A DNA stretch of 64,000 bases from assembly GCA_963971425.1 (NCBI GenBank), contig OZ020514.1:15195218-15259217 (forward strand), written 5' to 3'. Each line of letters opens with the position of its first letter. Within the stretch, counting starts at the first letter, position 1. Below the pieces are notes generated by a model. It was not told where the DNA came from. It searched no databases and worked only from the letters and a program-made list of their open reading frames with translations. This DNA is from Bryoerythrophyllum caledonicum (lineage: Eukaryota > Streptophyta > Bryopsida > Pottiales > Pottiaceae). Below are positions 1 to 64,000 of the stretch, one piece after another. A program made the translations under genes and the position numbers.

Positions 1-654
1 GTTGCCAATGAACAAAATACCTCTATGGAGAGTGTGGCCACATTCTCAGTGGTCCCACAAAGATGTTGCATTGCGCATCAGCACCTCAGTAAAGAGTGCC
101 AAAATTGACATTGATTGAAGGAAGTGATGACTTTAGATTGCCACTAAATTTCTAATTTGATGCCATCGTTTTGATCACATTGCATCACTGCAATGTTTCA
201 AAGTTGTTGATTTCAAGCTCTTTTCTTCATCCTATTCAAACTCTACAACGGATCGAATATCCACTATGGAAAATATAAACACTACTCTCGTACTACTTAA
301 CATGTTCTTCTCCTCCAAGCAACCTTTAAAATTACTCTACATTAGTTCATATGGAAATCTGCTATAGCAGTCCAATATGTAGTCCCTCACTATGTCCATT
401 GAAGATATATTGCTTCTTGAGTTTTTCTTAAGAAAATTATTTAAATACCAATATTAATTCCACATACATGGTTGAAGTCCCTCAGTCGACAGAAATCACG
501 ATTAAAATTTCTACTTAATTCAAATTTAGAGTCTCCTTCTTTAAATCTCACTTACTCGTTGGATATTTATAAGTCTTGATGAATAACTAGTTGAAATTGT
601 ATTTGGAATCCAACTTTCCTCTCCTCTTTTTGTACAAAGAATTGTTTTCATCAA
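1..654. other. Intergenic, no gene seen
   Basis: AT-rich sequence with no reading frame, RNA gene or repeat array that I can support on either strand. Confidence 0.5.
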
Positions 655-965
655 AACACAATTCATCCACGGTAATAGGGTAGTAATACCTATTTCATCG
701 GTGAGTCCCTACTCTAATTTCACTTCTAGTGGCAATTTAGTACATCTTAATAGCACTTCAATCTCAGATCTACTCCAATTTTCACGGCTATAGGACCCTA
801 TCTTAAATGTTCACTTTTACTTTTCCTTTAGCTTTAACTTTAAATTTCCGTAAACTTTACCTTTTTTTCCTTGAACTCTCTACTTTTTGCGCTCTGCGCT
901 CGCAAACCAAGGCTCGCCGCTCTCCGCTCGCAACTCTACGCTCGCAAAATAGCTTTCCCCATGTG
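655..965 (+). repeat. Dispersed direct repeat, copy 1
   Basis: This block and 9,960-10,197 share the same order of landmarks: a TTCATCCACGG start, a second CACGG(C/A)-ATAGG motif about 100 bp later, an AT-rich stretch, then a run of short units (CGCTCGC here, CTGCTCA there) ending in CAAAATAGC(T/A)TTCCC. Both copies lie on the plus strand. The similarity is patchy, so the copies are old. They bracket the kinase fragment and the ParB-methyltransferase gene. They could be remnants of one mobile element's ends or simply two members of a dispersed family. Confidence 0.5.
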
Positions 966-1078
966 CGAGGTGCCTGGAGTGGTCCAACCGCCGCAACTTC
1001 TTGGTGATGAGCTTCTGCGCGAGCGCGTGACACCGCTCCTCAATCTCGTTCCTGTAGAGCCCAACTTCCCGAACCCCT

Positions 1079-1122
1079 GGAGGAAGTAGCGGTAGCACTG
1101 GAGGAAGTAGCGGTAGCACCCC
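1079..1122. repeat. Two-copy 20-bp tandem repeat
   Basis: The unit GGAGGAAGTAGCGGTAGCAC occurs twice in a row. No gene is apparent. Confidence 0.7.
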
Positions 1123-1345
1123 AGGGAGGGCTTGGGAGTGATGTCTGGTGGGGCACCGCCGGGCGCCCCCGGTGCGTCGCGCTCTAGATAGCTAGTATCT
1201 GCTCCGTGTAGGAGAGCCGTCTCTGGAGCCTCGATTCCGACGGGAAGGTGCGCCATTGCTGGAGCCTAGATTTTGTCAACGTGCACGAATCAATTTCTCT
1301 AACTGATTCGTTTGTGCGAGGACCTTCCCTGTGAAGAATTGACGG

Positions 1346-1446
1346 TACTCTGAGCTTGCGGTACTCTGAGCCTGCGGTACAATGACCCTGCGGTGCTCTG
1401 AGCCTGCGGTACGACTAACGGGCTCTAAGCCTGCGGTACTCTGAGT
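1346..1446. repeat. Degenerate tandem repeat, CCTGCGGTAC unit
   Basis: Five copies of a (G)CCTGCGGTAC core, mostly preceded by CTCTGA, spaced irregularly by 16 to 27 bp. This is non-coding by appearance. Confidence 0.7.
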
Positions 1447-1756
1447 AAACATCGGTCCCAACTATCTTGTCTTCCTCTCCCCGAAGTTTTATCTACCTCT
1501 TCCAACGTCCCGATTTCCTTTCAACTTAAAGACTACCTAGAACATTCTGGCCTGACATGAGCTCGACTTGGTCGAAAGGAGACCTTGTGCACAAGGCCTC
1601 CCATTGAACCGTCTCGGTTACTGTCTCAATCCTGTCTCGGTTATGACTCATGAGTCTCGGTTATTGTCTTGGTTACTATCTTGTTGTGGATGGAGAACAG
1701 TAGCCGCGAAGGAACCGCGAATGAACCGTGAATGAACTTAGTAGGCAGTGAACCTC

Positions 1757-1863
1757 TCGAACCTGGACCATTCAAGTATCAGAACCTCAACCATTCGAGT
1801 ATGAGAAATTTCATTTATGAATTCATTCGAGTATCAGAACCTGGACCATTTGAGTATTAGAAA
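1757..1863. repeat. Tandem repeat, ACCATTCGAGTATCAGAACC unit
   Basis: About four imperfect copies of a unit built from GAACCTGGACCATT and CGAGTATCAGA. Non-coding. Confidence 0.65.
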
Positions 1864-1989
1864 TGGAAGCTGATAATACAACGAACTTCACGAACCTGGA
1901 CATAAGTTGCAGCACGTAGGAGGACTCTCATGTGCATGAGGGCGACTGAACTCATGAAACTCATGAAACTCATGATACTTGTCGCCAAA

Positions 1990-2225
1990 TATTCTGGCCA
2001 ACATATGTGGAAGAAGTTTGGAAGGAGACCTCGTGTACGAGGCCTCCCAATGCACTATTCCGACTACCTCCTCAATTACTCCCTCTCTCTCTATGCCTCT
2101 TCAACCAAATGATGGATATCCTTATTGTGACCCTATCCATAGACCTCCTTCACAGTCACCGGCATTGAACTGGATGGAGACGGACTGGTTGAAACCGATG
2201 TATTCGGTGATGAGTTGCGGTAGGG
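1990..2225 (+). repeat. Duplicated module, copy 1 (kinase-gene flank)
   Basis: The order here is palindrome, a CTCGATTAC-like stretch, a pyrimidine-rich stretch, then CCTATCCATAGACCT and a TGGTTGA...ACTGATGT-like stretch. The same order recurs at 3,395-3,770, and the first half recurs again at 1,540-1,640 and 3,830-3,960. The block leads directly into the kinase fragment at 2,229, so it may be an exon and intron segment of a duplicated receptor-kinase gene. This reading is inference. Confidence 0.55.
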
Positions 2226-2228
2226 TGG

Positions 2229-2507
2229 GCGGACGTCTACATCTTCGGTATGGTCTTCTGCGAGATTCTCACCGGGAACTCCCTGTTCCATGATCTAACC
2301 GGACTCGACAACAAAGAACTGCACATGAAGATATTGCTTGAGGGGCTGCGACCTTCAGTTTTAGATGATTGTCCACCGCCGTTGAGAGCTCTCATTCAAC
2401 AATGTTGGCATGCAAATCCTTAGCTCCGACCAACGTTCGAGGAGGTTCATGGCCGTCTCCTAGCGTTTCGATCCGTGATACTAGAGACCAGAATCATCAA
2501 AACTTAG
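2229..2507 (+). pseudogene. Tyrosine-kinase-like (TKL) kinase domain, C-terminal fragment
   Basis: The frame from 2,229 encodes the C-lobe of a protein kinase. It opens with ADVYIFGMVFCEILTG, which matches the subdomain IX signature (canonical SDVYSFGMVLWEILTG). It continues through LRPSVLDDCPPPLRALI and QQCWHAN to the subdomain XI arginine in LRPTFEEVHGRLLAF. The family phosphorylates Ser/Thr or Tyr residues; the catalytic loop and ATP site are absent, so this fragment cannot be an active enzyme. A TAG at 2,421 interrupts NP-x-LRP, where related kinases often have a polar residue; a single CAG-to-TAG change would explain it. No upstream kinase exons were recognised within 2 kb. Palindrome-bearing repeats surround it. 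Confidence 0.85.
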
Positions 2508-2953
2508 GAGGTTCAAGGAGCTGAATACTCAGCATGTGTAATCACAAGGTACTATTTCTTCCTATCCTCATTCATTTACTGTTGCAATCTGAATGTTGAG
2601 CTTAGTCATAGTTGATTATATAATAGAATAGAATTTTGTGTACGTGTGCAGAGCACTGATGTAATTTGTGAGAATTTTGAAGTTTTTTCACTCCCTCTGT
2701 GTGAACAGTAGCTTCAAATCGACAACAAACTGCATCAGCTTTTTAGCTTCGGAATGGGGCCACTCATCAAAATGTTGGAGTATCTCCTTCCAATCCACAT
2801 GATCCACACAAAGGTGGACTCACAAGTGAGCAAATCATTTATCTTGTGACTTCAGTAATTTTGTGTTGAATCCACTCAATGCTTTCATGTGTGCGACTTT
2901 ATGGATGCACTATCTTCATGTGTAGTGGACGCACTATCATCATGTGCAGTTGA

Positions 2954-2996
2954 TTCATCATCCGCTTTGAAGACCTGTGAAGAAGCGGATGATGAA
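2954..2996. repeat. 14-bp-stem inverted repeat (hairpin)
   Basis: TTCATCATCCGCTT at 2,954-2,967 is the exact reverse complement of AAGCGGATGATGAA at 2,983-2,996, with a 15-nt loop. The flanks repeat the phrase CACTATCTTCATGTG. Nothing marks it as a terminator. Confidence 0.75.
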
Positions 2997-3060
2997 GATG
3001 CACTATCTTCATGTGCAGAATCATGAAGCGGATGACAAAGATGCATCCACTGATTGAATA

Positions 3061-3136
3061 TTCTGGGCTAAATCATGAGCTGAATCATGAGCTATCATGA
3101 GTTGAATCATGACCTGAATCATGAGCTGAATCAGGT
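3061..3136. repeat. Short tandem repeat, TGAATCATGAGC unit
   Basis: Five to six imperfect copies of TGAATCATGAGC or TGAATCATGACC. Confidence 0.75.
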
Positions 3137-3394
3137 CGGACAGAATTATGAACAAGGCAACAAATGAAGGGCAAAGTTATAGGGACAAGTAGCAGCGCCG
3201 TCGCGGTCACCGAGTTGAAGGGGCTCATGATGAGGCGTAACGATATTATCACCATGATGAGCAGGTCATGCACACCGCCCACAACTAGCGTCGCGTGCGA
3301 AAGTTCACTGCTGGGCTTGCTCGCAGCTCCGCGGATGCATGCACTGATGACTTCATTACTGGATGAGACCTTTCAGTGTTTGCAGAGCGAGCAT

Positions 3395-3770
3395 GTCACA
3401 TTTGCATAGCTGCAGCACGTACTTGTGGTTGGAAGGAGACCTCGTGCACGAGGCCTCCTACTGCACTGTCTCGATTACTGCACTGTCTCGATTACTGTAA
3501 AGCAATTTCAGACTTCCTCTCCTCCTGTCCCGACTACCCTGCTCTCCTCTTGTCCCAACTCCCAACTACGACCCCCTTCTCCCAACTACCATCCTCTCAT
3601 GTCTCAACTACCTCTCATTTTTACTCCCACTCTCTCTATGCCTCTCCTTCTTCATGATTACAATCCTTACTGAGACCTTATCCATAGACCTAGGACTGCA
3701 TTGTCATCGGCATTAATCTGGAAAGACACGAACTGGTTGAGACTGATGTTCTCAATGATGAGCTGCGGCA
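3395..3770 (+). repeat. Duplicated module, copy 2
   Basis: This repeats the palindrome, pyrimidine-rich stretch and CCTTATCCATAGACCT order of 1,990-2,225, but stops before the kinase C-lobe, which is missing here. It indicates a segmental tandem duplication of a kinase-gene region. Confidence 0.55.
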
Positions 3771-5005
3771 GGGTCCCCATATTGGTGGATGAGTCTCAAT
3801 CCTGATCCCCTATAGTTGTTCCTTCTATCCTGACATGACTCGAAGAAGTTCGGTAGGAGACCTCGTGCACGAGGCCTCCTACTGCAGTGTCCCGATTGCT
3901 GCATTCACATTTCGAAACTCCTCTCCTCTTGTCCTAACTACCTATCTCGACTACCTATCTCGACCACGCTGATTACGATTTACTGGTGTATTACCACAAA
4001 GGTTGTTCCTCGGCAGAGGCCCCTGCCTAAACTCTTGGTGATAGTTGTTGGTGCATGAGTCTCAATGCTGATCCTCTGCAGTTGTTCGGGTTCGCCCGGC
4101 GAGGACCGTAAATGGGAATTAATTTTCACTTAGGAATATTGAGTTGGACAGCTCGAGGCAATATTTTTGGCTTTCCATATATCCCGAACGCTCTTATATT
4201 TACTAAGAGGAGGTCAATATTGATGATGGGCTGAAGCCTCGTGGGCGAGGGCTTATTTATTGCATTAAATGTTCTTTGCTTAGCAGAATGGTCAAGTACT
4301 AAATTATGGCAAGACAAACGCGGTTCATTAAATCATTGTGGTCTTTGGCACCAGGAAGCAACTCAAAGTCCGAAAATTCAGTGGTAGAGAGTTCAAGAGT
4401 TGCCAAATATTAAAGTCAATTCTCTGATATGTTTGCTAATTATTGTCGGCACGGCAGGATGATTTTGGCGAAGGGGGCAAAGGGGGCGAAGATCTTCGGG
4501 ACAACATGTTGGAAAGTTTACCAATGGCGACTACTACACCAAGTAATGAGGTGAATTCGAAGCTCTGAAATTCTAGAATGATTGGTATTATCATGCTCAA
4601 ATCTGTCAGAGCTAAATATTCATGTAGAAATTTTGAGTTTTATCCTTTTTAGTAGTATTAGGCAGTTGTAGCAGTCCAATCACAAGTGACCTCGCATACG
4701 AGGCTTCTCAAATTCTTTCATTGTAGCTTGATAAGAGTGGCACTACTAAGTTAATTCACTACCATCATGTAATTTTGCAATGTTGTATACCTGGTTGTTC
4801 TAGCATTGAAGAGGCCTCGTACACGAGGCCTCTCTTAAAGATGACAAAGTTGATATTATATATAGTTCATGTAGATGGTGATATTATACATAGTTCATGT
4901 ATTTTGACTCTGGATATAAGTTCATGTGGATGGTGGAATTTTGAATGGATAATATAACTTTCAGGAATATTTTTTCTAAATATTGTATTAACTGTTTGAT
5001 ATTAG
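3771..5005. other. Stretch without a recognised gene
   Basis: It contains four palindrome-family copies and AT-rich sequence. First exons of the following gene may lie here, since its open frame continues upstream of 5,006, but I could not identify one. Confidence 0.4.
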
Positions 5006-8000
5006 GGAGAACAAGATGACACTCACGATGTCGATGATCATAATGACAGTCCCCGTATTCAGGTTAGCCACTCCCTCTATTTCTTCCTAGCAATACCTGG
5101 GATTTATCATTCTTTGTGATATTTCTGCTAAGTTATCCATATTGCCTTTTGTAGAACGATCCCACGAGCGATTCTGAGGATTCGTCACCAAATTGTCCGG
5201 ATGGATTGGTCAGTTCCTTCGAGGGCGAAAGAGCAAGACGACTTCATCAGAAGTCTAATTTCGTGACCGTTTTGGAGAGCATGCGCGTTACGAAGGGTCC
5301 TTTTTATGTGCCACTTTGCAGGATGATTGCCCTTCCTGGAGTTAGGCTGATTCAAGAGATTGACGTGTGTGCGTTGCAGAAAAGATTTGAAGGCGGCTAT
5401 ATTGATGGAGATCGTGCATTCTACATATCCATCTATGATGACAAAGAAATGACACGTGATGTTTCCCCTCTTATAAAGTCAACGTAGGACTCACATTGGA
5501 TTGCAGTAAATGATAAGTTTGAGGAGATGTTGAGCTCTACTCCAAAGTTAGCTGCATTTAGTGGCAAAATGTATTTTGTTTGGGACGGAAATCATAGGTA
5601 CAATGCGTGGTGGCGTTTCATTTCAGAACAGCATGGCAATGACCCAAATTGGCACTATGATGTCCAGTGTATCGTATTGAATCCGACAGGGCGGATATCC
5701 ATGTTACTGAACTGCATGCACGATGTCAACTGGTACATACTTTAGCACTTATTCTTTCTCTTATGAAATCATTCACATCTTTTTTGTTAGTTAGAGCTAA
5801 CTAGAAATTATTTTCTACGTGTGTCCATTCAGGTCAACACAGAACGATTTTGTAAAGACAAGCCTTCCCGCAAAACTCCAGCGTATACGATTTTATGGTG
5901 GGCTGAAGTTAGAAGATTTCAAGGATCTCTTGACAGCTGAGGAATTCAAGATGTGCATGAAAGTTCGGCAATCCCGTGCAGCATGGTTTCCATTAACAGT
6001 TGATGTTTTTATATCGTTCTTATATCGGGTAGGGTTTAACACGCGCTTAATATTTGTAATTTATGACTTTGTAACCACGTTTGAGTTTGTTTCATATACC
6101 AATATTTTGAAACATGATTGCAGCAAGATATTTCTTGAGCTTTTGATGAAGCGGCCATTGAATACGAAAAGAGGACATCAGTGGAGGAGAGAAGTGCTGA
6201 AGGAGTGTAGAAGGTCATGAGCGATGCTGCAGCCAACACCGTGAAGGCAATTAAGGGCAAGGACTTTCAAAAGTACCTTGCAGTCGCCAATCCCAAGAAC
6301 GGCGAGGACTTCTTTGATGAGGTAAACAATAATGATAAACTTTGATGAGGTAAACAATAAACTCTTTGAAAAATAAATCATGATTAGACTTTATTAGAAT
6401 CTATTTTGTTGATACATAGTGATTTTATTTTAACTTCATTACTCTTGGCAGATCAATTTTTATTTCAATCACTTTAAAAAGACTGAAATGACCATTGAAA
6501 AGTTACAATAGGTGGCAACGGCAGCGGTGGAGCCTCAATTCATAGCAAGGTGGCTGCATTTCTGGAACTCTCCAGCAATGGTGAGATCGGCATTCCGCTT
6601 TCCAGCTTCGCAAATCAAAGATGGCGCTCTTGATTCCTTTCTCAATCGTGCAACTTTTTGGGCCTAGGTGTTGAAATTAATTATCAGTTTCTAATGTCTT
6701 ATGTGACAGTTCTTGCATTTTGTTCATTGCGTATGAGTCCTGACTTTTCAAATTCATGATATCAGCTGGAGAACAAATTTATTGCCCATTTCGACGAAAT
6801 TTGTGCAACGGGCACTATTTTAGTGAACTGGGATGCTTTCCTTAGTATTGAAAAGCCCTCCGAATACGTGGAAAAATGGCGCATGGTTTTATGGGAGAAG
6901 GCGTATATGGTCATTGTGCATCTAGGGTTAAAACCACCATTTCAGAAGAATACAAAGTTTGATGTGTTGCCAAGAGTTGACCTCGCCATCAAGCAACTTC
7001 TATATAGGTATGTCTCTTGTGACTATCCTAGTTCATTGTAGTTTTAATATCTTATTATTCTAAGTCGCTCATTCAAGTCAGATTTCTTCTCTTCAGGTAC
7101 ATTGTGAGAGAGCTGATACCTCAAAACGCTTTCCAGCAACCTCTGTGCCCTTCATTTCTGTCAACGTGGATTCAACCTTCATCAGACTTGTGCATCTTTA
7201 CCGAGCTTCAGAAGAAGAGGTATTCCACTCAAGTATTACACGGTGGTGGATGGTATTTGGAATGCTCTGCCAACTTTGTTCCAGATGCAGAGAAAGACCT
7301 CTTTAAAGGTCTTGTAGATTTTTCAGAACTTCCCACGTCAACAGCATTGGAAGAACCAGAGGTTGAAATTGTGGAGCAGTCGTCATCCCCACCAGTTCTA
7401 GTCCAAGAGGAGAAGTCGGGAAAGAAGAAGCGACTTTCGAAGGTTGAGAAGGAAAAGCTTATCAAAGGCGCAGAGGTTGCGAAGAAGGCTGAGATAGATG
7501 CAGCAGTTGGAGCCGCCCTTGCGGAGAGAGGTACACAGAATCTTTCTTTCATGCCAGATACAACAGATATGCCTAGAAATGAGGTCCAGGCATGGAACTC
7601 TCCTCCTATAATGGCGTCCTCTCAAGCCACAGGATCAAGCCATGTTGAAGTTATAAGGATGGAAGTGCAACAGCGCAAATAGCGCCAATTTCTATATTCT
7701 GAGTCATCCGTTGCTCCAGTGCCAGCTGTCTCATCAAAGTGTTTCATCAAAAACATATCAGTGTTTTCTACCATGCAATCTCTTTCAGAGATTGGAGGTC
7801 CACCACAGCTTTGGGAGGAGCTGCATCAGTTTATTTCAAAGGTAAGACTATGTTATCCTTCTTGATTTTAATTTCTGCAGAATCACATTTACACAGTTGT
7901 TTTACAATTATTGGTTTTTTTGCTTGTAGGTTGGTGGAGGTAGATCACGATCAGTTTCAAACGAAAATTGCAAACACAACGGATTGGATCTTATAGTGGC

Positions 8001-9205
8001 TGACATTCCTGAGAATTTGCCAGTTCCTGGGATTTCTCAATCCATTGATGTTATCCCTTCATGGAATTTGAGGCTGGAGAGTTATATTGATATGATTTTT
8101 GAGTTCGCTGACAACTATGTTCATGACAACGCTGCGTTGCTTCTACTTCATCCAAATGATAGGGAATTACAGCTTGAGATTGATGATTGTGCTTCTACAT
8201 ACGACTTCAAAGTCCTCATCAACTGGTGGGCTTTGAATGAGCTTCCACTAGCTTTGCCTCGAGATCCTTCTGCAACAGTAAGCTCTATACATATTGTCTT
8301 CATAGTTCTGAGCTATAGTCTTAAACATCCCCTATGTCTATCTAATCCATAATATCCTGTATTGTTATTTCTCAGGGGACGCGTTTCTGTGTTCAGCTAT
8401 TTGTTCATGACGCTCCCGTCGTCTCGTCATTCTCAGTTTCCTCTCCACTTCGAGAGTTTGACATCTTGTTCAATCCGGTGAACGTTGCATCATAGTTCAT
8501 GCATGGCAACTCACCATGGCGGGGGGGTCGGGAGAAAGCGTTTGATCTCATGAAGACAGTTCTTGAATCCCTCACAGAAGTTGGGGATATTGTTTTAGAT
8601 TGGAATGCCTCTACGGGTAAGCATTTATTTAATATTATTGTATACTTAACTTTTTCATATAATTCACAAAAATCTTATCATTTCTAACGCTATGTATTTT
8701 TTAGGATCAACTATTTGGGTGTGTCAATCATTGGGCCGTCACATATTGGCTTTTGAAGAAGACTCGGAGATTTTCCAAGCCTTGCTCGCACCGCTAATTC
8801 CAAAGGCAAACGCAAAATTAGTAATGGAGAATAGGAAGAATGTGCGACGTACTCAAGGAGAACCACTACAGAAGAAGCAAAAAAGTAGTCGTATTCCTTC
8901 TTGTAAGTAAGTTCAACACATTCTTTTGTTTTCATCGTTGTTAACAAAATATGTGTACGGTTTTATTTGAACCTTAAACCTCATTGTTTCTCTGTTTCTT
9001 TTGCAGAGCCATGCCGCTACCTTTATCTCCAGATTCTTCTTTTTCTCTCCCTATTTGGGCTCAAAGAACTGCAAAGATGCAATCAACTATGAAATCTCCT
9101 CCCCCAACACGTCAACGGCGGAGGTATCACAAAGATGTTATCCGTTATATGGATTCAGAGGCAGAGGTTGGTAATGGATGCGAGGATAGTTCAGATGATA
9201 CATAA
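5006..9205 (+). pseudogene. ParB-like / degenerate DNA methyltransferase fusion gene, 11 exons seen
   Basis: Exons by GT-AG and phase: 5,006-5,062; 5,155-5,732; 5,833-6,028; 6,124-6,321; 6,452-6,667; 6,766-7,007; 7,097-7,841; 7,930-8,277; 8,376-8,616; 8,705-8,902; about 9,009-9,205 (TAA). The N-terminal part has a ParB-like core with WDGNHRYNAW at 5,581-5,610, like the NGxHR motif of ParB/sulfiredoxin folds. A Lys/Glu-rich linker follows near 7.4 kb. The C-terminal part resembles beta-class N4/N6 DNA methyltransferases: DLIVADIPENL (7,987 on) sits where DPPY belongs, and VLDWNAS-TGST plus LGRHILAFEED match the VLDPFAGSGTT and LGRxxIGxExD motifs. The catalytic DPPY and several SAM-loop residues are replaced, so activity is unlikely. 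In-frame nonsense codons lie at 5,485, 6,136, 6,208, 6,509, 6,665, 7,680 and 8,493: six TAG and one TGA. Exon phases all agree and no frameshift is visible. Start exon not found. Confidence 0.75.
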
Positions 9206-9959
9206 TAGTTGTTTGGTGTATTAATTTTCATTTCTGATTCAGTAAGATCTTATTCAAAAGTCCAAATAGGGTCTACCGAAGTTGGATATTGATCTTGTAT
9301 TGGTTTTAATTGTTCCAGAACAATTTTATATTGAAACGTGCCCTTTAGTTTGTTTCCATCTTATTTGGTATTTGGATACAAAAAAATTCTAAACCTGAAT
9401 CTAAACTTTTAACTTACTTGAATTTGTAACTGCGTACGAATTTGTGAAATAGATATGTATTCTACTCTTCTAGCTAAGTATGCAATTCAAGGCTACACAT
9501 AATTCGCAATGGCAGATTTTAAAAATTGAAGTATTGGTTGTTATTCTACTTTGACATTGAGTAATGAATTAGAATTTAGTACCACATAGAATGCAAGAGT
9601 GAATGGCAGAATGTACAATGTATGACGCACGGAATATTGCTAGGACCCTAAATCGTACATATTAAAATACATTCTAAGAAAACAAATGAGTTAATTTATG
9701 ATGAGCAAATAGATACATGACTTCTTGAATAAAAAATATCAAAACTAAAAATGGACAGATAAACCAAGAAAAGGTAGTTCTTGAAGACTAGTGTAATAAC
9801 TGAACAACACAGATACAATCTTGATTTTGTAAACTTTAAACCCTAAACCCTAAATTCTAAGTTTCTAAATCAACGTTCAAATACAGTATAGTCTCGACTC
9901 TCTAGTACATGCTAACACATCAAACTGTGGTTTTTCCTAATAATAAGAATGCAAGGCCT
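9206..9959. other. Intergenic, AT-rich; short telomere-like motif
   Basis: No gene is seen. Two to three units of CCCTAAA occur at about 9,838-9,856 (TAAACCCTAAACCC), typical of plant telo-boxes or tiny interstitial telomere tracts. Confidence 0.6.
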
Positions 9960-10197
9960 TTCATCCACGGCCATAGGGCATTTCATGAAATTATAATGAT
10001 TCACCCTTATGTTTTAGACCAATGTTTCAATTATAGTGTATAATAATCCACGGCCATAGATCCTCTCCCAAGCTAAAAACTATTTCTTAACCACGTAAAT
10101 TTAACCCTAAACTCACTTTTTTCTGCTCAAACCCATTTTGTTTCTGCTCACTGCTCATTGCTCACAGCTCACTGCTCACAAAATAGCATTCCCTAGA
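9960..10197 (+). repeat. Dispersed direct repeat, copy 2
   Basis: Partner of 655-965: it opens with TTCATCCACGGCCATAGGG, has a second CCACGGCCATAG about 90 bp later, and ends with CTGCTCA units and CAAAATAGCATTCCC. Confidence 0.5.
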
Positions 10198-10700
10198 CAA
10201 CAATATCACAGGGGTCTAATGTGGAAGGTATGAGAACACTACCGTTGGATGCGCTATGGTCCTCTTAAAGCTGGTGGAAGCAACAACATTGCATTTTGGA
10301 AAGGGGAGCTTGGAGGAAACTGCCACCTTAGAGGTTGCCATGATCGCTTTCATAAATCGCATGAACGACATCATTGCAGATTGGATAGAAGATCCTGACT
10401 GTGTGATGGTTGGCGTGTTTGTAATAGAATCCGTTGTGGAAAAGTACGTGCAAAAGGATTGAAGTAGCAATGATGGCGCTCTCCAATGATGAAGAAGAGC
10501 TATCTTCGGTTTGAGATAGAAAGCACCGCGGGGAGAAAGGAGACGAGTTCTCGTCCAAAATGCGACGGCAAATGCAATGTATATGTCGAAACCTAGTTTT
10601 TAAGGTATTGTTGTCTTTGTATAAGAAAAGGGCAAGTGGATGGTGATTTTTTGGAAATTAGGAAAATCTCCATTGTAAATAAATAGTTTTACTAAAAACT
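10198..10700. other. Stretch without a recognised gene
   Basis: A 68-codon plus-strand frame (10,256-10,462) and overlapping minus-strand frames exist but match nothing I know. I do not call a gene. Confidence 0.4.
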
Positions 10701-10739
10701 ATCATAAGTCCGCGTTGCTTAGTTTTACTAAAAATCCTA

Positions 10740-13700
10740 AAAACGATAAGAAGGAATCCGAGCATCACTGGCCAAATTTCGGTCTCAGTAGGATATCACC
10801 AGGATCACAATCTAACGGTCAGAACCGTAACCGGATTTAACAGCCATCATCGGCCGTGGGTTCGAATTTGGGTAATGATTACCGGACTAGGAATAAATAG
10901 TTAATCCGAGGGTTCTTCCTCTCATCTTTCCTAGTGAGTTTGGGGTTGGTTAGCGGCAAGCAAGCGAGCGTGGGCAGCCGAGGGTCGTGTGTGTGAGCGT
11001 TGTAAATTATTAGTGCTGTCTTTGCGGATTAGGGTTTGAGTGCGGATTCCTTTGCAGATCTCTTGGGAAGAATCCGGATCCGAATCCAGTCGAGAGTGTT
11101 GCAATGATGTTGAGGAAGGCGACCAGCAGCAGGGCGATGACCGAATTGACCGTGAACCTCCGGAATGTAGTTCCAATGATTCGCGACTCCGAGAGCGGCC
11201 GAAAGGCGTTGGATGTGGACTTGAAGAGGATGGGGTGTTTTGGATTTCGGGAGCAGCCATGGGGTTTCAGAGACAACACAATGGTCTAGGAGCTGCTAGA
11301 TGGAGTCTCTATCAAGTTTGATGGCACCATCCGGGGAAGGCCGGAGATATAGACTACAACGATGTGGAGCAAAGTTTACGGGTTTCCGACGCGGGGAGAA
11401 AGTATGTGCTCACGCCAGGGGTCTTTCATTGATGGGAAGTTTTTGTGGAAGGTAGTCCGAAGGACGGCCTGATGGTGGCGGACTGTAAGGATCCGAAGGC
11501 GCGGGAGGTGATGGAGTTTCTACTCTTGATCATGTATCCGGATCGGCCTTTGAAGACCACCACAATGTTGACCAACACGATCTAGGGAGCGTACACCGAC
11601 GAGCGTAAGGTAGCGTGGGAAGACATCATAGGAGAACTGGTAAGTAAGTTCTTAACCAGATTGGGGAAGGTGCGACCTACCCTAATCTCTCCATTCCTAT
11701 ACCACATGTACGAGCACGAGGATTTTTTGCGCAACAACAAGAAGACCGCCTACGAGACGGCCAAGGTGCTAGCAAGCTACGGTTGGGAGGATGCAAAACC
11801 GGATCCGGATTCTAAACAAGAACCGGATTCGGATTTGGACTCGGATTCCTCCGATGGCAACGTCCAACCGACGACAGCCAACCCAAGGAAGAAGAGGAAG
11901 CAGACAAAGAGGAGCAACACGACTCCTCCGATTTGCCGGAAGAAGGTTAGCAAGGAGAAGGACGAGGAGGATCCTTTCAACATGATCGCGGAAGGATACA
12001 AGAAGACTAAGGAGACTTACAAGCGGATTGAGGTCATCTTGGCCGAGGCGTGCCAATTTACGGGTGACGTGGGAGCAGACGTACTTTGTGGACATCTGGA
12101 GCGGAACCTGCAACCCCGGTACGTGTAGGAGCTGGAGGCTCGGCTCATCTCCCTAGAGAACAGGAATCGGAAGATGAAGACGGCCATGAACCAGAAAGAG
12201 GTGGAGCTGGCTATAGCGATGGGTAAGGCAAACGATTCCGCAATTGCTCTCACCCATGAGACAAAATTTGTGCAGCAGCCAGGTGATGTGTTGCTGAAGG
12301 CGGGGTTGTTCGACGCTAGATTCACCAAGGCCCGGAAGCTTGATGGTCCGGTGGCAAAGAAGCTTGTCGAAGTGTTGGTGGAGTACCACTCCAAGATGGA
12401 GAAGGTGCTGGAGTAGTGTCGGAAGATTCACGCAGGGATCTTCCGGGATGTTGGGAAAGGTAAGCGGAAGGTGTCTCTCGACTCCGAGCCAACGGAGACG
12501 CTTCTGGTTGTGCTTGCGGTTTCGGATCCGAAAGTCGGATTCCAAACTCCTGGTTAGGAACTGAAGAAGCGGAAGAGCGAGCTCCCTCCGCTATCTCAGC
12601 TGAAGACAAAGGTTTGGCAAAAGAAGGCGAGCAAGGTGGAGATTGACACTTTGGACTCGCGAGTTTCCAAGAGGCGGACCGTGTCCGTTTCCGAGAAGGT
12701 TTCCCCCATGTGGCAGACCTCGTTTGCTTTGCGGACCATCACTCATGAGGCGGAGGAGAGAACACCTACAAGCCAACGGATCAAGGTTCAAAAGCTGGAA
12801 GACAAGATTGAAGAGGAAGAACCGGCTTCACCCCAAGTCGGAACGTCAGCGGTGAAGCTTTCAGACTCTTCGGAGGAAGACAAAGGTCAAGACGAGGAAG
12901 ACAAGAAGTAGAATGACCTCCCCTGCCTTATATGTAGGAAACTAGCCATAGGAGGTTAGGAAGTCTAGTGGTAGGGTTAAACGGTCACAGCGGTGACCTG
13001 ATAGTTAGGGTTTTACCCGAAACCGGAAGTAGTTCCGTGAAAGGTGGATTGGATCCGTAACTTTCGGATCTGGTCGGGGTTAGTCAGGAAGTGGCGGACA
13101 AGTTATCAGGACCCATTTTGATTGTGGGTTCTGGGTTTTGTGTTTTGCTTCCAAAGGAAGGGTACTTAGTGGTTAGTCACGAGGCTGTTAGGGTCTTGTT
13201 AGTTGACGTGATTGTGGGAGCTTGAGGAGATTACGAACCCAAGTAACTTTGGGTTTTGGTGTGTAGGTCGAACGCCTTGCATAGTCGCCGCTGCAGCTAG
13301 AATCCGGTTCTCGTTATATTAGTGTTAGGAAGAGGGTTTGCAAGCACCCAACTACGGGTATTGTTCCTAAAGTTGTATGAGATGCGTTGCCCATTTTTAA
13401 TGTTAAGTTTGTGTCCTTCCATCTTGAAACCTATCTATCCCTTTTTGTGTGAGCTCCAAAGTGGTCTTTGTCACGGATGTATCCCATTCCAAATGCTTGC
13501 CTAACCTTTGCGAAGCCTGGATTGTGGTGGAAAGGAAAAGGTGAAGAACCCGGGTTTCTCTAGGATTTTGCAAGAAGGTTAGAAACCGTAACTCTTCACA
13601 ACCGGATCCAGATTCTCTAGGATTCCCGTCATTGTAGTAAGCAAAGGGTCGGAATACGTCTTGCGTGCAGGGCTGTTTGGTAGCATCCCTGTAGTTGTGA

Positions 13701-13860
13701 AGAGGTAGACACCATCCTAGTGCGCGTGTTTGTCATATGTAGAGAATGTTAGGATTGGTAGTGGAGTCTTTCGCCACTCTAATCTACAAGGGGAGAGTTT
13801 TGCACACCGTCCCTTTCCAAATAGGACGCGTCCTTCGATAGCTAGTGTCATGAGGGAAAA
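10740..13860 (+). mobile_element. Fossil gag-like-only retroelement, copy A
   Basis: This is a degenerate element with a leader (10,740-11,100), a gag-like coding region (about 11,100-12,910) and a long 3' untranslated part (12,911-13,860). The encoded parts recall the better kept copy C at 27.6-29.7 kb. They share an N-terminal LKRMGCFGF-like motif, a central helical region read as ISPFLYHMYEHEDFLRNN, an acidic Asp/Ser/Pro-rich linker, a Lys/Arg-rich stretch, and a charged coiled-coil-like C-terminus. No reverse transcriptase or integrase is present, so copies depended on another element for movement. It is clearly broken, with many breaks, and divergent enough from copies B and C to be a separate, older subfamily. 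Its terminal repeats were not resolved. Confidence 0.6.
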
Positions 13861-14150
13861 CTAGAGCTTATTTTTGTCGAGTATGATTTGATATTCCCGG
13901 ATCCGGATACAAAATTGGAAACGGGAAAGTAAGGAAAGGCAATCCGGATAACCAAAAAAGGTGAGGTAATCGGATTGGGCTTGATTGGATAAGAAGAATA
14001 AGTGGAAGTGTAGGAACGAGTCAGAATTGGATTGTCCTAACCTAGCTAACTTCACCTGAATCCTTGGAACAATACACGAGTCACCAGTTGGGGTGTTTTG
14101 GTCACTTAAAACACTCAAGGGGATGCGCTTGCAACAACCGTGTTCCGATA
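13820..14150 (-). repeat. Solo or orphan LTR, minus orientation
   Basis: The reverse complement of this stretch matches the LTR at 19,145-19,481 along most of its length, from TATCGGAACACGG at the start to AGCTATCGAAGG near the end. The two copies face each other across 14,150-19,145. The left boundary is approximate. It is not the expected orientation for the end of copy A. Confidence 0.75.
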
Positions 14151-14719
14151 GTATAGACAATGAAGCGGCAAAGTTAACAAGGAATACGTGGGCCCTTGTC
14201 ACAGCTCTCACAACCATCTTTTTAGACCGGCAACTAGTGTTGCTGAGAACGCATCGCACGAGGCTTCTCGGGCAAGCTTCAAGACATCAGGTGGCAATTG
14301 AAGCCAGTCTTGAAGCTAGAACAACAAAAACAATTGATGTCGTTTCTAAAAGAGTCATTAGATTGCAATGTTTTAATTGCCAAGCATGCTAGGTAATTAG
14401 AAGTAAGATATATTTTGTGTCCTTTGCTGTCCATTCAGGTCAAGGTTCCCTAACCTATTCATTAACGAGCCTTTGTTGACTCTCATCTGATCAACAAAAA
14501 ATCAACGCGCAATTTGCATTGCAAATCCCTTGCCATGGAGCAGTGTGATGGTGCAAAGTTTTCCGTGTTGGTGAATAGCCGCCATCATTGCATCTACTAG
14601 ACTCCCCTATTTTGCGGAGAGTCCACCTTGAGTATCAACAACAAGCAAGGGTCAAGGCATATTTCTAACTTGCCCTCCCAAGCTCGCACTGAAAGGTCTT
14701 GCATCCTACCTAAGAAGCC

Positions 14720-17340
14720 TCAAATTGTGCGCCAACGGGTGGTTGACATTGTTGGACTGAACAACCACTCCTTCTTCATGTTATTAGAGAAGTGAAGCTT
14801 CTGACCCGCCCCATGTATATGAGATCCCGACCACACAATGGAGACAACCTTTTCTTGTTGGAACAAACTGGGGAGTAAAAACTTCAAGTGGAGACATTGC
14901 CGCGACAAATGCGGCGGGAGTTTGCAATAGAATGATGTCATCTTCATCAAAACTTTGCACCATTCTTCCTGTGTGCAAGACTGGTGGCACCGGAGATGTC
15001 ACCTCGTTGTCTTTGCCTTCAATTCCTCCTCTTTGAATGTTGCTAGGAACAACAACAAGCACGAATGTAGCGTTGAATTGCTAGTGTTGGGCAAGTGCCG
15101 GTTTACTAGGTCGTAGTTGTCATCTTCTTCATTGATCAGAATCTTGTCAGCGATGTCCTCTTGAAGAGGTCTGCCTTGAGTAGGTGCATCATCGAACATC
15201 GCTCTATTCTTGTCATCAGTTGATTTGCCATCACCATCCGAGTCCGCCGTCTACAGTTTATTGTTCATTCTATACGACTCCACTTGTTTGTTGTTCTTGA
15301 GCCAAAACCTATCCCTTTGTAGCTTGGAGTTGGAGTACACAAAGATAAAGTCCTCCACTTATGCATAGTGCAATTGGTTCCTACTCTTATGGTGCAGAAT
15401 AGAGTAGTGGTTCCAATTACACTCGCAAGAGGAAGAAGACACCACTTGCACCAGCACAAATGAGCTAGGTTCGGTAAATGCTTTCCACGGTAGCCTAGTT
15501 GGTCCCACTAAACATGTGGGGCAATCTCCAGGCTATTGTTTTCCTACCCAGTATTATACGGATCAACCTTGTATTGTACGCATAGAACTCACAAAGCAAC
15601 CCACCGAGCACATCAGTCTTGCCAGCTGCATGACTCTCAAAGGCTCAAAGCATCACAATCCTCGCATTGCAGTTGCTATGGAGTTTCCTGTCATTGATGA
15701 GGTATGGGTTGAATCGAGCCTCCATGTAGACCAGGTTGGTGCCTAGCTGAGACCATTGTATCACAAGATGCTCTTCCATGTGGTTTGCTATAGAGGAGGG
15801 CAACAACACCGATTTGATTTGAAGTGATTGCACGTGCTTCTCAAGGTTTGTCATGATGACGTGCACCTTGACCATGCAAGGGCTCTTCTTGTCAAAATCC
15901 CTCAAGGTGGGGACAATCAATTTGACGAGCTCAAAAAAGTTGTGGCATGCTCCCTAGAACTACTCACATTGCACGGCTTTTTTCTTGTTCCTCGCCTTTT
16001 CACGGTGGTTGAACTTCTTCATGCTCCCTATGTCTTGATATACTCGTCCAACTTTGAATCGACAAGTGTAAGCTCGAGTGCCTTCCTAACCTTCAACAAA
16101 CGATCAATCATGAGATAGTTTGTGGCAAAGTGTGTGGCACTTGATTTTATTCGAGCAAGGTTTTTCTCGAGGAAGTGGAAGATTTGCCAGAGGTATATGC
16201 CGCTTCTTCACAAAGTCCACAATAGTCATTGCTTTGCTCACAATTTTCCCGGCTTAGGCTTGCTTTCCCCAATCATATATAAGTAGGTTCATCATATGGG
16301 CCCTGCACCATTGGAAATATATGTGGGGGTACTTCTCTTGCACCTTTTTTATCGCCTATTTCATCACGGCAACGTTGTCGATGCAGATTTGTTTGACATT
16401 GGTATGACCCACAACCTCATCATACTTTATTTTGATGCTTGCCACATACTTGTGGTTCTTAAATTCCTCGGAGGTGTCTACGGTCGTAAAGAACTTCTCT
16501 CTAGCAGAGCACATCTACGTGATATTTATTAATAGCCGGTTGATCACAATGCTCCATCTATTTATAGAAATGGTGCAACCAAAACTGTGGATAAAAGAAC
16601 TCATCTTTAACTTCATGTCATAAGAGAGTTCGTTCTCTTCTCATCTAGTAGTTGTTTTTGGAGATCGTTGTATGACAGAGGGAGGTATCGGCTATGTAGG
16701 TCATTTGTTTCCTTGACTGCCGCTCTAAAACTTGTAGACCGTGCCTCTACAAATAGAATGTTCTGCTCGCACAAGAAAGACGCCCATGCGTGGTCCACCT
16801 TCTTTTTCTTAGCCTTGGCAAAGCCGTGTTCCAATGCGGCTTGTTGTAGAGACTGGTTCCCAACATTTGTGGGTCTGCTATAGCGAAGGTCCGATTTGGA
16901 AAGCGCCAAGGTCGCTTTTTCAAATTGATTAAGAGAAGCTCCAAACAAATCCACTTCAATAGAGGACGGTGTGCCAAAGCAAGTCAAATTTGGTAGGGAG
17001 GCGCTACTTTCTAGCGCTTCAAATCGTAAAACCTCTAACAAAAAGGCAGGTCGATGCGGCACCTTCTATCGGTAGTTGATGAATGCACAATGGATGAGCA
17101 TGATGGCAACCAATATTTTGCAGGTGGCAACACCAACAGCCGTGCCGTTGGAGATATATCCAAGGTGGCCAAACATCCTTGCCGACTTGTCCGCAAAGAC
17201 ATGGACGCAAAGCTTGCAACAAACTCTTGACCAATCCAGTTCATTGTACCATGCCTTCAACTCCGCCCACATTTCTTCAAATGCCTCAAGAAACACATGC
17301 GTAGTGCAAGGATGGTAGACACTAGCTCGCAACTCAATTA
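14720..17340 (-). mobile_element. Decayed hAT-family transposase (DUF659 type)
   Basis: The minus strand encodes recognisable hAT transposase blocks in order. 17,062-16,620 holds a DUF659-type start with KKVDHAWASFLCEQNILF and YLPLSYNDLQKQLLDEKR. 16,620-16,200 holds the catalytic region, with TVDTSEEFKNHKY, VKQICIDNVAVM and IYFQWCRAHMMNLLIYDWG matching the D..S, V..DNA and C..H-LNL motifs. 15,920-15,645 matches the later RDFDKKSP and ARFNPYL blocks. 15,460-15,265 carries the dimerisation region (CNWNHYSILHHKSRNQL). In-frame stops include TAG at 16,517-16,515 and 16,358-16,356, both consistent with CAG-to-TAG. Frameshifts separate the later blocks. A BED finger and terminal inverted repeats were not found, so the ends are approximate. 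It is inactive. Confidence 0.8.
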
Positions 17341-17819
17341 GACTACACTTTTGACACTCCCACCACTAGCAAGAAAAATGCAACAAACATCCAAAGACAC
17401 AACATCACCCACCTCCTCAACACAGCTTTAGACACAACTTTCCAAGAGGCAAATTGAACCTTCTAAAGCCAAAGGCAATCAAGGGAGTGGTTTAAAAGGA
17501 CTCTGGGAGCCCATTAAATTGCACTACCCTCTCCTGAATGTAAGGAACATGTGGTATGGGATATCCCAAATATAGCATGAGTGCCACATGCCTACATAGA
17601 CAGGTGGGAGAAATCAATGAATACTCACAAGCTGATGGCCGGGGCAACCGCACAGGGACCAGGCCAAGACTGCGGGGACAAGCGGTACAAGAGGTAAAAA
17701 AGTTTTAATTTTTTTCCCTATAAGTTAAAAACGCCCTGCAAAGCTTTTATCTAGACGCCCTATTCAAACAACCTAGGCCTAGGAATAGGATCTGATACTA
17801 GAGCAGCTCGCAAGAGAAC
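17341..17819. other. Stretch without a recognised gene
   Basis: Probably the 5' end of the hAT element and its flank; no terminal repeat was identified. Confidence 0.4.
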
Positions 17820-17839
17820 TTGACCAAGTCAACTCTAGA

Positions 17840-17967
17840 AAGACTTTATTTTCTTTCCTTCTTTTATTTTTATTTTTATTTATTTTTCTCTTTTTTCTTT
17901 TTTTCTTTCCTTCTTTTGTTCTTTCTTTCATTTTTTTGTTCTTTCGTTCCTCCTTTCCGTCTTTCCT

Positions 17968-18027
<60 letters not shown>

Positions 18028-18063
18028 TCAATCTTTCATTCTTTCATTCTTTCATTCTTTCAT

Positions 18064-18107
<44 letters not shown>

Positions 18108-18113
18108 TTGTCA
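17840..18113. repeat. (CTTT)n microsatellite and pyrimidine tract
   Basis: Nearly pure CTTT repeats run from about 17,960 to 18,113, preceded by a T/C-rich tract. The Ser/Phe/Leu reading frames across it are artefacts. Confidence 0.95.
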
Positions 18114-18579
18114 TGTAAAAAATGATCGATAATCAACAACAAATTTAGAGTCCTAACCAACATCAAATAAACAAAAATACATACTAAAATAAATAAACGT
18201 ACTACATCCTAAAGTGCCCCCCGTAGCAGATAAATAGACCCTTTATCTGGCTAGGACCAAACAACACTAGAAAGATTTAATGCCATGGTGATGTCGCTGC
18301 AACAATTATACACATCCAGTCAAAGATTTTGCCTGTTGCCAAATTAATAAGCATATGAAGAAGTAAATAAAGGAGGGTAGACCGGGTGCGATGTGAGTTC
18401 CATCTATAGTTACCTTAGGCACCTTTCTTGCCAATCCCTTGGTCGATCTCTACAATGTCTATCCGTGAAAGGAAAATTTGGAACTCCAACTACATGGTCG
18501 CGCACCACTCCAAGACAAGTCCACAAGGATTTCAAGCCGTTTCATTAAGTGAAACATGGCTTAAAGACCTCCTACAATG

Positions 18580-18990
18580 AGGTTTAGTCAAATCCTTGAA
18601 CGGTAATGTATAAAGAGGTTGCGTCAAGCAAGCCATATGCCAACTACGCTAGCAATGGTCACAAACCAACGTGGTAGCGGCGCCCTTCTTCCAACCACAT
18701 ACAAAATACGGAAGGCCGTCTGGCACAACTGCCAACTCAGGACGAACAAAGCCGTCCATGGATAAATAATAGAGAGCACAATTCTTAGAGTGCTTCCGAC
18801 ACTCTCGGCCATCCTTGCCTTTCACCAACAAAATGCTACTAGGCAACACATCCTTCACGCAAAGATAAGTCACCATCCCATGATGTCCAACAAGAGGCGT
18901 CCGTATCACAACCCCCATGCCACCTGGCACCAGATAGATCCACCTTAAAATGACTTGGATTGCAAGATAGACCATCCACATCCCAGTTCA
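18580..18990 (-). pseudogene. PHD-finger-like gene fragment
   Basis: The minus strand reads VRPELAVVPDGLPYFVC, then GAATTLVCDHC and RSWHMACL, which fits the second half of a PHD zinc finger (C-x2-C then W/H-x2-C), followed by LTQPLYTLPFKDL. PHD fingers read histone H3 tails in chromatin proteins. A TAG lies between DHC and RSWH near 18,655, where CAG-to-TAG would restore a Gln. Only one to two exons' worth is visible and no start, end or partner domain is seen. It may be a processed or captured gene fragment beside retroelement LTRs. Confidence 0.55.
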
Positions 18991-18999
18991 TGATGTCAG

Positions 19000-19130
19000 T
19001 GTCGGAACACGTTTGTAACAGGTGCACCCACTTGAGCGTTTTTAACATCCAAAAACACCCAAGAAGTGACTCGTGTATCGTTCCAAGGATTCAAGTGAAG
19101 TTAACCAGTTTTTAGGATGATCCGATTATT
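19000..19130 (+). repeat. Partial LTR, tandem to the next LTR
   Basis: TGTCGGAACAC at 19,000 starts a copy of the first ~115 bp of the LTR at 19,145, including GACTCGTGTATCGTTCC. This makes a head-to-tail LTR fragment pair. Confidence 0.8.
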
Positions 19131-19144
19131 CACTCCTATCTTTT

Positions 19145-19481
19145 TGTCGGAACACGGTTGTTGCAAGTGCGTCTCCTTGAGTGTTTTAAGTGACCAAAAC
19201 ACCCCAAGTGGTGACTCGTGTATCGTTCCAAGGATTCAAGTGAAGCTAGCTAGGTTAGAAAAATCTGGTTATCACTCCTTCCTGAACTTCCTCTTATTCT
19301 TCTTATTCAATCAGGCCCAATCCGGTTACCTCACCATTTTGGTTTCCGGATTGCCTCTTTTTACTTCAATGTTTCCGATTTTGCACCCGGATCCGGAAAT
19401 ATCAAACCACACATACAGTAATCTGCTCTAATTTTTCTTCATGATGTAAGCTATCGGAGGTTGTCGAAATCCGTTCCTACA
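19145..19481 (+). repeat. 5' LTR of fossil copy B
   Basis: 337 bp starting TGTCGGAACAC and ending CCTACA. It is followed at once by TGGTGCCGGAAG, a plausible primer-binding site starting with TGG. The inverted relative lies at 13,820-14,150. Confidence 0.7.
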
Positions 19482-20558
19482 TGGTGCCGGAAGTTAATAT
19501 AAAAATCCGGCAAAAACAAAAAAATTGGTTAAGGAGTTATGGTAGTTTGTGCTAGAATAAAACTTATAGTCCGTTTGTAAGACTAAAGACGGGCGAACTC
19601 GGTTCAAATCTCTAATCAATCCAAAAGCTGCTAAAACGGACAGCCGGAGTAGTTGGCAGAACTCCGGAAAAGACTGTTATCCGGAGATGTTTAGGATGCA
19701 AGTGTCATCATTAGCCGTACGAACGGCCAGCTACAATAGCCCAGGGCGTGAGGGAAAACTCTTTCTTTTCCTGTCTTCTTCGCGTCTTGCGGTTTTGCTC
19801 CAACGCTCTCTCTCTTTCTCTCTCTCTCTCCCATTCTTCTAACCGCTGGCCATTAGGGTTTGTTGGTTTAGACGGTTGAAACAGACATGTGTTCGTTAGG
19901 GAGGGTTTTAGTGAGAACGGTGCGTGTAAGGACAACATCAAGAGAAAGTGAGGAAGTAGGTAGACCTGATGAAGACGGTCCCCATGGCTAAGAAGAAGAG
20001 GGCTGACAGAGATGGGCGCGAGAAGCAAGACGAAGAGTCCGCCGCTACGCTTTCGCCCTTGACAAGAGTGCTGCTAGAAATCCCCACAGACCCAGACGAC
20101 TACAACCTCCCGAAGGAGAGTTTGAAGACCATGCGCTGTGACGGATTTCTCGAAGTCGCCTCGGACATCCGGGAGGACGCATACGTCCGGGAGCTGACAG
20201 GCACTTCGGACCACATGTTCAAAGGGTTGTTGCGGACCCATCCGGAACTCTGGGGAGTTCCGGAATGGATACACGCATATGACTTCCGGGCCGGCCGCAC
20301 CAAGGTGGTGGAACGACGAGACAAATTCCTAGAGGAGGAGTTCGAGGGAAAAGCCGACCTGAAGGAGAAATACAGCTTCTAGGATCTGAAGCATCATGAT
20401 GCCAAACTGGTGCTAGGGTTTCTAAACCCTATCTTCTATCCGGAGAAGCCAAAGAGGTTAGTGGCGAAATGGGCGTACACTTTCCTTGGAGCACTCTAGT
20501 GAAAGATTCTAGTGGACTAGGGAACGCTCATGAGCAAAATGATCAACCGGCTGGTGGC
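19482..20558 (+). mobile_element. Fossil gag-like-only retroelement, copy B (5' part)
   Basis: Leader (19,482-19,968) and the first part of a gag-like coding region (from 19,969). They align closely with copy C (leader 27,118-27,620, coding from 27,621): both start MK-VPMAKKKR, share WGVPEW and RTKVVERRD, and follow with LVLEFLNPIF-like sequence. The match to copy C stops at 20,558, where unrelated Tat/Athila-type sequence starts with TG. Another element therefore appears to have been inserted into it. Broken in several places. Confidence 0.75.
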
Positions 20559-21565
20559 TGTCGTAGTCTAGTGGTTCGTTATTCTCAAAATTAACCGAAA
20601 TTAACCTTAAGCAAGCCCACCTTACCAGATCATTTCCAGGGATTTTTATCGTGCATCAAACTCTTTAAATCTTAACAACAAATCACACATGATACCTCGG
20701 CACATCCCGGAGGATGGCTTCCCCGATACCTTAGTAACCGGTAACAAGTAACCATATGTGTTTCAGTTAAACTCTGTTGAGCGTCAGAGTAGATTTCCGG
20801 TAAGTTTTTACAGTGCCCGGAAAGTCACTGCCCTTCGTTCTCGCAGTCTAGAGGCCACAATATCCACAATCTAACCCTACACCTTGAAAGAGTTATAAAG
20901 GTCGCAGCCGGTTCACCGGTCTTCACAATCTACCGGGAACTTGTCCCGGTAAACCGGTCACGCAAGCCCGGGTTCCAACTACAACCACACCCAATGAATC
21001 AAACCAAGAAGATACAAGACTCACAACAAGTTAGTACTAAGCAAATCATATGAGCAAAACAACCTTCCACGGGGATTGTCGGAACTCATCCATTGCAAGG
21101 GTAATAATCCCGGTATTCTCCGGACTCAGTCTTAGCCGGGATGTCTCCCGATGTACCGAGAGAAGGGGGATGTCACCCCCTACTCCCCACCAATCCGAAC
21201 ACTTCCCACTTAAGGGAGGCTATCATAAATAGCTGTGGGCTTCCCGGATCCCATCCGCTAAAGCAACTCTTCCCGGTCCCACCGGTGAAAAGTCTAGAGC
21301 ACAAGTCCCGGACCTCATTCTACCTATCTAACCCGGATATCCTAGCCCCTCGGGATGTCTCTACTCACACTCAATCACTTAACACACAACAAGTCACAAC
21401 CTTGCACACCTAGCAAAGACACACTAGGAGGACTCAACTCTCTCCCGGTCCACTCACACAAGCTCAACAAAGACTCTAGACACAAGCAATGAAGGCAAGA
21501 CACGAGGAGATCAACAAAGAGAAGAGTACATAACACAAGAGCCCAAGGCCCTTAAGTACACAAAG

Positions 21566-21752
21566 GCCACTAGCTACCCTCCAAAACTAGATCCCCAAAA
21601 GGTGGAAATGGCATCTAAAGAGTGCACTAAAGTCAATAGCTACACTCCAAAACTAGACCGCAAAAGGACAAAACGGCATCTAGGAGGTGCACTAAAGTCA
21701 ATAGCTACCCTCTAAAACTAGCTCCACTAAAAGACAAAACGGCATCTAGATC
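21566..21752. repeat. Three-copy tandem repeat of about 69 bp
   Basis: Three units share CTAAAGTCAATAGCTAC, CTCCAAAACTAGA and AAAACGGCATCTAG in the same order. Confidence 0.8.
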
Positions 21753-21783
21753 CTAAAATCAAGGGTAGCCTAGTCATCGGCGG

Positions 21784-21836
21784 ATTACCGGTAGACCGGT
21801 AAACTGGAAGACCGGTAAACCGGAGGACTCCCGGTC
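21784..21836. repeat. Short ACCGGTAAACCGG-type tandem repeat
   Basis: Four imperfect units of (T)ACCGGTAGACCGG / TAAACCGG. The many CCGG sites make this stretch locally palindromic. Confidence 0.65.
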
Positions 21837-22114
21837 CGGCGGTCCCGGGACTGGTGAACCTTTTCCTAACAAAAATAAGTAGCCGGAGAAACCACTCAAG
21901 TGGTAGTGATCGGGTGCGCAATGGGGCCCCATCGACATCACTACTCTCACCCTAGTATGTAATTCTAGCAACTTAAAACAACATCTCACCAACTGGTGAG
22001 GTAAATCAACACATAACATATAACAAAAATTCAACCGGAAGACTCTTCCGATCGAGACATGTAGGGATTGGCACTACGTCTGGAAGTACCCACATGGTCA
22101 AGAGAATCCCCCGG

Positions 22115-22236
22115 GAGGTCGGATGTCTCAACCGGGAGGTCTACCAGTGGATTGGGAATATCCATCGGGAGGTCTACCGGTGGATTGGGAATATCCATCG
22201 GGAGGTCCACCGATGGAGTGGCGGTATCCACCGGAA
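22115..22236. repeat. 33-bp minisatellite
   Basis: Three to four units of 33 bp share GGGAGGTCTACCGGTGG and ATTGGGAATATCCATC. On the minus strand they read as a Pro/Val/Asp repeat, but I see no supporting gene structure. Confidence 0.8.
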
Positions 22237-23239
22237 GGTTGGGTGTATCTATAGATACATGCGGAGTCTCTTTAAGCTCGATTAGTATGGCCGCAGAGGA
22301 CTCCACCAAGGACTCCGGGGTTGAGGAAGGTAGGTCTACCGGTTCCTTCCCGGTAGAAGTTACCGGGAGGCTTCTTTTTCTCTCATAGACCTTCAAGTCC
22401 CACTCCTTGGAGAATGGGAAATCCACCTTTCACCGGAGAGCCATGTAGTCCCGGGCGGACAAATTCCTCAAAATGCCTGTACTTCCACCAATCTCCCTAT
22501 TAACTTGTCACAAACTCCGGTCCGGCCCGGAAACACAAGTCTACCGGTCAGCCAGTAGACAACTCCGGAACACTTTACTAGAGTATGTGGATATGGGTGT
22601 CTCACACATTTAGCAACATACTAACAACACAAGGTCACATATAATGATAACGAGGAGAGGACTTTGGAGACAAGGATTTAGAAAGAGGTTCTTCCCAGTT
22701 GACCAGGAAGAACGGGAAAAAGATAGGAATTGTGGGCAAGATCTAAAATGAAAGGAGGAGGGAGACAATCCAAGATAACAACTCGCCACAAGGCTAGGAC
22801 AACAACTACACATGTAAACAACACAATGACGTCTAGATGAAGTCCCCGGGGGACTTTTTCTCTAGACCGGGGAGGATGTTACCGGGGAGTCACTCCAGTA
22901 GACAAGAGAGGAAAAGACTCACACATAAGAATTATGCACAAACAAAAGAAACCCAATATGGATAAGAATCACCTTGTTGTTGCACCCGCAATCTCCTTTC
23001 TTAGTCTCTTTTATCTTCTCGCTTTGGCCACAAATCTCCTCTACCTCCGCAAACCCTAAAATCTCCACCAAACCCTAGCTCGCTCACCTCTTCCACCAAA
23101 GCCTAGTACTCACACTTCTTCCACCAAAGCCTAGCCCGCGCACCTCTTCTTTAAACCTCTTGCGCTACCTCCTCTTCTTGAGACCCTAGTTGCATCTCCT
23201 TCTTTGCACTTCTTCAACTACTTCTTCAAACCCCAACTC

Positions 23240-23430
23240 CAAACAAAGACTAAATAGAGAGAGAGGGAGAACCTATGAGAGAGAGATAACTAGATAGGGA
23301 GATAGAGGAGAAAATTTGAGGGGGGGGAAAGATTTTAGAGAAGGAGGGGGAGAGAGAGAAGAGTTCTGGAGGGGGGGAAGAGTTTCTGGAGAAGAGAGGC
23401 AAATTTCGGGGAGAGAGAGAGAGAGTCGAC
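23240..23430. repeat. GA-rich microsatellite tract
   Basis: Runs of GAGAGA and GGGGGGAA dominate this stretch. Confidence 0.85.
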
Positions 23431-23445
23431 CATGACTGCTAGAGC

Positions 23446-23524
23446 TACCCGGGTACCCGGGTATCAGCCCATACCCGGGTTGGTACCCACGCTAGTTCAT
23501 ACTCGGGTTGATACCCGGGTATGT
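23446..23524. repeat. Palindromic TACCCGGGTA cluster
   Basis: TACCCGGGTACCCGGGTATC, ATACCCGGGTT and ATACCCGGGTAT lie within 80 bp, with further degenerate copies (GGTACCC, ATACTCGGGTT). The core is the perfect palindrome TACCCGGGTA. Confidence 0.85.
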
Positions 23525-23625
23525 ATTTTTTTTATTTTTTATTTTTTATTTTTTTTGAAATGTTTTTTTTTCTTTTTTCTTTTTTTTTTTTTTTTTTTTT
23601 TTTTGTCTTTTCTTTTCTTTTCTCT
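23525..23625. repeat. Poly-T / T-rich tract
   Basis: Homopolymeric T with occasional A or C. It marks no gene. Confidence 0.9.
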
Positions 23626-24012
23626 ACCACTACTACTAATTCAAACAAGAATTAGCATCTAGAAGAACTCAACTACTTCTAACTACCTCCTAAACTTAAA
23701 TAGTTAATTTAGATTTAAGTGGTGATTTTAGACTTACGTCCCGGGATCTCTCCCGGGACTCTTTTGATATTGTTTCCCGGGACTTAAATTAGTGATTTTA
23801 AGACCCGATTTTATCACCACTATAAACCTAATTAACTACTTAAGCATTTCTCTATTGGCTATCTAATCTAATTTCACACAATACTAACTACTTTTCTAAT
23901 TAACTATTACTAAATACCCTATTTTAACTAATTTTTTTGGTAGGGGCGACCAAGTGGGAGTTTTAGACTCCCACGTAACCCCTTTTTCGTCTGTGAGCGT
24001 CTTCGCGAGCAC

Positions 24013-25761
24013 TCATCCTACGACCGCCGGGTTGTAAAGTTTAACTCGGGAACCATTTGTCCGGGTATCCAAAGGAGTCCCGTCCAATTGTTCCAATTGT
24101 AAGGTTCCATTTTCAAAGATTTGAATGACTCTATAAGGACCCATCCACCGGGTTTGAAGCTTACCGGGAAAGTCTTTGTGCCTGTTGTCGAACAAGAGCA
24201 CTAACTTGCCTTCCCGGATGCCGATCTCCCGGGGCAGCTTTTGGTCAAAGTCCTCCTTTCTCCGGTCTTGTGCGGAAGTTGTCCGGTCCAATGAGTCTCT
24301 CCGGTGCTCCTCGAGTTGGTCAATTTGTGATAGCCGGTCCTCTATGTTCTCGGTCTTCTCTCCAAATTCTTGGGCCATCACCCGGTAAGTCTCCACATCC
24401 AACTCAATTTCCTGCAACACATCCATACCATACACGAGGAAGTATGGAGTTCTCCCGGTAGTCTTCTTCCAAGTCGTGTTGTAGGCATATACCGCCGAAT
24501 AGAGCTTCGTGTCCCAATCAATCTTGTGCGCCGACACCACCTTGTTCAAAATATTCCCTACAATCCCATTGGCTCTCTCTGTCAAACCATTTGCCTTTGG
24601 GTTGTATGGCGTTGTCTTCCTGTGCTTGATGTGATAGCACGCAGTGATTTGCTCGATTGTCTCGTTCAAGAAGTGAGTACCTCGGTCACTCACCAACTCC
24701 AGAGGATATTCAAACCTCATCAAAATCTGCTCAAACATGAACGTGGCGGCGGTGGCAGCATCATTCTTCTTGGTAGCTCTGGCTTCCACCCACTTGGTAA
24801 AATAGTCCGTCGCGAGGACTATGTACCGGTTCCTACCGGAGCCTACCGGTGCAATTGGACCGATGAAATCGATACCCCATTTGGCAAAAGGTGCCAATGG
24901 AACTATTGGTGTGAGAGGCCAATGGTGCTGGAATAATGGAGTTCCGGTACGTTGGCATGGGTCACAACTATGCACCAATTCCTTGACATCTCTATTCAAA
25001 TGAGGCCACCAATATCCGGCCTCCCGGATATGCGCCATGGTGCTCACCGCCGCAAAATGTCCTCCTGCCGGTCCTTCATGCAATGCTCGAATGACCGGTC
25101 TCCGGTACTCCGGTTCCAAGCACCGGCGAAGCTTGTCGTCCGCTCCCATTCGAAAAAGAATCCCTCGAATTAGACAGTATGGCACCACCTGGTATTGAAA
25201 AAAACTCTTCTCCTCCCGGTTGAGGTGGGCCGGGTATCTTCCGGTCTCAAGGTATTCTATGATCTCTTGGAAGTTAGAACTTCCGGTCCCTACAACTAAG
25301 TACACTAGAACATCTCTTTCGGGCTCCGGGAGGCTGGTCTCCGGGACCTCCGGGAACTCATCCGGGAACTCTGCAGGCAAATTAGTAGAACTTTCTAGGC
25401 CTCTTTGCCTAGAAAGATAATCCGCATTGCAATTGGATTTTCCGGATTTTACTACAACGACGTAATTGAACTCTTGTAGTAATAAAATCCACCTAGCAAG
25501 TCTCCCAGACAAATCTGGTTTGTTTACTAGGTATTTCAAGGCATCATGATCCATGTGGAAAATCACCTCGTACCCCAATAGATAGTGCCGGAATATCTTG
25601 CAGGCGTAGATCACTGCTAGAGCCTCTCTCTCTGTTGCCGTGTAGTTCTTCTCTGCCGGGCTCATTTGCCGGCTGGCATAGTAAATTGGATGCTCCCGGC
25701 CCTCCTCGTCTGCTTGCCAAAGTATGGCTCCCAAACACCACCCTGAGGCATCCAAAGTCAC
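24013..25761 (-). mobile_element. Older Tat/Athila-type element: RNase H and integrase part
   Basis: In minus-strand order: an RNase H region with FHMDHDALKYLVNKPDLSGR and LLQEFNYVV; an integrase zinc finger (HEGPAGGHF, CDPCQRTG); the integrase core with WGIDFIGPI, VSDRGTHF and NPKANGLTERANG giving the D, D and E positions; and a C-terminal GPYRVIQIFENGTLQLE block. There is no chromodomain, which favours the Tat/Athila side of Ty3 elements. These enzymes remove the RNA template and insert the cDNA. The part looks open over its whole length. Confidence 0.92.
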
Positions 25762-25776
25762 GTGAAACGGCTTACT

Positions 25777-27096
25777 TCAATCCGGGGGAGCTAGAATGGG
25801 GGCCGTTGCCAACTTCCTTTTGAGATCATCAAAAGCCTGCTGTCTAAACTCTGTCCACACATACTCAACTTCTTTCTTTAGTAGTTCGGTTAGTGGAGAG
25901 GCTAGCCGGGCATAGTTGACAATAAATCTTCGATAATACCCCACACATCCTAGAAATCCCCTAATCTCCCGGACACTTTTAGGAGGAAGCAAGGCTAATA
26001 TTGCCTTAACTTTGTCAAGGTTTACTTCTAAGCCACGTTTACTAACAATATGACCTAGTAGCAAACCACTCATCATTCCAAAGAAGCACTTACCGGGATG
26101 AAGCTTCAAATTTGTCTCCCGGCATCTCTGAAATGTCTTCCGGAGGTACGTCAAGTGATCCACCCACCGGCTAAAAACTGCAAAGTCATCCATGAAGACT
26201 TCCAGAAAATGCTTCAAAAAGTCCCGGAAAATGTCAGTCATGAGCCGCTGGAATGTACCGGGAGCATTGCAAAGACCAAATGGCATTCTATTAAATGCAA
26301 AAGTACCCCAATCGGTAGTGAAGGTAGTTTTCAATTGATCGACCTTCCGGATAAGCACTTGGTTGTAACCGGAAAACCCATCAAGAAAACTGAAACATTC
26401 TTGACCGGCAACATGATCAAGAACCATATCAATGAAAGGTAAGGGAAAGTGATCCTTCCGGGTTGCCGCATTTAGCTTCCGGAAGTCTTGACAAACCCGA
26501 ATCTTTACCTTACCATCCGCACCTACCTTCTTAGGTACTATCACGATTGGTGATACCCATTCGGAATTATTTACCGGGTAAATAATTCCGGCCTCCAACA
26601 ACTTGTCCAATTCCTCCTTGACCATCAAGGTGTACTTGGGGTTCAACCGGTATTGCCGTTGTCGGACCGGGGTGGAGTCCTCCTTCAAGTCAATGGCATG
26701 CTCTCCCAACTCCGGGGCAATTCCTCTCAAGTCCGCCGGTGACCAAGCAAAGATATCAGAGAACTCTTTCAACAAGGCCATATACTCCTTACGTTCCCTC
26801 TTAGATAGTCTTTTCCCTAGGTAGAAGGTCTTACCTACCTCTACCTCCACGGCTTCGTAGTCATCCGGGGCAACCACCGTCTTGATCTTCTCCGCTTCAT
26901 CCACGTCGGTAGTGGCATACAAATCCGCCCAAGTTACCGGTCTACCACTGGAACTACATGGCACCGGTGGGAGGGCTTGGTCCTTCATTTGTTGTCTAAT
27001 CCACTCCGAGGACAATAAGACATTCGATTCTCCTAAGGATCGGTCCTCCGATCTCTTCTTCGGGACGTCTTCCGGGTCCGAGTCCGGGTTGACCAC
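25777..27096 (-). mobile_element. Older Tat/Athila-type element: reverse transcriptase part
   Basis: The minus strand encodes the linker and reverse transcriptase. Visible motifs are FAWSPADLRGI, PVRQRQYRLNPKYT, the fingers/palm block SPIVIVPKK, RVCQDFRKLNAATRKDHFPL, FLDGFSGYNQV, MPFGLCNAPGTFQRLM and the active site block LEVFMDDFAVFSRW (FMDD). The upstream protease of the same element is displaced to 30,942-31,312 by copy C, which lies between them on the opposite strand. Confidence 0.92.
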
Positions 27097-27117
27097 TTGT
27101 GGGACTCCGTTTCCACA

Positions 27118-30100
27118 TGTTGCCGGAAGATAACTTTAAATCCGGTTAAAACAAAAAAATTAGTTAAGTAGTTATGGTAGTTTCTACTAGAATTCATCCT
27201 ATAGTCGTCAGAAAAGAATAATGGCGGATGGATCAGGTTGCGAACACTAATTAAGCCAAAATCTGTTAAAATCGGAACCGGAGCAGTTACCGGATTTCCG
27301 GGGCGGACAGTTATTCGGAACCGTCAGCCGGAACTATCGCCATCAACTGTCATCATGACTCCGTACTAACTGCCGGACTACTTAAGGTTGGGATTCGGGG
27401 GGAGAACTCTTTCTTCTCCATTCCTTTGTCGCGTGCAGGGTTTTCGTCTTCAGGCTTTCTTCCTCTCCCTCTTTCACTTCCTCGCTCTCGGTTTCTAATC
27501 TCTGGCCGTTAGGGTTTGAAGCTTAGATGGTTAGAACGGACGTGCGTCCGTTAGGGAGTGCTTTTGTGAGAACGGTGCGTGCAGGGACTACCTTGAGAGA
27601 CGGTGAGGATTTAGGAGGTCATGAAGATTGTACCGATGGCTAAGAAGAAGAGGACGGATAGAGACGGGCGCGGCAAAAGAGACGAAGAGCCGGCCGCGGG
27701 ACTTCCCCCTTTGGCCCGAGTCCTTCCGGACATCCCCGAAGACCTAGACGAATTCAACCTCCTGAAGTCGAGCCTGAAGACTATGGGGTGCGAAGGGTTG
27801 CTCGAAGTCCCCTGGGGTATGCGGGAGGAGATCTACGTCCAGGAGCTTATCGGCGCTCCGGACAAGAAGTACCAGGGGTTACTGAGAGCCCATCCGGAAA
27901 ACTGGGGAGTTCCGGAATGGTCGCAGGCGTACGACTTCCGGGGCGGACGCACCAAAGTGGTGGAACGACGAGACGAATTCCTGGTGGACGAGTTTGCGAG
28001 TCCGGCTAACCCAAAGGACGGCTACAACATGCAGGACCTTCGGCATCTGGACGCCCAGCTCGTGCTAGAGTTTTTAAACCCTATTTTCCATCCGGAAAAG
28101 CCGAAGCGGGTGGTGGCGAAGTGGGCCTGCACCTTCCTCAGGGCACTCCAGAAGAAGATAGTGGTGGATTGGGGAACGCTTATGACGGACATGATCAACC
28201 GTCTAGTAGCCAACCTCCAGAGGGTGAAGAAGACGGCAACACCCTTGGCCTCCTATGTGGTGCACCTCTATGCGCACCACCAGCAACTCACTACGGCGGA
28301 AGTCCGGAAGTACGATATCGTCCTCAACTTCCAGAAGTACGGAGGGGACGAGTCTGAAGAGGAAGAATCCGGAGAGGGGGAGCCAGCGCCGGAAGCAGCC
28401 ACCACCAGCACTCCGGAGGGTCGGAAGGCCCCAAAGAGACCTCGGGGGAAGGAACCTGCGACGGAGAGTCCGGGCATCCGAAGCTCCTCTGCATCATCCG
28501 GAGAAGACGAGTCTGGATCCTCAGAAGGGACCAGCCGGAAGAAGAGAAAGGTGGACCGGGACGACTCCAAGGGTCAGCTCAAGCTGATGGATGAGCTCAC
28601 CCGCGACATTGGCTGGAGGGTTGGGCTCCTCAAGGAGACCAACTACATCATCATTAGCAGCGTGGAGCAAATCTTCCGGAGTCTGGGCGTCGAACGGCTG
28701 GAGGACGCCATTAACCGGGTGGAGGAACTCCAGAGCCGGGAGGTGGGCACGAAGGCGCTGCACACTCAGATCGCTTCTCTATACAAGGCAAGTAACGATA
28801 TGGAGAGGAAGATGAAGCAGTATCTAGCGGAGGCGGCTGTGGCGGTGACGGCCCGGAAACTGGCCGAGGAGAAGGCCAACGCTTCCGCAGCGGCTTTACT
28901 GGAAGTCCGGGCCTTCTTGGACCTACCTGTCCACGTGGTCAACCGAAGCCGGCTCTTCACCGAGCTGGTGGAGAAGAAGGAGAAGGTCACCCGGGCCAAC
29001 ATCATCCGGTTCCTCCTTGACCAGGCTGACAAGATGGGAAGGACCTGGGAGTAGATGAAGGTGCTAGTCGACAACATTATCGTCGAATTTCCGGAAGAAC
29101 CTGCAGCGCGTGGACCGGAAGACACGCCGACCACAACTCGAACAACAGCCACTCCGGAACCACCGCCCAAGACCACCCCAACGCCGGGAACCTCCGCGAA
29201 CCCGGAGTCCCTGGATACTCCGCCACGGACACCGACGGAGGGGATCGTGCCCCCTAATCCGAGTACCAGCGAGATCCTGAAGACACTTCCGGATCTCCTG
29301 TCGCCACCCACTATGAGGCTTCCAGATCCTCCGACAGAGGGCGGCCTTCCAGCTCCTCCAAGGTCAGTGTCACGAAGGTTAGCATCCGGAGCCAGGAGTC
29401 TGTCCGGAAGCTACAGGGACTTGGTCCAAGACACCGGGTCAGTTTCCGCGGCAGGCACCCCAGCACCTCCGCTTCCGGAAGGATCTCCGGCCCAGCCCCC
29501 TCTACCCCCGAACGCCCGGACTCCAGTGGTGGCTGTTCCCTCACCAACCGGCCCAGCCAACAGAAAGACCAACCTTTCGCCGGCGGCTTCAAAGAAGGAT
29601 AAGGCGCGCATTCCGGTGGAGAGTTCCCCCTCCCGCCGGAGTGGGAGAAATCGGGGTCCCGGTGCTCCTACTTAGGGTAAAAATAGGTTGTAAGTTTGTT
29701 TTTGTTTACCTCTTTTTCTCAGGGTAAGAGCCCGGATCAGCAGCGACTAACGATGGGGCCCCAAGTGCACCCGGCTGCTACCGGAATCAATAGCCAGGTT
29801 TTGTTAGAGAAGGAAGTCCGGAGTCCAGGAACTGTTCCGAGATTTTAGGATCTGAGATCCGATCTGGGACTTTCCCGGATTTCTCGGATCTTTTAGATAA
29901 GATCTAGCGGACTTCCCATAGTCATAGGTAGAAGGAAATCTGAATTTAGGGAATTCAGAAAGTATTTAGTAGGAGGTTTTGGGAAAAAACCTTCGTCTTG
30001 TTCATTTCACTTGGAAATATACGTTACCATTTTCTTCACCACATTTGCTACCTTGTGTTTGCGTGGGACGTATGAATCCTGTGAGTGACGGATCCTTTCT

Positions 30101-30940
30101 AGAGGGTGTGGTTGTGTGAGGAATTTTTCCGGACTAGAGTAACTCACTTGTTTTGCCGGAGGGGGAAGTTATCGAGGGTAGTGTCAGGAGATCGCCCGGG
30201 AGAGCTGGAGAGAACTATTGCAGAGGTGTTCCAGGTAGTTCCCAGGGTCCGGAAGTAGCCAGGAGGGGAAGAGATGAATCGCAGAGGTGTTCCTGGTAAT
30301 CTCTAGTTTGTGCGGGAAACCGTGCTAAACTGATCTCCGGTCAATACCGGAGTTCTCCCCCAAGAGAGGAAGAAAAAGCTTGATACCAGTACCTAGATAA
30401 AGTAACCATAGCGAATCGTGAGTCTCTGATCCGGAAATTTACAGTCATACCCCCCGGAATGCCGTTGTAACCGGGTTAGTCTCTGTGTGACCGCATCCGG
30501 AAGGCCTTCCGGATGTCGTGAGAGTCGAAGTCCGGCAACAACAGTCAAATTACCAGTTAGCATAGTAGGAAGAGTGTTGTTTTGTCACTCTAAGAATCCG
30601 GACAGTGGGTACCTAGCCACTTTAAGTCACAGGGTAGTGGGAAACCCAGCCACTTACACAAAACGGGTCAGTGGACTTCGGGCACTCGCTTAAAAACTCC
30701 AGGAGACTCTTTGAGGAGGATCAGAGACTAATCAAACCACCCTCCTGATTTCCGGAAACTCAACTCCGGAAACCATTGAATAGCATCCGGATCCGGACGG
30801 ATCCGGACCTTATATAAGTGATAGAGAACTATAGCTAATTCGTAATTGGATTATTTGGGTAAGGTTAGTAATCTGGGGTATTGGAAGAAGACATTTAGGT
30901 CTCTGTGGGAACGAAACCGGAGCGGTTACTCTGGGAAGCT
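27118..30940 (+). mobile_element. Gag-like-only retroelement, copy C, nested in the older element
   Basis: A leader (27,118-27,620) begins with a primer-site-like TGTTGCCGGAAG. The coding region is 27,621-29,675: basic N-terminus MAKKKR, a globular region with WGVPEW, RTKVVERRD, LVLEFLNPIFHPEKPKR and YVVHLYAHHQQL, an acidic Glu/Ser linker, a Lys/Arg-rich stretch, a long coiled coil, and a Pro/Thr-rich tail. The 3' untranslated part runs to about 30,940. It interrupts the older minus-strand element between protease and RT, so it is younger than that insertion. The coding region is nearly whole, with about one break. It has no pol, and LTRs were not recognised at its ends. It is the best kept member of the A/B/C family, whose wider affinity I do not know. 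Confidence 0.7.
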
Positions 30941-30941
30941 C

Positions 30942-31312
30942 TTAGTGACGATTAGGAGCATTCCGGAGGAATACTGTCTCTACAAACTGCAACACCACTC
31001 CTATCTCCGGGACGGGCTCCGGAAAGTCAAAATTTGACTCCATATCTTGGGTGTACTGCTCTATCCGGTAGGATAGAACGGAGTCTGTTTCCTCCGGGTT
31101 GGTCCAATCTGAGGTATACCCATCAGACTCCGAGGTTTCACCTTGGTGTTCTTCCGGAAGCCATGGAATGCTTATCGGAGGATTACCGAAGATGAAGGCC
31201 TTTCTCTTCCAATTCACCTTGACACCGGCTAGGTAGAGCCACGGTCTCCCTAACAAAGGAGGAAATGGTTTCCCCAAACCTACACGGATAACAATATAGT
31301 TCAAAGGGTAAG
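30942..31312 (-). mobile_element. Older Tat/Athila-type element: protease-downstream fragment
   Basis: The minus strand encodes YIVIRVGLGKPFPPLLGRPW and LYLAGVKVNWKRKAFIFG. This matches the end of the retropepsin and following linker (compare FLGRPWLSLAKAKDDWGKG in the 19.7-kb element). It then runs through an acidic SDWTNPEETDS linker towards copy C. The older element stops exactly where the 535-bp LTR begins at 31,313; its gag is not in the window. Confidence 0.8.
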
Positions 31313-31847
31313 TGTAAACCGTAAATTTACACTCACGCAAAACACCCAAGACTCACACAAGTTTCCATATGATTCTAAATTCTTCCCGGGATGGTCTGGC
31401 GTCTAATGTTTAAGTAATTTTGATCTTATTATCACATAAAAATGTTTTCTATAATAAACTTAAAGCTATAATGCATCCTTTTAAAGGTTTATGGGTTAAA
31501 CAATCTACACTCTTAAAGGATTGAGAATTTTTATGTTACCCCAAGAAAAAGAGTGATTGTGACAAGAGCCTTGCTCTTGTCTTTCTTGTGTGTGTGCCCA
31601 AACCTCTAACTATGCCTTGCTAGGCGAATGGAGTTTATCCATTCCTTAACTCATTGCTTTGTTCGTTTATTAATTCTTCTTTATAATTGAAAAGCTTACT
31701 TCATGCAATTCGCTCCATCTTTAATCACGTACGTCCACGGCTAATCTCTTAAGTTCCAAGTGGATTCCACATCAAAACACATTAACTTCAACAATCACAC
31801 TTGTTAGAAGTTTAGGAATGATCATTTTTGAGATCAATACTCTAACA
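31313..31847 (-). repeat. 3' LTR of the 19.7-kb element
   Basis: 535 bp from TGTAAACCGT to CTCTAACA in plus reading (TG...CA). It differs from 50,434-50,968 at four substitutions with no indels. Confidence 0.95.
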
Positions 31848-33579
31848 CATACACTTTCAATCAAATTTAATTCCTTTTATTTAATCCACTATACATTACT
31901 CTTAAACTTAAAGTAATTACATTCTTCTAAAATAACATTACTCTCTTTCATGCAATTAATTCCTTAAGATTAATTAATGCACTTCAAATATAAGAACTCT
32001 TATCTTGTAATTCAATTATTATTATAAGAATTCTTAGTCACAAATATTTTTAGTTTTTTGAATATGTTTTATTTTCTTTCAATGTCACTTATTCAATAAG
32101 TGCAATATTTAAATCTTCTTAAACTATTTATCCATTTAAGATATTACAATCAATTAAAGTTTGACTTCTTAATTATTAAGACTCACTTTCACAAGTCACA
32201 TGTGCAAAGTTACTTAATCAATTAGAATCAATACAAATTTACACAACACAATATGTATTAACTTAAAATTCTTACAACCATCGCAAGAATTTGCTAGATC
32301 CAAGCTAGGACTCACAATTGCTTCTTCAAATGTGGTGAATTCAAAATGAATTCCTACTCCACTTAAGCTAAAACTATGAAGAGACACTATTTCTTAAAAG
32401 GTTTATTTCTTTTCCTTCCACCCCTTCAAATTTTGCTTAAATCCTTTCAACTAATTAAAAGGTGTGACTATTCTTTTAAGTCTCTTCTTTAAGTCCTTTC
32501 ATACTAGCATTATTTCCTTTAAGCTATTTTAAGCTTTTCACTTATTTTAAAGTTTCTCTTAACTTTTATCACTAACTATCTACTTTTTGAGCTATTTCAA
32601 ACCCTTTAAGCTATTTTTTAAAGAAAAAAGCCCTTTTTCATATATTGGCTCTACATAGCCCTCTTTTTTATATTGGAGACGTCCTCGTCGACTTCAACAC
32701 CGGAAGCTCGCTCCTTTCGCTCCAATTATATCTTTTGCAACTCTTGTTCCTTAAGCTTTCTCCTTAAGTTTTTCTTTGCTTAAGTCTTCCATCATTTTCC
32801 TTGTTATGTCTTAAGATATTTTCTTCTTAAGACTTCCATCACATGCTTCTTCTTTTCAAGTTAACTTAGCTCCAATTTCCCATGTATTCCTATACATGAG
32901 TTTCCTTCATTCTTTTGATTGACTTCAAGTTAGCACTTGTTAGTCCTTACATCACTTAAGTTAGTAAGTTAGTAGTGTGTCCGCACTACTAATTACTAAA
33001 TCTATCTTACTAACTCTCAACAAGTTTTTCTCATTTTCTATATTTCCCATTTTTATTTATTTTTCTTCTTTTGTCCTATCACAAGCCATAAAGTAGGTGC
33101 TTTACGTCACTACCAATGGTGTATCTATCCTATGACTACATATTCTTCTTCATTTTATGGTGAAAATGAAGGGATCTATCTAACACTTAAGTAACATTTT
33201 GAGTGCTACTTCTTTTGTGTCTATTCTCATTCTAAATTTTAACTTATTTCTATCCTAATGTACTTTCAACTTGATTTATTGAAGTACATATTTCCTTCGC
33301 GATTAAATAGTGTGCAACATTACCTCACTACTAATTGCGCACTCGGATAATAATGATCTCTCATTATTTATCATGTTCTCTCTTATTTTTTCCTTAACTA
33401 ATTTCACTCTTTTTTATCATGTTCTCTCTTATTTTTTCCTAATTTCTAATTTAGTATTAAGAGAACTATTTTATTATTTTTAAATTTTCTTAAAGACCTC
33501 AAACACTTTAAGAGTGAACTTAGGGTTTTAACAACATGCTAGTTGTATTTAACAATTGTTCATTTTCTTATCTTTTTTT

Positions 33580-33581
<2 letters not shown>

Positions 33582-33621
<40 letters not shown>
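33582..33621. repeat. (ATT)n microsatellite
   Basis: About 13 ATT units. Confidence 0.95.
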
Positions 33622-33897
33622 TTCTTAATGTCACAAGTTGTTATTCAAACAACTAGTGACTAGATCCCATTTTCTTTAAAATATTACATTTATCACCTGG
33701 GTAGTTTAAGGTCATTCCGGACCAACAAGCTTTCTAATGTCCAGTATTTAAATTGCACATTTGCCCTTATGTCATAAATGTATCAATTACTTCTCCATGA
33801 ACAAGGTAACTAACTTTACATGTGCCCGTACATACTAATTTGTTTAACATAGCTATGTCACTGACCATACAAATAGTCGGATTTCAATCTCGAGTTG

Positions 33898-33900
<3 letters not shown>

Positions 33901-33941
<41 letters not shown>
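33901..33941. repeat. Poly-T tract, about 41 bp
   Basis: An uninterrupted T run followed by GAACAG; a TTTTTA array follows at 33,977-34,003. Confidence 0.95.
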
Positions 33942-33942
<1 letters not shown>

Positions 33943-35240
33943 AACAGTGAGGTGTAAAACGGTTCCATAGGTGTTGTATTTTTATTTTTATTTTTATTTT
34001 TACTGATTCTTATGTCACTAATTTTGTGATCTAATCACTGTGACTTGTAATAACTTGTACCATCATAATCCATAAAAACTACCAATCTTTATAAATTCTC
34101 TCTAAGTCATACAAACTTACAATCACAACGCATGGTCCAAGTTAAGATATATCCCCATCACACCATGAAAGTACTTAGTAGTTCACCTTATAAGTCCAAA
34201 AGGTCTACATTTTCACATTTTATCTTTTTTGATGTCAAGCTCATATTCCATGGAATGGAAACATCCAGGGATTATATTGACAATGAATATTCTTTTTTTT
34301 TGAATTTTTGTAAGTACTCCTAAGATGTCATGTTAGGCTTGAAATCCTCCAAAGTAATTTTGAACTTACTATTTTCAAAGTGCCATTATCATAAGTTACA
34401 TGGATATTTCAAAAAGTACTCATCACTTTTAGAAATCTTCATTCTTCTCTTAGTACAAAATTACTTGGAAAAGTTCCACTAAAATGGATTCAAACATGTT
34501 TACTTTGACCGCAATTATCTTGCAATACGTATGGTCAAAATTCACAAAATTTTGATCACATCAGCTCATGTAAGTGTAGAAGAAGATTCATAATTACATT
34601 TTCAATACTTTCAACTTGATAGTTGTTAAGCAACGAAGTAGAGATTCCTCTAAAATGGCTTGGGGCTTTACAGATTAAGTTGTTCAAAGATCCTTCATAA
34701 ATTTTTGGCAAATATTATACTTGCTATTTGTAATGATTTTTTATTTTTATTTTTATTGTTATTTTCCTTTTTCATGAATTTTGCAAGCAGCATTTAGGAA
34801 TGGTCCATGGAGCAGCATGTCCAGAATAAGAAACTATGGAATTTTTGGAAAGAGGACATAATATCATTCGCTTTGAATGCGGTGCTTTTTCTAAAAGCAC
34901 TTTTAGCAAATTTTTAAATAACAAAACATACTAATATTCTAGCATCAGTGATACTTCATGAGTATATTCTCAAACAATAGTTACGCATGTTCTGAGTAGT
35001 TGCTTGCTCAAATCAGCATGGGTCGTATCGGACGAAAGAAAGTTTAAAGTCAGTGGGACCCGGTGGATTGGTGAGTTACATTAAGTTACTCGCGGTTGTC
35101 ATCAAGTCATATGGTTGTCATTAGTGACTTCAAAATTTGTCATCCCTGCATGTTGACACAGACAGTTGCTCTGTCTGTGTCTATCAACGTAGTAGAACCA
35201 TTATCTTAGTTCTCCTACATGGAGAAGCATGTTATCAAAA

Positions 35241-35744
35241 TTATTTCGTGCCATAAGTTGTACATGCTCCAGCCTCTTCATGGACATGCTCCAGCCGTAC
35301 ACCGTCCATTTCTTGTAAGTACGTCTGGAAATCCATTTCATCAATGTTCCTGCGAACATCCTCGTCATTGTTTCTCAAGAAGGTAGCATGCGTGCATTGA
35401 TAAGTTAACCAGTTAGAGATTTGATGTTGCCGCTTCTCACTGAATTCCAGCACAAACATATAACTTGGGCCCATGAGAAACTGAGTAATTGCCACACATT
35501 CCGGCATGCATATCCATCTAGTTGGCTCCCGTTGCAGTTTCACCCAGATAAAGAATTCGGGCCTGGTTTCATCATATTTGTTTACGTTGATGATGATCTT
35601 CTGTTGGCTACACACATACGCCAGATAGTTACAGAAGATCGCGGCTCTGAAACAGACTGAGGGAAGGGTACATAATACAAGAGTATCCTTAGAACAGAAC
35701 CACCCAATCCACCATCGATCCAAATATCTCACAATACAGGTCAC
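35241..35744 (-). mobile_element. Accessory coding block 3b of the 19.7-kb element
   Basis: About 167 codons of unknown function. It is clearly related to the block at 36,607-37,194: both have VCFRAA-FCN, an AYVC-type motif, a KPEF/RPEFFIWVKLQ-like stretch, EFS-KRQHQI--WLTYQ and DEDVRRN. It appears to be a second, shorter copy left by tandem duplication. Confidence 0.65.
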
Positions 35745-36606
35745 TTCCTTACATCATAACACTTTGATAACATATCTTTTGATAACGCCTCCATTTAAAC
35801 AAAGAGATGATACAAAAGTATGATAACGACACAAGGCTTTTCAAGCAAATCTGTAATTTAGGTTCCCATTAAATTTCTCATGAGCTTAGCTTCCACCATC
35901 TTTTAGAAGTGACCGTACATACCAAGAGCAGTGGCTTATTATGCCGAAATCTAGTCTAAGTTCATGTAAAGGTTGGATAATTCCTCCATATTCAAAATGG
36001 TGTTACGATTGGAACCATAAGTCATAATATCATATTGTTTTCGAGTATGATTCACTTGCTAAAAGAATTCAAGTTCCAGCACTAACAAGTTGAATTTATC
36101 TATCATGTGCATGATTCATGAACCCTTGTAGCATACTCAGAAGAACATCTTAACTCGAAGTTGTATCATCATAATATCATATTGTTTCAAAGTCTTAGCG
36201 TCAACCACAAGTTCTCTGATCTAAAGTTCAGGATATTCAACTTATATGTGAAAATAACCAGATAGCCTTATAACGTGCTTTAGCATACTCAAAATGATGT
36301 TTTTTGCTGAAATTTGGAAGTCTATCCTTAGTTGACAGCTATCACTATGTTAAGTCTTCAGGGATTCTACGACATACATGATCCACAGTGAATTAAAAAA
36401 TTCAGGACCTAACATCATGACCATCTCTCACATCTTCCTTGATCATAAGAATAACTCATAACAATAGACACTTCTTGATCTATGTTTATATCGTGATTAC
36501 TGTCAAAATTCAGGAACTATTAACAGCTTCGGATCTTCACATTCTACTCTCCTCATGTCCAACTTCGGCACTTCATGCCACACGTGACACATGAGAGAGC
36601 TCCAAT

Positions 36607-37194
36607 TCACCGACGCCGAGTATCAAGCTTTGGCTTCTTGTTCTTGAACTCATCAGCTACTTCCAGGTCTTGGAGATAACTTTGTAATTCCATCCCATCC
36701 ATATTACGCCGCACATCCTCATCATTCATGAGGTGCGTTGCATGGGATTTCTGGTACGTCAGCCAGGTCGTAATCTGATGTTGCCGTTTCGGCGAAAACT
36801 CTAAAGAAAATACCGAGCTAGCTCCAATAAGGAATTGAGTGAGAGCCATTGCTTCCAACAAACGTAACCAACGGGCTGGTTTTTGCTGCAGCTTCATCCA
36901 GATCAGGAACTCTGGTTTCGACTCATCAAACTTGTTGGTGTTGATAACCAGTTTGTAGTGCGCACATACGTACGCAAAAAAATTACAGAAAGTTGCTGCT
37001 CGAAAGCATACCGGGTCTGTATGATGCTTATGAGCTTCAAAAATACGCCCGGTAAGATATGGCACACTCATGAGGAGTAGCGAATGTCCCTGGCACGAGA
37101 GGCCAGTTGTACGGTACAGTGTCCAAGCGCGCATTTGGCGCCCACTTATATCTCCTTGGTCCATGTAACGGGCAGAGGTGAGGATTAGTAGCAA
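36607..37194 (-). mobile_element. Accessory coding block 3a of the 19.7-kb element
   Basis: The motif-bearing part reads PVCFRAATFCNFFAYVC, FLIWMKLQQKPARW, FSPKRQHQITTWLTYQ and NDEDVRRNMDGM, ending in a basic KNKKPKLD tail. It directly follows, and slightly overlaps, the large accessory block. The family is unknown to me. A position after integrase is where Athila-type elements often carry an extra, sometimes env-like, ORF, but no membrane segment is seen. Confidence 0.6.
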
Positions 37195-39208
37195 CTGCTA
37201 CTGGGACAACGTGTGTCCATGTCTGTGAGGCTCTTGGATACACTTGATCCCATGCCTTCCAATTCTTCACAGATAAGCCGACATCCTCAAGGATCCATTC
37301 AATGGCTGGCCATGTAGGAAAGGGTTTCTCATCTTCACAGTCAAACATCATATCATAGTTCCCTAAATAGCTCTGCTTCAGTACAGACCCTGTTACTGAT
37401 GCAGCTGCACCAATCCAGCCAGGTGACTGGTAATCCAAAGGTGGAGTAGAAAGAGTTACCTGCTTCCGGAAATCTTCCGTGTCAATCATCTGATTCCGGG
37501 CACCATCTAGTGCTCGTAACAACCTTTGGTGCGCACAATGATGTGTAAACACATAATGACCTGCAGTCATTTCGCCACGTTGTCCTATCTCTTCTCTGAT
37601 GCGAGCATGTTGCAGGGTCGTCATAAGTAAAGGATCCCTGTCAAGCTCTCCCAACAGGCTTTCCAATGTTCGGCGCCATTCCGGGATAGACTCAAAATTC
37701 TCGGGTGTTACCATCAGCTTAAATTCTGGGATGCGCACCACTCGGTAAGCCTCTGTAGGCTGTTCTGCCTTCCTCTTGTAATTAATCTGCGCCTCTAAAG
37801 TCATGTAATACTGTAGCACTCTAGTGCCAAGGTCACCAATCGGCAGAAGACATTTATTGAGGTTATCAAGATCGAGATCAGCTCTTGCTATCATCTCGCA
37901 CATGAGATTCTGCATGTTAGCAAACGGCTCAGCACCTTTCCATAAGGTGTCAAATTCCCCGTCACTTAACTTAGCTCCTAGTGCCAAGTCAGTGATACGT
38001 AGGAAAGTAGTTCTCTGCAACTCATATGCTTTGAACAGAGAAAACGAATAGGGAGAGTCAAGCTCTTGCTGCCATAGGGCGCCCTGGAGCTTCAACCTTG
38101 AAGTCATCTCTGTAGTAAATTGGTGAAGTAACTGAGCATTTGCGGCTGTAAGAGTCTGCACACTCTGCTCAAGTGTTGAAACTACTCCCCTCTCAACTGC
38201 AGCGTCTTTCTCCTGCAGCTTTCTATGGTGCGCTTGCACCAATTCAGCTTTCTCACGAGAAAGTGTTTCTCCTCGTTCCATCTGATACTTATGCATTGCA
38301 GTGATTTTTTTCACTGTCTGATTGGCTTCATGAGCCTCTCTATTTATGCGGCCCACCTCCAGTTTAAGCTGATCATAGTGATCTTTCTTACCTGCAAAGT
38401 CTTCCCAACACCTTTTCCACTCAATGGCATTTGCCGCAGACATCGCAGCTTGCTTTTGTGCCTCGTCCCGTTCCTTTTTCAGCTGCTCTTCGACCTCTCT
38501 AGTGGCTGCAAGTAGCTCACTCCCCTCGTTCATTTGTCGTCTCAAGGCTTCAAACTCCATCTTCTCGGTACCTTCATCAATCACTGGTCCAGGGAGATGT
38601 ACCACCGTCGTTTTTTGAGACTCTACAGTCTTTTTCCCAGACTCCTCCAGTCGTTTTAAGCCCGCCACCAAATCTTCAATTGTGCTTCTATTCTGTTCCA
38701 AAGGTTGTCCGTTCGAGTTCTTCCCAGAGCCTGTAGGCGTTCTGTCTTGTGGTGTCTCTTCTAAATCGTTTTGTAGCATCGGTTCGCCTATCTCCTGTGG
38801 ATCCTCCTTAACCATCACGACTTGCTCTTGCACTTTCTCTTGATTGACTATCACCAGTGCCCACTGTGGTTCAGGCGTTGGATGTCTTGACATCTCCAAT
38901 ACTGTGGGATCATCCTCCACCTCGTACTCCTCCTGAGTTGATACAGGAGTCCTTGGTCTCTTCCTTACAAGAGTTCTCTTCTTCTCTGTTGGCATTCTTG
39001 CTATACCCTCCTCTTTCAGTGTTGGGCAGAATTCGGATAAATAAGTTGAGCAGTGAAAGAAAAGCTTGTTTCTTGTACTCTTTGAATAGATCTCCAACTT
39101 GATCTGATTTAAAATAATCTTGGTCCAGTTAAGTTGCTCTCCCTCCCAGCTTCGATATGCAGCTGCTAATCCTGTAGTAGGGATGACGCTAACTCCATCT
39201 GGTGCCAT
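37037..39208 (-). mobile_element. Large accessory coding block of the 19.7-kb element (about 720 codons)
   Basis: The N-terminal part is basic (KKRTLVRKRPRTP) and then acidic. A long charged coiled coil with KKERDEAQKQAAM lies in the middle. The C-terminal half is globular and Trp-rich, with TAGHYVFTHHCAHQRLLRAL, SPGWIGAAASV and WAPNARLDTVPYNWPLVPG. I do not recognise it. No signal peptide, transmembrane segment or catalytic motif is apparent. It follows 39,245-39,727 on the same strand and likely belongs with it as one accessory module. Confidence 0.6.
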
Positions 39209-39244
39209 AAGTAGCCGTTGATTGACATATCGTAACCAATCTTG

Positions 39245-39727
39245 TCAATATTCTTTGGCACGATTGATGGTAAATCCGGCTGGTACCGATGCTGCTTCTG
39301 GATTCTCGAAAATCTGTAACAACTCTGTTTTGTCCAACAACTGAACTCCTATTAATGTAGGTCCTGAAGTGGATAGTCCTGGAAAATGTTGAGCAATAGT
39401 CTCCAAGTTGAAGTAGACCAGATTGTCTTGAATCTTGAACTCGTCCTGTGATAACTTCTTTGAAGCTTTCCAGTAAGCCAACACACGTTCAGCGTCCGCC
39501 ATAGGCCATCGTTTGCATATAAAGTCCCACAATCCGGCCTTTTCTAGCTTGGATTGATTCGGATCCACGACCTCCTCCAAAATAATCATCAAAGGTGACG
39601 GTACTACCGATCGCTCCGTCGCTGGTTTGTTGTTCACCATTTCTTCTGTCCTTTTCTTCACCCAAAATTGTGCAACCAGTTTTTCAATTTGGTCATTACT
39701 TAAGATACCATTGTTTGGAGTTATCAT
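39245..39727 (-). mobile_element. Accessory coding block 1 after integrase
   Basis: About 160 codons from MITPNNGILSNDQIEKLVAQ, containing LEKAGLWDFICKRWPMADAE, an FKIQDNLVYFNLETIAQ-like stretch and FPGLSTSGPTLIG. The pattern of a hydrophobic, helical N-terminal domain resembles extra ORFs of plant Tat/Ogre/Athila elements, but I cannot name the family. Confidence 0.5.
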
Positions 39728-42549
39728 TTTTCTAGAACTTCGTGCTTCAGACTCTCTTCTTCTTGCTCCAAGAACTTAAAGTCACTGAGAAACTTCTTTA
39801 TCTCTTCTCATAAGCATGCTAAGTACTCTGCTAATTACTACGCTCAATCTCAAAAGCTACTAAAGCTGCAAACAACTTTTGTTCTTTGCTTACTCGCACT
39901 TCGCCATTTTACTATTCAGATTAATTTAGTGACTATTCCAGATATGTACAGATTACTGAGAAGAAATTTCTCCCTACACAGTCTAACTTATAGAAATTAA
40001 CAATTTTTAATTCTTTCAGACTTCTGTACTTCGGTAGGTTTCTCTGGAGAATCTCTACTATCAGAATAATTTTTTAACTCTTCAAGATCAAGTTTTTACT
40101 ATCATCTGTGTTAGGATATCACCTGCACCTACTTCCTTATGTATGTGAACTTCCTATATACGTATAACAGACTTGATGAACTTTGATTAATGAACTTTGT
40201 GAATGACTTTTTGCATTACTCTCAACTGCACGGAGGTCTCATATTTTAATTTGACAGATACTATGTATTGTTTTTGCTTTAACTCATGACTGATTATGCA
40301 TGACACTTTATTCAATTCTGTCTGTTACAGAGCGTAACGCGACTCGTTCTCGGTAGGCTGTCTGGACTGTGTATGTGCAGACAAATGATACTTTTAATAC
40401 TTGGTCTATCGCTCTCGGCCACATGCGCACATTAACCACAGTCTCCATTTAATAATAATTTTTTCTCACATGAAATCAAGCTCTATCCTTTGCAATTTCA
40501 AGAACTTTAGTACGACTTCTTACCTCAGTGCTTAATGCAATCAAATGCTTCTCTCCACGCATGCGCCTGATTTCTCTCCTGAAATGATAGTTTTCTTCCA
40601 ACCAGACTCTGTATTCTTATCATAACAATGCATGCAGTTCATGAGTGCACAATATCAGAACAACTTGGTGGTGAGATTTTCTGCAACTATCATTCATGTT
40701 TCTTTAATAAGCACAACATTAGGGTTTGCTACAACAAGCGATGTATTTGATGATTATAAAAAAGTTTTTTAGATTCCATTAGGGTTTCATTGTAAACTCC
40801 AATTTAATCATCTTGCAATTATAGACAATATTTTGAATTACACGCTTTACTTTTCCCAGCAAAACTCGTGGCTCATGGCAGACTCTAGAGGATAATTAGC
40901 TCTTTCAGAAAACATATCTTTTAGACCTCGACTCTTAAGGTCATCAGTGTCTCTGATTATGTTTCAACAATTTCGAGGAACAATAAGAAGAATTGATAGT
41001 AAGAACTCTCGCGGCCAAAGAGGGTAGACATTATAATATTCACATGGTTTTACCTACGCCTTTCTAGTTTGCCTCACAAACCGTCGCAACTTTTGCTAAA
41101 ACTAATCACAAAGGTGTAGCAACTCTTATCTGTACACCGGTCGCGCTTCCTCAGTGCTCCACTCCTTGCGCGTTAGGGTCTCTCAAACTCCCAACTCTCC
41201 GTTTGTTCAAGTATCTCATGCACTTGTGATGCCTCAATAACCAACTGTAGTAACTTACTATCTCATACAGGTTCTTGGACAGTTTCGTTTGGCGGAACTA
41301 ACTAGCTGTTTTGTATTAAGTGGTTTTCATGATTATCACATAATATCTTTCACTCAAAACTACTTGTCTCAAGTGTAGGAATTTTAAACTTCCAATCATT
41401 TAACTGTTTTCCCACACTTATATCACGTCTGTGCACTCATTTTCAAAGTCCTAGGCCTACGTGAGTGCCATGCATGTCAACAGACCTACATGCTCCTATA
41501 CAGTATGGATACTTGTATTTATATTGTATCCCATATTTCCTTAAACTTGGTTCAAGCTCTGAAACCTGATCATCTCACTCAGATTTTTGTTTTATACTAC
41601 ATGACCAAGAATGTGAGGAACCATGGCATCCCTCGATCACGATTGACTCAATACAGTTCACGAGAGAAGTTTGAGGTTAGACGAGCAGTTAAGTCTGTTC
41701 TACCTCAGAACCTCATGATGTTAGTCATAACTGATTGGGTGCCAACTGGTACTTGTCAGGTACGTCAACTTTAATTGGTTTTCGTACTGAGGTTGTATTT
41801 TATTTATTTTTTGTTTTTACTTCCACCCTAATTAGTTATTTTTCCCATCAAGACTTTACTAGGTTTATGTCTAATTATATGACTTTCTGTCGTGGTATTA
41901 TTACCATACTTAGTGGTCACTTTCAACATTTCTATGTCAAAAGGATTATTTTTTCTTTGACACCATGATTTGAACACTTTGGATATCACCTATGCTTTAT
42001 AGGGGCAACACCTTGATATTATATGAATAATCTCTTGGACAAAAACTTTATGTTTTTCAAAAAATTTGGACAACTTTCCATCTCGAATAATATATGTACA
42101 AAAGTGATCACCGCATAGGGTACTTATATTGTGACAACCTTTCCTTATTTTCTTTCATCGGTGAATTAAATATTTAGGTATAAATTTGATTTTTTTCTAA
42201 AAATAAATGGGTTCCATCATTAATTTAGTGTCATACTAAATATCAATTTTAGTGTGACATTTTCTTCCTTGAATTTAACTAAATTTTAAGAGAAATTTGG
42301 AAGATTTTTGTGCAAGGGCTTAATTTAACAATTATTTTTACTTCAGGATTATTACTTCCCAAGTGATTAATTAGCCACCTATAGAAAAATCCTATCAAAT
42401 GAGGGAAATTATTTTTACGATTTTCTGAGTGCCTATTGGAACTATCACTAAAAATATTTCTCACTTTCCTGTGGGTAGTTTAGGGTCATTGCGGACTATC
42501 ACAAAATAACTTAAAGGTTCTGCCCTCCTCTTTAAAAGGTGACTTGCCC
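39728..42549 (-). other. Internal non-coding stretch of the 19.7-kb element
   Basis: 2.8 kb without a supported coding region between integrase and the accessory module. It could hold a splice acceptor or internal promoter for the accessory module; I see no decisive signal. Confidence 0.45.
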
Positions 42550-43698
42550 TCAAGTTACATACGTTTTTAATCTATATCCATTATATCGTGTGGCATGGAC
42601 ATTGCCCGCAAAATCTTGTAATTCTACGGAACCATTGGGATAAGACTTAAGAATGCGATATGGACCAAACCACCTCATCTTAAATTTACCCGGAAATTTT
42701 TGAAATCTACTATCGTAGAGTAGTACTAAATCATTATCTTTTAAAACTTTGGGTTGTAATTTGCTATCGTAGTAAGTTTTACGTTGTTTTTGAATGGCTT
42801 CCATATTCGTAAAGGCTTGAGCCCTTATTTCATCAAGCCTTTCTAAAGTGTCAAATCTCTCTTTTAAGGATGCAACATTTCCTAGTCTCTCAGAGATTGC
42901 GACACGTAGTGAAGGTACTTCCACTTCGATTGGTAACATAGCTTCTAATCCATAGACTAATTGGAAAGGAGTTGCTTTAGTTGTGGTTTTTATGGTACAC
43001 CTATATGCCCATAATGCGTTGTTTAACTCATAATCCCAATTAGATGCGTTACCTTCTAGTGTTTTAGTGATGATCTTACAAAGTATGCCATTAGATTTTT
43101 CGGTTTGACCATTTGCTCTAGGATGATAAGGTGATGATTTTCTATGCTTGATAAAATAGTTTTTTAACATTTTTTCTATAGTATCATTAATGAAATGAGT
43201 CCCTCTATCACTTACTATTTCTTTGGGACATCCAAATCTAGTGATGATATTCTCATAGATGAATTTAGCTACGGTATTTGCATCATCTGTTTTAGTTGCA
43301 ATTGCCTCAACCCACTTAGTCACATACTCTGTGGCAACTAAAATATAACGTTTTTGTCCTTCTCGACTAGGAGGTTTAATGGGTCCCACAAAATCTATCC
43401 CCCACTTCTCAAAGGGAATCTGTGCTAAGATCGGATTTAAGGGCATTGCTTTAGTGGCAGTTGGTTTACCGACACGTTGACAAGGATCGCATTTTCGTAC
43501 ATAACTAGTGGCATCTGCAAAAAGTGTAGGCCACCAATAGCCAGCCCTTAACACTTTTTGTGCAGTTGCCCATCCCGCAAAATGTCCCCCACATGCATCA
43601 CTATGACATCCTTTTAATATCATTTCAATTTCACTAGGATTTATGCAACGTCTTAAGACATCATCTTTACCCCTTTTATAAAGAACTCCACTAATCAT
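42550..43698 (-). mobile_element. 19.7-kb element: integrase part
   Basis: Zinc-binding HSDACGGHF and CDPCQRVG; catalytic core with WGIDFVGPIKP, IVSDRGTHFINDTIEKM and HPRANGQTEKSNGI supplying D, D and E; and a C-terminal GPYRILKSYPNGSVELQDF then YRLKTY block typical of Tat/Athila integrases. No chromodomain. Confidence 0.93.
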
Positions 43699-43794
43699 GG
43701 TGTATGGTAAAGATTGATGAACTAACTTAGTCTTATCTTTACTTACATACTCTAGTGGAAATGTTCCTTTAGTTAAATAATAAATGATATCCGC

Positions 43795-44703
43795 TTATTC
43801 CTTAGGAATAACATCAACCACATCAATGCCGTCTTGAACGGAAAAGAGGTGTGCATCCGGAAAACTATCATCAATGGATTCTGGATTTATAGTTTCACTA
43901 AGTCGTGATAAAAAATCTGCATTTTGATGTATTTTCCCAGGTCTTACATTAATAGTAAAATCAAACTCTTGTAACAACAAAACCCACCGTGCAATCCGAC
44001 CACTTAGTTGAGGCTTATTGATCATGTACTTTAAAGCATCATGATCAATGTGAAAGGTAAATTTATATTCCAACAAGTAATGTCTATACTTTTGAACAGA
44101 AAAGATCATGCCAAGACCTTCTCGTTCTGTCACGGAATAATTCCTCTCTGCAGCACTCAATTGTCGACTTGCAAAGTAAATTGGCCTATCATGACCTTTA
44201 GAATTTTTCTGACTTAAGACACTTCCAATCGCTACATTGGAAGCATCAACATACACTTCAAAAGGTCTGGACCAATTTGGTGGAATTAGAATGGATGCTT
44301 TACTAAGACGGCGTTTTAACTTGTTAAAAGCTTTAGTACAATCGTCTGTCCATACTCCTGGTGTTAAAGTTTGTTTTGTTAAAGCATTCAAAGGTGCGGC
44401 TATAAATGCAAATTTATAAATGAACCGTCTATAATAACCCGTTGCACCCAAAAATCCTTTAAGTGCGGTTAAATGCTCAGGTATTTCCATTTGTATAATA
44501 ATGGCTACTTTATCAGGGTCAACTGCGATTCCCTTTATGGATACTATATGACCTAATAATCTACCCCACGCAGTGACAAACTCCGATTTAGCAGCATTTA
44601 TGGAGATACCATATTCACGACAACTATCAAAACATTGTTTTAAAGCCGCTGGGTGATCCTTCTTTGACCCAAACACACAAAAGTCATCTAAAAATATTTC
44701 CAT
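43795..44703 (-). mobile_element. 19.7-kb element: RT end and RNase H part
   Basis: It starts with the RT active-site block MEIFLDDFCVFGSKKDH (FLDD), followed by GLLGHIVSIKG-like and KGFLGATGYYRRFI thumb motifs. RNase H follows with VYVDASNVAIGSVLSQ, ERNYSVTEREGLGMI and FHIDHDALKYMINKPQLSGR. Confidence 0.92.
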
Positions 44704-44709
44704 AAATTT

Positions 44710-47700
44710 TCATAAATATTTTGTAAATGCTTGTGTCATGACCCTTTGGAATGTAGCTGGAGCATTGCACAATCCGAAGGGCATGACATTATATGTGAAA
44801 GTTCCCCAGTCAGTTGTAAAAGTAGTTAAGGGTCTATCTTCTGGGGCTATTTGAACTTGATTATACCCCGAAAATCCATCTAAAAATGAATAGCACTCAT
44901 GTCCCGCAACACCATCTAAAACGGCATCCGAAAATGGCAAAGGAAAGTAATCTTTTTTAGTTGCTTTGTTAAGTTGCCGAAAATCTTGGCAAATACGAAT
45001 TTTACCATTCTTTTTTGGGACAATTACTATAGGTGACACCCACTCACTAAATGGAACTGGATAAATAAAATTACATTCGAGCAACTTATCTATCTCTTCC
45101 TTAACCATTAAAGAATATTTTGGATTCATGCTATATTGTCTCTGTCTAACCGGTTTAGCATCTGCTTCTAAAATGATTTTGTGCTGACAAACATCTGGAG
45201 GTATGCCTTTAAGATCTTTATAAGTCCATGCAAAGGCATCCTTCTCTTTTTTAAAGAATTCATGCCATTCATCATACTCTTGAGGACTTAACCTATCGTA
45301 GACTTTAATGGGCTTAGGATCTTCTTTAGTGCCTAAGTTCATTTCCATGGTATTTTTTATTAAAGGACGTACACTAGGTATTTTCTTGTCCCCTATTAAT
45401 TCCTCAGAATCTGATATATATGGAGGTTCATTATCAGATTCTTTCTCGATAGCAACATTAAAAACTGGTGCATTTTGCCATGCCTCAATGGCAGCATCCG
45501 AGTCATCCACTTGACTTGGAGGGACAAAATATTTTCCAGGACTTAAACTTTTAAACGTAGGCATGTCCTGGACAATATTAGTGTCCTCAAGTTCAGATTC
45601 AGAATTTGGATCAGTGGTCCAATCTGAATCCTCATCCTGAGTCTCACCATGATAGGTTGTAGGAAACATAGGAAGAATAATTTTACTATTACCCTTTCCG
45701 ATAGTTAAAGTCCCTTTACCCCAATCGTCCTTGGCTTTGGCTAATGACAACCAAGGTCTGCCAAGAAAGATAGGATACGTAGAAATGGACTCACTCACTT
45801 TCAAGACAATGTAGTTTATTTTATAATCAATGCCACCAATTATTGTATTTAATTGTATCAATTTGCCCAAGGGTTTAACTCTACTTTGATCGGCCATTCT
45901 TAAAATAATGGGGGTAGGTACTATGTTAGTTATACCCAACTCTTCCATAGTGTCAACATTCATTAAGTTAACACTACTTCCACTATCTATCTGTACTCCA
46001 TCAATCAAAGTTCCATCTATAAGCACATCAACTGTAGGTGCTCCCGGATCTAAAGAAATATCATGGACATTTACAACTTCAGGTTGAGTTTTACTTGCCT
46101 CACTTCGTATTTTTGCCTTAGGATTTTTAACATTACTCTCTTCAATTGTTTTAGCTCTCTTACGAATTAATGAGGATGTTAATTCATTTTTGCAATAGGG
46201 TGATAAAGCAAGTAATTGTCTCAATGATATTTGAGGTTGTAACCTATCCAAATCTGTGAGTATATCATAAGGGTTCATTCCTACAGCTAACTTCATGATT
46301 CTATTATGTTTTCTCTTTTTTAAAGACAATGATGGTTCTTTAACTATTTTCTTTGATGGTCTATAAAAAGTAGGTTGCTCTAATGGTTTCATAGAAGTAC
46401 TTGGTTTTTCTACAATTGGAGGTTGAGGTACTTCTTTAACTGGTATAGGAATTTGTACAGATTTTGCTTGAGAGTCACTACTAGTTATTTCAATTATTTG
46501 AGGTGATGGTTTAAGCACCTCATGTCTCTTAAGTATAATTGATACATCTCTACCCACTATCGGTTTGGTTTTTATTTTTCTATAGTCACTTTCAGAGCTA
46601 CTAATTGGTTCTTTTTCTAAAGCTTTTCTTGCTTGTGATCTAGTAATAAAAACATCATGTGGTTCTACTATTGCCATGTAATTAACATTTCTAGAATTAG
46701 ACGACTCTACTTCTTGTATTTGTATTTTTTTCCTTACATTGGGAAATTCTGTGATAATAGCAGGACAATAGGTAGACACATGACCAGGTTGACCACATCG
46801 ACCACAAATTGGATTATATCCAACTTGTTGTTGAGGATTGGGACATTCCCTAGAATAATGCCCAGGCTCTCCGCATCTATAACATACTAGTCCCTTATTC
46901 TGATTTTGATTAGGACCTTTCCAGGTTTGATGTTGACTATAATTGTTATTCCCTCTAGGATTTCTATTGTCTCCAGACCTTGTAAAAGGTTGTTTAGACG
47001 TGACGCGATAGGGCGGTTTTTGGTTATTAGAAGGTTGATCTTGGACTAGAGCTTTGACTTCTTTTATATTTCTACAAGTAGTAATATCATGTCCCTTTGC
47101 CCCACAATAAGCACATTTAAGATAAGGTGCACTATTTATAGGATATCTACACTCAGTTGTTAAATTTCCATGACCTTTGCAATTACTACACCATATATTA
47201 GTTCTTTGGTTAGTAGCTTTAGGTCTTTTATTTCTACCCTCATTAATTTGCACTGACAATTCCTTAAATTGTTTTTGTAATGCCTTCAATTCAGATTCTT
47301 TACTACTGGGAGGAGGCATTAACGCTAATGGTTGCGTCGTAGTAGGTGTAGTTCCTATACTTAAAGGCGGTTCATTAAGTATTGCTTTAGGGTAGTAATC
47401 ACTACCACGATTATCCATTCCAATTTGATTAGGAATATTTAAAAGATAGGGATCATGGTATTGAGGATTATTTTGTAACATATTGGATCGCTGCATAGCA
47501 GCTTCCCAATTTCGTGCAGCTTCATAAGCTTCATTTAAAGTTGCAGGATTGGATAGTTTTACTTGATAGATACACATAGGTTCTAACAATCCCCTAGTAA
47601 AAGTATTAACAATCCAAGGTTCAGGCATTCCATGATCACGCCATCGGTTTAACAAATTCCTAAGACGAGTATAATACCCTGCGATGGTCTCTGTAGGGTA

Positions 47701-48393
47701 CATTTGAAAACTCTGTAATTGGTCTTGCAAAGTATTGTGGTACGCTTGCGGTCTAAACCTAGCTAAAAATGCATCTTTTAAAGCATCCCAATTAGCAGGT
47801 TTAGGATTTAAAGCAACATACCATCTTTGAGCTTCCCCTACTAGATTTCCAGGGAAACTAGTTATGTATTTATCAACAGGTAAGTCATTTGCCATAGCAA
47901 CCACCTGAAATCTCTCCAAATATGAGTCTGGGTCTTCTCCTAAGTCACCATAAAATATGGGAAAATGAGCTATATTTAACATTCTATGATGTGCCATATT
48001 AACAAAATTATTTCTAACTGCTTTAGGAGTAGGAGGGGTTGAAGGTGATGAACTCTCGGTAGAACTTGAGGAAGATGAAAAAGTTGGAGAACTAGTAGAA
48101 AAAGGAAGTAATCTACGAGGTGGGGACCATCTAGATGACTCCGACGATGATGATGATTTGTTTTCTTCTTCCTTTCTACTACTACTATTACTAGCACTTC
48201 CTCTCAAGGTACTACGGAGTTTTAAGTCTTCATATGGAACTCTATTTTCTAAGTTTCTAGGAGAAGGTGTAACATTAAAGATGGGATTGATAGTTAAGAA
48301 TCTGAGTCCTTCCCACCTTTCTGCCCTTCTTCTATAACGTTCCGCTCGTGCTAATTTTTGTTCTTCTACTTTTCCTTTTCCCTTAGCTGACAT
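44710..48393 (-). mobile_element. 19.7-kb element: gag, protease and RT start
   Basis: About 1,227 codons. Residues 1-120 are Ser-rich. The Ty3-type gag domain follows, with FYGDLGEDPDSYLERF and WDALKDAFLARFRPQ. Four zinc knuckles come next: CSNCKGHGNLTTEC, CAYCGAKGHDITTC, CYRCGEPGHYSREC and CGRCGQPGHVSTYC. A linker leads to a retropepsin with IDSGSSVNLMN and FLGRPWLSL. The RT opens with FAWTYKDLKGI, SPIVIVPKK, FLDGFSGYNQV and MPFGLCNAPATFQ. The gag packages RNA and the protease cleaves the polyprotein. Four knuckles are more than the usual one or two for plant Ty3 gag. Confidence 0.93.
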
Positions 48394-48451
48394 TGACAGT
48401 TGCCATATGTAAAAGGATCTCTAACTCTCTTAAGCTAAAAAATCACTTATG

Positions 48452-49025
48452 TTAATGAAGGCAAAGATATAATCCTTCCTCTGTTAATCCTATTCTCTTG
48501 AAATCTTCTTTTTTATTCCTTGGATATTTATACAAAGTTATTATATCACTCATTTCTTGTGCACTTATCCACTCATTTGCCACTGCTTCTCTTACTTGTT
48601 CATCAATCTCAACCTCTAATTTTTCTAACAAACGAGTGTCATAGGGTGGAACATGCGCGTAGTAATTTAACTTTCCCTTTAAGTTTACAATCAATTGAGG
48701 TCTTCTATGACTAGTATTGGGCCTCACCCTTCTCATTGTATAAATATGAATAGTGATGCCATGACGTTATAGTAAAAGGTTCTACTTTAAGAATAAATGG
48801 TAATGGCTCCACTATTAACTCTCTAGGATATTGAAACCTGGTTAAAAGATGATTAATAATAATGTTTGTTTTTGGACAATGCTTATGTTCTTCTCTTAAG
48901 TGTTCTATTTCTTGACTTAAGAGATTAAACAATTTTAATTCATTGTATTTAATTTTTGAATAAACTATTAGCAATCTTTTCAACCTAGTTCGTAATTCTT
49001 TTAAAGTTTCAACTGACGATTCCAT
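48452..49025 (-). mobile_element. Two small accessory frames upstream of gag
   Basis: 48,711-49,025 and 48,452-48,736 encode about 104 and 94 codons (SVETLKELRTRLKRLLIVYS; YDTRLLEKLEVEIDEQVREA). They are Leu/Glu-rich and helical by appearance, of unknown function, and on the same strand as gag. Confidence 0.45.
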
Positions 49026-49028
49026 TTC

Positions 49029-49523
49029 TTAAATGCATAATGTCTTTAAATCAATCTCATCAAATTCCTTAGGATCCTTTAAAAAAAAAGTAGGTTCGTA
49101 GGTATTACTCTCAAAATTTCTTTGAGAATACTTAAAGACAAAAGTTTGCCTTGAAAACCTGTATCCGTTCCACGATCCTATTCCTTTTGACCCTATCGGT
49201 TGAGTTTGATATTTCAACTTTCCTCTTTCAGCAAATAGAAATTGCAACTGATATTTTAAGTATAAAATATCCTTCTTGACAATTATCTCATTAAAACCCT
49301 CTCCGTTATTCCATACTTTGTTAAGAATGATTTGTTTTAATTCAAGAGATAATGACTCAAATTTCTCCTTAAAAGACTTGTCTACTCGAGGATGAGCTCC
49401 ATAGAATTGGAACCCCTGTCCGTAATAAGCAGTTTTGTAAGTTCTATACAAAGCTCCAAACAAGTATGCCCCACCAAAGAAGTCACTCAAATTTCTCCGG
49501 TTGAACTCCCATGGAAAGGACAT
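49029..49523 (-). mobile_element. Pre-gag accessory ORF, copy 2
   Basis: 164 codons beginning MSFPWEFNRRN, with YLFGALYRTYKTAYYGQGFQ, KVWNNGEGFNEIIVKKD and GSWNGYRFSRQTFVFKYS. It is about half identical, over the same length and with the same start, to the ORF at 49,726-50,220, so it arose by tandem duplication inside the element. The function is unknown; no catalytic motif is seen. Confidence 0.7.
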
Positions 49524-49725
49524 GATTTCCTCAAGGAATTTTCCATATGCTTGAAATTGGTTAAATTTCTATCACCAATTTTTAAGATTTGTTGAGAGAA
49601 TGATCCTAATTTTTCAATTTTAATTTTAATTTTTTTATTTAGATTGTGCACTCTCATAAAGAATCAAAAATCGTGTAAGACGAGTTAATAATTCTCTTAA
49701 AAGTTTCTTTACAAGAATTCATAAT

Positions 49726-50220
49726 CTAAATACATATTAATACAAAAGAAATAGATTCTGGATGATAAGGATCTCTACAAATAAAATCCGGAATTAGAAC
49801 TTGACTTCTTAAGTTTTGCACGCCGTAGGTAAAAACATAAGTTTTTCTATCTACTTTAAAACCATTCCATGCTCCTAATCCTTTAGAAATTATGGGTTGG
49901 ATTTGAAATTTCAATCGACCAAGTTGAGCAAACAAAAAGTGCAATTGATATTTTAAGTATAAATCACTATTCTTAACAATTAACTCGTTAAATTGTTCAC
50001 CCTTGTTCCAGACTTTACTTAAAATTATTCCTTTAATCTCTAAAGGCAATTGCTCAAATTTTTCTCTAAAAGGTTTATCAATCTTCGGATAGTTTCCAAA
50101 AAATTGAAAACCTTGACCGTAGTAGGCCGCTCTATAAACACGATATAAAGCTCCAAATAAATACGGCCCGTTGAAGAAACCACACAAATTTCCTTCAACT
50201 ACTTCCCACGGGAAAGACAT
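49726..50220 (-). mobile_element. Pre-gag accessory ORF, copy 1
   Basis: 164 codons beginning MSFPWEVVEGN, with YLFGALYRVYRAAYYGQGFQ, KVWNKGEQFNELIVKNSD and GAWNGFKVDRKTYVFTYG. It is the first coding block after the 5' LTR and primer site. Both copies are open over their full length, which suggests both were kept under selection until recently (inference). Confidence 0.7.
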
Positions 50221-50409
50221 ACTCCACTTGTATAGTCTCCCATGTACACTCCAATTATTTAACCAACTTAGTATTTTTAAGTTTTTGTTTTAATGAATCA
50301 CTCATTAAATGCTTTTGATTTTTTCCAATTGATAGCTTATTTAAGCAATCAATGTCTTTCTCGAAGACACTTTTTCTAAATTAGAAACTACTTAAAATTG
50401 ACGATACCA

Positions 50410-50427
50410 TCCCCAGCATGGTCGCCA
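50410..50427 (-). other. Primer-binding site of the 19.7-kb element
   Basis: On the minus strand TGGCGACCATGCTGGGGA begins 6 nt inside the 5' LTR. It closely resembles TGGCGCCGTTGCCGGGGA, which I recall as the site of Athila/Tat elements, supporting the lineage call. Confidence 0.75.
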
Positions 50428-50433
50428 AAAAAA

Positions 50434-50968
50434 TGTAAACCGTAAATTTACACTCACACAAAACACCCAAGACTCACACAAGTTTCCATATGATTCTAAA
50501 TTCTTCCCGGGATGGTCTGGCGTCTAATGTTTAAGTAATTTTGATCTAATTATCACATAAAAATGTTTTCTATAATAAACTTAAAGCTATAATGCATCCT
50601 TTTAAAGGTTTATGGGTTAAACAATCTACACTCTTAAAGGATTGAGAATTTTTATGTTACCCCAAGAAAAAGAGTGATTGTGACAAGAGCCTTGCTCTTG
50701 TCTTTCTTGTGTGTGTGCTCAAACCTCTAACTATGCCTTGCTAGGCGAATGGAGTTTATCCATTCCTTAACTCATTGCTTTGTTCGTTTATTAATTCTAC
50801 TTTATAATTGAAAAGCTTACTTCATGCAATTCGCTCCATCTTTAATCACGTACGTCCACGGCTAATCTCTTAAGTTCCAAGTGGATTCCACATCAAAACA
50901 CATTAACTTCAACAATCACACTTGTTAGAAGTTTAGGAATGATCATTTTTGAGATCAATACTCTAACA
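50434..50968 (-). repeat. 5' LTR of the 19.7-kb element
   Basis: 535 bp, TG...CA, 99.25% identical by eye to 31,313-31,847. The promoter of the element should lie here. Confidence 0.95.
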
Positions 50969-51490
50969 TGCCCAATTCAACTATTTCTGGACTATGAGGT
51001 GAATTCTGGACTAAGGACTAAAAGAAAGATCCGGAGATGTGCCTCATAAATGAGAGTGAAGCGTAAAAGCCGAGGAGTTTCGAGTACTTTTCAAGCATTA
51101 AATGCATCACCAATGACACTTATGAAGGAAGAAATGGCTAGAGCGACCAAATTTGAATTTAGACAATACGTGAGTCCGGAACATGCAGCCGGATATCTCC
51201 GGGTGAAAATCAAAGTGGAAACCTGAAGAAGAACCGAGTCCTGAAGACAGAAATTAATGGACATACTGTACATCACAAATGTGTGGTTGGGAAACATGTG
51301 GTAGGAAAAAATGGGATAGAGATGCGGACAGAAATTACTCGCAATTGATAGAACATGCAACCGGATATCTCCGGATGAAATCAGAGTAAGAGTCCAGTAC
51401 TAAACTGTTTCATTATAAGAAAGTGTCATACAAAATATGAAGGGTAGCCGTTGATAAGAGGCGCGTGTAATCTACGGAGAATCGAATCAA
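50969..51490. other. Flank with degenerate palindromes
   Basis: No gene is seen. Variant CCGGATATCTCCGG copies lie at 51,189-51,202 and 51,361-51,374, each inside a repeated GAACATGCA(G/A)CCGGATATC context. A half copy lies at 51,031. Confidence 0.6.
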
Positions 51491-52156
51491 CTATTCTAAT
51501 TTTAGTGCTTTACAGATGCCCTCTACCCGTCCTGTATGGTGTCTCCCATATGTTAGATAATGAACTATAGCCTTTCTAGGATTCTTGAATGGATCTAGAT
51601 CTGCAACAACAACAGATTTAGGCCACAAATAATGCCTTGTTCTAGGATTAAATGAGGCCTTCTTAAAGATGTGGAGAAACCTAACATAGCTGGGCCTTCG
51701 AGTCTGCTTGCTGGCATAGCAAAAAAGAATATCTGATAAGATGTCTGGGGGCAATAACACTTGGGCCGCCTCCATGAGCCTCTCTGGACGCATAGGAGAC
51801 CAGATCCCGACATTGAAATACCGCAGTAGTATTCGAATAACATCTGCGGTGTCATCAAAGGAAGGCAGCTGCGCGGATCGGGACTTGGCCGAGTCAAGGA
51901 CCTCGTCCGAGCAGAGAGGACCACGGAGAGATATGATTATGACCTGCGAAATAGATGGCACGACCATAGAATTAGAAATTGAACATTGAAAAGACGAGAA
52001 AATATGGTAGGAGGAACTGAAGTCACATCCTGGACCGGAGATCTCCGGGTGCCCCTCCCAGACCAACGTTCTGCAGTGGAAATGGTCAGGAGAATACTCA
52101 ATAGAGTTCATAGATATTAAGGGTGAAGTTTGGGGGCGAGACACCAACAATAACAA
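51491..52156 (-). pseudogene. Second FCP1/HAD-like gene, partial
   Basis: The supported exon runs from an acceptor near 51,950 (TATTTCGCAG) to the stop at 51,491; sequence up to 52,156 is probably intron. It reads VIIISLRGPLCSDEVLDS, YFNVGIWSPMRPERLMEAA, DILFCYASKQTRRP and PKSVVVADLDPFKNPRKAIV. These follow the order of the HAD domain ending the next gene (DLNGVLV, VSFWSSVLEKN, PKDVLLVDDTPLKN). The aspartate nucleophile position is not kept (ISLRG instead of DLNG/DLDG), so it should not be a phosphatase. It may be a decayed duplicate or a diverged regulatory paralogue. The 5' exons are not identified. One exact CCGGAGATCTCCGG lies in its intron at 52,035. Confidence 0.55.
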
Positions 52157-55100
52157 ATAAAATGAAGGACCTCAACAAATAACGTTTCTGACAAGAACAT
52201 TTGTCTTCAAAATTGAAAGGTCAAAATCCGACAGACATTCATGACGAAACATTTACAAAGCATAGAGTTAATACTATCCAGTATATTTCATTGTTCTAAG
52301 GCGCCGAAATTATGCCCATCACCACGGAGCGAGCCTGAGTGGAATTTTTGTCTACTGGATCACTGGCAAACTTCAATTGATTCCGTCTAACAAAGTCGGG
52401 AACATCCTCATTTGACGCTAGTAGTCCGGAGAGCCATGGGAGAAACATGGTGGTCAACCAGGCTTCACCCGTATTCCCAGTCCATGATGGCGGATGAACT
52501 GCGCTGAAGGGATTGTTAAGGATGTTCTTTAGTGGGGTATCGTCCACAAGCAAGACATCCTTAGGAGATGTGGGCGACGCTTTGCTATTATAAACTGTCA
52601 GGTCCTTTAGGAAAATTGGCTTCTTTGGCTGAGATGGAAGCATATATGATGTTTTTGTGCAATCGGCCTGTGTCAGGATTTTGGCGCCTTCCGGAATGGT
52701 AGCACCTTTCTTGCGCAACTCCTTGATGATATCCACAATATTCTTTTCCAGTACACTGCTCCAGAATGAGACAGTAGCCTTCTCTCCCACGAAGTTCAGG
52801 ATTTCAGTGGAACCCGGCCTTACTTTGATGTCTCTCGGTTGTCCCTGTTTAAATTCCCCCCTGTGCACAAGAACTCCATTTAAGTCAAACACGACATGAT
52901 AAACCCGTTGTTGTGTTACATGATCCTCGATTGGAGGCTCTCGGACGATCGTCGTAAACTTCTTCAGACCTGAACCCAAAATACGAGTACGTCGGCTGAG
53001 ATGAGGAACTTGTACAGCTTAGAAAAATTGCAAAGATACATATAAAAGTGTTCCGCACTCAGAACCCAGAAATGCTGGATGAAAGAATGAGCACTATATA
53101 GATGATGGCACGTAAGTATGAATGTCCATATTAGGCACCTGGGACAGTAGGTGTAGTATCCCTAGAAGTCTGAGCTACACCAGCGACTTCAGCAGTCTGT
53201 GCGAGGCTTCTGCCACCGACATCCTTCGACTGTGTTGATCCAGCCGACACCTGAATACCAGTAATGTAGTGGTAAGAACACGGTCTGCAGAGAGTGCACT
53301 GTCTTGAGAACAATCAAGAAGGTTTGATGGACAAGTAACTGTTCACCTTATCTTTCTGGGCCCTTGTCCGAACTGTAGGCGGAGGAGGAGGAACTTTCGG
53401 CACAGGATTCTTCGCGATTGCCTTCTTCTTCTCTTTCTGAGCCAGCTGCCCGTGGCTCCGTGGAGGGCTGCGCGGAGGGCTCATAACCTGTAATTCACGC
53501 AATGTTTGTTGCACCGATGCCTCATCCATCAAGTGATCAGTGTCACGCAAAGTCAGGTCCTCGGCAGTCTTGGACACAACCTCCACTTCAGGACGCGTCG
53601 TGGAAGGGTTGTCCAGCGGGAGATCTCCGGGTGCTCTGTGGGTGTGGTCGAACTCCAGGCGATCGGACATTGCCGTGTCATCGTCCAGATCTGGCGGAGG
53701 AGAACTTTGCCTATCGGAATGCGAACTGGTTTCCATTTGAGAGGGACGCCGTCTACCGTCCAGAGTAGAGTCGCTTGTTGAACTAGGCGAGGCACGCCTG
53801 ACAGCAGGATGTGGTTCATCAACGTTTACCTGCAATGGGTAGATTGGGGTGCCTACACCGATGATCCGAGCGGCTGTAGCCAAGGAATCCAGTCTAAAAT
53901 TGGGAACCGCTGATGAACTTGGTTCATTCCGCACATCAACATCAAGCATCGTGGCATCAGTCGTCTGCGTCACATTGACGAAGTCAGTGTGGAATACATT
54001 AAGATGCAATACGAAATAAAACGGTATCATACACCCGGAGATCTCCGGTTCAAAGTTGTCCGAGTCTACCGGGGGAACTAAAAATAAACATGGCAATGAT
54101 AAAGACGAGTCCAAAAGAATGGAGGGCATCCGAATGGAATGAACATCCGGAGATCTCCGGGTCGGGTAGTATCCGTAGGCGTTATACCTCGCCGGTGTAA
54201 TTCATCCTCGACATAGCCCGTGTTTGAACACCAGCGCCTTGGGTCGACCCAGTGATGTCAGTCTCCAGTAACTCCTCAGGATCGGCGTCGGTAACGTCAG
54301 CTAAGATATTCAAGTGGAATTTGAATATTTGTTCTGCGCAGGATTCGGCATTTACTTTGGCATCTTCGCTGTTCACAATCTCGAGGACCCGCGCGTCGTG
54401 AGTCTGCAAACCAAAAAAAAATTAGGACGGCGATATCCAATTCATATAACTGTATGCGGACCGGAAATCTTAGACATTGGATTGCTTGGGAAGGATGTCT
54501 TGCTTACCAAGCCGAGGTATGTAATATGTGGTCCTCCATGAACATTGACGACCACCATACCCTCTCTGATGTATCCCGTGAACAGCGAATCCATGACCGA
54601 GATCCTCAGCTGTGGGACACCGGTTTGCTTCCAGCGCTGGATGGTTTCTTTATGTTGAGCGGCTGAAAAGAAGGCCGGCATTCTTTCGGGGTGGCCTTTG
54701 AAGAGCCTCTTGAATGACTGAGCAGGCGTCTCGCTTGAATCGTATTCATACAGGAATACGCAGTATACTGTCTCCTCGACCCCAATTACTGGAACCGGAA
54801 ATCCATCACCAGGGTGGGGGAAGTAGTAGACGACATGCGTTGCCCACAATTTTACCTTGCCTCTGGACTCTCTCTGCCGAAGACTGATGTACCTCTTTAA
54901 TTCAACGAATCCTAAGACGTCAGTGATAAGAACCGACGGTGATCTGATCCTCGTCCGCCCGTCCTTCGTGTCCACTTCGAGATGGTCGAAAATGGTTCTG
55001 AAGTCAAACACATCTAGCACCTGTGCACGGCATATGTCGTCTTTAACGCTGTAAAGGAAAAAGAAGTAAAAGTGAGGGTCAGTGACGTTACGCCACTGCT

Positions 55101-57753
55101 GAATGTCTGGCATGATAAGTACTTCGGCGATCTTGCCCCCTCTGTCAGGCATAACCCTGCAGGTGTATTTGGAGTCGAACAGGGACGTATCATTCGTGGG
55201 TGTGGCCTCGGCAGCATCTTCAATGATGTGTTGACTCCAAATGGACACGAGGAAGTCTGGAGTGGGGTCGGTATCCTTGTTTATCGCCTTCAGTCGACCC
55301 TCAAGCCAAGCTTTACCCTTGGCAGAGTGATTAGCGGCGTCGACCCAGGACTCGAGCTGGACCCTTCCAATATTCCTCTCTTCGGCAAATGCGTCCCACT
55401 GCTCCTTTGTGTATGGGACGAAGTCAGCAGACTTCGAGGGAAGGGGGTGCGACTTGTATTTAAGCATCAGTTCATTCTTCATTGCACGGACTCTCTTCTC
55501 TCTGTTCGCCGCGTTTTCGAGAGTCTCCGCCTGCCCTTTCATAGTACCTTGGTTTGCCGCTTTGGAGGACTTCACACAGACCTTCTTCTCGAGCACTAAA
55601 TCCGCGAGGTAGTCTAGGTCTTCAGCGCGCATTTTGTAAAGAGGCTTGAAGTCGTTCTGCACCAGAGGTTTCCGCTTCAACTTAGCTGGGTCCCCCGTCT
55701 TCCCGTTGGAGTCTGGTAAGTCTCCAGCGACGAACAGCCTGTTGATTCGGATCCACTTCTGGACCACCGCATCATCCATCTCGAATAGAAGTAGGACCTT
55801 CGCGTCTTTGGGGTCTGTTTTACCGAGGTGTGTAAAAACCGTTGGCACCACTTGCCGTTGGAACGTCTGCAATGAAAACAGTTACAGGGTGTAAGCAGCC
55901 GGAGATCTCCGGATGATTGGTTTGGTTGCTGTGAGGATAGAGCACAGCCACGGAATAAAAAATATTTTCAGGTTGAGAATGTATATTTACCGAGAATGCG
56001 TCAGATTGAGGACGACCATACAGTTGGGGGGCTGGTTTACCGAACTCAAACCACTTCACTCTGCACGTCTGCAGCTGCTCAGTGAAACTCTGCTCCTTCC
56101 GCAAACCCGTCAGATCTTGGTTAAGAGCGCGCGAGAGCTGTAGCAGGGTCATGTCTTTGGGGTCCGGTTTTGTCCAAACCGGGATGATAGAGAAGTGGGA
56201 GATCTCTTCAAGCGTCCACGTTGCTGGCAATTCGTGTGACAGAACCTTGTGCGCCGCCACAGTATGCTGACCTCCGATAATGTAAAAGTGTGTTGAGTCC
56301 CTCAGGCAGTCCTCCTTCGTCGGCTTGGTCGCGAAAAACTCTACCTTACTTCCTTCAGGTTTCTTCTTCAGTGGCAGGACTCGAATGTGAATCTCAGGTG
56401 CCGTGGCCTTCGAAGACGCGCGAACTGCGTCGATAATTCCTTCAAGCCGTTCTTTCTGGATGCCCCTGTATACTAATCCTCCAGGGGGGGCCCGGTGCAG
56501 CTTATCGAAATGAACGAGCTTCACGACATCCTTTTTCGTGTCAGGGTCTTCTACTGTCAAAGGCTTATTATTGTGTATGTAAACGTTTTTGAACGCGTCG
56601 TCGAGTACCTTGCCAATTGCTTCCACTTCAGTCCGCTTCATTTTTGTGAGGTCAGCCTGTGTAAAGTTCAGGCACCTTTCGATTGCGAGGCCTGGCTCAT
56701 CGGCCTTTGCTTTCTTCCCCTTCTCCGCCCGCGATGAAGATCCTGGGGTCGAAGTCTTCAAGGTGGTCTTGCGTTTTCTTGCCAAGGTCGATGCTGGTGT
56801 CAGAGACAGATTGGGAGTTGCGTCTGGAACGGGCATTCGGGACTTCTCTTGTGCTTCAGCCATCCACTTCCACTGCTCATTCACGTACTCCGGATACCAC
56901 GTATCACCCGTTGGAGGGGCAAATAAAAAGTTCTCACTCAGGCAGGTCTCCACCATCTCATCCGAAATCTTAGATGATTCTAGGATCAAGCCGTATATAT
57001 GTGGCTCGGTGGAGGAGTCCACGTTCTCCTGGACGATGACGAGACTGACCTCATCATCAAGACCCTGCAACTCGAGAACCTGGAGACCAATGTCGGGGTG
57101 ACCCCGTTTGCCAATCCGAAGCTGAGGGACGAATTCCCAGGCACCGTCATGGGTTTTAATGAGCTTGATGCCCCACTGGGTTATGCTCTTTCGGCAATTG
57201 TATACGTAGCCGACATTGTGTATCCCTCTGTAGACAAACTCAGGGAGCCAATACTCTACAAATGCCCCAAGTTTACCGGGTCGACATTCAGTCGGAAGTG
57301 TGGTTGTCCACGAATCCCTGCAAGATGATTTTGAAAGAACAAGCAGGCAGTTTAGAATCGATGCAATTGTCTGGTCAATAACAAGAATCCGAAACAAAAT
57401 CACCTGACAAGTTCCTAGATATTGAAACCATGAATCGTGCTTCCAAATCTGTATCACAGTGCCAGCAGGGGACAGTACCCGGAGATCTCCGGCTGATTTG
57501 GGGAAGTCGAGTGCATCCGACAAGGAACGAATCCTGGCTGCTCTGACGGGTCTATGTCTGACCTGAACCGGAGATCTCCGGTTAATGACCCCTCAACGCG
57601 AATTTCCACTGTTTCGATACGTCCGGAGATCTCCGGCTACTTTCGAGAATAACTAACTCCTGTATAGGGTTAACATATTCATCTGATTGCTACATCATCC
57701 GGAGATCTCCGGCTGATTACTGGAACTCCGTATTTTCAGCCGGAGATCTCCGG
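52035..57753. repeat. CCGGAGATCTCCGG palindrome copies, left cluster
   Basis: Exact 14-bp copies at 52,035-52,048, 54,035-54,048, 54,147-54,160, 55,899-55,912, 57,479-57,492, 57,568-57,581, 57,623-57,636, 57,699-57,712 and 57,740-57,753, plus a one-mismatch copy at 53,617-53,630 inside coding sequence. Several lie in spliceosomal introns: one in 55,990-55,867 and two in 54,187-53,965. The 57,568 copy abuts a TTCAG acceptor. The core is the perfect palindrome with AGATCT at its centre. Flanking bases are mostly unrelated, apart from a frequent CT after the motif. Confidence 0.95.
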
Positions 57754-58748
57754 CAGAAGCACGTACGGCACTTCGAAGCACTAATCGGATCATATCAGGA
57801 CTCGAATATTTACATTCATTTACAGAGAGGTTTGACGTATAACTCTTGAAGTTTGACATACTTAAATACCAAGTTACATAATTGAGAACATAAATATATG
57901 TATCAAATGAGCTCACACAATTCTGTTATAACTCGACCTTACACACTAGAAGAAGAATCCGCTAATGTTTCGATGGAACGCCAAATTTGACGACTCTACA
58001 TGGATTAAACTATATACATTGAATGGAACCAGACTCGGCAGACTCAGTGAGGAACAGCACATTCAAACATTCATGGAATTCCAAAATCATTCGCATATTC
58101 ATGAATAGATATACAAATATGTTCACGGGACAACAAAAAACCAATCGACTATAGCCAAACAGACATCGGAATTCTAGTATGCATTTCTTGAGGTTTTTCA
58201 AAATCATTCAAGTGTTCGTCCACTCCGAAATAATAGAACTAATTCGGAACTCACTCAAAAAAAGGAACCCCACCTGGTCGCCCGGACTGAGCATAAACAG
58301 TTCAATTGTGTATACTTACCGGTTTCCATCCCACGCACTCTCATTCCACGTCCCTGCTCTAGTCGCCATTTCGCAATCTCCTCCAGTAACTGCTCTGGAT
58401 TAAAGCGTATATACAACTCTGCAGTACATAAGCATTCAACAACTCAGAACGACAAACTATACAATCTCTCAAATGCCCTAGAATGTATGGTCCAGTTCTG
58501 ACATACAGGAATTCGGTGGAACAAATTTCAACACTGCATAAATTGCTCAATTCCGGCCCTTCGAAACTGAATGCACAGAAAACTAGAACCCTAAACCCTA
58601 AACCCTTCTATTTCGCTCAAACGATTATCAACATCAGTACTATTCGACTCTCTCAAACCCTAATGAAGCTTACCGAACCCTACACCTGCTCCAGTGACGA
58701 TTCTATGAAGTCCAGTGCAAATTCAACTGAAATTTCACTGAAAGCCAT
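52296..58748 (-). CDS. Multi-exon gene: ParB-like domain plus C-terminal FCP1/HAD domain
   Basis: Proposed first exon 58,748-58,686 (MAFSEISVEFALDFIESSLEQ ending at CAG-GT), then 58,392-58,320 in the QLLEEIAKW frame. The N-terminal exons between 58.3 and 57.5 kb are unresolved. From 57.3 to 56.0 kb the protein has a Lys-rich linker and a ParB-like block: KLVHFDKLHRAP, the core FYIIGGQHTVAAHKVL near 56.28 kb, then LLQLSRALNQDLTG. An intron (55,990-55,867) leads to a long exon (55,866 to about 54,510). A further exon ends at 54,188, and an intron with two palindromes (54,187-53,965) precedes a Ser/Pro-rich exon. The last exon (about 52,975-52,296) is FCP1/SCP-like HAD: VVFDLNGVLVHRG, VSFWSSVLEKNIVDII and DVLLVDDTPLKN. 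DLNG in place of DLDG occurs in a plant HAD subfamily and should weaken phosphatase activity. The long open exons suggest an intact gene. Its role is unknown. Confidence 0.7.
58560..58680 (-). promoter_or_regulatory. Telo-box-like motif by the 5' end of the ParB/HAD gene
   Basis: CCCTAAACCCTAAACCC at about 58,590-58,608, with CAAACCCTAATG at 58,654, lies just inside the proposed first intron. Telo-boxes are common near plant transcription starts. Assignment to this gene is inference. Confidence 0.4.
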
Positions 58749-58899
58749 TTTTGAGACTTTACATACCTCTTCACTTGCCGAATCGGCGCACCCGTACGTC
58801 GTGGTCGTTCGTGTTGACGCCACCCTCAACCGCAACGTCGTTCACTCTTGGCTACTGAACCTAGGCGCTCTTCAAATTTCTTCCTAACGCATTCGCTCT

Positions 58900-59455
58900 C
58901 TTTCAATCCTACTCTCTGACCTTCATTCCATATCCAGTTAACAACCTCTCCACGGCACGCTCGATGTCCCTCACATAAATCAACACTCACCTCGCACACC
59001 AACGGCCTCTCACAGCGCATACAAAACTAACCTAATGCGTCGACGCCGACTCCGCAAACCAAGAAAGAAAACCCCTCCCGCCACTTCCGCTCACTACCTT
59101 CGACATTACGAAGACAAAAGCCAAAAAAATCAAGAAATGGTTCATTCTTGGAGTTCCCAAAACCCAAAGAGGACAAGCTGGACGACTCAAGGGTGTGACG
59201 GTTCATGATGACAGTGGGTGAAGTTAAAAATCAGCTGAAATGACGTACATGTACAACGTGTCCATTTCACAATCATGACATTGTCAATGTCGTGAGCATG
59301 CGTGAGAAGACGTATTGATACCCGGTTTTATGGGTATTAGATATGACTATAATAGATACTCGGGTTCACCGGGTATTAGAGTAATAATTATACTTGAATT
59401 TAAAACGACATTAGTGGAAAAGCTGAATCTCCCTTTCCGTTACTCTCCCTCCCTT
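58900..59455. other. Upstream stretch without a gene
   Basis: Probable promoter side of the minus-strand gene. GATACCCGGTTTTATGGGTATT and ACTCGGGTTCACCGGGTATT at 59,319-59,375 echo the TACCCGGGTA cluster at 23.4 kb. Confidence 0.45.
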
Positions 59456-60318
59456 CTTTCCCTCACTTGTTTTTCTTATTTTTGTTCTACTCTCCCCTCC
59501 TTCTCCATCTCCATCTCTTTTTTAATCTTGATTCTAATATTTTTTAGACTCCCCGTGATTTCAATAATTACACATTCTTAAATTAACTTACTACTCTAAA
59601 AAAATCCCTTACTCTCCCCCTCTTACTCTTCCTCTCTCTTACTCTCCCTCCCCATCTCTTTTTTACATTTGATTTTATTTTTAGATTCTCCTTATTACAT
59701 ATTCTAAAAATATAAACCACTCTAAAAGTAAATCCCTCAAGTCTTTCTCTCTCTTACTCTCCCTCCCTTACTCTCCCTCCTACATGTTTATTTATTTATT
59801 TTAGTTTTACTCTCCCCTCCTTCTCAATCTCCATCCTTAGTTAATAATATTGAACTATTGTAATAGTATTTTTTAACTATCCTATTCTTTCCCTCACTTG
59901 TTTTTCTTATTTTTGTTTTACTCTCCCCTCCTTCTCCATCTCCATCTCTTTTTTAATCTTGATTCTAATATTTTTTAGACTCCTCGTGATTTCAATACTT
60001 ACACATTCTATAATTAACTTACTACTCTAAAAGAATCCCTTACTCTCCCTATTTTACTCTTCCTCGCCCTTACTCTCCCTCCCCATCTCTTTTTTACATT
60101 TGATTTTCTTTTTAGATTCCCCTTATTACATATTCTAAAAATATAAACTACTCTAAAAATAAATCCCTCAAGTCTCTCCCTCCCTCCCTAACTCTCCCTC
60201 ATACTTGTTTATTTATTTATTTTAGTTTTACTCTCCCTATTTTATCTCAATCTCCATCCATAGTTAATAATATTGAACTATTGTAATAGTATTTTTTTTT
60301 CTATCCCATTCTATTACA
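59456..60318. repeat. Tandem duplication with a 431-bp period
   Basis: Two T/C-rich units start with CCCTCACTTGTTTTTCTTAT at about 59,460 and 59,891. They share landmarks throughout, including AATATTGAACTATTGTAATA at the end of each. Roughly 90% similar by eye. Confidence 0.9.
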
Positions 60319-60920
60319 TTATTCAAATTAATGCATAGGTTTCAAAGATATATTCATATTTTATGTAGATTGTTGTTACCTTTTTTCTTAAATACTTTGT
60401 GATATAAAAACTACATGAAAATGGTTGATTTAATGTGTTGCAAACCAAGAGCCAACTCCTAGTCATACTACTAAAATCATAATTTGCGCAGTAAACCACG
60501 GAGTGAACTATCACGTAGTCAACCATGCAGTGAACTACAAAAACGCTACAATCAACCGCGGTGTCAACAATATAGTGAACCATTCCACCTTTTACTTTTT
60601 AATACTTTTTAATATTATAAATACATAAAAATGGTTGGGCTAATGCATTGCAAAGCAAGCGCCAACAGCTAGTCTACTCTAAAATTAAATCCATTACCCT
60701 CCTTCTCTTCTTTATTCTCTCTCTAACTAAATTATAATGTATCAAATTAAATAGTTATTGTTCAATTCTCGCTAAATTTCCTTACACTCTATAGTATCCA
60801 GGTTTTTTTAAAAAGTTATGGTTATGGATAAACTTAAGGTTATAGTTCATAGTTATAAAATATTTTTAATTTATATATTTATAGGTGATATAAGCCCTCA
60901 ACCTTCATGAACTCAGACCC
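60319..60920. other. AT-rich stretch without a gene
   Basis: CAAACCAAGAGCCAAC and CAAAGCAAGCGCCAAC recur about 200 bp apart, and AACCACGGAGTGAACTA-like words repeat between them. No gene is seen. Confidence 0.5.
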
Positions 60921-60929
60921 CTCCACGGT

Positions 60930-61055
60930 GAACGGTGAACCCTGAATCCTTAACCCTAAACCCTAAAACCGTGAACTAGAAACCGTGAATCCTAAATCCT
61001 ACACCGTGAAAACCATGAACCCTAAACCCTAAACCCTAAACCCTAAAACCCTGAT
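60930..61055. repeat. Interstitial telomere-like tract
   Basis: Four CCCTAAA units at about 61,019-61,046 and two near 60,954, mixed with variants (CCGTGAA, TCCTAAA). This is the plant TTTAGGG telomere repeat in reverse orientation. Confidence 0.85.
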
Positions 61056-62100
61056 GCACAATCCAGCCTGAACACGGAAGCTGTACCCGAATTCATAGGA
61101 CCGGGTTGCTATACTTCTAAAAGCATCTGCTCAGTTATTTGTGCACGTTTCTTCTCAAGCATCTATATAACTTCTGTCGAACTAGGCAATATTGGAGATT
61201 ATTCTAATTGGTAACGAACGCCGATGTTCTACTTGAGTCTTGTATTGCCTGATGAACAATACTAGTAGGCAGCTGAGGGCCGTCTCCTTTCCTTGAGTAG
61301 GATATAATTTACTTAACAAAGGTGAGTACGAGAAGTCCTGTACGATTACATTTTACTGTGATTTAGTCTAAGACGTGATACGGCCCTAGTATATTCAAAG
61401 ATACATCATGGGGCATACTTCATCATCCGTTTTTCAAATTTGCAGCACTCTAGGAACTAGATGGTATCCTTACAATACGGTCATCCCATGAGTACGAGCC
61501 TTTCATTATCATGAGTGGAATGTGGCCTCGGTCGTGGGCATGTCGAAGAATGCGCACAATCATGATGGTGTACATCAGTTAGTTTGAAGGAGCATGCATG
61601 CCCAAGATTCGTTTCAAATTTGAGCGCCTGAATTTTCCCTCCACGAGGTGATGGAAAGGTGGATAAGAGTATCCTTCAACTCAGCTCTCCTCCTTTTTTG
61701 CTCAGGATGTTTGAGATACTAAGGGAGCTGAGCGAGTCAGTGACAGTGTTCGCTTGCGCGACATCGTGCTAGATAACTGTAGGGAAACGAATCGACATTA
61801 TTCCAGGAATGTTAAGTATGTTCCTTCGTATAATTCCGTATTCGCTGTCTGTCTGTGAGGATTGGTGATGATTGTGTTGCATTCTGTCCTCTGAGTCGAT
61901 CGGGAGCTCTCGAGTAGAGATTTTAAACTAATTCGTCTCCGAAGATACAGTCATAGCCCTGAAGTAGTAAATATATTCGACTCGAGTATATAGATGACGT
62001 AATTTCTTGGCGTGTGAATCCGAACTGTTAACCGGGTTATGCAACTGTATCACACCGCCATATCCGCGAATATTCCGTACGGCTGTTGATTCGATCAAGG
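61056..62100. other. Stretch without a recognised gene
   Basis: Probably the promoter and 5' leader of the plus-strand gene that follows. No exon could be assigned. Confidence 0.4.
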
Positions 62101-62113
62101 CCAAAAAACTCAA

Positions 62114-63840
62114 CCGGAGATCTCCGGCTGTTCATGCCGTGCTATCCTGGATTCTGCCAATCTCGCCCGGTAACCACGGTTTCACCTCTTGATTCCAGTG
62201 GCTGTCAGAATCATCGAAAGCAGGATTCCCGGAGATCTCCGGCTACTTCTGTTTTGTTCTCTCTCAAAATCAAACAAGAAGTCGTCGTTGTTGATCATTC
62301 TCCACTCTGCCGGAGATCTCCGGCTAGCCCAGCCGACGATACTGAAGTTGGTCATCCAGTTTGATTCTACATGCACACAATTTCTCATTGAGGACATCAG
62401 CCACCAACCGAGCATCCACCGATGCAGCACGGGATTATGTCTGACTCAGATTGGTGGGAGAGTGACTCGGAAGACCTTGCCATGGTCGCAGCTCAGTGCT
62501 CCGATTCTGGACATGTGAATTTCACGGAAGAAGATGATCCATCCCAGGAGTCTACAGGAAGATCGGAGGTCCTGTGGTCAGGAATGTCCGTGAACCTTAT
62601 GAGGCCAGGTTCAGGCGAAATTGGAGAAGCGTCCATTGTTGAGGTTCACCCCATGGGTCAATGGCTTGGAATTGACATACCAGTCGGATCTAGTGAGTTC
62701 GTATTACTTAGACCAACGGCCATATGCCCCGCGGCGGAAGAATTACCAGTCATTCCCTTGCAACGCGGATACGATTCACTTATTCACACACTCCGGCGGA
62801 CCGTTTTATGGAGAAGGGCGGATGTCATGATTCCAACCGGAGATCTCCGGTCCAACGAGTCCCCATTCGTACCACGAGAGCGATGGGTTGGACTTGAAGT
62901 GCAGCGGTTGGACGGAGATGGATTGGTGCTCTGCTTTGGGAGAATCATGGCCGCTTTCCCAGCAGACCATTTCCGAAGTGGATGTTTGGGAGAAGATAAT
63001 ATTGGTGTAACTGTCCTTGATGTTTTTGTGGGAGACGCGGAGAGAATTATGAGTCATGAGTCGTGGCCCATTCTTGAATGTTGTTTTCCTTCCGATCGTT
63101 CTTTGAAATGCACAATTGATCATTTCGCATCCCTGCCCTTACAACCAGATTCTGGCGCTCATTTGGGGGGTCGTGCGAAGGAGCCTTACCGCTTCATTTC
63201 CCGACAGCAAGACCTTAACAAGAAGGAATCCTTGTACACCAGGAGGACTACCGACGACGAAATTCGCAAAGTCAGCTCGGAAAGGTGCTGTCCCAAACGA
63301 TGTTGCCAGTATTTTCAACAATCCCAGACTCTTTCTGTTAGACAGAAATTCTATGACAAATCCTTTGAAGATAGAAAGGAGTATGCAATCTCAGTAGGTG
63401 GGCAGTTCCACTCCATTGATGGGGACCGGAAGAGAAAGTACGTCACGCTCTTGGGAACGGAGGTTTGCTCCGTTGCATGGTACACGATCCATGGAATTCG
63501 GAAGTCCACGTTTCACACGTACATCGCACATTTCAGTAGAGGAATCATTAATGCAACTCACGGTAACAAGGGCATCAAGCGCCCACGGCTTGCCACTATA
63601 CAGGCGATGGGCTCAATGACGTCGATTATTAATGACAACGCGGATCAAATGCCTCACCAAATGCGGAGTGTCGGGAATGGTCGGATTGACACTCTCAAGT
63701 ATCTTCCTGCGGGAAACAACTGGAAGCAAATTCGAGCCAGCGTCAATGATGTACGTTATCAGTCCTCGCATATTGCAATGGATTTGTATTCTCCTTGCTC
63801 CGTCGACCGATGTCCAAGTATCTTAACCGGAGATCTCCGG
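62114..63840. repeat. CCGGAGATCTCCGG palindrome copies, right cluster
   Basis: Exact copies at 62,114-62,127, 62,229-62,242, 62,310-62,323, 62,837-62,850 and 63,827-63,840. The first three precede the coding region, the fourth is read through in the open frame (as TGDLRS), and the last sits in an intron that ends with TTTTGCAG at 63,956. Four of the five are followed by CT. Confidence 0.95.
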
Positions 63841-64000
63841 CTGGGTCATCGTTGTTCTGCATTGACCTTCAATTGATTTACTCTGTTCTTCGCACCGTCT
63901 GTTGGATTGTACTTCTAAATTTTTCTTCTCACTAGGTTAATTTTTCATTTTGCAGACAAACGACTCCTACGGTCTCCCTCCAGTAAGTCAATCCACAGTT
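62422..64000 (+). CDS. Transposase-like protein, N-terminal part, runs off the window
   Basis: The open frame runs from about 62,422 to a probable donor at 63,749 (AATGAT-GTACGT). The next exon starts after TTTTGCAG at 63,957 and continues past the window. The N-terminal third is acidic (SDSDWWESDSED). Later motifs are ERCCPKRCCQYF, VRQKFYDKSFEDRKEY, LGTEVCSVAWYTIHGI, STFHTYIAHFSRG and a basic KGIKRPRLAT, with MPHQMRS after them. The order Cys cluster, G-x2-VC, GI, then T-x-HGN/K resembles large uncharacterised transposase-like proteins found in lower plants and other eukaryotes; a DDE core would lie downstream. ATG at 62,422 or 62,437 is the likely start, but upstream exons are possible. It is divergent from the ParB/HAD gene and shares its palindrome. 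Confidence 0.5.

Follow-up and report, generated by a model that had tools for sequence, protein, structure and literature searches.

The 14-bp palindrome CCGGAGATCTCCGG repeated in the window (the whole 64,000-nucleotide stretch of Bryoerythrophyllum caledonicum DNA analysed here) belongs to a single DNA transposon of 16,894 bp (16.9 kb). All of the window's copies lie inside this element, most of them at the same places and spacing in other insertions (alignment of four copies). Judging from sequence comparisons, we regard the palindromes, kept at about 20 fixed places, as the core of recognition sites for a dimeric DNA-binding protein that is most likely encoded by the element itself (probability about 0.6).

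The transposon and its palindromes

The element occupies 50968 to 64000 of the window and its right end lies 3861 bp beyond (G000:C1:15263078). Its bounds are marked by the ends of homology, terminal inverted repeats (TIRs) and target-site duplications (TSDs), the latter two being features of cut-and-paste DNA transposons. The TIR is 26 bp, ATGCnnnATTnAACTATTTCTGGACT, with 22 matches between the ends, counted by eye. In the three copies with both ends, the TSD is 4 bp: TAAC in the window's copy, TAGG in copy A and ACAA in copy B. Homology stops at the element bounds on both sides for copies A and B, and on the right for copies C and D; copy C over its first 73 bp and copy D over its left part have no match, hence neither yields a TSD. 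Copy A matches the window's element in three long pieces at 97.9-98.6%. The main protein carries a DUF7869 domain (PF25273, E=7.8e-46, 156.5 bits, cut-off 26). For DDE residues, the one match, to DDE_Tnp_ISL3 (E=0.12), is sub-threshold.

Fourteen exact copies of CCGGAGATCTCCGG span 52035-63840, as the earlier note had counted, and none occurred in 100 dinucleotide-preserving shuffles. The array extends beyond 63840, where that note ended it: the part of the element past the window holds three more exact copies (window-equivalent positions 65986, 66193 and 66276) and three variant sites (66382, 67484 and 67721). At up to two mismatches the window has 17 sites, the 14 exact copies and three variants, CCGGATATCTCCGG at 51189 and 51361 and CGGGAGATCTCCGG at 53617. 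A genome-wide count, which the note had proposed, gave 2718 copies in 437 Mb compared with 3 for the reversed control; among the matches listed (50 of the 2718 copies), all 50 distinct places fall in four clusters on C1.

CCGGAGATCTCCGG forms the middle of a longer dyad of 20 bp, CAnCCGGAGA/TCTCCGGnTG. The flanks had been described as unrelated. This is true past about 3 bp, where the 14 exact sites have no common longer unit; nearer the core, T is found at +2 in 28 of 34 half-flanks and G at +3 in 22 of 34 (14 exact sites and three variants). The suggestion that each copy might be part of a longer dispersed repeat thus holds for the set, which belongs to the transposon, and fails for single copies; a longer repeat unit around each copy is rejected. 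Separately, 55891-55917 and the reverse of 57694-57720 are 96% complementary over 27 bp, by chance or through shared origin.

Distribution along the element and its genes

Across the whole element, 2 of 23 sites (up to two mismatches) lie in predicted coding exons, although these make up 8421 of 16894 bp (p=3.5e-5). The earlier note placed copies in open coding frames; with the exon bounds set in this analysis most of these frames are intron read-through, and 62837 alone among the 14 exact copies is in a coding exon.

In the copies examined (copy D and the relative F2 read in part), the last two sites before each end of the element are a one-base variant, and this terminal variant has 663 matches genome-wide compared with 0 for its control. 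At the left end the subterminal variant CCGGATATCTCCGG is found on the plus strand at 51189..51202 and 51361..51374, 221 and 393 bp from the end (two-mismatch search and copy comparison). The palindrome at 52035..52048 is probably in an intron, assigned by eye, near the 3' end of one or more minus-strand genes. A frame with a NIF-type phosphatase domain (52299..53018, minus strand; PF03031, E=2.3e-13) is either its own gene or the 3' part of gene A.

Gene A (53358..58443, minus strand) is predicted to be multi-exon, with its largest exons at 55991-57322 and about 54500-55868. The variant CGGGAGATCTCCGG, shared by F2, lies in a predicted coding exon at 53617..53630 (plus strand). One GT-AG intron of gene A holds the palindromes at 54035..54048 and 54147..54160, and another holds that at 55899..55912. 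Five more (57479, 57568, 57623, 57699 and 57740; 57479..57753) sit in what is probably its first intron, judged by eye. The gene A product matched no Pfam or NCBIfam family above cut-off (sub-threshold matches only), no known DNA-binding domain and no PDB sequence, and two structure models were poor (mean pLDDT 42.0 and 42.8).

Gene B (62425..64000, plus strand) has exon 1 at 62425-63750 and exon 2 from about 63956 past the window. Exon 2 carries DUF7869, and on this sequence evidence the protein is likely the transposase; the exon has an in-frame stop in the window's copy and none in copies A and B. Three palindromes (62114, 62229 and 62310; 62114..62323) lie upstream of gene B, with one further site there in copies B and C. 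Another is inside coding exon 1 (62837..62850), and one is in the GT-AG intron that separates the two exons (63827..63840). At the coding site, several proteins related to gene B carry different residues. Internal perfect sites are also found upstream of a third open frame.

Conservation, a changed motif and competing explanations

In F2, where 12 of the 17 sites could be aligned, 165 of 168 core bases are identical (98%) compared with 792 of 1010 in the flanks (78%). Whole 14-mers are conserved at 10 of 12 sites in F2, 15 of 17 in copy B and 11 of 17 in copy C, against 13.3%, 34.5% and 27.7%, respectively, of non-coding 14-mers.

A distant relative of the element (F3 and F4) carries another dyad, CATCGTGAGA/TCTCACGATG, in the same frame. 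At up to four mismatches this motif has 23 sites in F3 and 31 in F4 (mean 0.85 in 20 shuffles of F3), and neither has a site of the window's motif at up to two mismatches. F4 has its own motif in matching introns, in clusters upstream and at one in-register coding site: two sites match the interval around 55899, one is at exactly the register of 62837 and one is in the interval matching 63827. Half-site logos share T-C-y-C..G..T-G in both lineages and differ at positions 5, 6 and 8. The 20 kb of F3 examined yielded no gene B. F3 and F4 were found on unplaced contigs only, possibly those of a co-sequenced organism; a difference of host could then also account for the change of motif.

The dimer-site reading, one of two that the earlier note offered, is supported because (i) cores are conserved above their flanks; (ii) the flanks of the dyad are themselves conserved; (iii) both arms have changed in a coordinated manner at matching places in the distant relative. 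The note's interpretation is in this way partly supported.

An unlikely alternative is that the element has collected sites bound by a transcription or chromatin factor of its host. The sites are palindromic and cluster both within introns and upstream of genes, the binder among the element's own proteins is only a candidate, and another host may harbour the lineage in which the motif is changed. However, that lineage has a different motif at matching places, and the 50 places among the matches listed are all in element-shaped clusters. Moreover, the DUF7869 locus L025, on a chromosome of the same genome, has unrelated repeats: 22 matches (two overlapping) to a CATATG-centred 20-bp pattern beside a transposase frame, partly in a 60-bp tandem array, the left half of the pattern being variable in a second array. 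Neither L025 nor two other DUF7869 loci, L024 and L026, has an exact copy of CCGGAGATCTCCGG; L026 matches a different 20-bp palindrome four times, once at six mismatches, and L024 has no repeated palindrome. Since the L025 and L026 patterns were chosen after viewing the same sequence, and the loci number three, we make no claim of dyads in all DUF7869 elements.

It is improbable that the palindrome, instead of being read by a sequence-specific dimer, is a nuclease target or a methylation mark that matters for excision, host silencing or the control of copy number. CCGG contains CG and CHG sites, palindromes suit nucleases and the core CpGs are retained (23 of 24 in F2, compared with 439 of 629 elsewhere). 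Yet the F3/F4 lineage has lost CCGG while keeping the dyad frame and centre, and a methylation site would leave the conserved flanking TG unexplained.

A role at the RNA level, as short hairpins or splicing signals in element transcripts, is more improbable still. Several sites are intronic, the palindrome is self-complementary and position 9 of the F3/F4 sites has a weak half-half association (Fisher p 0.077). Against this, the state of one half shows no dependence on the other at the two inner positions that vary most (p 0.24 at position 3, 1.0 at position 5; 54 sites, which are not fully independent because F3 and F4 are homologous), making hairpins unlikely. Symmetry over 16 bp is seen at only 3 of the 31 F4 sites, few parts of the dyad are as constant as its centre, and subterminal regions hold sites too.

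Finally, the small insertion or copying process that the earlier note also offered, a mobile unit of 14-20 bp spreading locally, would account for identical cores amid different neighbourhoods and is rejected, since nowhere in 18 site columns from four copies has a neat 14-bp unit been gained or lost (a lost site is one whose bases have changed where it stands), and the coding site has the same length in F4 and in most proteins related to gene B, with extra length there in P0008 and P0014.

A proposed model and related systems

We propose that a dimeric protein of the element, for which the candidates are the product of gene A and the N-terminal portion encoded by gene B, binds the internal perfect dyads in introns, including the probable first intron of gene A, and upstream of gene B and the third frame. 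Binding would mark the element as self and control its own genes, and by analogy with VANC motifs may shield its non-coding DNA from silencing. The fixed asymmetric variant at the outermost two sites of each end would serve assembly of the transposition complex. More tentatively, giant DUF7869 transposons may use a two-tier address code, in which some 17 internal dyads read by the element's dimer signify self, four asymmetric end variants serve transposition and families switch code. A 17-kb element would then be marked along its whole length for gene control and anti-silencing. A switch would change mainly one dinucleotide per half-site across places, even within coding sequence, after which each family would answer only to its own protein.

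VANDAL elements are MULEs; the frames scanned in the moss element had no Pfam match to a MULE transposase with a VANC-type protein. In Arabidopsis, as described in two reports, VANC anti-silencing proteins are associated with a family-specific short motif of 8-9 bp, repeated in intronic, intergenic and terminal non-coding DNA, dense, in the same orientation and often in tandem; it is rare in other transposable elements and differs by at least two bases in a related family (PMC5735166, PMC10398659). The word 'palindrome' is absent from the main text of one (PMC5735166). The moss element is similar in having a short element-specific motif, mainly in non-coding DNA, that is changed in a related family (perhaps in another organism) and of which the three other DUF7869 loci have no exact copy. 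It differs in its single dispersed 20-bp dyads, DUF7869 and 4-bp TSD.

TnpA of En/Spm (CACTA) is encoded by its element and binds repeated subterminal sites, an activity tied to transposition and promoter control. The protein proposed here would likewise act on repeated sites of its own element; unlike En/Spm, the sites extend over the whole element, with the perfect form internal and the variant terminal. CACTA elements have CACTA ends and a 3-bp TSD, whereas this element ends in ATGC with a TSD of 4 bp. Sola transposons also have a 4-bp TSD, and we know of no motif arrays of this kind in them. Sola1 elements have been reported from Physcomitrella (PMC9033089). The present element resembles them in combining a 4-bp TSD with TIRs in a plant.

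In bacterial ParB/parS and Noc/NBS, a dimer reads perfect 14-16-bp palindromes across a replicon, and changes at few half-site positions alter specificity. The element similarly has scattered perfect palindromes with few positions per half-site differing between lineages. One part of gene A (LHRAPPG...IIGGQHT...LNQDL) has, by eye, an order of motifs like that of ParB. Gene A as a ParB is rejected: six sequences matched no ParB family in Pfam and NCBIfam up to E=10, a search in which HMMER filters drop most matches above about 0.1. A ParB collection begun for profile comparison comprised relatives of the P1 protein only.

Viral contigs gave six pattern-matching stretches, none with a gene B relative, and no close pairs of the palindrome. 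The literature searched did not mention the 14-mer or DUF7869, and no report of this element was found.

The element bears on how a single protein can locate a long mobile element to the exclusion of all else, and on how specificity changes if dozens of sites must change together, a question known to us chiefly from VANDAL. With perfect dyads in thousands of copies, two states of the code and a separate class of end sites, binding specificity and co-change are directly testable. DUF7869, a Pfam domain of unknown function, gains a likely context in a large transposon.

The palindrome and its transposon

The 14-bp palindrome CCGGAGATCTCCGG occurs 14 times at window positions 52035-63840 and is absent from the rest of the window, just as the earlier note had claimed. 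Three further sites carry one mismatch, and 100 shuffles of the window gave 0 copies. The observation is real, and its setting is a large transposon. Across the genome (437,360,962 bp, 894 contigs) the palindrome was counted 2718 times against 3 for a reversed control; the 50 distinct places listed form four clusters (16, 16, 7 and at least 11), all on C1, the contig that holds the window. The first listed cluster has the same spacings as the window (2000, 112, 1752, 1580, 89, 55, 76, 41; 115, 81, 527, 990).

Comparison of the window's copy (W) with four other insertions (A, B, C and D) delimits an element of 16,894 bp, running from window position 50968 to 3861 bp beyond the window end. Its termini are ATGCCCAATTCAACTATTTCTGGACT and, on the opposite strand at the other end, ATGCTGTATTTAACTATTTCTGGACT. 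The three copies with both ends are flanked by 4-bp target duplications, TAAC (W), TAGG (A) and ACAA (B); C and D give none, because the first 73 bp of W are unmatched in C and the left part is missing from D.

Gene B (+), the likely transposase, consists of exon 1 (62425-63750), a GT-AG intron and an exon with DUF7869 (E=7.8e-46). Among W, A and B, only W has an internal stop in this frame. Gene A (-) is predicted to have several GT-AG introns; it matched Pfam and NCBIfam families below threshold only, and structure predictions for two of its parts gave no usable model. Its segment 55994-56584 (-) has invariant residues around LHxAP...VYxG...IIGGQHTV...LNQD in seven aligned sequences and by eye resembles ParB/DGQHR-type domains, a likeness that finds no family support in Pfam or NCBIfam. 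The element also contains a NIF-type phosphatase frame (Pfam, E=2.3e-13). A further frame, small and acidic (window-equivalent 66860-67294), has no Pfam match. Among ~5.8 billion proteins, gene B exon 1 has 14 relatives and a gene A exon 6, from the jgi, ena and lgn sources and labelled 'hypothetical protein' or unnamed. A DUF7869 search of the genome reduced 3605 first-look candidates to 150 scored matches, the rows listed all lying above the cut-off; 0 of 14 control genomes were positive.

Between genes A and B, a pyrimidine-rich stretch (59454-60297) holds two copies of a 300-bp unit, 94% alike and 431 bp apart; the unit number seemingly varies among element copies. Elsewhere the window carries a Ty3/gypsy-type retrotransposon at 24013-27135 (-), in which a domain scan found RNase H, integrase zinc and integrase core domains in frame 24016-25776 (-) and the adjoining frame 25777-27135 is reverse transcriptase-like by eye. 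A second Ty3-type element at 42550-48420 (-) has three adjoining frames; the two scanned gave gag, zinc knuckle, reverse transcriptase and integrase domains.

Placement and conservation of the sites

At up to two mismatches (exact sites in brackets) W has 23 sites (17), A 23 (16), B 22 (16), C 23 (12), the partial copy D 11 (7) and F2, a relative with the same motif that was read in part, 19 (13). Site places are mostly common to the copies. Where a site is lost its sequence has changed in place, and the single additional site that B and C share falls within a stretch missing from W and A. Only 2 of 23 sites in W fall in coding exons, although half of the element is coding (p=3.5e-5, with exon bounds drawn by us and sites treated as independent). 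The sites form clusters: five in what is probably gene A's first intron, three upstream of gene B and another three, or four counting a two-mismatch site, upstream of a third frame.

Selection on the core, one of the two readings offered in the earlier note, is supported. Counting aligned bases only, identity to W in the core and in flanks at 5-64 bp was 237/238 against 1516/1566 for A, 233/238 against 1372/1557 for B, 230/238 against 1270/1494 for C, 111/112 against 778/815 for D and 165/168 against 792/1010 for F2 (12 of 17 sites aligned). The W sites were picked as exact, so substitutions on the branch leading to W go uncounted; we estimate that this bias at most roughly halves apparent core divergence, too little to account for 1.8% against 21.6%. 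Cores conserved over all 14 bp number 15/17 in B, against 34.5% of non-coding 14-mers, 11/17 in C (27.7%) and 10/12 in F2 (13.3%); F2 also keeps 23/24 core CpGs against 439/629 elsewhere. Selection on the 20-bp dyad around the core is well supported.

In W, the outermost pair of sites on either side is an end variant, CCGGATATCTCCGG. The left pair lies 221 and 393 bp from its terminus, the right pair 378 and 141 bp from the other, with the site at 141 inverted. Positions in A are those of W, with one further change at 378; the distances in B are 221, 408, 379 and 141; C is as W, its left distances fixed by alignment to W. In D the pair on the right is seen, and in F2 the one on the left with one further change. 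Genome-wide, 663 matches to the variant were counted, 364 and 299 on the two strands, against 0 for the control. Among the first places listed, two kinds of pair recur: one with a spacing of 172 bp and both sites in one orientation, the other with a spacing of 237-238 bp and opposite orientations. Solitary sites and a small number of other spacings also occur there.

A switched motif in distant relatives

A search for gene A relatives (query P0017) scored 107 matches. F2 (contig C12, 518-aa frame) keeps the W motif in 13 exact sites. Two distant relatives, F3 (C836) and F4 (C813), have gene A exons 34-36% identical to those of W; gene B of F4 is 50% identical in exon 1 and 56-69% in exon 2, and none was found within 20 kb in F3. 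The W motif is absent at up to two mismatches from 20 kb of each. In the same stretches TCGTGAGATCTCACGA at up to four mismatches has 23 sites in F3 and 31 in F4, a few of which may be chance (mean 0.85 in 20 shuffles of F3).

The half-site logos, from a scan that conditions inner positions and leaves outer ones free, are TCTCCGGnTG (46 halves W, 38 F2) and TCyCmCGATG (62 halves F4, 46 F3). They agree at positions 1, 2, 4, 7, 9 and 10 and differ at 5, 6 and 8; position 3 is T in the former and T or C in the latter. The coding site of gene B at 62837 corresponds to F4 16960, where a 16-bp site (TCGGGAGATCCCCCGA) starts at 16959 in identical register. The intron site 63827 corresponds to F4 17935, close to the F4 site 17939. 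Two F4 sites, 6517 and 6655, lie in the interval that matches the 55899 intron, and for the clusters upstream of genes A and B the correspondence is by interpolation alone. In F3/F4 the two halves of a site vary independently of each other at position 3 (p 0.24) and position 5 (p 1.0), with p 0.077 at position 9, which would fit a dimer on DNA, unlike an RNA stem.

Mid gene A region, four F4 sites (L022:3666-3990) and four F3 sites (L020:3411-3735) form tandem arrays spaced exactly 108 bp. Short telomere-like CCCTAAA runs lie within the W element (58570-58670, 60930-61055), and such words are also frequent in F3 (L020 and L021). Together with the GT-AG introns, CCCTAAA runs would suit a plant source.

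A putative binder

The data are consistent with a dimeric protein that would recognise the dyads along the element. As the motif change is lineage-specific, this putative binder is most likely element-encoded. A change of host factor could also account for the switched motif, given that F3 and F4 may come from a co-sequenced organism: exact F3-type sites (41/41) and matches to a 1.5-kb F3 stretch (71/71) lie on unplaced contigs, with 0 on C1-C15. The unplaced contigs carrying the F3-type motif and repeats range from C68 to C836. That explanation is weakened by a DUF7869 locus on the window genome's own C1 (L025), which has a different, CATATG-centred repeat, partly a 60-bp tandem array, ending ~50 bp before the transposase frame; the between-lineage comparison stands whatever the source of F3 and F4. 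The L025 array, of GGTGTGGCATATGTCTCACC-like units, spans L025:55-2921 upstream of a 1074-aa DUF7869 frame. Of two other DUF7869 loci, L026 matches a different palindrome at four places, and L024 has no repeated palindrome.

For an element-encoded binder, the closest working model by analogy would be VANC. In VANDAL21 its short motifs occupy the introns together with intergenic and terminal non-coding DNA, and VANDAL6 has different ones (PMC5735166, PMC10398659). The present element differs from VANDAL in transposase family and target duplication, and has single dyads where the motifs described there form tandem arrays. Modelled on VANC, an anti-silencing role of the sites is putative. What stands out most is that the code has changed in a coordinated way, together with the existence of a fixed end variant.
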